Origin: Mactra quadrangularis
Lineage: Eukaryota; Mollusca; Bivalvia; Venerida; Mactridae
Assembly: GCA_025267735.1 (NCBI GenBank)
Contig: CM046307.1
Location: 35,269,231-35,333,230 of the forward strand
Length of the DNA: 64,000 nucleotides
Reading direction: 5' to 3'
In this document: piece after piece, positions 1 through 64,000 of the stretch
Numbering within the stretch: position 1 is the stretch's first letter
Layout: each line of letters opens with the position of its first letter
Notes under the pieces: generated by a model
Told to the model about the DNA's origin: nothing
What the model saw: only the letters and a program-made list of their open reading frames with translations
Databases searched by the model: none
Program-made: the position numbers and the translations under genes

Positions 1-262
1 TTATCTATGCTTGAAATATGTCGTTTTTCATCTATGTTTGAAATATGGCGTCATTCATCACGCTTAAATATAGCGTGCGTTATTCATCTATGTAAGAAAT
101 ATGGCGTCATTTATCTATGCTTAAAATATAGCGTGCGTTATTCATCTATGTAAGAAATATGGCGTCATTCATCTATGTAAGAAATATGGCGTCATTCATC
201 TATGTAAGAAATATAGCGTGCGTTATTCATCTATGTTAGATATATGGCGTTATCCATCTATG
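1..262. repeat. 27-31 bp minisatellite
   Basis: Units such as 'tctatgtaagaaatatggcg', 'tcattca' alternate with a longer form containing 'tatagcgtgcgttatt'. About nine units, continuing out of the window. No gene signal in 1-491. Confidence 0.9.
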
Positions 263-491
263 CTTGCCAAGCTACATCAGAAAACACCATAAAAACCTAA
301 AAAATAGTCACAGGTGAAAAAAAAAATTATTTCCTCGAGAACCCGGAAAGTACGAATTTCTTGAAAATATTTGTTCTCAGCCTTTCAGGCATCGGTCGGA
401 CATCAGGCGTCAGGCATCGATAACCTAATACGGATTGACATATAAAGTAACACTACTAAACTGATATGGTAATTTCATGTTTTCTTATAAG

Positions 492-694
492 ATATGACAG
501 TGTTTTATCCAAGTGAATGGCGTGGTGAATACAGATGTCCTTCAGATTGTGATTATAATACAACTGTATCATTCTACGCGACACAGACTACATCTAGTAC
601 AGTTACTGGTATTCTATACATTCGACAATCAACTGTAACAAAAATACCAATGACAGGTTCCTATGCTTCATACAACAAACATCTCACATTACAG
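492..694 (+). CDS. A1 exon, first half of A domain
   Basis: Follows an AG at 490-491 and ends at CAG before GTAAGT. It has the A-domain opening (PSEWRGEY.C) and the GSYAS...LTLQ core. It lacks the NYT sequon and carries an extra Cys pair region (CPSDC). Unlike A2-A11 the domain is cut by a phase-0 intron right after LTLQ. The phase-1 start implies an upstream exon outside the window. Confidence 0.8.
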
Positions 695-3600
695 GTAAGT
701 TAATGTACATGTAGTATATTTGCTCAAAATCTTTCAGCGAGTCCGCATCATTATTATTTAAGACCATTCCGCTTCTTTTAGTCCTAATGGTGGAACTTTA
801 CTCTACAAATGCGCATTTCAAATTTCCAGGATCAGTAAGTGGGTTGACAGACCTATACAATATGTTGCTACGGCATTAAACCCAACTAAAAGTATGGTGG
901 AATATTATTTCAAAATTAATTTCTGCTTAAAAGAAATTAAACTCGCTACCTTTCATTAGTTGTTCCCTTGATAATTAGCTAAGTTCATCATTATAAAATA
1001 TTTTTTCGTATCTTCATTCAGAATAAAGATCCCATGGCTATCATTATAAGTGGTCGAGTGTTTACTCATATTGAATTAAATGGTCGCATGCTGTCATCAC
1101 TAGATATAAATGGAGCAGTAATGTTTACTTCTCATTCCCAACAACAATCTTGTCATGGATCAGTAAGCGATTTAAAAGAGACATGTACACTAACCATGAA
1201 TCGTCATTCCGGTAAGTACTTTTACGTACATACATGTATTCTGTCTGATTTTGCTGTTGCTTCTGTTCAAAGACATCAGTCTTATTCTTGACAAAGATAA
1301 AAGATAAAGGAATCTTAAATTCCCGTGTAAGAATGACACTAAAGACAAACAGCAAATCAAAAAGAATGTCAAATGTCAAGGAAAACAATATGTAGTCAAT
1401 CTCCAATATTAAAAGCGCTGTGATTCCAAGGAAAACAATATTTAACACATTTCCAATGTAAAAAGCGCTGTGATTCCAAGGAAAACAATATTTAACACAT
1501 TTCCAATGTAAAAAGCGCTGTGATTCCAAGGAAAACAATATTTTACACATTTCCAATGTAAAAAGCGCTGTGATTCCAAAGAAAACAATATGTAACCAAT
1601 CTCTAATATTTAAAGCGCAGTGATTCCGTCAGGTTTTTACTTCGATATTTGACTAGTCAGCGACTTATGTTCTGATCGGTCTTGTCGTGTAAAAGTTCGA
1701 AGAAGTATAATAAGAAATTATTGTAACTTTAACTGGACATAGACTTGCCTTATCAAAAAAATAAATCATTTGCCAAAGACTTTTGGCTGTGAATTGATAT
1801 AATACAGATATGCATTGCGTTCAAACATGACGAATTCTAAATGATAAACTAATAATCAAATATAGTTTATGACCTGTAACAATTAGGTATACGTAGTACC
1901 ATCCAAAAATTAAACAGTGAATCAACATATGATCCAACATACATGTGTAATTTACCTAGCGGCTTAAATAATAATGTTGGAAATAACTTCATTCTAATAC
2001 TGACATTGTGTTTATTTCTATGGTTACAGTGAGTTTTGATGGTTGTAATGGACATGGTAGTTGCTGGAGATATGGTCCACGTAGAAATGATTACACTTGT
2101 TGTTGTGAACCAGGTAAATAGTTGTGTTACATTATTTGTATGATTTATGTACGATGTATGCTTCATCTGGAGGTATTTAACTAACATTTAGGTCTTGACT
2201 TTACTGTCTAAGTGTTTAGAGTATTAGGATAATTGTGCTCAGTCTGGTTTTAATGGTGCTTTATATCATTTTTCGACATTTTGTGAGTAATATTGATGCG
2301 GTTAGTTGATAGTCTAAATGTTCTGACACTAGGGAGGCTTTAATATCTAATATATGTTTAGTCAATGCAAATTCTAATAAATCTTTATCATTATAAACAA
2401 TGATATTTTAGTGATTTGAATTCAACCAGTATTTCCAATTAAAGCACGCATAGTATCCTCTGATTATGATTTAAAGATATGGCAATAACCGAGAAGCTGA
2501 TATTGATTGATCATTGTATCTATTTATGTTGTTAAGGATATTTTGGAGACAGATGTGAAATACATTACACCACAACAACAACAACTACCCAAGCTACAAC
2601 TACACCTACTTCTACGAGTACCACAACCAGTACTTCAACTTCTACATCCACGTCTACTTCCACATCTACATCGACTACACTTCCAACAACACCAACATCT
2701 AAATCAACAACTTCTGATGCACCAAGTACATCTACTCCCACTTCTGCTACAACGACAACAACTGTACCATCGACATCATCATCAACTTCTACTACTACAG
2801 CTGTTCCTACTAGAATAAGCAGTTCAACTACATTAGCTCCAGTAACTTCCTCTTCAACTATGACTATACCTTCTACATCAACTACTATGGTATGTACCAT
2901 GACCATTTGCTTATTTTACAAATGTGATGTCTTAGGTCAGTTCAAATTATTTACTATTTATTCTTGCTTAAATGATAGAATAGCTTTATCGTGAAGCTTG
3001 TATGTATGAAAGGAAATACGAAGGAGATTTATATAACCAATACATGTACATATTAAAGTGAACAATTTTTATACTGTACTAATTTATTTTAGCTCGATCG
3101 TGATACAAGCTATTACAACTTAGATTAATCACGTTCGAGTCTGCTTCCTGGTCATCAGTATTAAGCTAGCAAGGTAAAGTTTCTTGCTCAAGGAAACAAC
3201 GGGGTAGGTTTTTGGTTTGATTCGAACCAACGCGGGACTAGCGATCCAATGATTACCAGTCCAACGTCATAACCACTGAACAATTAATAGCAAGAGGCAT
3301 GCTTAAAAATTCTATCATACAGGCCAATAAAGATGGTGATTGAACGTTATTAGTTTTGTATTGTCATCCTTCTTGGAAATCGCGTACAAATTTTCTAAAC
3401 ACTGGCTTAAACATGAAAATTTGTTATTCCATTCCTCAATGATGTGCAAAACTTACTTTTGTTATAGAACTGCTTTGTTCAAGTCCAGCTATTTAACATG
3501 CAGCAATATGTATCATTCGTGTCATCTGGAATTCACAACAGCTATTTTTTCAGTAACATGTAAATTTGATTTATACAACAGTTTATTGAGATTGTATGCA

Positions 3601-6600
3601 ATAATTTGTTTGTTTATACATGTATATAATTGAATAAACTTGTAAACTTGAACTTCAAATCTTATAGGCACCTACATCTACATCTTCAAGTAGTTTAACA
3701 ACAACAACAACTACTACAACCCCTTCAACTACAACAAAGACTACATCGACGCCTACCACTGTCGCATCTTCTTCTCCAAGCACAACCATTTTACCATGTA
3801 CCCCAGCATATAATTGTAGCATGCATTATGCTTGCAGCACGTCAGGCAATAAGATTTGTGCTCCAGGATGGACTGGACCTAATTGTGATCAACTTGTACC
3901 GCATGGATCTGCCGACTGTGATGTTTATGATTGTATGTATTGTTTTGTTATATTTTAATTTGGCTACATAATTGAATATTAAGACTGAGTAAACATAATC
4001 TAGGTACATCCTATCCAATTTTTAGCATCGTATTTATTGAAACTGCTTGTAAATCATAGTGCATGTAATTCAGCTTTGTGATTATGTTAAACTTAGTTGA
4101 TTTATTCGTGGTAAGTGTCTTGCACAATTCTTTTTTTTCTAGTAAAATTGTTTGAAATGCAATGTGAAACTTTTCTACATAGCTTGATGATGCTCAATCT
4201 TGTGGCCTACTTCATTTAATAATAAAGTAGTGTTCGGTTGACTGTAATTTTCATCGTCCTTTAACTGTCGTAATGGTGAATATTATTTTTTTTAATTGTA
4301 AGTTTATCGATGTCATCTCGAAGTATGTGACCCTTAACGTATGCTATAACACCTCGGTGAAGTGATGTATGCTTAATTTCTTACTAAAAAAATTGCTATT
4401 CAGCATAGAATTTGAACCAGAAACAGCATTTCTATCCTGAAGAGTTTTTTCTAAATCACTGGACAATTAGGATTTACATTGATACTTAAAATAAAAGCAT
4501 ATTTGTTGAAATCCAATCTGAGAGCATAAACAAATTGCGTAAACAGGTGGAATGTCATATTTTCCAAAACATTTGAAATAGTATATTTTTTCAGAATTAA
4601 GAATGTTCATTCAATAAATTGAGTAATGATTAGCAATCATTATTTACAGCGCGACTAAATCACATATATAATAATAAAGTTTTATATTCTTATAGTGGAT
4701 GAATTTCTTCCAAGCGAGTGGGATGGGAATTACACATGTGCCGATGACAATACTGAAGTTAAATTTATCCTGAACATAACTAAATCATCTAACAGCATTG
4801 CAGTGAATGGCGAAATGTACATTGATGGTAACACCTTAGACATGATGGGATCATTTGCAACTTTCTTTAAAACGTTCTCCATACAAAGTGATCAAGCAAT
4901 TAACAATCAAATTGCTCATCGTAATTTTACTAAAGTTGAATTAAATGGTTTAGTAAAAAGTTCTATATTTATTGAAGGAGCAGTTGTGTTTACAACTGAT
5001 AATGGTCGTTACAATTGTTCAATGGAATTAAGAAGACAACGAGGTAAGACATTTTAACATACATTTGTAAGGGCGTATTATAACACTTTTCATACTTAAA
5101 ATGTAAAAAATTTGTTGGTTAAAACATTAGATATTATTATAATACAGTGGTTATTCATCTGGCAATTAATGTTCACTTAAGAATTGAGTCGAGTCTTGGT
5201 TTGCCATTTGCTCAAATTCACCATAAAAAGTACATATTCCAGTAAATTTTCATGTTACATTATATGTAATCAAAATTAATAATCTGAATTATGCGGATGT
5301 TTTAAACAACACACTTGAAGTAAAGAGGACATAATATTTTTCTTAAAGATTAACATTTAAAACATTTTACTTTTTTCAGTATTTTCATCTATGAATTGGT
5401 GTAATGGTCATGGAAGTTGTCAAAGATATGGATTTACCAAGCAAGAATATATTTGTTGCTGTGCTCCTCGTAAGTTCTTGTTTTCTTCATATTATAAAAG
5501 TATTATGACTTATAATTACCACTGATCCATACATTTAATCTGGTTATAATGTTTTATGAATCACTCTTTTATGTTAACTGACTTGATGTTGATGAAAGTT
5601 AAAATTCAAATTTCTTCTTAATGAGCGTACAACATTTAAATGACTTTCATTTTGTCAACTACACTTTTTGTGTCTTTTTGAAAAGTAGATGTAACTTGAA
5701 CATTCTTCATCGTTTTCATATTTCAATTTCAGTGTACAGTGGTCAACACTGTGATATTGGACCAACAACATCTTCAACAACATCAACTACATCAACGACA
5801 TCAACAACTTCTACCTCAACAACTTCTACAACGACATCAACAACGACGTCGACAACGCCTTCGACAACGACCTCAACTACAACAACTCCTTCTTCAACGA
5901 CCTCCACAACAACTCCTTCTATATCGACCTCTACAATAACTCCTTCTACATCGACCTCGACAACACTACCATCAACTACGTCTTCAACAACAACCAAGCC
6001 ATCAACTTCTGTAATACCATGTTCACCAGTCAATAATTGTAGCACACATTATACATGTGGCCCACAAGGTCAGAAGATATGTTTAGCTGGCTGGTCAGGA
6101 GCTAATTGTGACATACAAGAAGTAAATGGAGTAGCTGATTGTGATATGTTTGATTGTAAGTGATCTCAGATCTATATATTTGTTATTGTTCACTGCATTC
6201 AAAGTAATTCAGCATATTCATGTGATCTTCAGAATTAAACAAAACCTTCTTCATTCTAACAGCCGTCAATTTTAAGTAAATGTTCAAATAGAGCATAAAA
6301 TAACAGTTCCATTTTGTTGTCCCAAATTCTCGAAATAGCCTGTGATCTGTTTTAATTATTTACTCTTAATGCTCTACATAGATTATAACCAACCTATTTA
6401 ACTACTCGATTCTATTTGTTTCTCTTCTTCTGTGAATATTGAAATGCAAAAGTACAAAAGATAAATATATAATGTAACTGTTTAGTTGTCATCTTACACA
6501 GATTTCGGTACGACATAACCTTCTTAAACCGATGAGTTGTTTATAAAATTACTCATCTTTGTTCAATCAATGTTTGATTATACAAAACTTTAGGCATTCT

Positions 6601-9600
6601 TTTAACATCTACTTTTAATAGATGATGTATTCATACCCAGTGAATGGGATGGAAACTACACCTGCACAGATGATAACCAACTGATTAAATTTAAAATGAT
6701 CATCAAACAAGCATCTAGTAGCATAGATACAGAAGGTGACATTATAATAAATGGAACAACATTTCCCGTAGTTGGTTCGTTTGCAAGTTTTCTAAAGGCA
6801 TTCACCCTACAAGCTTCTAACCTAGTACCAAATAAGATAAATGGAAGAAATTTTACAAAAGTAGAAATAAACGGACTATTAAAGTCACCTATTTTAATTG
6901 ATGGAAAAATCATCTTTACCACTGACAATGGAAGATATAACTGCGACGTTCAACTTCGCAGAAAAGCAGGTAAGTTTATTAAGCATTTTTTCTCAATTAT
7001 TTTCAATGAAATTGTGATAAGTTAACTGTAACTTACATGTTTTGTTTTATCTTGACTTTTGAATAATTGACATACAGTCGATTTATTGTATTTTCTTTGC
7101 TTTTAGAGCCTAAACGTGGTGAACATTACAGTTGGCTATCAGTATGTATACCAAGCACTAAAATTTCTGATTAGTTATCCACATGTAGTTGTTCATTATG
7201 TTGTCATTTTAATATTAATGGTACATGTAACCTGTTTTAGGCAAACGTAAATCATATTTACATTATTTTTTCTAAATTAGTATTTTTATTTACAGTAGTA
7301 TATTTCTGTTATTACTTTACAGTTAATATTGCATGGTGTACTGGCCATGGAAGCTGTTACAGAAATAGCAGAGATAGACAAGATTATGAATGTTGTTGTG
7401 ATAATGGTAAATATTTTGGATTTTGTCATATTTAAATATTGATGTTCAATCTATATATATTATGTTTAAATTAAGAAGTAGTCCAAAATCACATTTTGAC
7501 TCTCGCTCGCATGTTTTAAGTACTATGTTTTTCACGAATGTCCTTAATGGCTTTAAAATAGGTGTGTTCGCAATAATTGAAATTTACAAATAAATTTCAT
7601 ATATTTTAGTTTTCATTTTAATCCTAAGGCCACACCAAATTGATCATATGTTCTATGGATTCGCTCGCACCTTAATTTTGAGGGTTTTTACAAAAAAATA
7701 GTTTTATTTCCTCGCTCGCTCATAAAAATTTGGTCAAACCGCAAGTGAATAAAGAATTTTTTTCTTCGCTCGCTCGCCCCATTTTTTTCAGAAAAATCCA
7801 TAGAACATATGATCAACTTGTTGTGGCCTAATGAAAGAAATAGATCAGTTAAATAGAAAAAATATCAAAAACTTAGTTAAGTAATATTTATTTTATGAAA
7901 AAGTGAGTTTAAAACTGTAAACTTTGATGCAAGTTTACATGAAGTACAGTGAAAGCAATTAAAACAAAATAATCCAATCGGATCTTGTACACCCCCGTAC
8001 AGATGCACTAAGAGTTAAAAATACAAGTTAATATATACATTGTCTGAAATCGATATAATAAAATATCCGTGTACACTAAATGTCTAAATTTCCAAAGTAC
8101 AGCTTTACACAAAAGAAGTAGTACAAACAATAAGTATGGACCCATGTAATGTAAGACGTAATGTAATGAATGAAAGGTGTTTAATTGTGTAACCAATTTT
8201 TATGGTATACAAATGTATTTATGACTGTACATTGGTGTTAGACCATAGGGGAATTCTACCTAATCACGTTGTAAATGAAATTACCAATTTTAACTTGTCA
8301 CTGATAAAGAACAGGGACCGTTTCATAAGAATCTTACGTAAGATAGCGAAAGTTTCGTAACTAGGTTACTAACGTTAAACTTACTTTTACGATTAGAGAG
8401 TTTCAAAGACGCTCTAGTAACTTGAAAATCTTTGCTACAATACGATCTGACTTAAGTCAACAAGAATTGGTGAAGCACTCAAATTTTGATTTGAAATTCA
8501 TGATTTGTTTTTAACACAGAAACTTCAAGACATGTATGGAATACAATATGTTCCACACAATTCAAAAAAAATTTACACCAACGAAGAGCAGAAGCTCTCG
8601 AAGAAAATTCACGAGGGCTATCCCGAGTTACCATACTCATGATTTTTTAATACACGACCAATTCAAACAAAGGTGACATGACTCAAATAAATGGTCATCT
8701 GCTAACAAAACCTCGGCCAATTTAAGATGGAACCGATGTTCCCACCTGGCGTCAAATAAATACCTCTAGACAATAAATCATCAAAACTACAGATATATAA
8801 AATTATTATTTCATAAAAAATAAACCATTCTTAAGACATTTCATCGAAAACTTGCGATCTTTAGATAGAAGTTCAGTTCGCGTATGTACACACATTTTGG
8901 TAATTAGCCCTGACTTCCGCAAAGGTGTGTAATGAATAAGTTTTTCAATACACACCTCAAAATGGACACCCAAGTTTTTATTACAGTGTCCGCTAGTTCG
9001 ATTCAGAGATGTAAAGTCTGCCACTGATTTAAAAAATGTAAGCCTCAGTGCATCTAGAGTAATATTAGTGCATTCTATATCTGTATATGTATTCTGAAAT
9101 TGTTCGCTAAAATAAAAGGAAACTTGCACAGATAATAACGTTTTATTTCTATATTCACAGATGATGTGAAGTACCTAATATGCATAGTCCAAAAGATTTT
9201 AGACAAGAATGATGATTATACATTATAATATTTTTAGCACTGCATTTACCCTTACCAACTTTTTGGGGTTCGGTACTTAAAGGTACCATTCTGTAATTTT
9301 AACATTAACATAGTCCTTTCTTTCGTACAATTTTCTTTAACTTCTGTACGAAGAAAACAATGATTTTTTTAAAACTAGACAAGAGGCAATATAACACACA
9401 ACAATGAATTATGGTAATTATTGTTCGCATTGATTTACTATACAGGTTATTCTGGTAATAGATGTGAAGTTTCACCTGTAATTCGTAGATCAACCCATTT
9501 AACTACTACATCTACTCAAGGACCAACTATTCCAACGACTTCAATAGCTACTTGTATACCTGTAAATGACTGTACTGGTCATTATCAATGTGCAAGTAAT

Positions 9601-12600
9601 GGACAGAAAGTATGTATGCCTGGATGGACTGGTACACTGTGTGATATACCTATACCTAATAGTGTTGCTGATTGTGATTTATTTGACTGTAAGTGGATAT
9701 TGTATAATAAAGGCTTAAACAGTATAAATCTTATATAATTCATTTTTATGTAATCAATCTTTTTTTTAATTAGATATTGTCTGCTTTAAAGAAATACAAA
9801 ATGCAATAAAAATGTAAATAAGTCCACCTTAATAAATTATTGTATGTATAAAAAAGGTATCAAAGTTATACCCAAAACGTGTACGCCTATGATATGTGTA
9901 AAATGATCTTTACAAATTTACTTATTTTTCTGTATTCTGATGAAAAGGCACGCATTTTAATCATTCCAATGGTGCAAATTGTGCTTTTGTTTCTTATTTC
10001 AACAGCCATTTGATGTTTTGCAAGCACAATACCGAACGATTACTTTTTGTTATGTACCCGTAAATAAAGTATAATTTATGACCTTTGATAATAAACCTTT
10101 CTCTCTGTTGTAGCTCAAGATTTTATTCCAAGTGAGTGGGATGGTAACTACACATGTCAAGATGATAATATTTTGGTACAATATAAAATGAATATAACTA
10201 AATCTTCAAGCAGTATAGGAACCGTTGGTACTGTGTTGATTGGTGGTCATACATTTGACGTGTCTGGATCGTTTGCTACTTTCTATAAAACGTTTACACT
10301 ACAAACACCTGACCTTATAACTAGTGCAATAAATGGTCGCAATTTCTCTAAAGTTGAATTAGATGGTAAACTTGAAACAGCAGTACTGATCAAAGGAGTT
10401 ATATTATTTCGAAGATCTAATGGCGATGTTTATCAATGTAACACTGAACTCCGTAGACAAAGTGGTATGTATAAGTCAAATAATCAAACTGAAACTTATT
10501 AGATGAAACTTCTCGCTCCCCGACTAATCGATTGAGATTAATACATTATAGTTTATTCTAATGTACTTATAGTATTTCTACATTGTTTGCGTTCCATGTC
10601 GTTATGACGATAGTACGTATATTTTCCAAATAAATGTAGAGATATTGATGGTATAGCCGATTATATACATGTGTTGTTAATTACATAGTTTCCATAAGGG
10701 ATGTTTGTTTATACATTACAAAACCATTTAGACTTTTTCACTAATGTCTTATATAAAATTTTCAACTTACATTTTCATTAATCCTTTTACTTTCGTAATT
10801 GAGTTCATGTGTCATAATTATACTTAATTTATTCAAGTATACATGCAATTTATCTATTACAGATCTAAACATATTTTTGGATTTAACAAGTTCAAATTTA
10901 TTTTTGTATTTTTATCCTATAGTTCACATTGATTGGTGTGGTCAACATGGTAGCTGTTACAGATATGGTCAGCAACGGAATGACTTCACTTGTTGTTGTG
11001 AACCAGGTATTAAGAACACTATAAATAACATAAAAGTATACTAATTTTTTATGTATTGCATCACCGTCAAATAAAGTTTCTTTGAAATAAACAGCTTGCA
11101 TGTATACAATTCATGTGTTAGTAAATTATATTTTCTTAGTTTGTCGGTGAAAAACACTGTTTGGTGACATGTAGTTATCATACTACGAAGGCTAGTGGCA
11201 TTCTCTCCCATGTGCATTTCAAAAACGGGTTTATTCATTTGCAATTCATGGTGGATTGAATGCTATACATGTATACTGACTTTGCTTTATATGATATCTC
11301 TATTTAACTTCTGCATTTGCTTATCAATTTCAGCTCGGAATAAAAGTACACAGCGACATGTTTTCATTATGATGTCATTTCCTTCGAGTGTGTAATCGTT
11401 CATCTAAATTGTTTTAAAGTATTTTCTATTAAATTGTCACTATTTTAGGCTACACCGGAGCCCCATGCCAACCAAGAGTTATAACAAAAAGATCCACGCA
11501 TCTTACTACAGTTACAACAAAAAAACCTACTATACCACCTACTACTTCTCAACCATGTATTAATGCTGTATCTAACTGTACAATGCATTATAACTGTGGT
11601 CTATTGGGTGAGAGGATTTGTATTGATGGTTATACAGGCACCAACTGTGATATTGTTGTACCAAATGGGCCAGTTGATTGTAATGTTTTTGACTGTAAGA
11701 TTTTTCTCCTTACTTCCATTTGTATTAAGTTTCGTTTAGAATAAACACACTTATGAAATGAAATGGACATTACTTTTCCAACATGGAATTGCCTATTTGA
11801 TTACTTTTAAGCATGTTTACTGGCAAATATATAAATGTATTATGATATCGTAATAGTTTTTATAACTCCTATAAATATTGCTCAAAATTTCGATTATGTA
11901 TTTAAAAATGATTAATAAATACAACTTCATTGAGCTTTCCTTAGAGAATACTGTTTGCTGTTAAATCATTTTCATCGTTTTTTTTATTCAATTATTTTTA
12001 TGATTGTTTATGATTGAACTTCCTCTTTGTTTAATCATTAATGTTTTGAAGTGTTTAACAATGTTACAGGTGACATTTTTAATGATATTTTCTGCTCGAT
12101 TCTAATAATAAGTATTATTTTATACCAATTATGTTTGTTTTTTATTTAAATGTTTGTTTCTCTTTTAATTTATTCTAGCTGACGAATTTATATCAAGTTT
12201 ATGGGACGGAAATTATACTTGTACCAATGATACAAGTATGGTGACTTTCGTAATGAATATAACAAGATCTTCAAGTTCCATTGATTTGATTGGTGATATG
12301 AATATAAGTCAAACAAATATATTTACTGATGGTTCTTTTGCTTCAGCATTTAAAATCCTTACATTGCAAACCTCTTCGTTCATAACGTATGAAATATTTA
12401 ACAGAAATTTCAGTAAGGTTGAACTGAATGGCAGACTAGTATCGCCTATCTATATAGAAGGTGTTATTGTTTTCACGGATGTGAACGGAAAATACACATG
12501 TCCATTGGAACTACGAAGAGGACCAAGTACGTATTCCTTTAACTTAATTTGTTTTTTAATTTGCCACGAAACGAAATTTAACCTTCTTGTCAAATTTTAT

Positions 12601-15600
12601 CACCACCAATTGTCTTGTCTTCTGTGCATGCATTTTATTACTGTGCAAACTTTATTTAACTGAACAATAAATTGTTTGAAAAAAAAACCTTTCATTTCTT
12701 AAGCTTAAAAATCAGTACCTATTCTGGGGTTTAATCATTTACACAAAGTATTTATTTAATGTTTTGTAATATTTCAGTTTTGACTGATTTTAACTGGTGT
12801 AATGGTCGCGGTATGTGCCATAGATACGGTATTGGAAGAGAACAATATGAATGTTGTTGTGATCTAGGTTTGTTAAAAGTGTTATTTCCTTGTTTTGTTT
12901 CTGACAAAGTATTTGTGTGACTCATGTTTAACAACCAAAACCACATTTAACATGTTTTTCAGTGCCATATTTTATAACCGGATGAATTAAGTCAACTAAT
13001 ACGTACATACTATGCATACTATTATCAAATTATGATTTTCTTTACATACAAATTGAAAAATTACTTAACAATGTACGCGGCACTGATCGAGTTAGAACAC
13101 TTTAAAAAGTTCTGTGAGTTGCAAGTTGTGAACAAACCTGCTTTCATACATTACCATGCGATTGTAACCGATGTGTAGTTTAATGAATATAAAACTTACC
13201 ATGAAATAATGATCTATAATTAGTTCGACTAATATTTCAATTAGAAAATCAATTAGCCATAAGATAACAGTTGTCTCTTTATGTTGATAATCGCAGAAAG
13301 AATGTTGGTTAACTGATATCGTTCTTTTCCAAGAAGGCCCTGGAATAAATTGACCCCGTATCCGTCGATCATGCCCATACAATTCAAACGTATCTTAGAT
13401 ATTCCGTTATAATTTTGAGTTTCCAATGTAGAGGGAGAAGTTGTCAGTTCCTTGTAGAAGGATAAGATCGTACTGGCTGGAAAAAAGAAAATGTTCAGGA
13501 AAATGGTCGGGTGCCGCACAAGACACTTAAAAACGTTGTGGTAATGACCGTAAAATAGAAAAAAAACGCACATGTATATTTTTTGTTTGATAGGTTTTGA
13601 AGGGAAAACGTGTGATCGAAAAACAACAACAACTACTACTACAACTACCACCACTACAACTACTACAACAACTACTCCTTCAACAACCACATCTACTACA
13701 ACTACGTCAACAACTGCTACAACACCAACAACAACAATGACATCTATACCGTGTACACCAACAAACAACTGCTTTTCACATTATACATGTGGAGCATATG
13801 GTAGAAAAGTATGTCTACCTGGATGGACTGGACAAGACTGTAATGTACAAATACAAGGAGGATCAGCTGATTGTGATTCTTATGGTGGTATGTTGTCTTA
13901 GAAACAACTCTCTTTAAAGAGTTAGAAAAAAATAGTGACCAAATGACTGTCAAAAATAAACTCAGACGAGTAAATATTAAACAAAAATAGTCTAGAATTA
14001 GTCTCAGTTAATATTTGACAGTTATTACGTCATGTCAAGATTTGATGGAATCAAATACATTAGATAGATAACTAGATAAAATAGTTTGTCATATATATTT
14101 GTTGCTGGTACGCTGGTTTATGTATGAAAATCCTTTCTGTTAAAATTGTTTGATATAAATGCTGTGGGTATTGCTGTGCCGTGGTGATGATGCTTGCTTC
14201 AATAGGGTCTGCATTTAGTTTCAATGATACACACTGAATAGTTCTTGAATGAAAAAGTATGATTAATTGACTTTTTTATTTATCAATCTAATACAACAAA
14301 ATGTGCTATATATATCAAAATCAGTTTACAGTATTGTATAATGTCAATTATTTTAAAACATGTCTCTACAGGATATTCAGTGTTTAATTTGTAAATGTAA
14401 ACTCTATGATTGCTTTAAAAGTTGAAACGCTTGTTTTGCATGTGGCTTAATGTAGCTTAAACAGAAACCATGTATCCAAGGAAAAAAACAGATAATAGGA
14501 GTATTCTCATTTCTTGTATATTTCTAGTACATATATGTTTTCAGCTACCTCTAGGATGTACATAATCACGTTTTTAAGATTAACTGGTTTACCCAAAAGA
14601 GCATTAGAAATATTTTGTGGTAGTGCTATTAGTCACAGTCTTTTTCGTTTTAAATGTTTGAATACAATTGCTAGTTACTTTATCTATAAGTTGTATTTAA
14701 TATCTGGATATTGTTCCAATGTTATTTTCAGTAACAGCTTTGCTACCAAGTGAATGGACTGGCAATTATACTTGCTCTGATGACAATATAAACATCAATT
14801 TTTATATGAATATAACAAAGTCAGATAAAATAGACACAGTTGCCTCAGCAATTTTCCCTGGACAAAACTTTTCCATGTCTGGAACATTTGCTTCAAAATT
14901 TATGTTTATAACGCTTCAAAGTGATGGGGTTATTTTTGACACTATTGCTAGTAGGAATTTCACTGATTTTGAACTAAATGGGAGGTTAGAGTCAGCTATT
15001 TATATTTCTGGTTTTGTGATTTTTACTCTGGACAATGGAACACAGGCATGTCCAGTTCAATTGAGAAGATTGTCAGGTAAATATAATTATTTTACGTCAG
15101 GATTTGTTTACTTGTATTAACTACGTATCATTAATGTTTTAACTTTTTTTGTTTAAAATACTGCTTAAAGTTTTGAATACGTGTTACATTAAAACACATA
15201 TTTTACATATTTACTGCAATATAAACATGATATATTCCTTTTGTGATAATAGTTTTAACACGCTTTGTAACTTGAACATCTTTAGTTGCCAGAGATTGGT
15301 GTAATGGACATGGAAGTTGTTACAGATATGGTCTAGACGTTGATGAATATACTTGCTGCTGTAATGCTGGTATGTACATTGTACTTCATGATAGTTCTTA
15401 AGTTCAAGCTCAGATATCTGCATTGTCCAATGTTAAACTCCTTACTAAAACGTCAGACATGCCAGCATATGCAACAAATATTGATTCGTTCGTTTAAAAT
15501 GCTTCTTTTCTTGGTTATAATACATTAAAATATAGAAACTGTAACCTGACACGTGTATGTTGCTTCATGCTTTTGTTCGTCAATGTTCCAATAATAACCC

Positions 15601-18600
15601 CGCGAAAGTCGACTGGCTAATTTTTCATGAAAATGCATATTTTTAAAAAGGAACTGTAAGATAACATATTATAATAATTCAGTTCAAGGTATTGGTTTCC
15701 TTTTATTTCCGAATTAACAATATCAATGCATGATGCGATTCTGATGTAAACCAATTATTTTTTAACTTTTTTCAGAATATAAAGGTCACTCCTGTGAAAT
15801 TGGACCAACAACTACCTCAACCACTACAACAACGACGACAACAACAACACCATCAACAACTTCTACCACCACAACCCAATCAACAACTACATCTACAACA
15901 ACAACTACGCCATCAACAACGTCAACCACTACAACTCCTTCTACTACTACTACAACAGCCATGCCATGTACTCCAATGGATGATTGTACTACACATTACA
16001 CGTGTGGAGCACATGGTATCAAGACATGTATGCCAGGATGGACTGGTAACAATTGTGATATACTGATACCTTCTGGGGCTGCAGATTGTGACAGTGGTAC
16101 GTATTGTTGTCATTTATAGTTAAAGACATAAGATTGCACTTAGTTCTTTTTTAGTTTATTGTAATGTGCGTTTAAGACAAAGTAAATGAAATAAACATGA
16201 GACTCACATGCTATTGGTTAAGTAAAGGTAGTTATGCTTTCTATTAGATACACTATATCATTCAATTAGCTAGTTTAAAATTAATAGCGTGATTTATTTT
16301 CAGCTATGGATCTATTGCCAAGTGAATGGAGTGGAAATTATACCTGCCCAGATGATAACTTTAATACATTGTTTAAAATGAACATTACAAAATCAGATAA
16401 AATAGACACTAAAGGATCAGTGTTTATACTTGGAGATACATTTAACATGTCTGGATCATTTGCTACTGCTTATAGTTTGATTGCGTTACAAAGTGATCAT
16501 GCAATAACACAAGCTGTTGCTGGAAGGAACTTTACAGACGTTGAACTTGATGGTGTTTTAAAATCACCAGTTCTTATTGAGGGATTTGTCGTGTTTACTT
16601 TGGCCACTGGAGTTTTGCAGTGCCCAGTTATACTTAAAAGAAAAATAGGTAATTAATTTTAACAGCTGTTTAAAAGATCTATGTTATTCAATTTATCTTT
16701 TACAGGCTCTTTCTTTTGAGCCGTGTGTAAATCTATCTTCATATACTTAGTTTATGTTTAATTCTTTAATCTCGATCATAAAACAAGTTTTATAAACTTA
16801 TATCAATCAATCTTGATTCTGCTTTCTCATCCCCATGTACTGAGCAATTACAATACAGTTCCTTTAATTTGGAAAAGCAATAAGGTAGATTTCAAATGTG
16901 ATGGAACCAAGCCGGTGCTTGCTACCCAATAATTACCCGTTCAACACCGTATCCACTATATTACGCCTGCTATCTATATATAAATAGTTAAATTGGTTTA
17001 AACAAATAAGTAGTTTTGTATATGGACAATTAAAGATAGTTTCAATTGAATTCGTGAGTTAAGCATTGACTAAATATTATATATATGACATGTACATATT
17101 TTACAAGTATTGTAGTTTATCTATTGACAATTTATTTGACTACTTAATGTATTTCAGTGCATAGAGACTGGTGTAGTGGTCATGGAAGTTGTTACAGACA
17201 TAGTAAAAAAGTTGATGATTTTACTTGTTGTTGTGATCAAGGTTAGATTATCATTCGAACTATCTGTTGGTTCATTTTATTTATTGGTTTACGGAACGAT
17301 TTGATGGTGTTTACATACAGCTTTATTCAAAACAATAGAACATCAACGACTTTTTCATAGACAATATTTCATTTTACAAGTTTATCATTTGAAAGTATTC
17401 ATGAAATATAATAAACATAAAATATAGGAAATTAGCTTTCTGAAAGAAAACCACCAGTATCTAACGTATCGTTTGTTTTAGCGTATCTTTTTTGTTTAAG
17501 TGAAATCTAATACAAGGTTTATATTCTGACTAGTGGAATATCTTTTGAATAACTCTTACGTTTTTATCTAAAAGTCTAACAAGTATATTAATTGTCAAAA
17601 ATAATCTATGTGATTTCATTTTGTCTAATTGAATTAACTTATTAAACAGGGTATAAAGGTCAAACGTGTAACATTGGGCCTACTACACCTAGTACAACCA
17701 CAACAACAGCCATGCCATGCACTCCAACAAATGATTGTACAGCACATTATACATGTGGTGCACATGGTGTTAAAGTGTGTATGCCTGGATGGACCGGAAC
17801 CAACTGTGATGTACTAATACCTTCTAGTAATGCAAATTGTGATAGCGGTATGTATTAATTTATGGTTGGTATTGTATGAAACCATTGTAATGTAAAACCA
17901 ATGATTTTTTTATTCAAGGGAACATGCGAGTGTCGGACGATTTTCGGTTATAGGTAAAAATGTATTCGTTTTCTTAAAGATTATATTGTAGTTGTCAAAT
18001 TTAGGAAATCGTGTAAATTGTGTCTGTACACACATACATTGTACCTTATTTATATAGTCAACGTTTCACTTACAGGCTACTGCCCAATTGTTATCGACCA
18101 TTCATCTGCTGTAGTTACATACATGTACGTATGCATGTGTTTTAGGACAGAGTATAGTGTTTAACGTATTTTTTGTTATTGTTTTCTTTCAGCTATGGAC
18201 TTAATTCCAAGTGAATGGAGTGGAAATTATTCTTGTCCAAATGACAACTTCAACACATTGTTTAGAATGAACATAACAAAATCAGATAAAATAGACACTA
18301 AAGGATCAGTGTTTATTCTTGGAGATACATTTAACATGTCTGGATCATTTGCCACTGCCTATAGGTTGATAGCATTACAAAGTGATCATGCCTATACTCA
18401 AGCTGTTGCTGGAAGGAATTTTACAGACGTAGAACTTGATGGTGTTTTAAAGTCACCAGTTCTTATTGAGGGATTTGTCGTGTTTACTTTGGCCACTGGA
18501 GTTTTGCAGTGCCCAGTTATACTTAAGAGAGAAATAGGTAGGTTTTGTGTTTGTCATTCTTTTCTTGCCTTTTACTGTTTTGACTATTATAATTGATATG

Positions 18601-21600
18601 TGCCTACTTATGAAAAACGTTTAAAGAATAATATCCAAATGGGAGTATGTCATATGAATTGAAAACGTATACAAATTATTGAAAACTCTCAGCAAACGGC
18701 AGAATATAATGATTAATATGTTTGTATGGTTAATATAACTGGTACATTGTAGCATTACGTGTTCTTTCCCTATGGCTAGTACTATTTTCTATCTAATTAA
18801 AGAGTATCTTTTTCGTTTATTTCAGTCCATATAGATTGGTGCAGCGGACATGGGTCATGCTATAGACATAGCAGTAGAATTGAGGACTTTACATGCTGCT
18901 GCAATAACAGTAAATACTTATATATATTTTCTTTGTATATCAGCATGAAAAAAATCATTTAAACTAGATGTGTACTTGTGTTGATTATGGTGATTTATTG
19001 TGTGCTAACTGGGTAGACAATTAATTTAAAGATGCAATTAATAAGAGTACAGATATACTGTTAAAACATTTTAATTATTGGCGCGAAGGCTAATGTTAAA
19101 ATATCCTTTGATGTTCCGTTTATGTCGTCAATATTTTATAAATGGTTTTTACATGTATGTTTAATCCAAAACTCAAACTCTTTACCCGTTTTTTTGTTCA
19201 AAATGAACTGGTTATTTGACTATGTTATAATACATATATTGAAATGACTTTAGATTTCAAAGGCATCACTTGTGAAATTGGTCCCACGACATCAACATCT
19301 ACCACAACAAGTACATCAACTTCAACTAGTACCACCACCACAACAACACCTACAACAACAAGCACGACTACAACAACAACTCCTTCAACGACTACAACCT
19401 CAACTACAACTACAGTACCCACAACACCAACGCCATCAACAACTTCTACCACCACAACCCAATCAACAACTACATCTACAACAACAACTACGCCATCAAC
19501 AACGTCAACCACTACAACTCCTTCTACTACTACTACAACAGCCATGCCATGTACTCCAATGGATGATTGTACTACACATTACACGTGTGGAGCACATGGT
19601 ATCAAGACATGTATGCCAGGATGGACTGGTAACAATTGTGATATACTGATACCTTCTGGGGCTGCAGATTGTGATAACTTCGCATGTAAGTATCATATTC
19701 GATGATAAATTAATGAACTCTGGTTAGGAATAAAATTAGTACTTATTTATTATAGTTGATATGATTTAAATAAAACGTTATTTAGTTAAAAAAGTACTTA
19801 AATTCAGCCTGTTACATTACATGTTACATTTTCCGTGTACAGTTCCAGGATATTCTCATCAAAATTGAATGTTTAAACATACTTTCTTTTTACATTTACA
19901 CGTTTCTTAGTATGAAACAATGTATTTGTAAGATTTTTCATTCTTCTAAATGCAAAATGAAATCAATATTTATATATTTACAGCTAAAGTCTAACATTTT
20001 GTTTCTTATAGCATTAGACCTGTTGCCAAGTGAATGGAGTGGAAATTATACGTGTCCAGATGATAATATCAACACATTGTTTACAATGAACATAACAAAA
20101 TCTGATAGAATAGATACTGTGGGGTCTGTGTTTATACAAGGACAGAAATTTAATATGTCTGGTGCTTATGCTACGGTATTTTACCTGCTTACATTACAAA
20201 GTGATCACGTGGTAGCACAAGTTGTTGCTGGTAGAAATTTTACTGATGTTGAACTTGACGGTGTATTAAAATCACCAGTTTTCATAGAGGGTTTTGTAGT
20301 GTTTACTTTGAATAGTGGTACATTACGTTGCCCTGTTCAACTTAGGAGATCAGCAGGTAATTTATTCGATGTTGTACAATGGCTTTTAGTTATTTTATAA
20401 TTAATTAGTGTAGTTCTAGTTTTGAAATATTGCTTTCTAAATTATTCAAACTAAGTTACATAGTGGTATTATCATTTCAACGTTACTTGTATATATAAGA
20501 TAACATTGATGATTACATTGTTGTCATAAAATTTGCTAGTGCCTCGTATTAAAAGCATGTCTTAAGATCATATTTCGATTGCATTTCTTTCTTTCTGAAT
20601 ATCATTTTTAATATGGCAATATTATACTGACCTCGAACACGATACTTTGCAAACTTCGTTTTATCTCATTCGAGTTGATATTTATTACTGAAAGTAAGTC
20701 AATAAGCATGACTTAAGCGTGCATTGAAAATTCGGAATGTACAAACATAATCGTATACACGATTAACTTCAAAGATAATTTTATGCTATGAAGACCAAGC
20801 ACGATTACTAATAATTAAAATTACTTTGCAGTGAAGTATGATTGGTGTAATGGACATGGTCGTTGTTACAGATCTGAAAGTCATGCTTACAACTTCACTT
20901 GTTGCTGTGATCAAGGTTAGAGTATATAGAAATGTTTGTTCTACTATCCTTTGAGATTAAAACCTTTCTTTTAAATGTCAAGTTTATCTTCATGTTTATA
21001 ATGTACTTTTAAGATTACCCTACTTAAAAACTTAACGAATTACATTTTCTGGTGCTCTTTTACAAGAATTACAATAAGGACTGTGCATTGCCTATGAACC
21101 GTAAATAAAATGAAATATTTTTATAAAGAATGTAAAATGTCTGAATAATCTGTTAAACTACATTATACATTATGTACATATTTCAGTTTTGAATTAATAT
21201 AAGTCCGGGTAATGTCATTTTGTTCTTTGTTTCAATCATTTACCTTAAATTTGTATCAAAATCCAGTTTTAGTTTAACTTCAGTTATATAACAGCACCGT
21301 TCTCATACATTATTTTGTATATAAACTATCTTTTTTCTCACAACTTACGTGATTTCTTTGAAGACTACAAAGGCGAAACGTGTGAGGTAGGACCAACAAC
21401 AACTTCTACATCGACAACAACAACTACTACTACTTCAACTACAACTCCTTCTACTACAACAACAACAGCCATGCCATGTTCTCCAATGGATGATTGTACT
21501 ACACATTACACGTGTGGAGCACATGGTATCAAGACATGTATGCCAGGATGGACTGGTAACAATTGTGATATACTGATACCTTTTGGGGCTGCAGATTGTG

Positions 21601-24600
21601 ATAACTTCGGATGTAAGTTTTATATTAAGTTGTACTTTATCCACGACTAATACTTTGATAAGATATGCGTTCAATCTAGCAAAATGTATGCAGTTCGAGA
21701 AGTACGTGTTAAAGATTTACATATACTTATAGGCAGTTAAAATGCTTTTAATTGTAATAGTAATTGGCTTTTATTTGGAGTTAAATATTGTACGAAATTG
21801 TATACATTGATGAAGGCAGGTCTGTTTCATTTATAAGCACGAAAGCATCACTGCATTAGAGTATTAATGAAAGTTCCTCAATTTCTTAAAATTGCCCATA
21901 AAATATGCTGTATATAAATAGAGATAACGTTCTTTTCTATTTATAGTATTGTAAAATAATTATCAGTCATGTATATACAGCATGTATCATTTCAATTTGC
22001 TACTTTAAATTTATTAGCGTAATTCATTTTCAGCTTTGGCTTTATTGCCAAGTGAATGGAGTGGAAATTATACATGTCCAGATGATAACTTTAATACATT
22101 GTTTACAATGAACATAACAAAATCAGATAAAATAGATACTGTGGGGTCGGTGTTTATACAAGGACAGAAATTCAATATGTCCGGATCATACGCTACTGTG
22201 TTTTACCTTCTAACGTTACAAAGTGATCACGTGATAGCACAAGTTGTTGCTGGTAGAAATTTTACTGATGTTGAACTTGACGGTGTATTAAAATCACCAG
22301 TCTTCATAGAGGGTTTTGTAGTGTTTACTTTGAATAGTGGTACATTACGTTGCCCTGTTCAACTAAGGAGAGTCGCAGGTACGTGTTTAGTGATATATCG
22401 ACTTATTTCAAATTTGAAATAATAACATAAAATCAGTTTGTTTTTGAAATATTGACTTTAATGTTTCTTGTGTTTTTTTAATAATGTTTCCAAAATTATT
22501 TTCAGTACTTCTTTTTGTGCTTTATGCTTAGATTGGCGTATGGTATGGTTCTGTATGTGAGTAAAAATAGAATGAGCTTATTTTTATTGTAGTCCTTTTG
22601 TTTTGAAAAGTTGCGCGTAAAGTTGTGTTGCCATTCAAATGTTATTTATTGCTAAACAATTGCATAATTTAAATGAACTTACTTACATTCTACTACAGCT
22701 AGTGAAATTATACTGTCTGTTTTTCAACTGTATTATAATGCTTTCTGCTATATTGTTTATGATAAGTGTTTTGTTTCAGTTAAATTTGATTGGTGTAATG
22801 GACATGGAAATTGTTATAGATATGGTAGTCATGTCGACAAATTTACTTGTTGTTGTGACCAAGGTAACTTGTGATATATCATCCTCTTTTTGCTTAAAAT
22901 AAATAACATGAGAGTCAAACACTAGCAAGTGCTTTGTTCGAATCCATAGGAAAGGTATTTTGACTTAAAATACATTTACTACACAGCCGTTGATTTTGTG
23001 AAGTGTGATATTCCTAATATTTCAAAGCATATCAATATGTTTGTGCATTTGTTGTTCCAAGCTTATTTTTATAGTCAGCAATTGGGATATTATTGTCACG
23101 AAGCACTTTTCCAAAACAAAAATGAAAGAAACAGAATGTTTTTTTTTTATAATTTTGCTGTATTTTAAGTTCATTAGCGTTCATTATACTTAATTACTTG
23201 ACAGATTTTCATGGTAACGCGTGTCAAATTGGACCAACAACAACAACTACTACAACAACAGCCATGCCATGTACTCCAATGGATGATTGTACTACACATT
23301 ACACGTGCGGTCCACATGGTATCAAGACATGTATGCCAGGATGGACTGGAAACAATTGTAATATTATCATACCAACTGGGGTCGCAGCCTGTGATAACTA
23401 TGGTTGTAAGTAACTAACGGGTTAGGTACACCTGTTGTACGTCTATGTAATTATAGTACCGTTTATCGTTAACATCAATTGGCAGAATTATATCTCGAAT
23501 TGATTCTTCATACTTTCTTACACGATGATAAATTTATGTTGTTGTTTTATTCTGACTTGTTTATCAATAATTCGTGTACAATTAAAAGTGTATGACACTG
23601 GTTTTCTCCTATCAAGGATAATAATAGATAGGTGAAGGGTAAGAAATGTACTGTAATGAATCAGCAAATTATCATTTGTTAATAGCATACATTTATTAAC
23701 AATAAACTGTGACAGTCTATGAATTTTGTATAATGGTTATATCACAAATAATGATCCATTAAATGGCTACAACACTTAAATGTGTTCATAAGAAACTCAT
23801 TAGTCTATGTTGTTTTTATTATAAATTTGATATAAACTTAACCCATTTGAGGAGCTCCATTGTGACACAATTTCTACAAATCTAATTCAATGACATCGGT
23901 TTTATCTTTGATTTTAACTAATCATATACTTATATTGTTGTTTATTTACTTGTTCATGATGAATAGATGATGAATTTTCTTTTCAGAGACAAATTATTAA
24001 CTTTTTTAAATTTCATTTTTGTAGAACAAAGTAATACTTGAAACATTCCATTGTTTCAACATTAGTTGGAAAGCTTTTAACAATTTACTCACTTTATTTT
24101 ATTTTTGGCTGTATACTTGTATTCTTTATAAAAAGAAGTAATTCGATGTAAGATCATCTCAGTCAAATCATAAATTCCTTTACGAATGTTCCTTGCAATT
24201 ACAATTTAAAACTTGGCAAAAATAACTAATTGAACTTGTTTTGATAATGTTAATTATATGTCAAACTTATACTTTTAATGTGTGTGAGTAATAAGAATAT
24301 AATTTTAAAACTTGCAGGTAATTGACAGGTATAAGTATATAGAAAATGTTGCATGCTTAATGTTGCTATTGGATTTTAGCTTAGCTGTATGTGCGAGTTA
24401 TGCTATGGTTATTGAGAATAGCTTACATGCTGAAATCATTTCTTTAAAATTGTGAAAACTCTCAGCAATATTCGGCAACCCTATCGCTTTTCATTTCTTA
24501 TAGATAGTTGTTACATTTAAAGGAGGAAATACATATGTTTAAAGGATAAGCAATTTTTTGTTCTACCGGATTACTTATATATTATTTACAATTTGAGGAG

Positions 24601-27600
24601 GTACATTTCTTCATACTTGAAATTTGTTTGTTTTATTTAATCAACTTTATTTCAGAAAAGAACAATTATTAGCTGTTTTTCCTACAAAGTGTTTTGCATG
24701 CGGGTTAGTTAAGAAATATTCAAAACGGAAACGAGGATATTGTCTATGCAGTATTAACACTTTTCTATCTATTAATATATATTATCTGATAGTTTTGCAA
24801 TATAAGATACTAGTTTTAACTTCTTAAACCAATATCTGAAGAATATTGCTGAGAGTCTTACAAAAAAGGACCATCTCACTGTAAACCCTTACGAAATTTG
24901 TGTTTCAGCTTTGGATTTATTGCCAAGTGAATGGAGTGGAAATTATACATGTCCAGATGATAACTTTAATACATTGTTTTCAATGAACATAACAAAATCA
25001 GATAAAATAGATACTGTGGGGTCAGTGTTTATACAAGGACAGAAATTCAATATGTCCGGATCATACGCTACTGTGTTTTACCTTCTAACGTTACAAAGTG
25101 ATCACGTGATAGCACAAGTTGTTGCTGGTAGAAATTTTACTGATGTTGAACTTGACGGTGTATTAAAATCACCAGTTTTCATAGAGGGTTTTGTAGTGTT
25201 TACTTTGAATAGTGGTACATTACGTTGCCCTGTTCAACTAAGGAGAGTAGCAGGTAATGTAATAAATGCAAGACTGCACATAATGACTTCAATTAAAAGT
25301 TAATTTATTGATTAGATTATCTAACTTTATTAAGAATCAATTCTTTATTTAACAAATGTTAGTGTGTGTTAATTAATTGTGTGTTTCTTTGCTGTGCTTT
25401 GCTATTTGTGTTTTAGCACTGTGTATCTAAAAAGATTTCGCAGTTTAATTTGTAAAGCTATTGTTTCATGTTTACATTTTTCCTAATTGTTCCTGTATCG
25501 AAACCATTGGATTCATAGAGCTGTATCTTTTCTTATTGAAAACAAAATGCAATCGTATTTATTCATAAATGTTTTGCAAAAATTGATTTTTCATCTTATT
25601 AAGGTATAAACAAAAAATCTCTCTTTTTGTGTCACTAAGTTTTTGATTTGTGTTATTTTGAATGACTTAATGTCTTTAAATCACTGAAAATCGTCGGTAA
25701 ACATAACACAAATATAGATAACGTTATAAATGATTTGCATTTTAATTTCCATACGTTTAAGGTTTCCGCTATTAATTGGTCATAACGAAAATAGTAACTA
25801 CGTAGGTATAAGCATAGATTATACTCTTAATTTAGACCAATATTTATTCAATTTCAGTAAATATGGATTGGTGTAATGGACATGGAAGTTGCTATAGATA
25901 TGGAAGTCATGTTAATAACTATACATGCTGCTGTGATCAAGGTAAACATACATGCACTGCTTTGCATATAACTATGGAGTTTCAACATTACTGTACAAAA
26001 AATAAACAATCCAAATTAGTGTTTGGTTTAATATATTTGCCGCTATTGGTAGTATTGTAAACCCTTGAATTAAAACTAAAAATTAGAAGAAACAAAATAA
26101 AGTATGAAATATCACGTATTTAGCCTTTAAATTGGACTTACATTGTAATCAAATTTTGTTTCTTTCTTTTAACTAATTCAGATTACCAAGGTGATAGATG
26201 TGAAACATCTATGAAAACAACATCAACAACTGCTGCAGTAACATTACCTGCTTCAACAAAACCACCAAGGATAACTCAAGGTCAAGTTATATCAACCTCC
26301 TCGCCGTCTACAAAGAGTTCAACAACCACATCTACTACTACTACAACGTCAGCACCAGTTACAGACAAGAAAACAACAACAACAAGTGCACCATCGACTA
26401 GTTCATCTACAAGAGAAACAACAACTGTAAGAGCGACCAACAAACCATCAACAACATCATCAACAGTAAAACTAATTCCAACAACATCAGCTTCGTCGCC
26501 ATCGACGTCTTCCACAATCACGTCAACAACCACGTCAACTACGGCATCAACAACAACTTCTACGACATCTCCATCGACTACAACAACAACTTCTACGACA
26601 ACTCCATCTACTACAACAACAACTTCTACAACGACTACTCCTTCAACGACAACAACGACAACTCAACCTACGACAACATTACCTTCTACTACAACACTAG
26701 CGCCATGTCCTGGACATTTTACATGTACAAGACAAGGACAACAAACGTGTTTACCATGGTTACAAGGACCTAACTGTAATATGCCAAAACCTGGGGTCAG
26801 TTCTCTTTGTTCTGAGTATGACAGTAAGTGTTCCTTCTTCTTAAGTACTTTACACATTTTATAATTGCAAACTTATCAACAAAATTAGACAGATTTAGTT
26901 AAATTCATGTTCCTTCATGTTCGCCAAAAAATTAAAAAAGCTCCAATTTTATAACTATTTTTAGTAATAAGAGTGTTAATGGTTAGTAATTTGTACAACT
27001 AAAACTGTAGGTCTACAGTTTAGTTTATTTTTTCTAAAATATATAAAATGCATGTGGACATAACAAAGTATGCTCAGGGCATACTGATCAAATGTAAATT
27101 ATATACTCAGTAAATTGTCCATTAAAGGGACAGAATATAAAACTCGGTGTTTATACAAGGACAGAAATTTAATATGTAAACAAACTGAGTGTTATAAATT
27201 ATATAATTACAATTGTAGATGTATAAAAATCTAAGTTTTGACTTCCAGGTGCATATGATATAACAGGTGTATGGACTGGTCAATATGATTGTAACTCAAT
27301 TATTACCTTATTCAAACTATCATTGACCCTATCTAGTACTGGCACAACACTTGAAGCGCAATTAGAAGTATTTAACCAATTCTCATCACTATCAGGAATA
27401 TTTGCCTCGTATTTTAAATCATTGGTTATAACGAATGATACTAATCATGTTGAAATCAATGGTGTGTTTTCTTCACCGTTGAGTATGCGAGGTGTTATAA
27501 TGGTTGGTGCTGATCTATCTACAAGAATGTCATGTCCACTTACCATGACTCGTACTGATGGTAAGTACTTTCATAAATATCTATCCAATTTTAATATTTT

Positions 27601-30600
27601 ACTATTTTAATGGATTCGTGGCTGACTTTTCATTTTGAAACAAAGATTTATATTTGCTGCTTCTTACTTTATGATCTTTCTCATATCAGAAGCTGCTATC
27701 ACCACATGCATTTTCTTGCAATCGTTGTATATTGGCTGTAAAACAGTACTAGCCCAGTATTGGCGACCAGGAAGTAGACAGTGATTAATCTAAGTTATAA
27801 GAACTTGTTTCATTATCGAGCTAAAATAAATAAACATAAATATTATAAAACAGTTTCCTCCTCTGTAGATAGAGAAATTGTCAACTCTTTGTGCAAGGGT
27901 AAGCAAGCTAGTGAAGATGTGTCCAATTAAGTGAGTTGTTCATCATTAACCCTTTACTGGTTGCGACATGTGTGAAAAGTAGCCATTTTTCACCTTTAGG
28001 CGCTAGATGCTCGAATTTAATTACAAATTAACTGGCAGATATGCAACTGGACTAAGTTATTTCCTTGGTGACTGTCTTTCAGAAAATGCAAGTTGAACCC
28101 CGATCCAAGTCACCATGGCAATGCTGGAGCGGCGCAAAATTGCAATTTTTGCTCTTTTTCAGCCCAAACTTTGCATTTCATTCAGAAATATTTTCTAAAA
28201 TTGAGGTCTAAAGTGCCAGAGACTGAAAACATGATTTCTTATCAGCATTTTGCGCCATTTTTCTACACTCAATGACCCCAATTATTTTCTGGCGATGAGA
28301 GGCGCTGCACCCCCGTCAAACCCCAGCAACAAAATGCAGGACCAGTTAATGATAAATAATATAAAAAATTGTGTTGACAGAAGGCAAAGATATTATACAA
28401 TAACAAATAAACCCAGTAATTCTATCTACAGCAAGTCAATGTTCAACCCAAGTACCTGTGCCAGTAACATCAACAACAACAACATCACCACCATCAACTA
28501 CAGTATCATATTATGAAGATAAAGTCTATTCTACATATATAGATATTGTTGATGATGAGTATCAATCAGACGTTATAAATGATATTATCATGGATGCATG
28601 GACTAATGCTAATGCAGGTGAAAATCTCATTTTTTATAATTTACGATCGTGATTTATTTGATTAGAATATTTGGTGAAAATATAAGGTCTTCTATTTTCA
28701 TCCAAGTGAAAATACAAACTTGAAATGACATTGCTAAACAATATAAATACAGTCGGGACTGCCTTAGCGACCCCCTGATTTCAACGACTCCCTGTCTTAT
28801 CTGACCATGTTTCAGTCCGCCCAACGCATTTTCCTATATAAATGGACTGATTTAAACGACTCCCTGTCATATGTGACAAGCGACCCTAATCGTCTGGTCC
28901 CAACTCGCTGTTTTGTCAGTATTTAACGACTTTCACACCTTTCGAATGATCGGTCAGACGTTTTTAACAACTGTTATGCTGGTCCCCCATTAAATACATC
29001 GTTGAGAACATCCCAAACAAGGGAAGTAACAACGATTACCATAACAACCGCCAACGTCAATTATTGATTACGCTCCTCCTAGTTTACACCCACAGCAAAT
29101 CAGAGCGTCGTTTCTCAACATCGAAAGTCGATTAGCCAATCAGGATCGGCAGTACGTAATGATCTAGCAGGCTCCTGTACAACGTTGCCTTGGGCAGTTT
29201 TACGACCGTGACTAGCAAATTATGTTTATGACACGTCGGCGAGGATTAAATGACACGCTTGACCCACTAATTGTACCCCTAACTTAAACAATACAATGTG
29301 CAGTCGGCCATGCGAAAGGGTAAAGGCTTGCGGAAGCGAGTTTTTCACATGTCCCCAAAACAAAGCTAGCATACCATTTTCCCCTCGTGAAATCATTTGC
29401 CGCTTATTTTATCTTAAGAAGAACAAAGTTTAATTTTAAGTTCAGTCTAAAAACGACACGTATAAAATGTCCCTTTGTTCGAAAATACGTACGCTCGATG
29501 GCGAGTAAAATTATCAAAAAAAGTGTTACTAAAAATAGATTCGTTACGTCATGGACACTATCCACGCGCTCGCTATTTGCGATTATGGTAACCAGTTCAC
29601 ACATAAATCGATACGCTTATCAGATAATAAGCAAAGCAGTCAAATTTTAGTTTACTAACAATTCCATTTGTCACGCATTGGGAACGAAACGGATAAAGTA
29701 AATTTCCGTTAACACTCCGTTCTTCGTCGAATATTATGATTGTACACTATACATGTATAATGATATATTGTGGCTATTAAATGACTGTCATTGCGGAAAC
29801 GTAAGGCGGAGCTCATGACTGATTACGAAAATAATGTTCCGGCAGAATCAAAAAGACGTCGTTATCTTACTGGAAATGAAGAAATAAATGAACTGACTTT
29901 GAAATGGGTATTAGACTTTTATTACAGATATACAGTATCTTTTAAAGAAGTCTTTTAAAATAGAGAAAGTTTTATCAAATGTATATATTTTACAAAATAA
30001 GTCTTAAGATTCATCTTAAATATATTAGATGTATACTGTTTATCAAAGTAATAAATATATAACTTATAATATCTCTGTGTCTTACTCATGTTGCTAAATT
30101 AATGTAAACACAAGTTCAGTCAAAAATAGTTGAGACTGGATTTAAAGACTCCCTGTCATATGTGACCTTTTTTGTGAAGTCCCACTCAGGGGCGTAGCTA
30201 GACGAAAATTGAATGTACTCATCATTTATCTAGGGGGATTTCGGGGGCATGCCCCCTCGGAAAATTTTTGAATTCTACATCGCTGGAGATGCGTTTTAGA
30301 GCATTTCTGGCAACTATCAGACATTTTTATGAGGTACATATTTACGAGAAAAAAATCTCAATTACCAATGAAAAGCTATAAAAATGTTAATATGTTCTTT
30401 TGTTATATGCCTCTCTCTGATATCGGGTGTTCCCCCTTGTTTTTTCTAGTGTAGAAAACGGAACCTAAGCATGACGGCATCCATTCTTTGGACGCGTTAT
30501 TAGCTTTCCAATATGCCATCTGCTTAAAGAAAAACTAAATCCGATCAGATAAAATACGAAACAGCTTACGATCGGGCTAAGTTTATGTTCTAAAGTGAAT

Positions 30601-33600
30601 TTTTAACTCTTAGATACAAAATAAAGACATGTAATAAACACATCACTCACTGACGGTGTGATAAATCGTGTATCGGACTTTCGTCGTACTTGGCGGAAAC
30701 ACCCGATCACATTCGCGGCACGCCTATTTTGAGAACTTGTGTTTCCGTCAAGTACGCATCGAGTCCGATTCAACGATTCGTATCCCATCGTCAGTTGGTA
30801 ATGTGTATAGAGTGAAATGATTAATCGTCTGAAAACTGATATTCATAAATTTTTTCCAATGGACCACTCTTTAACAGGCCAGCAGACACAAAGTTTTACG
30901 AAGTTTAAACTTTAAACACAAACGCTAGCCTGCGTTTATTTCGGAAAACTTGTCAACAATGTTTTCCGAGCTGATATGCATGTCGCGATAAATGTTCATC
31001 AGCCCCAATCCTGACATGCGCTCGGTACCCATGGTACTTCTGAGGTAGGTTTTCACTCTGCGCATAGTAGAGAAGGTGGCCGTTGACACAGGCATTACTA
31101 ATAATATAGCAAGACAGCGCCGGACATTTGGGTACAGGATCTCGTTGGCCAAACGAACACTTTCACTAAGGGAGGCTGGTGCTTCCGGGCGGTCATTGGC
31201 CAGTGCGGGATCGGTCCACCATGTCTTCCACTTCGAGCACTCTCATAGCCTAATGATGTCATTCCGGGAAAACAGTCGACAGTGATATACGTCATAGATG
31301 ACTGACGTATCAAAAGAACGTAATAGATTATCTCGCGACATAAACTTACCTTCGCAAACTGTGGTTAAAAATTAACGTAGATCTACACAAGTTTTACTGA
31401 AACTTTTTGTGTGTGGCTGTGTTGCACTTCCTAAAGAAGCGAAGGTCTGAAAAAACAACCCTTACCCGGGTGAGGCAGTACTTTTATAGCATTTTTCTCA
31501 TCTTAAACCTTTTCTATTTTTGAGGTTTAATTTCGATTTGTACGCCCGGTCGTAAAGGGAGTATGCCTGGATACGCCACTGCCACTGAAGGTCACATATG
31601 ACAGTCTCCGACTGTATATAAGAAAAAGATATCCTTAATTTTTGGTGTAAGATGGTTTAATTTTTTTAATCGTGTTTAATTGTGTTTAATACTGGATATT
31701 ATTCAAAAATGGACATATTTAGCTGTGTTGTATGCTTTGAATTCTACAACAACATGGTTCACTGTTTTAGCACACTATCAAATTTAATATTTGATCATAT
31801 GATTACCTTTGTATGTTTGTTTTATTACAGATTTAGTAGTTTCCAATATATCCTTTGATGTCAGTATATTAAGACAGACAAGTATGATTGATATTACAGG
31901 GTAAGTTTGATCAATTATATGCTTTCAAAATTATATTTTGTTTACAAATACTTTGTTCATATGTACATAGTATATTTTAATTGTGCTTAATTTGCTATTT
32001 TGTGTGATTCTTTAGGATCAAAATGAATACGGATGTCTGTGAGTACACAATATTTATCATAGCTTATAGATATAAAACAGTTCATTGTCATAGCTTACAG
32101 ACACATGAGTGAGTAAAAGATGAGGATCAGTCCATTGTTATAAATTATTGAAACAGTTTATCATAACTGATTGATAAATTATGAATGACTCTTTGCTATG
32201 AATGTTTGATGACAGGAATCAGTCAATTATTTTACTTATATCTTTGTCTGGTTTTTGGTTGTTGTTGTTTATTATATGCACCATAATTCAGACCCTTTCC
32301 CACTTTGAAAATGTACTGAATCCAGAAGTAGTCCCTCAGTATATATGTATAGAGCAATTGAAAATGATCGTCTACTATGACAGGTGCAATAATTCCTGAA
32401 ATATATACCTGTTAATCGGTCTATACTGAAGCATATGTATAACAGCTTAATTATGAGTTGAGCGTCTCATAGTCCAGTCAAAATTAAAATTTGAGGTCAG
32501 TAGAGCTCTTTACGTCATATTTTGTAATAGAATGGTATCAACTATTCAGTCACGATCCATTGTTTGTGCCAGTTGTCAGTAGAGATGTTACATCATTTTA
32601 AGTAATAGAATGGTTCTAAAGGAAAAGTTTAAAGATCGTAGTAAATGACTTTGAATGATGTCTGAATAGAGGACTTCATTTATTTCACATACAGATGCAG
32701 TAGAATAAATGTGCATGAATGATAACTTATAAGCGGCAGTTATTGAATTGTTTTAAGAATGACCCCTTTGACTTGTGGTGATTGTGTGAAAAAAATCAGT
32801 AGTGAGTTCGCCTGTCCGGTTTACCTGTTGTATTTATAGGTCGATTGTATAAAGTGGTTTGAACCGGGACAGTGCTGGTGTACCTATCAAACTAATATCA
32901 CTAAACTGTTCTTTGTGAATGAATGTTTGTTGGAGCCGGAAATTGAATTCCACATTTAAAACCCGAACAAATTCAATGCCTTCAGCGCTTTGATTTTAAT
33001 TGTGTTTAACAATGTGGAATATTGCAATGTTCGACTTGAAATGTTTAGACCAGTCCATTATTAAACATATTTAATATCTATTTATTATATATATTTCTTA
33101 TAAATATGTGGTCTTTGCCATGAATATTGTAAATGGCCAAAGGCATAGGTAATGCCGTTTTATGCCAAATAAAGATTAAATTGAATTAAAACTGAATTAC
33201 AAAATGTATTATTTCAGAGTTGATGTAATGAAGATTGACTACAGATTGAATGTAACATATTATACAGGAAAAGTTGCTGTCATACAACCTGGTGTTGGAC
33301 AGATAGAATCAGCATTGAGGAAACGACTAAATACATACATGTATATGGGAGACACATCATCCCTAATACGTTTAGATTATACATTCACATTCATGGTAGA
33401 AGGATCTAAACTGACTTCAATAAACAAAGCTAAACTTGAAGATGCTCTTTGTGTCCTGTGGTTTGACACGACAGGTAAGTTGTAACAAAACATTTTCATT
33501 AAGAAAGAATTTTCAGTCACAAAATCAACGACAGTTAAGGAGATGAATGGCCGAGTGGTAAAGACCTTGGACTGGCGCTGTGATGGTTTAAATCACATTC

Positions 33601-36600
33601 AAAGCTTGTCACTTTTCCTTTAGCAAGACACTGTTATCATACTAGCTCAGTACTGAGGGATTAGAATGTGGACTCGAAAGTGATTAATCTAATTTGTAAG
33701 AACTTATTTTACTATTGAGCTTACTACACTACATAACATAACTAATGCAATGACATAACACTTACTACAAAAACAATGCCTTCTCATTTTTTTGTAAGAT
33801 TTTAACATAATCCAATGGCTGTCAGAAAATTATTTGATATATCTAGATGCTTTATGTAGTATACCCTTGGAAAGGATAGCTGAGATTCTGGAAATGTGAC
33901 TGAATCCCTTAGAAATGAACAAACTCAGCCAATGCCCCCCCCCCCCCCCCCGGTCAGAGGTTTGCCCTTGACCCCTAGTTTGCTTGTTCATTTTCCTAAC
34001 TAGAAATCCTTGATCCGCCTATATAGGTAGTTATACATGACATTTACAAATGCTTTTAGTTAAAACCATACATATGTGTACACAGTGTATTATATTATCC
34101 TTCCTTCTTTTCAAGGTATAAATATAAATTGTAATGATCATGGTGTTGTCCAGATTATTAAAATGGAAGAATATATTGGTAACCAGGGGTAAGTTGATTT
34201 CTCATTTAACCATCATGAAAATTGTTATGTACAATTATTTAGGAGTTAACTTCTACAATACTAGCATTACATTTACTCAAAAATTGCTTTTGAGAATATT
34301 TTTTACTGAAAGTGTTTTCTTAAAATTTAGCATCTTGGTGAGTGGGCAAATAAAAATCTTATCCAGATTATAGTCTGTTCAACGTCAATCTTCAATCTGT
34401 GAAAATAAATCAATGAACATAAATCAGTGTAAATGTTTCCCTGAAAATATGAGTTGCTTTTGTTACCTACAGATTTTCATGGTGTTTGGTGACATGAAAA
34501 TTTCTTATGGACATGCATTCAACTACATCTGTATATTGTAAACCAGTTGTTAACTATTCAGATGAAGATATGTTTGTTAAAAGCTGAAATCTAGAACAAG
34601 ACCTTTCTAGGAACAGCATCAAGGTTGACTGACCTACCAGATTAGACAGAAAAAAGTATTAAAAAATAGGTGTATAAACCACCGTATCATTTCCATAACT
34701 GGTTACCTGTTCATATAATATATATTGTACATGTATTAATATTGTTCATCATTAACCAAGGTTTTTGCTACTAAAAACTACTGAACTCCTGGGGACTTAT
34801 TAATTAAATAAGTTATGTTAAAGCCCCAATATCAATTGTAACACTGTCTATGGTCTGCAAAGAAAATAGACATTTATTAGGGGTGTAACGGTTAACCAAT
34901 ATATCAGTTTATATTGCGATACGAATGTTTAACTGGTTTGTTTGAAAACTAGTAATAATCTAATTTTGCTTTAAAATGTAAAACATTTCGTCAAATAAGC
35001 AAATAACTCCCTTCAGAAATCTGTTTTAGAATATGCATTTTCTAATACATATTCAATTTTGTACAAGTTGTTCAAATATTTGGATAAGAGGTCATTTGAA
35101 ATACACATGTAAGTGTAGCGAATGCAATGTACGTGCATTAATTCATGCTTGGCATGTCTACTTACAAAACCGATAAGTATTGCAATATATTGCAATATGG
35201 TTTTGGCCAGATTGTTACATCCCCAACATTTATCTATTTCAAACTCCTCTATCAGGAAATACAAGTATCTCATAAATAGGTTCATGCTATTCATGTAATA
35301 GATGAAGTCCTGTTAAAAAAACAACAACTCTAAATTACATCATTAAGATCTAAAATGATTTGGATCATTATACATACTCAACTTTTACAAAAACATGAGT
35401 ATAGTGTGCTCTTATAAAGAATTTTTTAAGAAATGGGCACTTAGTCAAACTTAACTTAGACAGCAAAATGCTTTGAACTGTTTATTGTGTCTCTAATGGA
35501 TGTTATATTTTATTTAACTTCATGGTGGTATAACAGTTCTCATATGTTGGCTGTAAATGAATATATCTTCAAATAGTGGCTTTAAGGCCTTTGTTGTATG
35601 TGAACTTGTAATATAATGATCTCCTCTGTTTTCAGAATGGAGGTAACAAAGATATACTACTTAGTGATTCCAAATCACTTAATCTTACACCCAGGGACAG
35701 TTGTCTCCCCTGATAAAGCCGATCTCATTAGATATGCAGAAAATTCTGTCCAAGGTTTAGTTATCTATACTGGTCGATTTTCACGTAGATACAGGTTTCA
35801 TTACGACCTTTTTATAGATGATTATGTATATTCTGAGAATATTGGTGATTTTAATATAGCTATACAAGATGTGTGGAATAGTCAAGTGCCAGGTAAGATT
35901 TTCAGTTTAGAGAATTGGGCAGCATATTATCAAAAATCTTACCGTAATATAACTCAATAATATAGAAGCCCCTGTCGGTACATATTAATGATTGGCTTTC
36001 TTTTATTTTGGAGTTGTATTTTATAACACAGTTCATTTATAGGATTAATCAGTGGCAGAAAGGTCTCAGAATAGGAACCTTCTTTGTCTTAAATTAAATA
36101 TTTTAACTTAGAAATTATAAAAAAATACATGATTATGCAATAACAAAGGTGGTCTTTAAAGCAGAGTTTTACTTTAATTTCAAAATATTCAGTATTGCAT
36201 AAAAGCAGTTTTAAAACTAAAAATAGATATGTGGGTGTTTACATGTACATGTTGAATGTACAAATGAATTAGGATTTTCTAAGTGACTAGGAAACATTAA
36301 ATTTGATACATTAAATTGTTATGCAGAAATCACAAATGTGGGATATTTGATGTTAATTGTTGTATAATTGTTTTGTGATAGAGAAATGGATACTAATAAA
36401 AATTCAATTAATATTTATGTAGTAGAGGCACTTGTACTGCCTTGCCGTCGAGCGAGCGTTTATGGCCATGAGGTAGAGTGTCCACATACAACTTTGGAGG
36501 TTATGGGTCTGAATATCAGTTCAGACCATGGATTTTTATTTGGTTACATGTGGTGCCCAACATAAATAACCCACAAGTATTGTAAAAATTGTATGATTGC

Positions 36601-38425
36601 GCCCATAGATAGTCATGCACACAGACAATCAAGCTCCAAGGTTTCAAGGCCAAATTTGTGAAGGAGTCGGTATATGTAGCAGAGGTATAATTAGCATGTG
36701 TACTGCCTTGCCTTCGAGCCAGCTTTTATGACAATTTTTCAGCCTCACCATCAAATAGACACAGGAAAGTGTCAGCTTACGACTCGAGAGTTCGAGGGTT
36801 CCAATCTCAGTTCAGACCATGAATTTTTATTGGGTTACATTTAAATAATAATATTTTGTTGCAATTTACAGGCTGTAATACATCATCTAGTCATTGTATT
36901 GTCAACATCATACGTACAGAAAAATATTTTATTGAAGACAAGTAAGTCATTTACTTTTAAAGTTACTTATAGAATATAAATCAAAGGAAGTAAACTCAAT
37001 CAATATTCCTAAATAATGCATCAGTGTTCATTTAATTACTTTGCACTAACTGTTGGTCCTGTACATGATTGGTCCTGGTAAGTTGTGCACTTGTAGATCC
37101 TCAGGTCTAAATTTCTAACCCTACAAAAGGCACTGCTAGATTCCTTAAGCGAATGAGCAAAAAAGTTTAACTGCTGTAGTTTCATTTCTACCAGACGTAA
37201 ATTTTTACCTGTTAGGTGAGTATTGTTTTATACGCGATACTCAAACCCTCCTTTTGGATTTTTCCCATTTTAAAAAACAAATGGGAAATTTTCCAAATCA
37301 GATCATTGTTTCCTGTTATGTAAACAGATATCTTCAGTGGGGACAAAAGTCTAAATATAAAGATTTTAATGTTAAAAATAACACAAAGATGTTTAAAATA
37401 TAACCAGTAAAAATGTTGTTTCAAGCTTGAATCATGCCATCGATTCTGTCTTAAATACATCCAGGGACTACCACAGTGAACCAGATCTATCATGGTGACC
37501 GGCCTTCTTGGCATCTCATTAATCGAAAGTTACATTGATCTTTGTAAACTCCGTTTTCTCAAAATGTGCTGTGCATCGAGTTCAGATTAAGTAAATCAAC
37601 TTTTCAACAATAGACTCTATCAATATATAACATGCAACCACATTGTTCACTCTGAATTTATCACTGACATCTTTCGTATTCTAAGAAAGTACGATCTCCA
37701 TCATTTTTTGTATACTTACCAACGTAGTGGTGAATTCCCATCCAAATCGAAGTGGAAAAAACTGTGTAAGAACACTATTTTCAAAAATAAATCAGTTGTC
37801 TGAAAATCAACCTTGCATGCTGAACGGGACTTTGATCGATTTAGACTTGTTCATCATTCTTTGAGTTTTTGTATACTATGGACTTATTCACGATATTTTC
37901 ATCAATGTACTCAACACATGAAACTTTTAATAAAGACTCTATGCATAACTCCGAGCAAAATCCTGAAATTTGTTCAAAATGTGGAGCTTTTTATTATGAC
38001 AAACTAAACCATTGTTTATTGTATTGTACTGATACAAACGTTATGTTACAGTATAGTGCCTACACCCAGACTATATATGAACTGTTTAGTTGAGTATTCT
38101 TTGACTTTATATTTGCAGCAAGCCATGACTTGTTTTGTGCCTACTTTGTAAGTCGTTATGATAGTGAAATACAGCTCCATTTGTCCGAGCCGGACCATTT
38201 TCTATTTCTGTCCGAAAATAGTAAACTGTTATGCTCCATATTTTGGTGATAGATCATCACGATATTGTATTTACTGATCAAGTGATTGTTTTCTGTAACA
38301 ATTATTCATTCCTATATCCTTACTGTGCATTCATATATATTTTTCTCTTAATTGTCTTGTAAATATGTTTGTTTGATTTGTAATTGTTATATACTTATAT
38401 AATCTAAAATGGAGGCTTAATAAAT

Positions 38426-38456
<31 letters not shown>

Positions 38457-41400
38457 CTTGAGAAATAAAACAGAAATTATTCACAAATAAGAAACTATTT
38501 CATAAATAGTAATGATAAAGTGTTATAAAACTAACATTTGAATATTTGAGTTTTTGGGTTTTTTAGACTTTTGGCAATTTTGCCAAAAGGCTGTAGTTAT
38601 ACAACAAAAACTATGGACGATTCAAATGCCTGACCAGTTTAACCGCGGACTGATACACCTGTCTCTGATATACTATGCAGTCCGTTTTTTAGCGATAAAA
38701 GTAGTTCTGTCTAGTTTACATCAATTGATAAGTGCTTGGAAGGGGGGCAATCAAACCTCGTTAATACACTATAAGCAATATACATGTACATAGTGATCAA
38801 TGAAGTGTTAATATTGAATGCAGCAAACCAAAGGTTTACATTCCATGTTGAGAAGTTTATGTTGTAAGAGCAATACAATGATTTGTATATTGATAGTGTC
38901 TGTGTAGCTATTTAATGTAATGATACTTTGGTCATTAATTGTATTACTTGTAGTTTAAGTTGTTTTACGGTATTGTATAATAATAATACAGGTCTACAGA
39001 ATTTGTATGCTAAGTGACAAAGTGTACAGGGAAAATTGTATTTTAAGATTTTGTATGAGAAAAAGATGAAAATGAAATCTTTGTATTTTGAACTGATAGT
39101 ATTTGCCAGTAACACAGGAAGAATTAACATTTCGCCCGCATTTTTCACTGCTCAATTCATACTTGAATCTAGTCCCACTGTGTAAGGAGTATAATCATTA
39201 GTATAGATTTGTTAGGTTTCATTGTGCCCGAAAGTCTTTCTGTATTTCAATACTTTGATTTTCCTTCTCCTGTCAACATTTTTATCACCAGACTTCAAGT
39301 TTCAAGAAATAAACAAACTCCCCTAAGGCTGGAAAAATTCATCTTCACCAATCTGTTGGTTGCATATAAATGGAGATATAGAGTTCCCATTGATGTTTAT
39401 AGATAAATACCACTTGCTCCATGACTATTGGTTATAGCTGTAAAGTGGGTTAGCAAGCTTTAGCATTCAACTAGGATAGTTTGATTGCCTATTTTACTTT
39501 ATTGCAGGTCTATTATATTGTTGTTATGTTTTGTTTTTGGTTAGGTTTAATGCCGTAGCAACACATTGTATAGGTCATATCACAATGTTAAGTCAACTTA
39601 CTGTAAAGGCTAAATCTGTGGATTTTTTTCTTAGTTTCACTTTACATTATATAACTGATTGTGATATTTTCATTTTTTCAGACGTGAAGTCTATAGTCTA
39701 GTATATTATGTAACTGTTGGTACAAAGATCTGGAGTCCAATAGTAGTCTCAGCTCCAGATGACAACATTCTATCTACTGGTGTTAACATTAATAAATATA
39801 TGATGGTAAATGGTACCTCACTTCAATACAATGTCTTCATACCGATGTCAGAAATACTTCTGAGATATAGGTATCATTGGGAAGTTAACTTTGTTGGAAG
39901 AGTTGATATCCGAGATGTAAACAAATTAACACTGCAAGTCAAGAGTGCATTGGATTCTAGTCACACAAGTATGTTCTTTTATTATTCTATAAAAATCGCT
40001 GCTACATGTATTTTACCATAAATTTTGGTGTCACCCTATTCTGTTTTTATTTACCTAGCATATTGTAATGACATTTGGAGAAAAAATAAACAGTTAATAA
40101 AGCTCCAGAAAATTGCAGTTCTTTTAAAATCAAACAGTATTCACAGTGGACTAGTTCATCTGACTATGATTAAGAGCACATGGGTATGATTCCTGTGTGC
40201 GACCCTAGCATACCTTTGTACAGTTTGGCCATAAAATATTTTTGGACTATTCCCTACCTTTGCATCAAGTAGGGCAACTTCAAGTAGGGCAACTATCAGT
40301 CACTGTTGACATTATGTCTTTAGTACTGCGAAAAGGCTTGGCTCTGAAGAACAGTCAATTGATATCAGTAATATGACCAAAACATCATTGAAACCAGTGT
40401 AAACCACTATTAATTAATTAAACTATTGATTTCAAACTGGTGTAAACGACTGTAAAATTAATTATAATTAACTAAACCATTGATTTCAAACCGGTGTAAA
40501 CGACTGTAAATTATAAATGATTAAACCATTGATTTCAAACAATTTATTTATTTCAGATTTCCAGTATAAAATAGCATACAACAGAATTGTTGAAAGTTAC
40601 ACAAAATATGGGTAAGTTATAGACCTAGCTTCATCTTAATGCAACATATCTCTAAATCCATCTTTCATAACTCTTCAAGAGGCCAAAATGTGCATTTTAA
40701 CAGGTCATTATCAGTTAGAGCAAAATGCCAACAATCTTATACCCAGAGGTTATAAAGATTCTCTTTTTGGAATTTCCAACCTTTTTATGTGTATTTTTGT
40801 AAAGAAAAAAGAAAACAAACTCTGATTTTTTTTCACTATGCGTTTTGTCATTTATTAGTCTTCACATATGTCAGAAATCTTGCTTTGGAAAAAGTTAGTC
40901 TTCAGTTTTGGCTGATAAGATTCTTACGTCAGCCCATTCAGAACACTTCAACCATTCATTGAATAAATAATCTCAAAAAAATTCTTGTTGTGAATTCACA
41001 AGGTTTGGTAAAGATTTAAATTTCATGGACTAAAACAAGACAATAATTATGACCTAAATGATTACCGGTACATGTATGTATTGTTAACTTCTACACCCTT
41101 TAAAGCAAATTTTTTAGGCATGTGATGCACAAGTAGTTCCAAAATGGCACCTTGATATGTCTGAGCTTAATCATAATAAATCGCTGAGGATAACCTATAT
41201 TTAAAAAGCTAGGGGAAAGTTTCAATTTGTTTCCAAATCTATTTTCAGTGATATGGTTTCTACAATGATTTTCTTCCTGTATGAATCGACCAATCAGGTC
41301 AAAGTAATTGATGCTAGGTCCATCACCATGGTAACAGACATTGTTTTAGATCAATGGTTTAAAACACATGAAGTATTGTATGGAAGTAATGTACCATACT

Positions 41401-44400
41401 CTATATTCAAGATTAGTGGTCTAGTCACAGATCAAAGAATTACACCTATATCACAACTACATCATTTTGATATTGATGGTTTTCTTATAGCTGATGATAA
41501 ACAAAATCTCACCAATGTTCTACAACTTGCTTGGAACACTATTGGAAATGGTGAGTAGTATTTGCAGAGATTTAAGCTAACCCTACCATTCACAGGTTGC
41601 TCATCTTGCTGATACTTCCATTCATACTAAGATACATTCTCATACACAGAGATTAGATCAAGAATTTTGATAATCTCTGGGTACCAGAATGACTGCAATA
41701 TAAAGGTCAAAGGTGTTTGTTGTAACTTGTAACTATTGTTAAATTTTAATCAATTGTCAGTGGGGCATATTCAGTTAATTTTAATATTCACTACAATACT
41801 AAAAATGTACTCATGGTTATTTAAAATTAGATTTCAATCAGCAGATTTATGTATGTGCTGCTGACCGTCATTCTCGTACCCTGAGGTTATCATGATTCTT
41901 GATCTAACCTCTGACACCATATGGTTACTTTTCTATGGGGGGTCCGAACCACAACCACATTATACACATTTTGCAGAAAAAATGCAACATATTGATAATA
42001 AATTTTACATAACCATTAAATTTATGTTAAGCACTGAGAAAAAATGCTTCATGCTACTTAAAAATGACTTACAGGCAAGAAATACACTAATGGAGTTGTA
42101 CATTTTCCTAATTCTAGGGGGGGTCCGGACCCCCCTGAACCCCCCCCCCTGCTGGACAGCCTATGCGTTAAAAAATTCTGGATTGTAAATGCATTCAGTA
42201 TGATATTTTGCTTATTTATCCATTTTAGAAAGTATTCACAGTTCACTAGCTTAATTCTCTAATGATCTAATTCATATAATATTATATATAAATTATTGTA
42301 TCATTCAGCTTGTAACCATTATGTCCACTGTCTATGTTAAGTCATCAGAAAATTTGGTTACGAAGCGTCAATTTTAGTTTGATCCCTAACCCCTTAGTTT
42401 CTCCATTTCGCTATTTGCTTGTTACAGCATGACAATAAAAAGTAATAATCTAAAAAATCATCCTCTTTGCCTTTTGGCTCTGTGTTTTGACTGTTGCTAG
42501 TCCTCATGTGATTGCCCACTCCTTTTCATACCCATTCCATGTAAAATCATGTTGCTTTTCCTCTGTATAGAGAAGTTTTTTACTCCATATGTAAGGATTT
42601 ACATCAGTGTTGGTAAAAAAAGATTTTCAGGAAATCTATTTAGGTTCACTAGCCAGTGTAAATAATGATGTAGATTATCTATGTCTCCAGTAAATTAGTC
42701 TTGATGAATATTGAATACTGTATATATTTTATATTAATTTTCAGCCTCACCATCAAATAGACACAGGAGAGATTTATCCACTGGTACATTATGTATTATA
42801 ATAATGTATAAATATATCAATGGCTTATAGGAAAATTGCTGTAACTCTTGACTTTTACATTTGCTTTTAACTATCAAAATGCTTGTTCTAATAAATTTAT
42901 ATTGCGGAAAGTTTACATATTATTAAATTGCCTTTCACATTGATTCACATAAAATCATGAAATCCCAGTTTAGCAGCACCTAATGTTTTTTATGGAGTTT
43001 TGATAGGAGATTTCATACATTTTTTGTCTGAGTTTTCTGCCATTGATGCAGTCATTCCTGAGAGACTTCCACCATTTTGGGTCAAAAACAAAATTGACCC
43101 ATCATGACACAATTTTTTTCTCATGAAAAATGATTAAAATTTGATTTACAACAGTTTTCCATTAAACCCTCATAATACAAATCAATATATAAATATTAGG
43201 GGTGTAACAGTTAACCGATATACCGGTTAATTTTGCAATAAGACTTCTGACGGTTTTTAACCAGTTCATTTTTCTCTGAACCGGTTTTTCTAGTTATGTT
43301 CAATACTGATTGTTTTTATCAGAGTCTGTAATTTAAATGTTTGAATAAATGTTAAAATATGTTCGGAAACTAGAAATAGTTTTTGCTAAGTGAGAAAATA
43401 ATTATCTTTGAAAGTCCATTCAAAAACTTTTTCTTACTTATTCAAACATTTGCCTAATATGTGTAGATCATTTGAAAATACAAATATCTATGCACAATGT
43501 TGATCAAATTAAGACGATGCACGTGCATTAATTCATGCTATGCATGTATACCCAAAGAACAATATGTATTGCAATATATTGCAATACGGGTTTCGTGTAT
43601 TGCAATAGATTGCAATACGGTTTTTACCCTATTGTTACACCCCTAATAAATATCATGGTCATTGGCAAGTGGATGCATTACCATGTCTTTGTTTGTTTAT
43701 TTGTTTGTTTTGATATAAAATGTCTATTGTGTGTCGTATTGTATTTCATGTTTTATATTTGTTGCACCATAATTATTCATGCACTACATGTAACTCATAT
43801 ATATCCAAAATATCTTTATCTCTAATCATTGTAATCATCTTCATTTCATATAAACTCTTCAATAATCATACAATTGGGTTAGGGCAAAACTATGCTTTAT
43901 CCTTTTTTATTTACGTGTAGACTGTTTTGCGACGACCTTTGATATACATAATATGTTTTACATAAGCCCTGCTGCTAGAGTTTTTAAAATTCAATAAAAC
44001 GTGCAAATTTGTCCTAGAATTTAAAAAAATGGACTTTTCCACCCAGACTGATGAAGTACTTACGTTTTTACACGTTTTTTTTTTAAAAAAAAAAACCTCT
44101 TAAGATCTGGAAATTATTGATACATTTTTTTGGGCTCTTACTTTTCATTTTTTAATAGTTTATTGTACTGTTTAGTACATGTATGTTTTATACTGCAGGA
44201 AAACACTCATAAAGTCTATTGTAGTTCAATAATAAAAAAATGTCAAAGAATTAAAATAAAAAATGTTCCATAAATAATGCCAATCATATACAAGCCTATC
44301 TAACTCATTTAAGGTGGTGACTGTATGGGAGTCTATACCTCAGGTGACTGGCGTGTCTTGATTTATTGAAGGCACTATTTATATACAGTATAGTATCTTT

Positions 44401-47400
44401 AATGAATTGTTATGGTCCCTGATGCCTGCGGTAAATACAAAGTCATGCTTATTTATGTCTTTGCAATATTTTGTTATTTAATATATCAAATTGTTCAATC
44501 ATGTTTAATAAATGACTCTTGTCCTGTGTACAATAGTGTACATGTACTTAATTTTGTTCGTGGAACATGGCTATATACATGTATTTCACTTGCACTTCTA
44601 AGAAGTGAACATGACTAAAGCACTGTTATTTTGACATGACATTAAGTTTGATCATACACAACTAACTTGATATAACATTAAGTTCATAATATTTGGGCGA
44701 GTGATTTGATTTTCAGCCAGATTTTTCAACAGGCTGGTCGGTCAGGTGGGTGTCCACTGTCGTTAACAATTTCAATTTAGCATATATTTCTGCCATTTAT
44801 TGTTAGATCTTTATGAAACTTCATACAATGATAACATACCATGTGATGAACAGAATTATGAAGTAACCACAACTCTACCTGGCTTTATTATGGATTATTT
44901 CCCTTAGTAATTTTGCGTTAAAGTTTTTAAATCTGGCTCTAATGTGGTTTCCACATTACATTTCTTGTTTTTTATATTTTTATCAATGTTTTTTTTATAT
45001 TGGGTTTATTGCTGTAGCAACATATTGTACAGGTTATATCACGGCGGTCAGTCAACATACTCACTGTTCCGGGAAAGGCTTAATCTCTGGATTTAGCTGT
45101 TAACCAACTGCTAGGCTCATACTTTTATCAGTGACTATCTACTGCCCTACATGATTAAGAATCAGTGGCAGGCGGGAGAATGATCGTAGAAATTATTTCA
45201 TGACCAAGCTCCACGAAAGTATGCCCTGCCAGGGAATCAAACCTACAACCCCTCCTTCAGTAGGCTTTTGCAAGTAGGCAAGGTTTAACATATATCATTT
45301 TTGGACTGTAACCAAAATAATACATTGATAATTGTTTCTTGTCCTAACCTTCTAAGGATAAATTTGCTGCTTATATATAGCCTACATATTAATTGTAGAC
45401 CTACGCATGTCAATGAAAAACAGTGCTGCATGTAGTATATATGACTTAATCATTTGCAAATTATATTTAGAAATATTATTAGCTCATTTGGTAGAGTATC
45501 TGACTTGCACCTTAGGTTGTTGGTATGAGCCAGGCCCCATCAGATGCACAACATTTTTCTCTTCCAATTACTTATGCCACATTATGACTGACTGTACAAA
45601 TATTATTAAATTTTACAGGTTTTGTTATTACAATATATAAAGAAAGAATAGGATTCAGGGTAGGAGGGTAAGTATTTCTCTTTTATTTGTCTCTACATTA
45701 TGGTCTTTTAAAAGTGTCTTTCGGTTAATTTCAATCTGTGAAACATATATATATTATATATATGATGATATAAATGTCTTTCAGTTATAACACATCTGTG
45801 ATAGTTCATGGGATATTGAAAGTATTATAACCTATACTTTTTTAATACGTATAATATAACAATACTGTGATACTTCTGGTGATATTTAATTTTACTTAAT
45901 ATGTTAAAATATGATTTTATAAATGTATGACATTTGCCTCTCTATGTCCTGTCACCAATACTAAGGACCACAATGGAAATAAAGAGTAGTTCTCATATAA
46001 ATTCTCACACAGTCTTACATGGTCTCTCAAGGTCTTGTACGATTGCTTATATGATCATACACAGACATGACATCTGTGCCAGTTTTTTTGAAAGTTTTAA
46101 AGATCATACACAGCTTTCATGGTTACTCTCCAATGGCCGGTTTGTAACCCAGATCAGAACAGGATTGGTTCGGATGTATGTATAGATTACACAGGTGGCC
46201 AACTGTATAAGCCATGTGTTCTGTGATAGACAGGCTTTACATGTGTTCTGATGATATATAATGGCATGAAAAATAATTTCAAAATTTTTATGAATAATTC
46301 TTTACGTGATATCTGCCTGAGAAGCTTTTTTTGTAGAATATCTGACTATTAATCTTGTTATCCTGGTTTAGTCATTAGATAGTCCTACAAACATTTGTAG
46401 ATTTAGGTTATGAAGTATGTCATCAGCCATTCTCCCACCTACCATATCATTTAGTAGAGCAGGTGTCAGCCTCCAGCAAGTGTATGTGCTATGCTTAAAG
46501 CTTGGATCTAAATATCTAGGCCTGCACAGGGCCATAGAGCACTAACCACAGTAATAATATTGAATAATGTGGTATTGATTTCTTTTCTATTACAGAAGTG
46601 TTGTTACTCAAATCTGGTACAAAGTTGAACTTAATGTGGAAATTATTGATCCTAAAAATTTCTTCTGGTATTCTGATCAGATAGTACAATACGTAGAACC
46701 ACGTCTTAGAACTACATATGGTTTTAGTATCAACTATACATATGTGGCTAGCGCTCAACTCTACTTTGAAGATGAATTATTCAAACTAATATTTACTACA
46801 CCAGTATCGGAATTAGATTATACTAAAATTGAAACAAAAATAAGAAATCTACTTGGGCAACAATGGTCAGGTAAAATACTTATGTATAATGCCTCAGTCC
46901 CATAAAATCGTGGCTTGTTGTGGACCCATATGTGCAGACAGTCGTAGGCCGTGGAAAGCCTTGCATATTAAGGTGACGGTACACACATGGTACAAAACAA
47001 CACACCCTACAGAGCCATAGCTGGAAGATATGCATGTTTTATACATACTCGGCCACGATTTTGTTCACGATTTGACTCCGAATCTGATATGTGTATCCAG
47101 GGCTCATCTCACGGACCCTGGTAAAAATGTAACATTCAGTATGGGTACGCAAGAGTTCGTACGGGTCCTTGCGGAGCTTGATAGAACGTCACTCGTACAG
47201 TGCCCTCACAGCTATTTTTATGTTTATGGGACTGTAGCTTAACTCACTCATACAGACTTAAACCTAAAACTTGGCCTTTATGTATCATAGTGCAATATTA
47301 GTTATACCAATCTAGTAGTACCTTAAAAATTTGATTTATGCACTCTAAATTGCCTGTGTTTTTTAAGACTAACAAACTTACATTTTCGCAGAAACTACTA

Positions 47401-50400
47401 AGAATCATCAAAGCAAATTCCAACATTATCATTATAAGTTTATCTACATATGAATCAAACTATTTAAGAATATATGTCTTATTCATTATCAAAATATTTG
47501 CTGTCATTTTTTTATCAAAATTTCATTTGTAAAAGATTTTTGGAGGGCTTTTAAGTACAACAAAATATTCTGTCACAGTGGTATATATAGTCAAAAAGAT
47601 ATTAATTGCAATCATCTAGAAAGCATTGTATCTGTGTTGATAATTAATTCTTGATTCAATGTACTATTTCAGATTTTAACCTGTACTTAGGAGGTTTCAA
47701 TGTTCGCATCATTTTCCAGGAGAGAGTGCTCATAAATACACAGTAAGAGAGCAATTTAATGTAACATACCTAATTACTCTTGTTAAATACATTTTGTTTA
47801 ACACAGATAAATCTAGATTAGTTTTACTTCTGGATACTCAAATGATGGTAGACTTAAAAAGCTGGCATGGCCAGGCGCTTACAATGTTGGACTGATAATC
47901 ATTGGAAAGCCAGCTAGGTATTGGCTCAATTCCTATACAAAACTTACCCTGTTGTTTCCTTGAGCAAGAAACACTATCCTACTTGCTCAGTACTGGGAGG
48001 ACCAGGAAGTGGACTTGAAAGTGATTAATATAAGTTGTAAGAACTTGGTTCACAATGAAGAAAAAATAAATTAGTATTAACAGATAAAATTATTTGTCAA
48101 GTTGAAAAATAATATTTAATACACTTTGTACAATATGGACGTTATACCCATACTTAAGACAGAAATGATTAATTTTTAAAACTTTTCAAAAATGAACATT
48201 GGATAAGTCATGTTTTGTGTACAGAATTCGACAAAAACACTAATTTCTTTTATGTATGGAAATTTAGTTAAAAATTCTACGTATTTTTTGTTTGTCATTG
48301 AAAAAATAATTTTAAAATGAAAGACAAAAAATTCCCAAACAACATTCGAGAATCCAACTTATGCATGTGAAATAAATATATGATAAAATTTAAAATTGTT
48401 TATACCAAAATTTTTATTTCAGAAATCTCTGGCGTGTCTACTTTGTTCTTATACCATCATTATCAACTAGTGAAAAAATCTATCCATTATTTGTACAACA
48501 AATCACAGAGAAACTTCTTGAACGGACATTTAATGTTGTTAGTTTAAATAAGGGCCAGTATCAACTGTATGATAAGATATATACAGAAAATATAGTCTTA
48601 CATACAAGTCTAGCATTTTCACTATACTTTACTGAACCTGTTTATATGGCTGACTGGTCTACTATTGAATCTAGAATTAGAACAGACTGGTGCTCAAACT
48701 TCAGTTAGTATATTTATTATTATTATTATTTTTATTGTTATTATTATAATTATTGATAGTGTCATGGCCTGAAAAATTAGTAGTAAAGTCAAGTCATCGA
48801 AGGCAATCACTTATTCCATTATAACCATCCAAAGTTTAACATTAGTACTTTCATTAAGTTCTGTTTGCTCACAATATTAGGTCCACACACAACCAACATG
48901 GTTCCTGCCAGTCACCTTCTTCAGCAGTTTAAATGCATTATAGATAAACTAACTAATATCATACCTTTATCCAGAATAATCCATATTTATCTTTGTGCTA
49001 TGGTAATTGTGAAGAAACTAAAATGTTCAAGTTTGAATCTGCCTCTGATCCAGGTTACTTTCCCGGCTGGGGAAGATAATATCTAGCAGTGATATAAAAC
49101 GACACTTAAAGTCCCTTGCCTTCAAGCTAGCTTTCATGGCAAAATGGTAGTATCAGTTAACGACTCGAGAGGTCGTTGGTTCGAATCTCAGTTCCAAGCA
49201 TAGATTTTTATCAGGTTACATCTGGTGCCCAATGTATATTACCCACCAGGTACTCCCTTGCCTTCAAGCTAGCTTTTATCGCGACATGGTAGAGTGTCCA
49301 CTTATGACTCGAGAGGTCCTGATTTCAAATCTCAGTTTGAACCATGAATTTTAATCGGAGATTACTTTACTATGAAATTGATATTCTGTATTAAAATTTG
49401 CCTATCAACCAAAAATACATGTTTTAAACATTTCTCAGTTTACTATACATGTACATGCAATTTTATAGTCTGTTTTTATAAATATATAAAAGAATATTTT
49501 ATGCATAAATCTTTATTTATCCTTATATTGTACCATCATTTTGATCACCATGTATGTACCATGTCAATGCCATGAAATATAAATAAATATATGTATACTA
49601 AGTATAAATACGAGGTGAAGTATATGGCATATGATAGTATTAGCAACAACTTGTTAAGAGAATGGGATTCATAGGAAAAGCTGGTCTCTTCTAATTAAGC
49701 AAAATGAGAAAGTGTTGAATACTGTGTTAAAATAAAGAAAACAAATACCATGAAGTATCTGTTTTAAAATTGAATCAGAGGTCCGTATGGAAGTTTGGAT
49801 TTATCCAAATTTGTAGCCATATGAATAATGTTATTACAATGTATTATTATATTTTTATTGTTATTAGTATTATTATCATTTGTGGTGAACTTCTTTAAAT
49901 TGTAAAAATCCAAACAAATCCACCACATCGGATATTTAATTGAAGACAAAACAAACTTTTTACTTTTATCTAATTTTAATTCCATACTTTGTGAATATTA
50001 CAAATAGTACAACATATATGTTAACAACACAATAAACAAAAGAAATCTGACCTCTGGCTACAAAAACCAAGAGTTTACATAGTACTTTACGCTCCGCGGG
50101 AGCACGGACTAAAGTAGGCTTCCCCGGAGCAAAATTAATAGGACGCCGCCGGAGCAAATTATAGGACTCCGCCAGAGCAAAGTTAATATGTTAGTTTATT
50201 TAGTTATATGAGCTCCGCCATAGGAATAACACAAAGCTCTACCAAAGCAAAGTTCATCGTGAATCCACAACATCATTAGTAGTATCATTATTGATCATTA
50301 TTTTTTATCTAATGTTGTAGGAAGTGCATGTAATTGGCAAGTGTCAATATTTACTCAAGATTATGTTTTGAATTCTGAAGGGTAAGTATTTCTTCCAATG

Positions 50401-53400
50401 AACTGTCAATCAAGGGGTAGTTGATCTAGAATAGGTGGAAACCAAATTATCTTCATAGATTTTGTTCAAGCAATACTTTTTATAGCTGTTATCACATCTA
50501 CTCCTATGTGTATATTAAGTAAGACAGTTATCTGTAGAAAACATAAGTATTTTGCTTTGTGATGAAGAAAGTTTAAGTCTGGAAATCTGTAAGCATGTCA
50601 AGGAACAGTGTCTAAAGGCTGACTATCTCACTACTGTAAAATTACTGGAAAATTATTCAATATAGCTGCTATATGAACCCTATCAATATGAGTTTATATT
50701 ATCATTCTTGCTGCCCTCTTTCAAAATTTGATAAAATAAATTCGACTTGGATACTGTAATTATAGAATTACGATCGGTCCTATTTAAATGTAGGCTTAAC
50801 CAATGTTACGTAGAAGCAGTGATCTAGTGGAAGGATGTCGCTTAGGGATCAAGAGGTACCTGGTTTCAGCTGCTAACTTCCTTGCACAAGTAATTTGCCT
50901 ACATTTGTTCCAATCCACTATGAGTGCTGTGAGGGATCACCGAACTGAAGGTGATTTCAATAGGTTATAATACAAAATTGGCCGAACATGTACAAGGAAG
51001 AAGATTTTAAACCACACTTAAACTTTTCTACCTGTATTAAAGTAAAAATATATTCATAAAATATGTTTTATATTCATTCAGATTTGTCACATTTCATATC
51101 ATAATCTGTCCTTTTTTTTAGAATTGTAGCATGGCGTATATATATCTATATTTATGATCTAAGTATCAATATGGGCGTGGTACAAAATCCTCAAACTACA
51201 TTATGGCGACCATCAGAGATACAAGTATATAATAGTACATATGGATTCACATATCAGTCTGTATCATCTAGACAAGCCTACTTCTATACATATAGTAAAT
51301 ATTTCCATATATTTACTGATACAAGTGTAAATGTTGACACCACAGATCTTCATGTATATCTCAATACTTACTGGAGGACACTTATATCAGGTATGCATGT
51401 TCTTATTTTTAGTCTATAATGATTGGGACATGGACAACTATTGGACTTTATTCACATAAATGTGATAGGGCTATGTCAAGTTGTTCTTATTTCATTGCAA
51501 CTGAAGCAATATATTCCCTGGGTGTTTTTCTTTCAGAAAAGTTATTTAAACCCCAATCTCATTTACCATGGCAACACTGGGGAGGACCCTAACCCAATCC
51601 CAGTTACCATGGCAACACTGGGGAGGACCCTTACCCCAATCTCATTTACCATGGCAACACTGGGGAGGACCAAAACCCCAATCCTAGTTACCATGGCAAC
51701 ATTGGGATGGAGCAAACGGTGGCATAGATAGCTAGGGGTCTTAAGCATTAGTACTTTCCAGAGGATGAATGTATTATTTCCTTTCACTATTTTTGACATA
51801 GAACTGCAATAAAAGATGACAAACATTTTTCTGGCACCAAGGGCTGCTGCATTCCCTTCATATCTCAGTGACAGAGGGGGCAATCCTCCCATCTGAGACC
51901 ACCTCAAGGTGTATTGTTATTTGGAAGGCTTACAAAACGGGCATTTCTAAGACAATTTTCTTTTAAATGAAATAAATTAAAACCAGTTAAAACGACTACC
52001 AGAAATTTTAAGTTCTATGGCAGCCATACATCATATTATTGATGACTAAGAAATAAATGGTGTTATACTATATATATTTTATTTTTAGTACCAACTGATT
52101 GGTGGAGTCAAGTCACTATAAGACTTGTATCTCAAGAACCAGTCTACAGTGCTAGGTATGGTATAATTTTATGTTACTTTATATTATTTTTATTTAACTT
52201 GCTATAGAACAATATATCATCAAGATGTAAATACACATACATAGTGTTTTTGATGGATTGAGACCCATGTTGGCTTCCTTTGCTTCATATAGTAAAATTG
52301 TACAATAATACATTAATCTTTATGAAGAATAGTGCTGACACTACAATACAATGACATGTTTATTGGTTGGTTGTAATGTAAAATAGCAGTAGAAAATAAA
52401 TGGTTGCTTTCTCTAATACCTGCTTTTAAAGCCAGATAATATTGTGATGTGTCAGCTCAAAAGTAGTCCAACTACATGTAAGTAAAGAATAATGTTTTGC
52501 GCTGACCCATTGAATGACAATGAACTTGGCAGATAATACCTGTTTTTATTATGTTTCTAGTTTATCCCTTTTCTGCAGGCAGCAGACACTGTCACAAACC
52601 TTCAAAGACACTTTATATACTTCATGATATTGTCTTTTAAGGATTGCAACCGTACAGGAAGTTTGAGCCCTTTTCCGTAGAAACCATTAAAAATATTTTT
52701 AGCCATTTTGCTTTTTTTCTATTTTTAGAGGAATTATTTGGAACATAAGATATGGAATCTACTTCAACTCTCATCTGATAGATGCTAAGACATGGCCTGC
52801 ATTAAATGTTACCAATTTTAACATTATAGTACCTAGTACTTCATCATATCATGCCATTGATTGGTATACAACTTACTGGAATTCTTACTGGTTCCATTTA
52901 TACTTATATCAACATGTTTCCTGGTTAGATTATGCTAAATTTGAACTTGCCATAGAACAATATATCATCAAATATTTTGGAGGTAAGTGTTAAAATTACA
53001 TTGGAAATAAAGCAGGGCTGTATATATAGCATTTAAAATTACTTATTGGTTATATCTATCAACTCAATTAGCTCAGTTGGGAAAGTGTCTGACTTGCAAA
53101 CAGGAGGAAGAAAGTTTGAACCCTGCAATAGGCTCTGAACTTCTCCTATTTCACAAAATTTACGCATTCTAAGTCAAACATCACTAAACTTCCTAAATGC
53201 TTAGCCTGCTGGAGGGGAGGGGATTAAAATAGTCTATAAAAGTCTTTGTAGACAACTTGGAACCAGAGTAAATAGAATATCAGTGTATGGATGTTTGGGT
53301 GTATTGTAATAGTTCACACTAATCAAGTCAAACATTTTAATTTATTTTCACCAACCCAGTGATAAAAAATAACACATGAAAGTCAACTGACATATGAAAT

Positions 53401-56400
53401 GGATGTGTTTATTTTACTTCTAACATCAATTTTTGTTTTAACTGTAAATGTTATAGTGCTGGAGACATATTATAACAAATATTTTATCATCCTATGATAT
53501 CTTATATTTCACCTCAACATCCATGGTATTATATCATAATTACAATGTGCAGTAAAGTTTCACTTATCAGACTATTAAAATCGATGGAATTTAAGCCAAA
53601 CGGTCTTAATTTAAGGGCTGGAACGATTTGATAACATCTAAATCAATTGCAAGGGTACTTATTCGATTTCGATTGGGAACCTATGATTTTCAATTCGATA
53701 TTGGCCTTTATACTTGTCTATAAAAGTTATAACGATTTAATATTTTTAGTTACAATGATAAACTAGTAAACTAGATAAATCTATATGAAAATTCATTTGC
53801 CTTATTGATCTTGGTATTTAATAAATGTTAAAAATTTAAGTAACAATTTCATTTTATCAATATAAGTTAGTTTTAAGCTCAAACAAATGTTTTAATGTAC
53901 ATTTGGTATACACTTTGCTATTAAATGAATCCAATTGAAAAATCGAACCAAAAGAAAAAAAAATCAAATCGCATCACACGGACTTTTCAGTAAATCATTG
54001 CAGCCCTCGTCTTAATATAGGGACCTTTTTAAAATTAAGATTTCAGTTTTCTTGTTAAATTGAGCATTTTATTACTTTAAAATCATAAAAAAATCACATG
54101 ATTTTGCAATAACTAAGGTAAGTTTTATAGCAGAGGTTTAATCTTTATTTTGTTTATTTATTACAGTGTGTTCAGGATGTGTTCATGTTGAAATTAAAAA
54201 TCAGGAGCAAGTCTTTACTTATACTGGGTAAGTTATACACTGTAGATATTATTTTATTAGATTGAGGACCATATTAAGTAGTTTTAGATTGCAGAATTTA
54301 CTAGTCCTGTAGTTCAGGATTTTTTACATCTGAGAAACTGGTTTTTGTATTCATTGTGTGCAAATAACATTATGAATACAGAGTCATAGATTTGAAGTAT
54401 ATAACGGTATTTCTACAATCATTCAGTTTTTACATTGCCAAAACCTAACAGCACCCAGGCAATTCCGATACATAAAGTAGCTTTAAAAATAGTTTGTGAT
54501 GTGTACTGACTATGAAGCTGGTTTATGTATTCCTACAAGTCAATATCAATTATACCTAGAATTTGAGCATCCGCTCAGACTGACATCACAGAAAAATACC
54601 TGACAACGTTCTATACACACTGGTCAGTATTGTGTACTAGTGATGTACCAATTAGCATGATTAATCAATTATCAACTAGAAAACACCTAACGATTCCAAT
54701 ATTCGATGTTGATGTCGGTCTCCCTCAATCAATAGTGTGATCAAAATAAAACCGGGTACGAAAAAAGGTTCCGGAGTTCGAAAAGACAAATATTTGGTAG
54801 TGACTAATGTTTAACATGGCAGATCAGGACTAGTAAAAAAATTTAACCATCCAGGTGAAAAAAACAAAGACCTGGTGATATGATTTAATTGACATAACTC
54901 TGCACATATTTTTAAAAAAAGTTGCTTTAAAGTCCTTAATGGACTAATTAACTTGTATGTATTGCAAGGACTTTACACATGCGTAGATAAGTAGTTTAAC
55001 GTTCTTCCAATTACTTGCAAGTATTTCCTTCAGATTATTTCACCAACAGACTTTGCAAAAGTTGTTGCTTGTTGTTATTAAAATCTTGAACATGGTCAGT
55101 AGTGGTAAAATGTGCAATAAGCTAACAGAAAAATAACAACATTACTTTCAAAAGGTCGAATGAAAACAAAAAAGCAAATTCACTAAATGTTCCATCCAGT
55201 ATTGTTGTATATTTTTGAGTGTATTACAAGAAATTTTTTTTTTTTTATTAAATATATGCACAGGTGTGACTTTCGAGGGCAAAGCCATCAGCTTGAAAGA
55301 GTTTTGCAGGAGTTGACAGGCTTAGTATAAAACCTGTTATACAATACAGACTCTTTCTCATGTTTTTGAGTACCTGATTTATTACCAAAGCAAGTTTGTT
55401 TAAGGTTGACAATATTCTAAAGGTCTACTCAAAATCTGTCTTTCATCTATAGTTTACAGCCTGGGATTGTTAAAGGTGTTAAAGAGCAATTTATAATTAT
55501 GACAATATTTAAAATAACTGCATTTGTACACTTTTTAAGAACAGCTTTAGACAATATACAATGTAGATTCTGGGCACAAGCTATCAAAATCACTATTAAC
55601 ACAGTCCAGAATATGTTGGCAACTTTACTTTGAATTTATTTCATTCGAGCTAGCATTCTCCACTTCTTATTTTATTATTAATGCATCATAAAGCAAGATT
55701 GTAATGAAAATTTGGCATAATAACAATATGTTAAACTATACTGAGGAGAAACATTTTTTAGGAAAGTCCATTCTTGAGAGTGGGAGAATTCTCTCATCAG
55801 AAAGAAAAGTCACATGGGGAGGATTTTTTCATGAGAATATTTTCTTTTGACTTAGTTTAACCATAATTATAGATGCAACAATTTCTTCCAATACAGTGTA
55901 ATTTTTTTATAATTGTCAGATTTTCATAGAAGGTAATGCTCAACTTTCTTAACCAGGGATAAAACCTGATTTCAATAATTAATTTCAAAAGGTGACCATT
56001 GCCTAGACAGGATAAGAGACTTTGAGTAGTACTGGCAGTTTATTCATTATTTGGGGTAGAAGCCAGAGGGCCATGTAATCAAAGGTATTAGGACTAATTT
56101 TAATTATAAATCCTTCTACATTGTATTGTTGAATTACCTAAGATTTTTGATAATATGATTTAGTTGTCCCTGGAATGCTAAACATACTCTTTCATTTACT
56201 ATAGATCAAATTATATACCTCTAACAGTGTCATTTAAATATATATTTATACATAATGACATTGTTAGAGACATATTATCTGTATTGAATGGAAGAATATT
56301 AAAAAGATATTTTAAAAAGGTACTGAAAATCACTATATTTTTGGAAAATCTTTCTTTCAAAATCTATCATGCAATACATCTAAACACAATGAATACCCAA

Positions 56401-59400
56401 GTACTTTCAGTGCTTTGATTTTTCCTGCACTTTGTTTATAGACATTTTACAACAACTTGCAGATTCACCTTCAAAAATTACAAACTGAATTTGGATAATG
56501 ACTGGTTTCGGTATCAAAGTTAAATAAGCCTTCATTTTTTTATAGTGATCCTAATGCTTATAAGTAATGTTAACAGAGCTGGAAACAGTATATCAAATGG
56601 CTATAAAAATTTACAATTGTTGTTGTGGACTTAGTAAGTGAATTGTGTGAAATAATTTCTTTCGTCAAATCCAATACTATGTTGAAGACTTACTTCTAAG
56701 AGAACACAGGTAACCAACTATTATAGGTGGTTTCTATATTTTAAAGGAATTATATATGCAAAATTTGGTGACACGGTGCTTGCAGGTCCCTATATATTGT
56801 GTGTTTGATGGATTATTGCTGTGTTCAACATTTGCGCAAGAGAGATTTGTATATTCATTTTTAGTCATGGCCAAAAAGTGCAAAATTATATAACATTTTT
56901 TTTTATTTCTATCATAAAATTATTTTTTCAAAAATCAAGTGTAACAATTTTTTGTCTCTGAAGAAGCAAAATGTTATGAAACATTGCTTTTCCTTTTTTT
57001 TGTTCTAGAAAATCATACTGGCGTCTGGATTTTGAAGTTCGTGTAAATGGTTCAATAGTTAATCCATCCACTTTACCTCCCTTGAACTACACCAGAATAT
57101 CATCAAATGTACATGTAGCAGGTATCCATGGCAACTATGGAATATCTACTGAGATATCCCATAATACATACCTTGTACCTTGGTCTTACTATGGTTGGGT
57201 ATATACACAACATTGGATGACATCATATCAATATGAGCTCTTTAGACAACATTTACTCGTCTATTATCAACAACTGTATACAAGTAAGTACAAAGAATTT
57301 TTAAAACCCCTCCCCCAAACTCTGTTTAGGCCCAGTATCAAGCAGACCTATGCATACTGTATTTTCTTACGATGTATTGACTTTTTTTGTTGGGTTTAAC
57401 GCCATAGCAACACATTGTATGGGACCTAGCCTAGCTTTCCTGGACCCTTGGCTATAACCAGTACTCGACTATCCTTCCACAAGGCCGAAAACTTCTCCAT
57501 ATACCTTATTAATGGAGGAAAATTGACGTAATTGTCAAATTTTTCATGGAAGTGTATAACCTCCCTGGGTGGAATTCAAACCTGTTCCCCCTTTGGGACA
57601 AGAAATTCCAAATCCCTGCAGGCTACCAACTGTGCTTTGACCCAGGTTTATAATGATTTTTTGCAGAGCTAGAAGGGAGGTATGGCTTTCTGTACCATCA
57701 GTAAAATTAATCAAAGTATTAAAATTCAGAATGACTTTTATTCACATTGAAACCTAACAAATCCATACTAATGATTACTTCTTTAGGGACCACAATGGAA
57801 ATAAGGGCTTGCCCTTTTTTGTGCTATCCCTGGTGTTGGTGTGCCTGTCATAGCTTATTACTTGTAACATGCTGTGATATATGTTATTGTAATTGTGCTA
57901 TGTGTACACTATGCCAAATGAATATTATTATTATTAAATATTATTACTCATAAGATTCAAGTACAAATCGAGCGAGGCAAAAGTGTGAGCGAAGTGTTTA
58001 TTCTACCCTGTATTACTGGCAAATATTATAAAGATTTTATTTTCCTCTTCTTGCCATACAAAATCTTAAAGTACAGTTTTCCCCTGTACATTTTGCATAC
58101 AAATTATGTAGGTTCATTACTGTAGTTAAATATGATAATTATGGTACAATACTGTCAAACAACTTAAACTTCATATAATACATTATTAATTACATTAAGC
58201 AGCCAAAGACACATATCAATACAATGTATATTAATCATTTTATTGCTCTTACTTCAAACTTTTCAACATGGAATGTAAACCTTTTATTTGACGTATACTT
58301 CTTAGTGTATTAACAAGATTGACTCCCCCCTTCCACACCTGTCACTGACCAGTGATGAAGGAACTATTTTTATTGCCTAGAATTGACTGCTTAGTAAATC
58401 AGAGACACATGTATCACTCTGCAGGTTAAACTGGTCAGGCATTTTCAGCATAGATAGTTTTCAATCTATGGTATAACTTAAACTTTTGGTGAATCGCCGA
58501 AAGTCTAAAAATAATCTTGTTACAAAACTGATGAATATTCTGTTTCTTGGGTGCATTTCAGTATTTTGTTATTGTCATTCTATACATTAATAAATAGTGA
58601 CGGATTATTTTTCAAATAAATAACCTGGCAGATCAAACCAATGGGTTCCAGTATTATTATTCTTATCAACTTAACCATGGCATCATCATCATCATCATCG
58701 AACTTTTGATTTATGTGCAGGTGGGGGGGGGCATTATCCACATCAGTGGGCCCCCTTCCAGGTAGCTGGCTTGCTGCACATCTGGCATTTCTCATACCTG
58801 ATCTCCAGATGTCTCTCTCTTGAGTGTCGATCGCAGAGAGGTTCCATTCTCTTCAACCACTCTCTGTTAACTGCTTCCATGTCAACTTGGGCCTTCCAGG
58901 TCTGGCTGCCTTGATTGCACCTCTAGTTCTTTCTACGTGGCCATACCATTGAAGTCTTCTTTCCCTCAAGATAAGGTTCAGGTCTTCTAGGCCGAGCTGT
59001 TTGAGGAGGTTGTGCGATCTGATGGTGGCAATGTCCTGTTGCTTTATGTTACAAATCTGCCTGACCATTGCTTGGTCATTACGTTGCAGGCGTAGCAGAT
59101 TTGTTTTGGACAGGGGCCAAGTCTCACTGGAGTAGAGCATCACACTCCTTAGGCATGTGCTGTATACTCTGCCACGTGTTTGGTATGAGAGGTGATGTGA
59201 TGTGAGGATTGGTAGAAGCTCTCTGAATTTTTTCCGGGCAGACGTAACTCTGGTTATGGCACTATAAAATAAAAACATACATTTATTTTATCGCTGATGA
59301 ACCATTAAAACATAAAAGTTTGTTAATTTTCAGTTTAAATTGTTGTAATGTTTTGTTAGGTTCTTCTATTGAAATTGGTCTGTTACCACAGAGACAGTAC

Positions 59401-62400
59401 TTGACTTACACAGGGTAAGTAATACACAAAAGTACAATTATAGTAATATCCTACTGAAATGATTTTATTTGATTGGTCAAGAGTAGATCCTTATAAGGTA
59501 ATATTGACCTTCTGAAGCAGTATTGACCTTCTAACGTGACATTTACTTTCAATATTTTCTCATTGACAAGTAAAGAGTTTGTTTTAATCAATTGAGTGCA
59601 TAAGTTTCAGTAAAGAGCTTTGGCTTTCTCAACAGTTAATATCAATTTTATGTATCTGTAAAATCTCATGTTGACCTTAATCTACTCTGATGGTTGATAC
59701 CTGTATGATGTATTACATCTGTGTATGAGTAAATCATGGAATATTATCATTTTGTTGAAAGCTCTTTACTTAAAGCCTTTAAAAATTTTGTTACCAATTT
59801 TAAAAGAGGTGGCCTGTGTGATCGAAAGTCATCACAGACACTGTTCTTGGCTTTATCATTGAACATACAGGTCATGGCTTTATCATTGAACCTACAGTTT
59901 ATGACTGTATCACTGAGCTAGCAGTTCTTGGCTTAATCATTGAACATACAGTTTATGGCTTTATCATTGAACATACAGTTCATGACTGACTTTATCATTG
60001 AACTAAAAGTTCATGACTGTATCATTTAACTAAAAGTTCATGACTTTGTCATGGAACTAACAGTTCATGGCTTTATCCTTGAACACATGATCATGACTTT
60101 ATCATTGAACATTCAGTTCATGACTTAATCATTGAACATTCAGTTCATGACTTTATCATTGAACATTCAGTTCATGACTTAATCATTGAACATTCAGTTC
60201 ATGACTTAATCATTGAACATTCAGTTCATGACTTAATTATTGAACATTCAGTTCATGACTTAATCATTGAACATTCAGTTCATGGCTTAATCATTAAACA
60301 TTCAGTTCATGACTTAATCATTTAACACTCAGTTCATGACTTTATCATTGACCAAACAGTTCATGGCTTTATTTTTAACAATTTTTGTATAACATTGTTT
60401 CAGATATTATATATGGAGAATACCATATTATGTTAAAGTTAATGGACATCTTATTCATCCATCATTATTAAAGATGATAGATTGGACACGATTCTCTCAG
60501 ACATTTGGGACTCTGGTAGGATATAACATACCATACACATTTATGACAGGTAATATGGTGACTGGTCTTATTGATGCTAACTATCTACTGGGTGTAAATC
60601 TACATCATAAAATATCTACATCAGAGTATTCTCTACTACAATCAGCTTTGATACAAACATGGAAGAAAGAACATACTGGTGAGTACTTTATAACGATATC
60701 ATGATAATCCACTTGGTTATGTTTGATAATAAATTCAGTCGTTATGATGGTGATGATAATGATGTCAAATATGATGATGGTAATGATAATGATAGTAATA
60801 ATGAAAATATTATGTAAACAATGATGATGATGATGTGGTAATAATGATGCTAATGATGATGGTGATGAAAATTAAATGCAAACAATGATGATGATGATGT
60901 GGTAATAATGATGCTAATGATGATGGTGATGAAAATTAAATGCAAACAATGATGATGATGATGTGGTAATAATGATGCTAATGATGATGGTGATGAAAAT
61001 TAAATGCAATCAATGATGATGATGATGTGGTAATAATGATGAAAATGATGGTGGTGATGAAAATTAAATGCAAACAATGATGATGATAATGATGTCAATT
61101 GTGATGATAATGATGATGATGGTGATAATGATGATTATGATAATAAAGATGATGGTGATGATAATGATAATAATAATGAAAATATAATGCAAACAATGAT
61201 GAAGATAATGATGGTTGAACAAATGATGATGACTGTGATAATTATGATAATCATAAATTATAATGATTGCCTTAGTTATGATGAGAGCACAATTTAAATG
61301 ATAATGATGATGATAATAAATATGCATACAATGTTTTGGATATAGGCAACTGATGATGATGATGATAAATAACATAAATAACAATTGATAATAGGCATAT
61401 GAGAGCATCTTATATCAGACAGTGTTACATTCTATATAGTTCTGTTATATTAACCTGTCACAACTTAAATAATTACATGTTCACTGAATTTGTTATTTTT
61501 AACTCCTTTCGAACTTGTTATTTCAAGGATATTCAAAATCACTACATATATAGTTAGATCATCAATAATTAATTAGATCTGTGGCTGGATGGTTTAAAAG
61601 AAGATAAATACAAACACATTTAGTGACCATGTAATTATTCAAGTTGTGACAGGTTAATACAACAGAACTACAGGTCGTATTCTAGGTCATGCATGTTATT
61701 GTACTTTAAACAATGGACTTGCCAACTAAATAGGTGAAAAGGCTGATGCATGAACAGCATTGTACTGATTTAAAGAGGCCATTTTGATATTTAATGTTTA
61801 TTTTAAAAAGTGTATATGAACATTGTAAATTTCTTATAATGATATGATTATAAAATAAGTGTAAACTAAATAAACTATAAAATCGTAAAAAATATTCACC
61901 CCTAAATATCAGTGTGTAATGAAACTGGCTTTGTTTATATACGCCATGTTTACGTGGACAACCTGTATATCTTGTCTTAAGCCATATACAGATATAAGTT
62001 ATGCCATTTATTAAATCTATGAACTTATTTATCATAGTAAACATTGTTTATTAGGGGTGTACCAATACGGTTAAAACCGTATTGCAATATATTGCAATAT
62101 GTATCGGTTTTTTAGTAGACATGCAAAGCATGAAGCAATCCACAATTCCACATGCACTGCATTCGTTACAAGTATTTTCAAGTAATATCTTATCCAAATA
62201 TTTGAATGACTTGTGTAAAAAGGATTATATGTTAGAAAATGCTTATTTTAAAACAGACTGTCCACAAAAATTATTCTCTCATTTAACAAAATGTTTATCA
62301 TATTAAAGCACAAGTAGATAGTTTGAAGTTTTCAACACATTTATTCAAATATTTAGATTCAGATTCTGATAAAAACAATCAGTAAAAACAAACCAGTTAA

Positions 62401-63634
62401 AAACGGTATGAATTTATATTGCAATATTTACCGGTATATCGGTTAACCGTTACACCCCTATAGTTTATCATGGGTTTTTTAAATGGTTCATTATCTGAGA
62501 TGAAAACTGCATTTTGAGTATAGATATGTGAGTTTGTTCTCAAGTTTTTAACTAAAAGCTCTAGACTTTGTCTAGATAGTCTCTTACATAACTGTCAGCA
62601 GTGTATTTAATACTTATCTATGTCAAAACATTATGATTGAGGGTCTTTACCTCTCATTATTTTTTGTTCACAGAATTCAGTTCTTCAAAAGTTGAAGTAG
62701 AAATAAAAAATCAAGAAGAGAGAGTAGATTATTATGGGTAAGAAAAAAGTTGTTTATTGTGGTAACATTCACACCACTCAATATACCTAATTCGGAACTC
62801 AAAATAGGTTTTCCATCCCTGCACAGGTGGTGCAAACAAAGTTTGTTGCCCATTATTGCTGAATAGCACAAAGTACTGATTAAATCCTATTTTCCTTTGT
62901 ATACATTCATGTATTTTCATTGTGACGGTGTAAGTTTGTTTGTACCACAGGGTAAAACCCGATTATTTGAACTCTTTATATAGTCTATTATAACTAAGTA
63001 TTCAAGATTCAAGCAAGCAATCTACTGAGTAATTATGCTTTCCCTATACATTGTACATAAATGGGGAATGAAAATTTAAAAATACTGAAAACCTGCTTTC
63101 AAAATACTGAAATAAACATTACATTAAATAATTTAGTTTCAAAATACTGAAATAAACATTACATTAAATAATTTAGTTTCAAAATACTGAAATAAACATT
63201 ACATTAAATAATTTAGTTTCAAAATACTGAAATCAGTATTAATACATGAACTGAAAACTTTGATGTGTGTTTTTATAATACATGTATGTCCATTTTTCCT
63301 GTACTTAAAGGGTATGCAGTGGACCTCGGAGGCTTAATAGTCAGTCATACATGTACATGATTACTTTATTTATTTTTAATTTATGAACGTGATACTGTGC
63401 CAAATTTAAAAAATAATTTCATTGATAAGTATTCTGAGCTGACTTGGTGAAATGAAAATCTATCTTACTAACACCAATAATTTTTCAATATTTTGTTACA
63501 GACATTCAGCTTGGCATATAAGTTATTCTTTAACAGTGGATGGTAAATCAGTATATAAGGATAGTGTTACAGACTTTAATTTAAATCTGTTACAAACAGA
63601 GCTAGCTACTTTACCTAGTCAGTCAAGAATTCAG
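492..63634 (+). CDS. giant modular mucin/EGF/DSL-like glycoprotein gene (partial at both ends)
   Basis: One gene spans the window as 59 exons joined by GT-AG introns; the exons sum to 12,719 bases in one continuous frame (about 4,239 codons). The order is twelve A-B-C cassettes (the last with A only), a transition exon, then eleven D-E pairs. A, B and C exons are all phase 1-1; D is 1-2 and E 2-1, so each cassette or D-E pair can be gained or lost without a frameshift. Modules are: an unrecognised two-Cys glycosylated domain (A), an EGF-like domain split across B and C, a Thr-rich mucin linker, a DSL-like cysteine cluster, and an unrecognised D-E domain. This architecture fits an extracellular or surface glycoprotein (inference). 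Start codon, signal peptide, any membrane anchor and the stop lie outside. Nearby bivalve mucin-like or adhesive proteins are a reasonable comparison, but I cannot name an orthologue. Gaps between the exons below are introns; where nothing is listed I see nothing recognisable. Confidence 0.85.
1022..1211 (+). CDS. A1 exon, second half of A domain
   Basis: Continues A1 in phase 0 with NKDP..., then ISGRVFTHIELNGRMLSS, matching GRNFT.VEL.G.L.SP of the other copies, and a C-terminal C.LTMNR in place of C.V.LRR. An extra insertion with two cysteines (SCHGS...KETC) precedes it. Ends phase 1 before GTAAGT. Confidence 0.8.
1379..1622. repeat. 50-bp tandem repeat, five copies
   Basis: Unit 'aaaaagcgctgtgattccaa', 'ggaaaacaatatttaacaca', 'tttccaatgt'; the middle copies are identical. 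It generates the spurious minus-strand frame across the A1-B1 intron. Confidence 0.92.
2030..2113 (+). CDS. B1 exon, EGF-like first part
   Basis: An 84-bp phase 1-1 exon with CNGHGSCWRYG and YTCCCEP. It is the only B copy without the Trp just before the first Cys. It joins C1 to complete GYFGDRC. Confidence 0.85.
2537..2889 (+). CDS. C1 exon part 1: EGF end plus Thr/Ser linker
   Basis: Starts GYFGDRCE, closing the EGF-like domain, then runs about 105 residues of Thr, Ser and Pro with few charged residues (mucin-type linker, likely O-glycosylated). A phase-0 intron interrupts the linker; the other C exons are not split. Confidence 0.8.
3080..3295 (-). repeat. SINE family 1 copy (minus strand)
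   Basis: Reverse complement of the family at 33.5 and 48 kb: 'agctcgatcg', 'agattaatcac', 'cttcctggtcatcagta', 'cttgctcaaggaaac', then 'gattcgaacc', which reversed is a Pol III B box. It lies inside the intron that splits the C1 linker. Confidence 0.65.
3668..3932 (+). CDS. C1 exon part 2: Thr linker plus DSL-like cluster
   Basis: Resumes the Thr/Ser linker, then gives CTPAYNC, HYACSTSG, ICAPGWTGPNC and ADC, the DSL-like cysteine cluster. The spacing HY.C - C..GW.G..C is that of the C-terminal half of DSL domains. Ends phase 1 at GTATGT. Confidence 0.85.
4696..5043 (+). CDS. A2 exon
   Basis: Single-exon A domain of about 116 residues: DEFLPSEWDGNYTC at the start, NITKS, GSFAT, HRNFTKVELNGL and CSMELRRQRG at the end. 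Sequons NYT, NIT and NFT are present. The two conserved Cys may pair (inference). Confidence 0.9.
5380..5469 (+). CDS. B2 exon, EGF-like first part
   Basis: A 90-bp exon with NWCNGHGSCQRYG and YICCCAP. Two codons longer than most B exons at its N-terminal end. Confidence 0.85.
5733..6155 (+). CDS. C2 exon: EGF end, long Thr linker, DSL-like cluster
   Basis: YSGQHCDIGP closes the EGF-like domain; about 80 residues of ACN-encoded Thr mixed with Ser and Pro follow. It ends with CSPVNNCSTHYTCG, ICLAGWSGANC and ADC. The DSL-like half-domain is well kept. Confidence 0.9.
6622..6969 (+). CDS. A3 exon
   Basis: A domain of the same length as A2: FIPSEWDGNYTC, a GSFASFLK core, NGRNFTKVEINGLLKSP and CDVQLRRKAG. 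The NIT sequon is lost (MIIKQ instead of MNITK), while NYT and NFT remain. Confidence 0.9.
7323..7406 (+). CDS. B3 exon, EGF-like first part
   Basis: WCTGHGSCYRNS and YECCCDN; phase 1-1, preceded by a clear TTACAG acceptor. Its partner C3 is 2 kb downstream because the intron carries inserted repeats. Confidence 0.85.
7407..9445 (+). other. long intron with a foldback element
   Basis: About 2 kb between B3 and C3, one of the longer introns of the left half. Apart from the inverted-repeat element at 7625-7830 I recognise nothing; open frames on the minus strand here (8008-8196, 8806-9129) show no family similarity. Confidence 0.6.
7625..7830. repeat. foldback/MITE-like inverted repeat
   Basis: Arms at 7625-7661 and 7795-7830 are reverse complements over about 36 bases with few mismatches (left arm begins TAAGGCCACA, ends TTCTATGGATT). 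The spacer contains repeated TCGCTCGC words on its flanks. Size and structure fit a non-autonomous inverted-repeat element. Confidence 0.7.
9446..9688 (+). CDS. C3 exon: EGF end, short linker, DSL-like cluster
   Basis: YSGNRCEVSP, then only about 25 linker residues, then CIPVNDCTGHYQC, VCMPGWTGTLC and ADC. The GHY.C form is the closest in the array to the DSL consensus. Confidence 0.9.
10114..10464 (+). CDS. A4 exon
   Basis: DFIPSEWDGNYTC, MNITKSSSS, GSFATFYKTFTLQ, NGRNFSKVELDGKL and CNTELRRQSG. One codon longer than A2. NYT, NIT and NFS sequons are kept. Confidence 0.9.
10923..11006 (+). CDS. B4 exon, EGF-like first part
   Basis: WCGQHGSCYRYG and FTCCCEP, with a GQHG variant of NGHG. Acceptor CTATAG, donor GTATTA. 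Confidence 0.85.
11449..11694 (+). CDS. C4 exon: EGF end, short linker, DSL-like cluster
   Basis: YTGAPCQPR, a linker of about 25 residues, then CINAVSNCTMHYNC, ICIDGYTGTNC and VDC. Here the usual GWTG is GYTG. Confidence 0.88.
12179..12526 (+). CDS. A5 exon
   Basis: DEFISSLWDGNYTC replaces PSEW with SSLW but keeps the Trp. It has NITRSSSS, GSFASAFK, NRNFSKVELNGRL and CPLELRRGP. Ends before GTACGT. Confidence 0.88.
12778..12867 (+). CDS. B5 exon, EGF-like first part
   Basis: NWCNGRGMCHRYG and YECCCDL; 90 bp like B2. The GHG turn is GRG here. Confidence 0.85.
12868..13593 (+). other. intron, nothing recognised
   Basis: About 0.7 kb between B5 and C5. A minus-strand open frame around 13092-13382 has no recognisable motif and I treat it as chance. 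Confidence 0.5.
13594..13887 (+). CDS. C5 exon: EGF end, Thr linker, DSL-like cluster
   Basis: FEGKTCDRK closes the EGF-like domain. A nearly pure Thr run of about 18 residues encoded by ACA, ACT and ACC follows. It ends with CTPTNNCFSHYTCG, VCLPGWTGQDC and ADCDSYG. Confidence 0.9.
13888..14731 (+). other. intron, nothing recognised
   Basis: About 0.84 kb of AT-rich sequence between C5 and A6. I see no repeat family, RNA gene or additional exon. Confidence 0.5.
14732..15076 (+). CDS. A6 exon
   Basis: First of the 345-bp A exons that run through A11: ALLPSEWTGNYTC, MNITKSDKIDT, FSMSGTFAS, SRNFTDFELNGRL and CPVQLRRLSG. The SDKIDT block marks the younger group A6-A11. Confidence 0.9.
15286..15369 (+). 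CDS. B6 exon, EGF-like first part
   Basis: DWCNGHGSCYRYG and YTCCCNAG across the junction with C6; phase 1-1, donor GTATGT. Confidence 0.87.
15776..16096 (+). CDS. C6 exon: EGF end, Thr linker, DSL-like cluster
   Basis: YKGHSCEIGP, a Thr-rich linker ending TTTTAMPC, then CTPMDDCTTHYTCG, TCMPGWTGNNC and ADCD. Bases 15850-16091 look identical to 19433-19674 in C8, across linker and cysteine cluster alike. Confidence 0.9.
16304..16648 (+). CDS. A7 exon
   Basis: DLLPSEWSGNYTCPDD, MNITKSDKIDT, KGSVFILGDTFNMSGSFA, AGRNFTDVELDGVLKSP and CPVILKRKIG. Four sequons: NYT, NIT, NMS and NFT. Very similar to A8. Confidence 0.92.
16770..16985 (-). repeat. SINE family 1 copy (minus strand, degenerate)
   Basis: Shares blocks, in reverse, with the copies near 33.5 and 48 kb: a CGAGCT-like tail, AGTGATTAATC-like block, 'tcagtactg' block and a tRNA-like head. 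It lies in the A7-B7 intron. Confidence 0.5.
17158..17241 (+). CDS. B7 exon, EGF-like first part
   Basis: DWCSGHGSCYRHS and FTCCCDQ. Donor is GTTAGA, weaker than most here. Confidence 0.85.
17650..17847 (+). CDS. C7 exon: EGF end, minimal linker, DSL-like cluster
   Basis: Shortest C exon. YKGQTCNIGP is followed by only about 10 linker residues (TTTTAMPC), then CTPTNDCTAHYTCG, VCMPGWTGTNC and ANCD. It shows the linker can shrink almost to nothing while both cysteine modules stay. Confidence 0.9.
18193..18537 (+). CDS. A8 exon
   Basis: DLIPSEWSGNYSCPND with the same KGSVFILGDTF and LATGVLQC blocks as A7. Sequons NYS, NIT, NMS and NFT. Confidence 0.92.
18826..18909 (+). CDS. B8 exon, EGF-like first part
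   Basis: DWCSGHGSCYRHS and FTCCCNN; pairs with C8 to give NFKGITC. Confidence 0.85.
19254..19685 (+). CDS. C8 exon: EGF end, long Thr linker, DSL-like cluster
   Basis: FKGITCEIGP, roughly 95 residues of Thr-dominated linker, then CTPMDDCTTHYTCG, TCMPGWTGNNC and ADCDNFA. The 3' 242 bases of homology match C6 without a visible difference. Confidence 0.9.
20012..20356 (+). CDS. A9 exon
   Basis: DLLPSEWSGNYTCPDD, MNITKSDRIDTVGSVFIQGQKF, AGRNFTDVELDGVLKSP and CPVQLRRSAG. Closest to A10 and A11. The nearer TTATAG acceptor is used because it aligns with the paralogues. Confidence 0.92.
20832..20915 (+). CDS. B9 exon, EGF-like first part
   Basis: DWCNGHGRCYRSE and FTCCCDQ; phase 1-1, donor GTTAGA as in B7. 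Confidence 0.85.
21364..21612 (+). CDS. C9 exon: EGF end, short Thr linker, DSL-like cluster
   Basis: YKGETCEVGP, a linker of about 25 residues, then CSPMDDCTTHYTCG, TCMPGWTGNNC and ADCDNFG. The acceptor (TTTGAAG) has a poor pyrimidine tract; the start is set by frame and paralogy. Confidence 0.85.
22034..22378 (+). CDS. A10 exon
   Basis: ALLPSEWSGNYTCPDD and VGSVFIQGQKFNMSGSYA; differs from A11 at only about five of 345 bases. Its upstream intron end also resembles that of A7. Confidence 0.92.
22780..22863 (+). CDS. B10 exon, EGF-like first part
   Basis: DWCNGHGNCYRYGSHV and FTCCCDQ; nearly the same as B11. Confidence 0.87.
23205..23405 (+). CDS. C10 exon: EGF end, minimal linker, DSL-like cluster
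   Basis: FHGNACQIGP, about 10 Thr-rich residues ending TTTAMPC, then CTPMDDCTTHYTCG, TCMPGWTGNNC and AACDNYG. Confidence 0.9.
23406..24908 (+). other. intron, nothing recognised
   Basis: About 1.5 kb of AT-rich sequence between C10 and A11. I see no repeat, RNA gene or further exon; the small open frame at 24624-24827 has no module-like motif. Confidence 0.5.
24909..25253 (+). CDS. A11 exon
   Basis: DLLPSEWSGNYTCPDD and VGSVFIQGQKFNMSGSYA; all four sequons. Only about five substitutions from A10, implying very recent duplication or conversion. Confidence 0.92.
25254..25857 (+). other. intron, nothing recognised
   Basis: About 0.6 kb between A11 and B11; AT-rich, with no repeat or additional exon that I can see. 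Confidence 0.5.
25858..25941 (+). CDS. B11 exon, EGF-like first part
   Basis: DWCNGHGSCYRYGSHV and YTCCCDQ. Last B exon of the array. Confidence 0.87.
26182..26823 (+). CDS. C11 exon: EGF end, longest Thr linker, divergent DSL-like cluster
   Basis: YQGDRCETS opens a linker of about 160 Thr/Ser/Pro residues, the longest in a single exon. The cluster is reduced: CPGHFTC, TCLPWLQGPNC and SLC. It lacks the extra Cys of the DDC position and the GW.G, but keeps GHF.C, which matches the DSL signature. Confidence 0.88.
27147..27177 (+). pseudogene. ectopic A-exon fragment in intron
   Basis: Thirty-one bases starting GTGTTTATACAAGG match A9 (20128-20158) exactly but sit alone in the intron before A12, without the rest of an A exon and without splice signals. 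Confidence 0.7.
27249..27560 (+). CDS. A12 exon, divergent terminal A domain
   Basis: Shorter A copy (312 bp): ITGVWTGQYDC opens it in place of PSEW.GNYTC. Then LSGIFASYFKSLVI, HVEINGVFSSP and CPLTMTRTDG. It lacks the NYT and NFT sequons. No B or C exon follows; this is where the cassette array ends. Confidence 0.85.
27730..27835 (+). repeat. SINE family 1 copy, 3' part
   Basis: Carries the same 3' blocks as the copies at 33.5 and 48 kb: 'gaccaggaagtagac', 'agtgattaatctaagtt' and 'agaacttgtttcat', ending near 'cgagctaaaataaat'. The tRNA-like head is missing. Confidence 0.6.
28432..28617 (+). CDS. transition exon: Thr/Pro linker plus half of a D-E type domain
   Basis: Joins A12 in phase 1. 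It begins with a Cys (SQCSTQVP), a short Thr/Ser/Pro run, then STYIDIV...IMDAWTNANA, which looks like the second half of an E module (strand, then helix ending in AW). Ends phase 1 at GTGAAA. It links the two module types. Confidence 0.8.
30672..30769. repeat. perfectly placed long hairpin inside hAT element
   Basis: Arms 30672-30702 and 30739-30769 are reverse complements over 31 bases with few mismatches, with a 36-base loop; the left arm ends TTGGCGGAAACAC and the right begins GTGTTTCCGTCAA. Could be the ends of a further small element. Confidence 0.6.
30925..31265 (-). pseudogene. hAT transposase C-terminal dimerisation remnant
   Basis: The minus strand reads WWTDP..., then LYPNVRRCLAILLVMPVS and RRVKTYLRSTMG.ERMSGL, followed by a short tail to a stop. 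This is the hAT C-terminal dimerisation region (the S-T-A-T-F-S..RR-K-T-LRS.M...R..GL block). The catalytic part upstream is not intact, so it is a relic. Confidence 0.75.
31831..31900 (+). CDS. D1 exon
   Basis: 70 bp, phase 1 to 2: NISFDVSILRQT..., ending ITG before GTAAGT. First D exon; follows the long transposon-bearing intron. Confidence 0.8.
33218..33474 (+). CDS. E1 exon
   Basis: 257 bp, phase 2 to 1. The best example of the two-fold pattern: IDYRLNV...IESALRKRLN, then LDYTFTFMV...KLEDALCVLWF. Each half looks like two strands followed by a helix. Confidence 0.85.
33536..33735 (+). repeat. SINE family 1, near full-length
   Basis: Begins with a tRNA Leu/Ser-like A box (GAATGGCCGAGTGGTAAAG). 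It continues with 'tagcaagacactg', 'ctcagtactgaggg' and 'agtgattaatcta' blocks and ends near 'ttattgagctta'. Shared with copies at 3.1, 16.8, 27.7 and 48 kb. Confidence 0.7.
33935..33951. repeat. poly-C tract
   Basis: Seventeen consecutive C residues in an otherwise AT-rich intron, likely part of a degraded repeat. Confidence 0.9.
34116..34188 (+). CDS. D2 exon
   Basis: 73 bp, phase 1 to 2: NCNDHGVVQIIKMEEYIG, ending NQG before GTAAGT. Contains one Cys near its start, as do D3, D7 and D9. Confidence 0.8.
34879..35224 (+). repeat. GGGGTGTAAC inverted-repeat element, copy 1
   Basis: Ends are AGGGGTGTAACGGTTAACC and GTTACATCCCC. The interior has the 'attgcaatatattgcaatat' palindromic block and 'gcattaattcatgc'. 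Non-autonomous element shared with 43.2 and 62.1 kb. Confidence 0.7.
35636..35892 (+). CDS. E2 exon
   Basis: 257 bp, the same length as E1. It has VTKIYYLVIP...LIRYAENSVQG, then YRFHYDLFIDDYV...NIAIQDVWNSQ, again two strand-helix halves. Confidence 0.85.
36425..36842 (+). repeat. SINE family 2, two adjacent copies
   Basis: Copies at about 36425-36575 and 36690-36842 share 'actgccttgcc.tcgagc', a tRNA-like 'gactcgagag.tcg.gg' segment, 'ctcagttcagaccat' and 'tttttatt.ggttaca'. The second copy carries a foreign insert (36736-36766). The same family is tandem at 49.1-49.4 kb. Confidence 0.6.
36736..36766 (+). pseudogene. copy of the RHRR mini-exon inside a SINE
   Basis: About 31 bases (TTTTTCAGCC, then TCACCATCAAATAGACACAG) match the acceptor and 5' part of the candidate mini-exon at 42745-42783. 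Here they replace the 'atggtag' segment of a family 2 SINE and lack a downstream donor. Confidence 0.7.
36872..36941 (+). CDS. D3 exon
   Basis: 70 bp: CNTSSSHCIVNIIRTEKYF, with two Cys, ending EDK across the junction. Confidence 0.8.
37400..38092 (+). pseudogene. LINE ORF2 C-terminal remnant
   Basis: Read across frameshifts and stops, the + strand gives FRILRKYDLHHFLYTYQRSG, SKSKWKKLCKNTI, ERDFDRFRLVHHSLS and CSKCGAFYYDKLNHCLLYC. This order (an RILRKY block, a K-W block, an FDRF..V block and a C..C...H..L.C knuckle) fits the C-terminal part of a non-LTR retrotransposon ORF2. It is degraded and not part of the host gene. Confidence 0.65.
38422..38456. repeat. TA microsatellite
   Basis: A run of alternating TA after 'cttaataaattatatata', plausibly at the 3' end of the LINE remnant upstream. 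Confidence 0.7.
38540..39175 (+). repeat. interspersed element, + copy
   Basis: Shares, in order, 'gacttttggcaattttgcc', 'cctgaccagttta', 'aggtttacattccatgttga', 'gtttaagttgtttta', 'ttaagattttgtatg' and 'acttgaatct' blocks with the inverted copy at 57.9-58.5 kb. Confidence 0.65.
39541..39630 (+). repeat. fragment of 'gccgtagcaacacattgta' repeat family
   Basis: The segment starting GGTTTAATGCCGTAGCAACA and followed by 'ggtcatatcacaatg' recurs at 45.0 kb and, as its first part, at 57.4 kb. Confidence 0.6.
39682..39968 (+). CDS. E3 exon
   Basis: 287 bp, phase 2 to 1: REVYSLVYYVTVG...PDDNILSTG, then RYHWEVNFVGRVD...LTLQVKSALDS. The first half is longer than in E1. Confidence 0.82.
40380..40545. 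repeat. three-copy imperfect tandem repeat
   Basis: A unit of roughly 55-60 bases with 'attgatttcaaac.ggtgtaaacgactgtaaa' is repeated just upstream of D4. Confidence 0.7.
40557..40611 (+). CDS. D4 exon
   Basis: 55 bp: FQYKIAYNRIVESYTKYG. No Cys. Acceptor TTTCAG and donor GTAAGT. Confidence 0.8.
41249..41550 (+). CDS. E4 exon
   Basis: 302 bp, the longest E: MVSTMIFFLYESTNQVKVID...VLDQWFKTH, then YSIFKISGLV...NLTNVLQLAWNTIGN. Both halves end with a helix carrying a W. Confidence 0.85.
42745..42783 (+). CDS. candidate 13-residue mini-exon with furin-like site
   Basis: Thirty-nine bases, phase 1-1, between TTTTCAG and GTACAT, encoding (A)SPSNRHRRDLST(G). RHRR fits the furin consensus R-X-R/K-R. 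It would fit in frame between E4 and D5 whether included or skipped. A partial copy lies at 36.7 kb. I rate it a possible alternative exon; it has no paralogue elsewhere in the gene and is not counted in the 59 exons. Confidence 0.4.
43198..43644 (+). repeat. GGGGTGTAAC inverted-repeat element, copy 2
   Basis: Clean ends AGGGGTGTAAC and GTTACACCCCT, with 'gttaaccgatataccggtta' at the left end and 'tattgcaata' repeats at the right end. Longest of the three copies (447 bp). Confidence 0.75.
45001..45265 (+). repeat. 'gtagcaacatattgta' repeat family, longer copy
   Basis: Begins TGGGTTTATTGCTGTAGCAA and includes 'gggaaaggcttaatc', 'gtggcaggcgggag' and 'gggaatcaaacctacaac'. Related to the pieces at 39.5 and 57.4 kb. 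Confidence 0.5.
45476..45545 (+). repeat. tRNA-like SINE head
   Basis: TTAGCTCATTTGGTAGAG resembles a tRNA A box and GGTATGAGCCAGG a degenerate B box. It lacks a convincing tRNA fold, so I call it SINE-derived. Confidence 0.4.
45619..45667 (+). CDS. D5 exon
   Basis: 49 bp, the shortest D: FVITIYKERIGFRVGG, then donor GTAAGT. Confidence 0.8.
46596..46870 (+). CDS. E5 exon
   Basis: 275 bp: VVTQIWYKVELNVEIIDP...IVQYVEPRL, then INYTYVASAQLYFE...LDYTKIETKIRNLLGQQW. The I-W-Y-V pattern at the start recurs as W.I.Y.V in later E exons. Confidence 0.85.
47673..47742 (+). CDS. D6 exon
   Basis: 70 bp: FNLYLGGFNVRIIFQERV, then LINT. The V.I..QE.V core aligns with D9 and D11. Confidence 0.8.
47862..48070 (+). 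repeat. SINE family 1, near full-length
   Basis: tRNA-like head, then 'ccttgagcaagaaacacta', 'ctcagtactgggaggacc', 'aagtgattaatataagttg' and 'aagaacttggttcac'. Same family as 33.5 kb. Confidence 0.65.
48423..48703 (+). CDS. E6 exon
   Basis: 281 bp: NLWRVYFVLIPSL...QQITEKLLER, then IVLHTSLAFSLYF...DWSTIESRIRTDWCSNF. Donor is GTTAGT. Confidence 0.83.
49108..49360 (+). repeat. SINE family 2, tandem pair
   Basis: Two copies, each starting near 'ccttgccttcaagctagctt', with the tRNA-like 'gactcgagaggtc' and 'tcgaatctcagtt' (GGTTCGAATC fits a Pol III B box in the first copy). Confidence 0.65.
50085..50260. repeat. GC-rich degenerate tandem repeat
   Basis: Four to six loose units built on 'ctccgcc.gagcaaagtta' stand out in the AT-rich intron upstream of D7. 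Confidence 0.6.
50321..50381 (+). CDS. D7 exon
   Basis: 61 bp: SACNWQVSIFTQDYVLNSEG; Cys near the start, donor GTAAGT. Confidence 0.8.
50815..50960 (+). repeat. possible tRNA-derived SINE
   Basis: 'gatctagtggaaggatgtcgc' resembles a tRNA A box and 'tacctggtttcag' a weak B box; a 'ccttgcacaag' segment follows. Confidence 0.35.
51122..51390 (+). CDS. E7 exon
   Basis: 269 bp: IVAWRIYIYIYDLSIN...WRPSEIQVYN, then QAYFYTYSKYFHIF...DLHVYLNTYWRTLIS. Rich in Tyr. Confidence 0.85.
51545..51710. repeat. 43-bp tandem repeat, four copies
   Basis: Unit contains 'ttaccatggcaacactgggg' and 'aggaccctaaccccaatc'. A related single unit sits near 28.09 kb. Confidence 0.85.
52089..52155 (+). CDS. D8 exon
   Basis: 67 bp: PTDWWSQVTIRLVSQEPVYS, then AR across the junction; V.I...QE.V core as in D6. 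Confidence 0.8.
52729..52982 (+). CDS. E8 exon
   Basis: 254 bp: GIIWNIRYGIYFNSHLIDA...ALNVTNFNI, then SYWFHLYLYQHVSWLDYAKF, ending ELAIEQYIIKYFG. Confidence 0.83.
53062..53170 (+). repeat. tRNA-derived SINE head
   Basis: TTAGCTCAGTTGGGAAAGTG is a good tRNA A-box region and AAGTTTGAACCCTGC a good B box about 50 bases on. Stems pair poorly, so it is probably a SINE rather than a working tRNA. Confidence 0.55.
54167..54227 (+). CDS. D9 exon
   Basis: 61 bp: CSGCVHVEIKNQEQVFTYTG. The VEIKNQE motif is shared with D11. Confidence 0.82.
54228..57008 (+). other. 2.8-kb intron, nothing recognised
   Basis: AT-rich sequence between D9 and E9. I found no convincing repeat family, RNA gene or extra exon; the open frame at 56227-56418 has no module motif. 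Confidence 0.5.
57009..57283 (+). CDS. E9 exon
   Basis: 275 bp: SYWRLDFEVRVNGSIVNPST..., then SHNTYLVPWSYYGWVYTQHW and YELFRQHLLVYYQQLYT. WR..YEVRVNG.I..P is the clearest consensus of the opening strands. Confidence 0.85.
57389..57640 (+). repeat. 'gccatagcaacacattgta' repeat family copy
   Basis: Starts TTGGGTTTAACGCCATAGCA; includes 'tcgactatccttccac' and 'gtggaattcaaacctg' blocks. Related to 39.5 and 45.0 kb. Confidence 0.5.
57783..57955 (+). repeat. possible LINE 3' UTR remnant
   Basis: 'agggaccacaatggaaataag' followed by a T/G-rich tail ending 'ccaaatgaatattattatta' looks like a retroelement 3' end; 'aaggaccacaatggaaataa' also occurs near 45.96 kb. Confidence 0.35.
57945..58525 (-). repeat. 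interspersed element, inverted copy
   Basis: Reverse complement of the 38.54-39.17 kb element block by block ('aggtttacattccatgttga', 'gtttaagttgtttgac', 'ttaagattttgtatgg'). Diverged by substitutions and small indels. Confidence 0.65.
58680..58702. repeat. ATC microsatellite
   Basis: Short run of ATC repeats beside the LINE remnant, likely a 3' tail of that element on the minus strand. Confidence 0.6.
58853..59278 (-). pseudogene. LINE reverse transcriptase C-terminal remnant
   Basis: The minus strand reads YSTCLRSVMLYSSETWPLSK, then RNDQAMVRQICNI, LILRERRLQWYGHVERTRGA and ARPGRPKLTWKQL. The LYSSETW and RRLQWYGHVER...GRPKLTW blocks mark the C-terminal end of a non-LTR retrotransposon ORF2 (RTE/Jockey-like endonuclease-reverse transcriptase proteins). 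The catalytic domain is absent, so it is a 5'-truncated copy. It sits antisense in the E9-D10 intron. Confidence 0.85.
59360..59414 (+). CDS. D10 exon
   Basis: 55 bp: SSIEIGLLPQRQYLTYTG. The end TYTG matches D9; donor GTAAGT. Confidence 0.82.
59845..60375. repeat. 27-bp minisatellite
   Basis: About 19 units of 'atcattgaacattcagttcatgactta' run up to 30 bases before the E10 acceptor. Central units are nearly identical; edge units are more diverged. Confidence 0.9.
60404..60678 (+). CDS. E10 exon
   Basis: 275 bp: YYIWRIPYYVKVNGHLIHPS..., then GLIDANYLLGVNLHHKIS and LLQSALIQTWKKEHTG. Same length as E5 and E9. Confidence 0.85.
60730..61370. repeat. ATG/GAT-rich repeat with 64-bp higher-order unit
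   Basis: A trinucleotide-like (ATG)n region just after the E10 donor. Between about 60817 and 61080 a 64-base unit ('aacaatgatgatgatgatgt', then 'taatgatgatggtgatgaaa') repeats four times. Confidence 0.85.
62053..62459 (-). repeat. GGGGTGTAAC inverted-repeat element, copy 3 (inverted)
   Basis: Ends AGGGGTGTACC and GGTTAACCGTTACACCCCT. The 'attgcaatatattgcaatat' block is at the left, so it lies opposite to copies 1 and 2. Confidence 0.75.
62674..62737 (+). CDS. D11 exon
   Basis: 64 bp: FSSSKVEVEIKNQEERVDYY, then G across the junction. The V.VEIKNQE core is shared with D9. Confidence 0.83.
63080..63235. repeat. 40-bp tandem repeat
   Basis: Three to four units of 'ttcaaaatactgaaataaac', 'attacattaaataatttagt', nearly identical, in the D11-E11 intron. 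Confidence 0.9.
63502..63634 (+). CDS. E11 exon, first half only
   Basis: 133 bp, phase 2 to 0: HSAWHISYSLTVDGKSVYKD, then LLQTELATLPSQSRIQ before GTAAAT. It stops where the first half-module of other E exons ends, so the second half should be a separate exon past the window. Confidence 0.8.
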
Positions 63635-64000
63635 GTAAATTGTTACAGATTTTAGTAGGGATTTTAGATTTTTAGGAATACAGAGGTCTCAGTTACAAAC
63701 CCAACATAGGCACTGCTGATTTTCTTGATCAAGAAATTTACCTGTGATTGCTTCACTTTACAAATGAGTAATTGGGTACCTGCATATGATTGCTTTACTT
63801 TACAAATGAGTAATTGGGTACCTGCCAGGGTGGTATAATGTCATTGCTCAAAAATGTTGGCTGCTTGTAAGCATAGTAGAAAACTTTCTACTTGCAGGGA
63901 GATAGATAGATAGATACAAGTAGCACAATGACCAGGGGTATGGTTGTAAAGTCAATGAACATGCTTAAAAATGAAACTGTAAGCTTTGCTTCTTTTAAGC

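Follow-up and report, generated by a model that had tools for sequence, protein, structure and literature searches.

The window analysed here, 64,000 nt of Mactra quadrangularis contig CM046307.1 (positions 35,269,231 to 35,333,230), contains twelve copies of a domain, A, on the plus strand between positions 492 and 27560. The copies alternate with EGF-like (E) and stalk/DSL-like (D) exons (Table 1). We placed A2–A12 as single open exons with AG/GT borders, a length divisible by 3 and phase 1 at both ends. A1 is the only split copy, with two stop-free exons separated by a phase-0 intron. The first-pass annotation had described a twelve-fold array of a domain almost always encoded by one phase 1-1 exon, and both points hold. 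Indeed, the modules in general lie on phase 1-1 exons, with one extra intron each in A1 and D1; since module exons have phase 1 at both ends, units can be added with the frame kept intact. We found no 13th copy of A in 184 kb around the array.

Table 1 Exons of the A/E/D array (window coordinates; D matches are E-values against the DSL family PF01414)
Feature	Position	Strand	Evidence
A1, first exon	492..694	+	AG before, GT after; profile E 1.7e-18
A1, second exon	1022..1211	+	profile E 8.4e-18
E1, first exon of CCC-type EGF-like module	2030..2113	+	
D1, first part: EGF end, Thr-rich stalk	2537..2889	+	exon end picked by phase
D1, second part: stalk, DSL-like module	3668..3932	+	PF01414 1.4e-9
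A2	4696..5043	+	exon borders, profile; pairs with metagenome ORF P0004
E2	5380..5469	+	
D2: EGF end, Thr stalk, DSL	5733..6155	+	PF01414 2.1e-8
A3	6622..6969	+	exon borders, profile
E3	7323..7406	+	
D3	9446..9688	+	PF01414 1.1e-11
A4	10114..10464	+	exon borders, profile; pairs with metagenome ORF P0008
E4	10923..11006	+	
D4	11449..11694	+	PF01414 1.5e-5
A5	12179..12526	+	exon borders, profile
E5	12778..12867	+	
D5	13594..13887	+	PF01414 7.9e-12
A6	14732..15076	+	exon borders, profile
E6	15286..15369	+	
D6	15776..16096	+	PF01414 2.3e-10
A7	16304..16648	+	exon borders, profile
E7	17158..17241	+	
D7	17650..17847	+	PF01414 3.3e-11
A8	18193..18537	+	exon borders, profile
E8	18826..18909	+	
D8	19254..19685	+	PF01414 1.6e-10
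A9	20012..20356	+	exon borders, profile
E9	20832..20915	+	
D9	21364..21612	+	PF01414 2.8e-10
A10	22034..22378	+	exon borders, profile
E10	22780..22863	+	
D10	23205..23405	+	PF01414 9.7e-10
A11 (copy modelled by AlphaFold2)	24909..25253	+	exon borders, profile
E11	25858..25941	+	
D11: EGF end, long Thr/Ser stalk, weak DSL	26182..26823	+	PF01414 7.4e-4, 20.2 bits; end picked by phase and GTAAGT
A12	27249..27560	+	exon borders, profile

A profile of all 12 copies, run against the six frames of the window, matched 13 ORFs corresponding to the 12 copies (E ≤ 8.4e-18), and the next-best match had an E-value of 0.54. Leave-one-out profiles recovered 12/12 copies, most weakly the A1 halves (1.4e-10 and 3.1e-11) and A12 (1.1e-12), the most divergent copy at 22–31% identity to the others. 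W-x-G-x-Y-x-C and C-x5-R are present in every copy, and the NYT/NYS and NFT/NFS sequons in all ten of A2–A11, in agreement with the motifs and sequons reported in the first-pass annotation. A1 and A12 have the fold motifs without the sequons, which are kept in most relatives that span those positions. We treat the structural role for glycosylation, which the first-pass annotation considered probable, as a possibility. There are four cysteines in A1 and two in each of A2–A12. For seven of the ten A pairs printed, dN/dS was 0.07–0.19, suggesting selection on the reading frame; the other three pairs were saturated at silent sites.

We found 46 relatives, all of them metagenome ORFs. Protein searches of the genome with A11 and A12 gave no match outside the array. 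The exact pattern WxGNYTC occurs at 10 places in the genome, of which nine belong to the array (a reversed control pattern occurs once). The tenth, at C175:13087, gains no support from the protein search as a further copy. A downstream module, B, had no relative among 84 candidates in a protein search, and its model (pLDDT 71.8) had no convincing structural match.

The first-pass annotation had proposed building a profile from the 12 copies and searching Pfam; no established family was convincingly matched. The Pfam searches covered nine of the 12 window copies, 10 relatives, three more divergent relatives and the second half of A1, none of which gave a convincing family. A 31-row A alignment searched at E ≤ 10 listed 14 families, each from a single member and the best at 0.0094, with filters that drop most matches above E 0.1. 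Eleven copies searched against NCBIfam gave a single chance match (0.081), and PDB sequences searched with 11-row and 55-row profiles gave no convincing family (adenovirus fibre, 0.083 and 0.54, respectively). Rfam gave no match, and none of 37 pattern matches in viral contigs was a relative. We conclude that A is uncatalogued: neither Pfam, nor NCBIfam, nor the set of PDB sequences lays a convincing claim to it.

By contrast, its predicted fold is a known one. The AlphaFold2 model of A11, a prediction from 11 sequences with a pLDDT of 87.9, has eight strands and no helix in an output that distinguishes only helix, strand and other; this bears out the all-beta fold suggested earlier. The view that A cannot be assigned to a known family thus stands for sequence but not for fold. 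The predicted strands form an antiparallel up-and-down barrel of the calycin type. The best Foldseek match was nitrobindin (E 1e-3, TM 0.52), E-values being modest throughout, and the neighbours include avidins, nitrophorin and an amine-binding protein. We regard the eight-stranded, avidin/calycin-type barrel as a confident prediction. In the calycin signature, as given in PMC2954199, a first-strand Trp stacks on a last-strand Arg or Lys. The strand 1 Trp and strand 8 Arg of A fit this signature in residues and spacing and may stack in the same way. Conservation on alternating strand faces is no more than suggestive (permutation p 0.054) and carries no weight in this reading. Note that the register argument from Trp–Arg and Cys–Cys is one fact, two equal spacings, with one partner placed by that spacing.

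The intervening D exons all match DSL (11/11 in the window), and 10 of the 11 score above the curated cut-off; D11 falls under it, at 20.2 against 24.2 bits. None of these matches is complete, since all 11 begin at profile position 13–22. An additional exon just upstream of the window also matches DSL and is near complete (profile 3–46). Both EGF-like modules tested score under the Pfam cut-offs. The DSL stretch of D3 also passes the EGF_Teneurin cut-off.

Similarity between copies is in places confined to exons. At the DNA level the A10 exon is 98.6% identical to that of A11, whereas the introns on either side look unrelated; the match runs just 6 and 3 bases past the exon. A7 and A8 are 91.6% identical, and D6 matches D8 at 97% over the last 160 nt of D6. 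From these alignments, the A10/A11 pattern perhaps reflects gene conversion acting exon by exon. cDNA-mediated conversion across several exons is disfavoured, since E10 and E11, the EGF exons that follow A10 and A11, are only 81% identical. A different account, which we consider rather unlikely, is that single exons were recently copied into old introns, or that silent sites are under unusual constraint. Exon-only copying would likewise leave unrelated introns, and the abrupt end of the A10/A11 match fits it; however, of the 60 bases preceding the exon, 78% are still common to A7 and A10, which means that some introns must at one time have been copied together with their exons. Silent constraint, for its part, is not general, because silent sites are saturated in A2/A3, A3/A4 and A6/A9.

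Three other identities for A or its gene have to be weighed. The DSL matches in the D exons and the upstream exon would suit a divergent Notch ligand of the Delta/Jagged type, with A as an inserted module. This is very improbable in our judgement: of at least 23 DSL matches listed for the genome (a lower bound, as 150 of 197 candidates were scored), the nine from the array begin at profile position 13–14 and the other 14 at position 1, and PMC8166818 puts genes that are exclusive to bivalves and carry DSL or tandem DSL domains on a branch separate from that of Delta and Jagged. If, instead, each barrel bound a small hydrophobic or charged molecule, like lipocalins, avidins and nitrophorins, the twelve could form a multivalent sponge or sensor. 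The binders among the structural neighbours and the apparently strong purifying selection are consistent with this, but we think it improbable. Large, strongly conserved side chains on one face of most strands of the model (Trp8, Tyr12, Phe23, Met25, Ile27, Phe/Tyr52, Leu81, Phe97 and Leu110) suggest a filled core, and the barrel of fibropellin, part of a comparable mosaic, reportedly binds no biotin (Yanai 2005, by its title in the references of PMC10336842). Least credible of the three is an immunoglobulin-like domain in which W-x-G-x-Y-x-C would be the Y-x-C of the Ig F strand. Its one attraction, a PDB sequence match to Fc receptor-like protein 5 (E 7e-4, 11-row profile), sums seven matches of 13–34 residues on one chain, each with an i-Evalue of at least 370, and drops to 0.17 with the 55-row profile. 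Moreover, the motif lies on strand 1 and not near the end, the eight-stranded all-beta model is matched by barrels, and 0/50 structural matches listed is titled as an Ig protein; some rows of another structural listing are antibody complexes, whose listed chains we take to be the antigen.

We therefore favour, as probable, an uncatalogued family of extracellular calycin-kind barrels, twelve on one chain, that would serve as a stiff spacer or assembly module. The first and last strands of each barrel would be clamped at one end by a latch of the strand 1 Trp and strand 8 Arg, and further along by a putative disulphide between the two conserved cysteines. The chain, presumably secreted, would carry CCC-type EGF modules, Thr-rich stalks, probably O-glycosylated, and DSL-like modules between its barrels, which might serve as glycan-coated spacers or assembly units of a giant extracellular protein. 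It is by analogy that we assign A an assembly role, and we infer that it would act in this way and not as a ligand of Notch or a binder of small molecules. A wider reading, to which we give slightly less than even weight, is that A founds a new calycin branch, with twelve tandem barrels on a giant extracellular chain and an array homogenised exon by exon, such that conversion acts on the long exons (A and D), passes over the intervening EGF exons of 84–90 bases as too short, and leaves the introns to drift. A pattern of this sort is a natural experiment on the repeat length that gene conversion requires. The domain family is a new entry, uncatalogued yet familiar in fold; if its barrels are passive beads, a binding fold has been turned into building material.

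A resembles the calycin superfamily (lipocalins, FABPs and avidins) in its predicted fold and in its first-strand Trp and last-strand Arg, but differs in having no family-level sequence match. In calycins a 3-10 helix caps one end of the barrel, a feature finer than the three classes output for A11. The lipocalin motif is G-x-W. This is missing from A, where the residue two before the Trp is Ser in 41/42 rows, and no lipocalin is among the Pfam matches. Nor is avidin (PF01382) among the 14 families listed for the 31 members at E ≤ 10, and hhalign of the A profile with avidin gave no support (probability 0.6%, E 0.093). The A11 model shares its barrel fold with the erythrocruorin linker chains 2gtl_N and 4u8u_N, whose C-terminal barrel in annelids we take to be Pfam Eryth_link_C. 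No such family is among the Pfam matches of A, the linker fragments have W-x2-C near their start where A has W-x5-C, and hhalign with three partial linker barrels found no similarity (probability 0.04%). Because the profile comparisons with linker barrels and avidin gave nothing, it is fold and motif that argue for kinship with calycins. The bivalve tandem-DSL genes of PMC8166818 are alike in their tandem DSL domains, and EGF modules scoring below cut-off would read as ‘DSL without EGF’; the parts of that paper describing them mention neither an A domain nor stalks, and A may tell what sits between their DSL domains. Fibropellins, finally, have an avidin-like domain in a similar mosaic, whereas the array described here has twelve barrels, interspersed among its other modules.

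A profile built from the twelve copies of the two-cysteine module A recovered all of them, bearing out the array proposed by the first-pass annotation. That annotation gave A no family name, conjectured an all-beta fold and took its glycosylation to be probably structural. Run against all six reading frames of the window, this profile matched 13 ORFs, corresponding to the 12 copies, at E ≤ 8.4e-18, and its best match outside A had an E value of 0.54. When each copy was omitted in turn, it was recovered by the remaining 11, the lowest scores being those of the two halves of A1 (1.4e-10 and 3.1e-11) and of A12 (1.1e-12). A2-A12 each occupy one open exon with AG/GT borders and phase 1 at both start and end; A1 is the only copy interrupted by an intron, and has just one. 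Four cysteines were counted in A1 and two in each of A2-A12. A 184-kb stretch of the chromosome, comprising the window with 30 kb ahead of it and 90 kb beyond it, yielded no further copy at E ≤ 0.02. When the genome (979 Mb) was searched in full with the A11 protein, 13 candidates were scored and 11 of them matched at E ≤ 0.01; with A12, 9 of 12 scored candidates matched at E ≤ 1. Every one of these matches lies within the array, so that A is confined to a single gene of the genome at the sensitivity of these protein searches. The exact motif pattern occurred at one extra place in the genome, on a different contig and at chance level.

Of 307 candidates in a first search of a 5.8-billion-protein collection, 36 passed E ≤ 1, as did 33 of 1304 in a second; pooled, they give 46 distinct relatives of A. 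None of the 46 has a Pfam domain or an informative name. They are ORFs of 79-176 residues, most of them on contigs <10 kb, as would be expected for single exons; for three of them longer contigs are listed, the largest of 707 kb. The 46 relatives were placed in a tree together with the window's 12 copies; this tree, based on few columns and with long branches for A1 and A12, paired A2 with the metagenome ORF P0004 (99/90) and A4 with P0008 (100/96), placed P0006 on the branch of A2 (94/83) and P0027 on that of A3 and A4 (97/94), and united A7-A11 as a group of window copies only (97/99). P0031 resembles A5 by eye, its placement being left open in the tree. For P0006, P0027 and P0031 alike, the longest contig listed has 9,496 bases, which hints at a second species with the same order of A copies.

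The calycins are the superfamily of lipocalins, FABPs and avidins. Their signature is a first-strand Trp resting on Arg or Lys of the final strand (PMC2954199). In a 55-row alignment, which comprised 10 window copies and 45 relatives (all but A1, A10 and P0042), Trp8 is conserved in 42/42 sequences, and Arg112 and Cys106 in 55/55. The motif W-x-G-x-[YF]-x-C is present in all 12 copies and in 33 of the 46 relatives, the remaining 13 ORFs beginning past the Trp, and C-x5-R is present in 58/58 sequences. Because the two motif spacings are equal, an antiparallel register of neighbouring strands that puts Trp across from Arg would also set Cys opposite Cys, in 12/12 copies. We infer that the predicted barrel would be closed by a disulphide linking Cys14 to Cys106 and by a latch formed of Trp8 and Arg112. 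Conservation of the Trp and Arg supports the calycin reading of A. Profile comparisons found no kinship of A with three partial linker barrels (the C-terminal barrels of annelid erythrocruorin linker chains) or with avidin; hence, we claim membership in neither family, and the likeness is one of fold and motif.

Judging from their codons, the A copies look to be under selection. Among the 10 of 55 pairs within A2-A12 that were printed, dN/dS was 0.11 for A7/A8, 0.07 for A9/A10, 0.08 for A9/A11, 0.19 for A10/A11 and 0.16-0.19 in three pairs joining A7 or A8 to A9-A11; silent sites were saturated in the other three. Exon-by-exon comparison covered A6-A11, the short EGF-opening exons E6-E11, and D6-D10, which carry the EGF end, Thr-rich stalk and DSL-like module. 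The background for 60-base flanks was 0.42 when shuffled, and random 60-mers had a median of 0.45 (95% <0.55, highest 0.90). Exons A10 and A11 share 98.6% of their bases, yet their flanks (0.49 and 0.46) are no better than background. Identity is 91.6% for A7/A8, 91.0% for A9/A10 and 91.6% for A9/A11 (flanks 0.45-0.55). The last 160 bases of D6, D8 and D9 are 95-97% alike (flanks 0.45-0.54); D10 is 88-89% like these three, and D7 75-79% like the other four D exons. E exons are at most 81% alike, E10/E11 included. A7 and A10 have an upstream intron stretch in common (0.78), and a few other flanks are slightly over background (highest E7/E10, 0.62). Within 16304-25253, near-identity is seen between the A exons of some units, and separately between the D exons of some, with differing flanking introns and short E exons. 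Gene conversion confined to exons, with the lack of intron similarity and a length threshold setting its limits, is possible and fits this pattern; the rival explanation is insertion of single exons in place of conversion.

Between the A copies, a CCC-type EGF-like module is encoded by an 84-90 base exon and the start of the next; Pfam EGF matches were under cut-off in the two tested of 11. The Thr/Ser-rich stretch that lies between A copies contains 20-59% Thr+Ser (9/11 D exons printed). Pfam DSL matched all 11 D exons, 10 of them above cut-off. The whole genome has at least 23 DSL matches (150/197 candidates scored), 9 of them from the array; among the matches listed, alignment starts at profile position 13-14 in 9/9 from the array and at position 1 in 14/14 others. 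Unlike the DSL stretches inside the array, an extra exon upstream spans nearly the whole profile. In a study of lophotrochozoan Notch genes (PMC8166818), genes with DSL or tandem DSL that lack an EGF domain were reported from bivalves alone, which makes a bivalve the likely source of the array.

Coordinates of the A array and neighbouring features
Feature	Position	Strand	Remark
A array	window 492-27560		twelve copies
A1	window 492-1211		
Extra DSL-like exon before A1	L009 (neighbouring locus):9131-9511		DSL stretch ~0.7 kb upstream of window start; near-complete profile match, 3-46
B array, ~90-residue modules	window 33219-63652, on to ~91 kb in neighbouring loci L011-L013	+	11 modules in window
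hAT transposase fragment	window 30925-31242	minus	PF05699, 1.4e-5; after A12
ORF	window 58853-59284	minus	
Minisatellite-like tandem repeats	window 59843-60372, 60771-61183, 63097-63233, 3-262, 1377-1627		outside exons named

The B modules, which lie downstream of the A array and all share its (+) strand, comprise 23 ORFs at E ≤ 0.02 across the 184 kb and are diverged (leave-one-out scores 7e-9 to 14). No Pfam match exceeded the cut-off, the 84 candidates from the 5.8-billion-protein search included no relative, and the model (pLDDT 71.8) had no convincing fold match. The minus-strand ORF beyond 58 kb, which by eye resembles the end of a LINE reverse transcriptase, has only weak Pfam matches under cut-off (DUF6451, 0.004). 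Among the tandem repeats are a 27-base unit repeated 19.5 times and a 40-base unit present in 3.4 perfect copies.

A secreted protein with a structural or adhesive function is what this architecture suggests: a mosaic of A barrels, putatively closed by disulphides, with beads of the EGF and DSL types and stalks rich in Thr. Putative glycans at the conserved Asn11 and Asn75 sequons, both missing from A1 and A12, would cover the barrel exterior. By analogy, we favour a spacer or assembly role for A over ligand binding, because the avidin-like barrel that joins EGF repeats in sea-urchin fibropellins has been credited with a part in assembly (PMC10336842). Like the fibropellins, with their avidin-like barrel beside EGF repeats, the A protein combines barrels with EGF modules.
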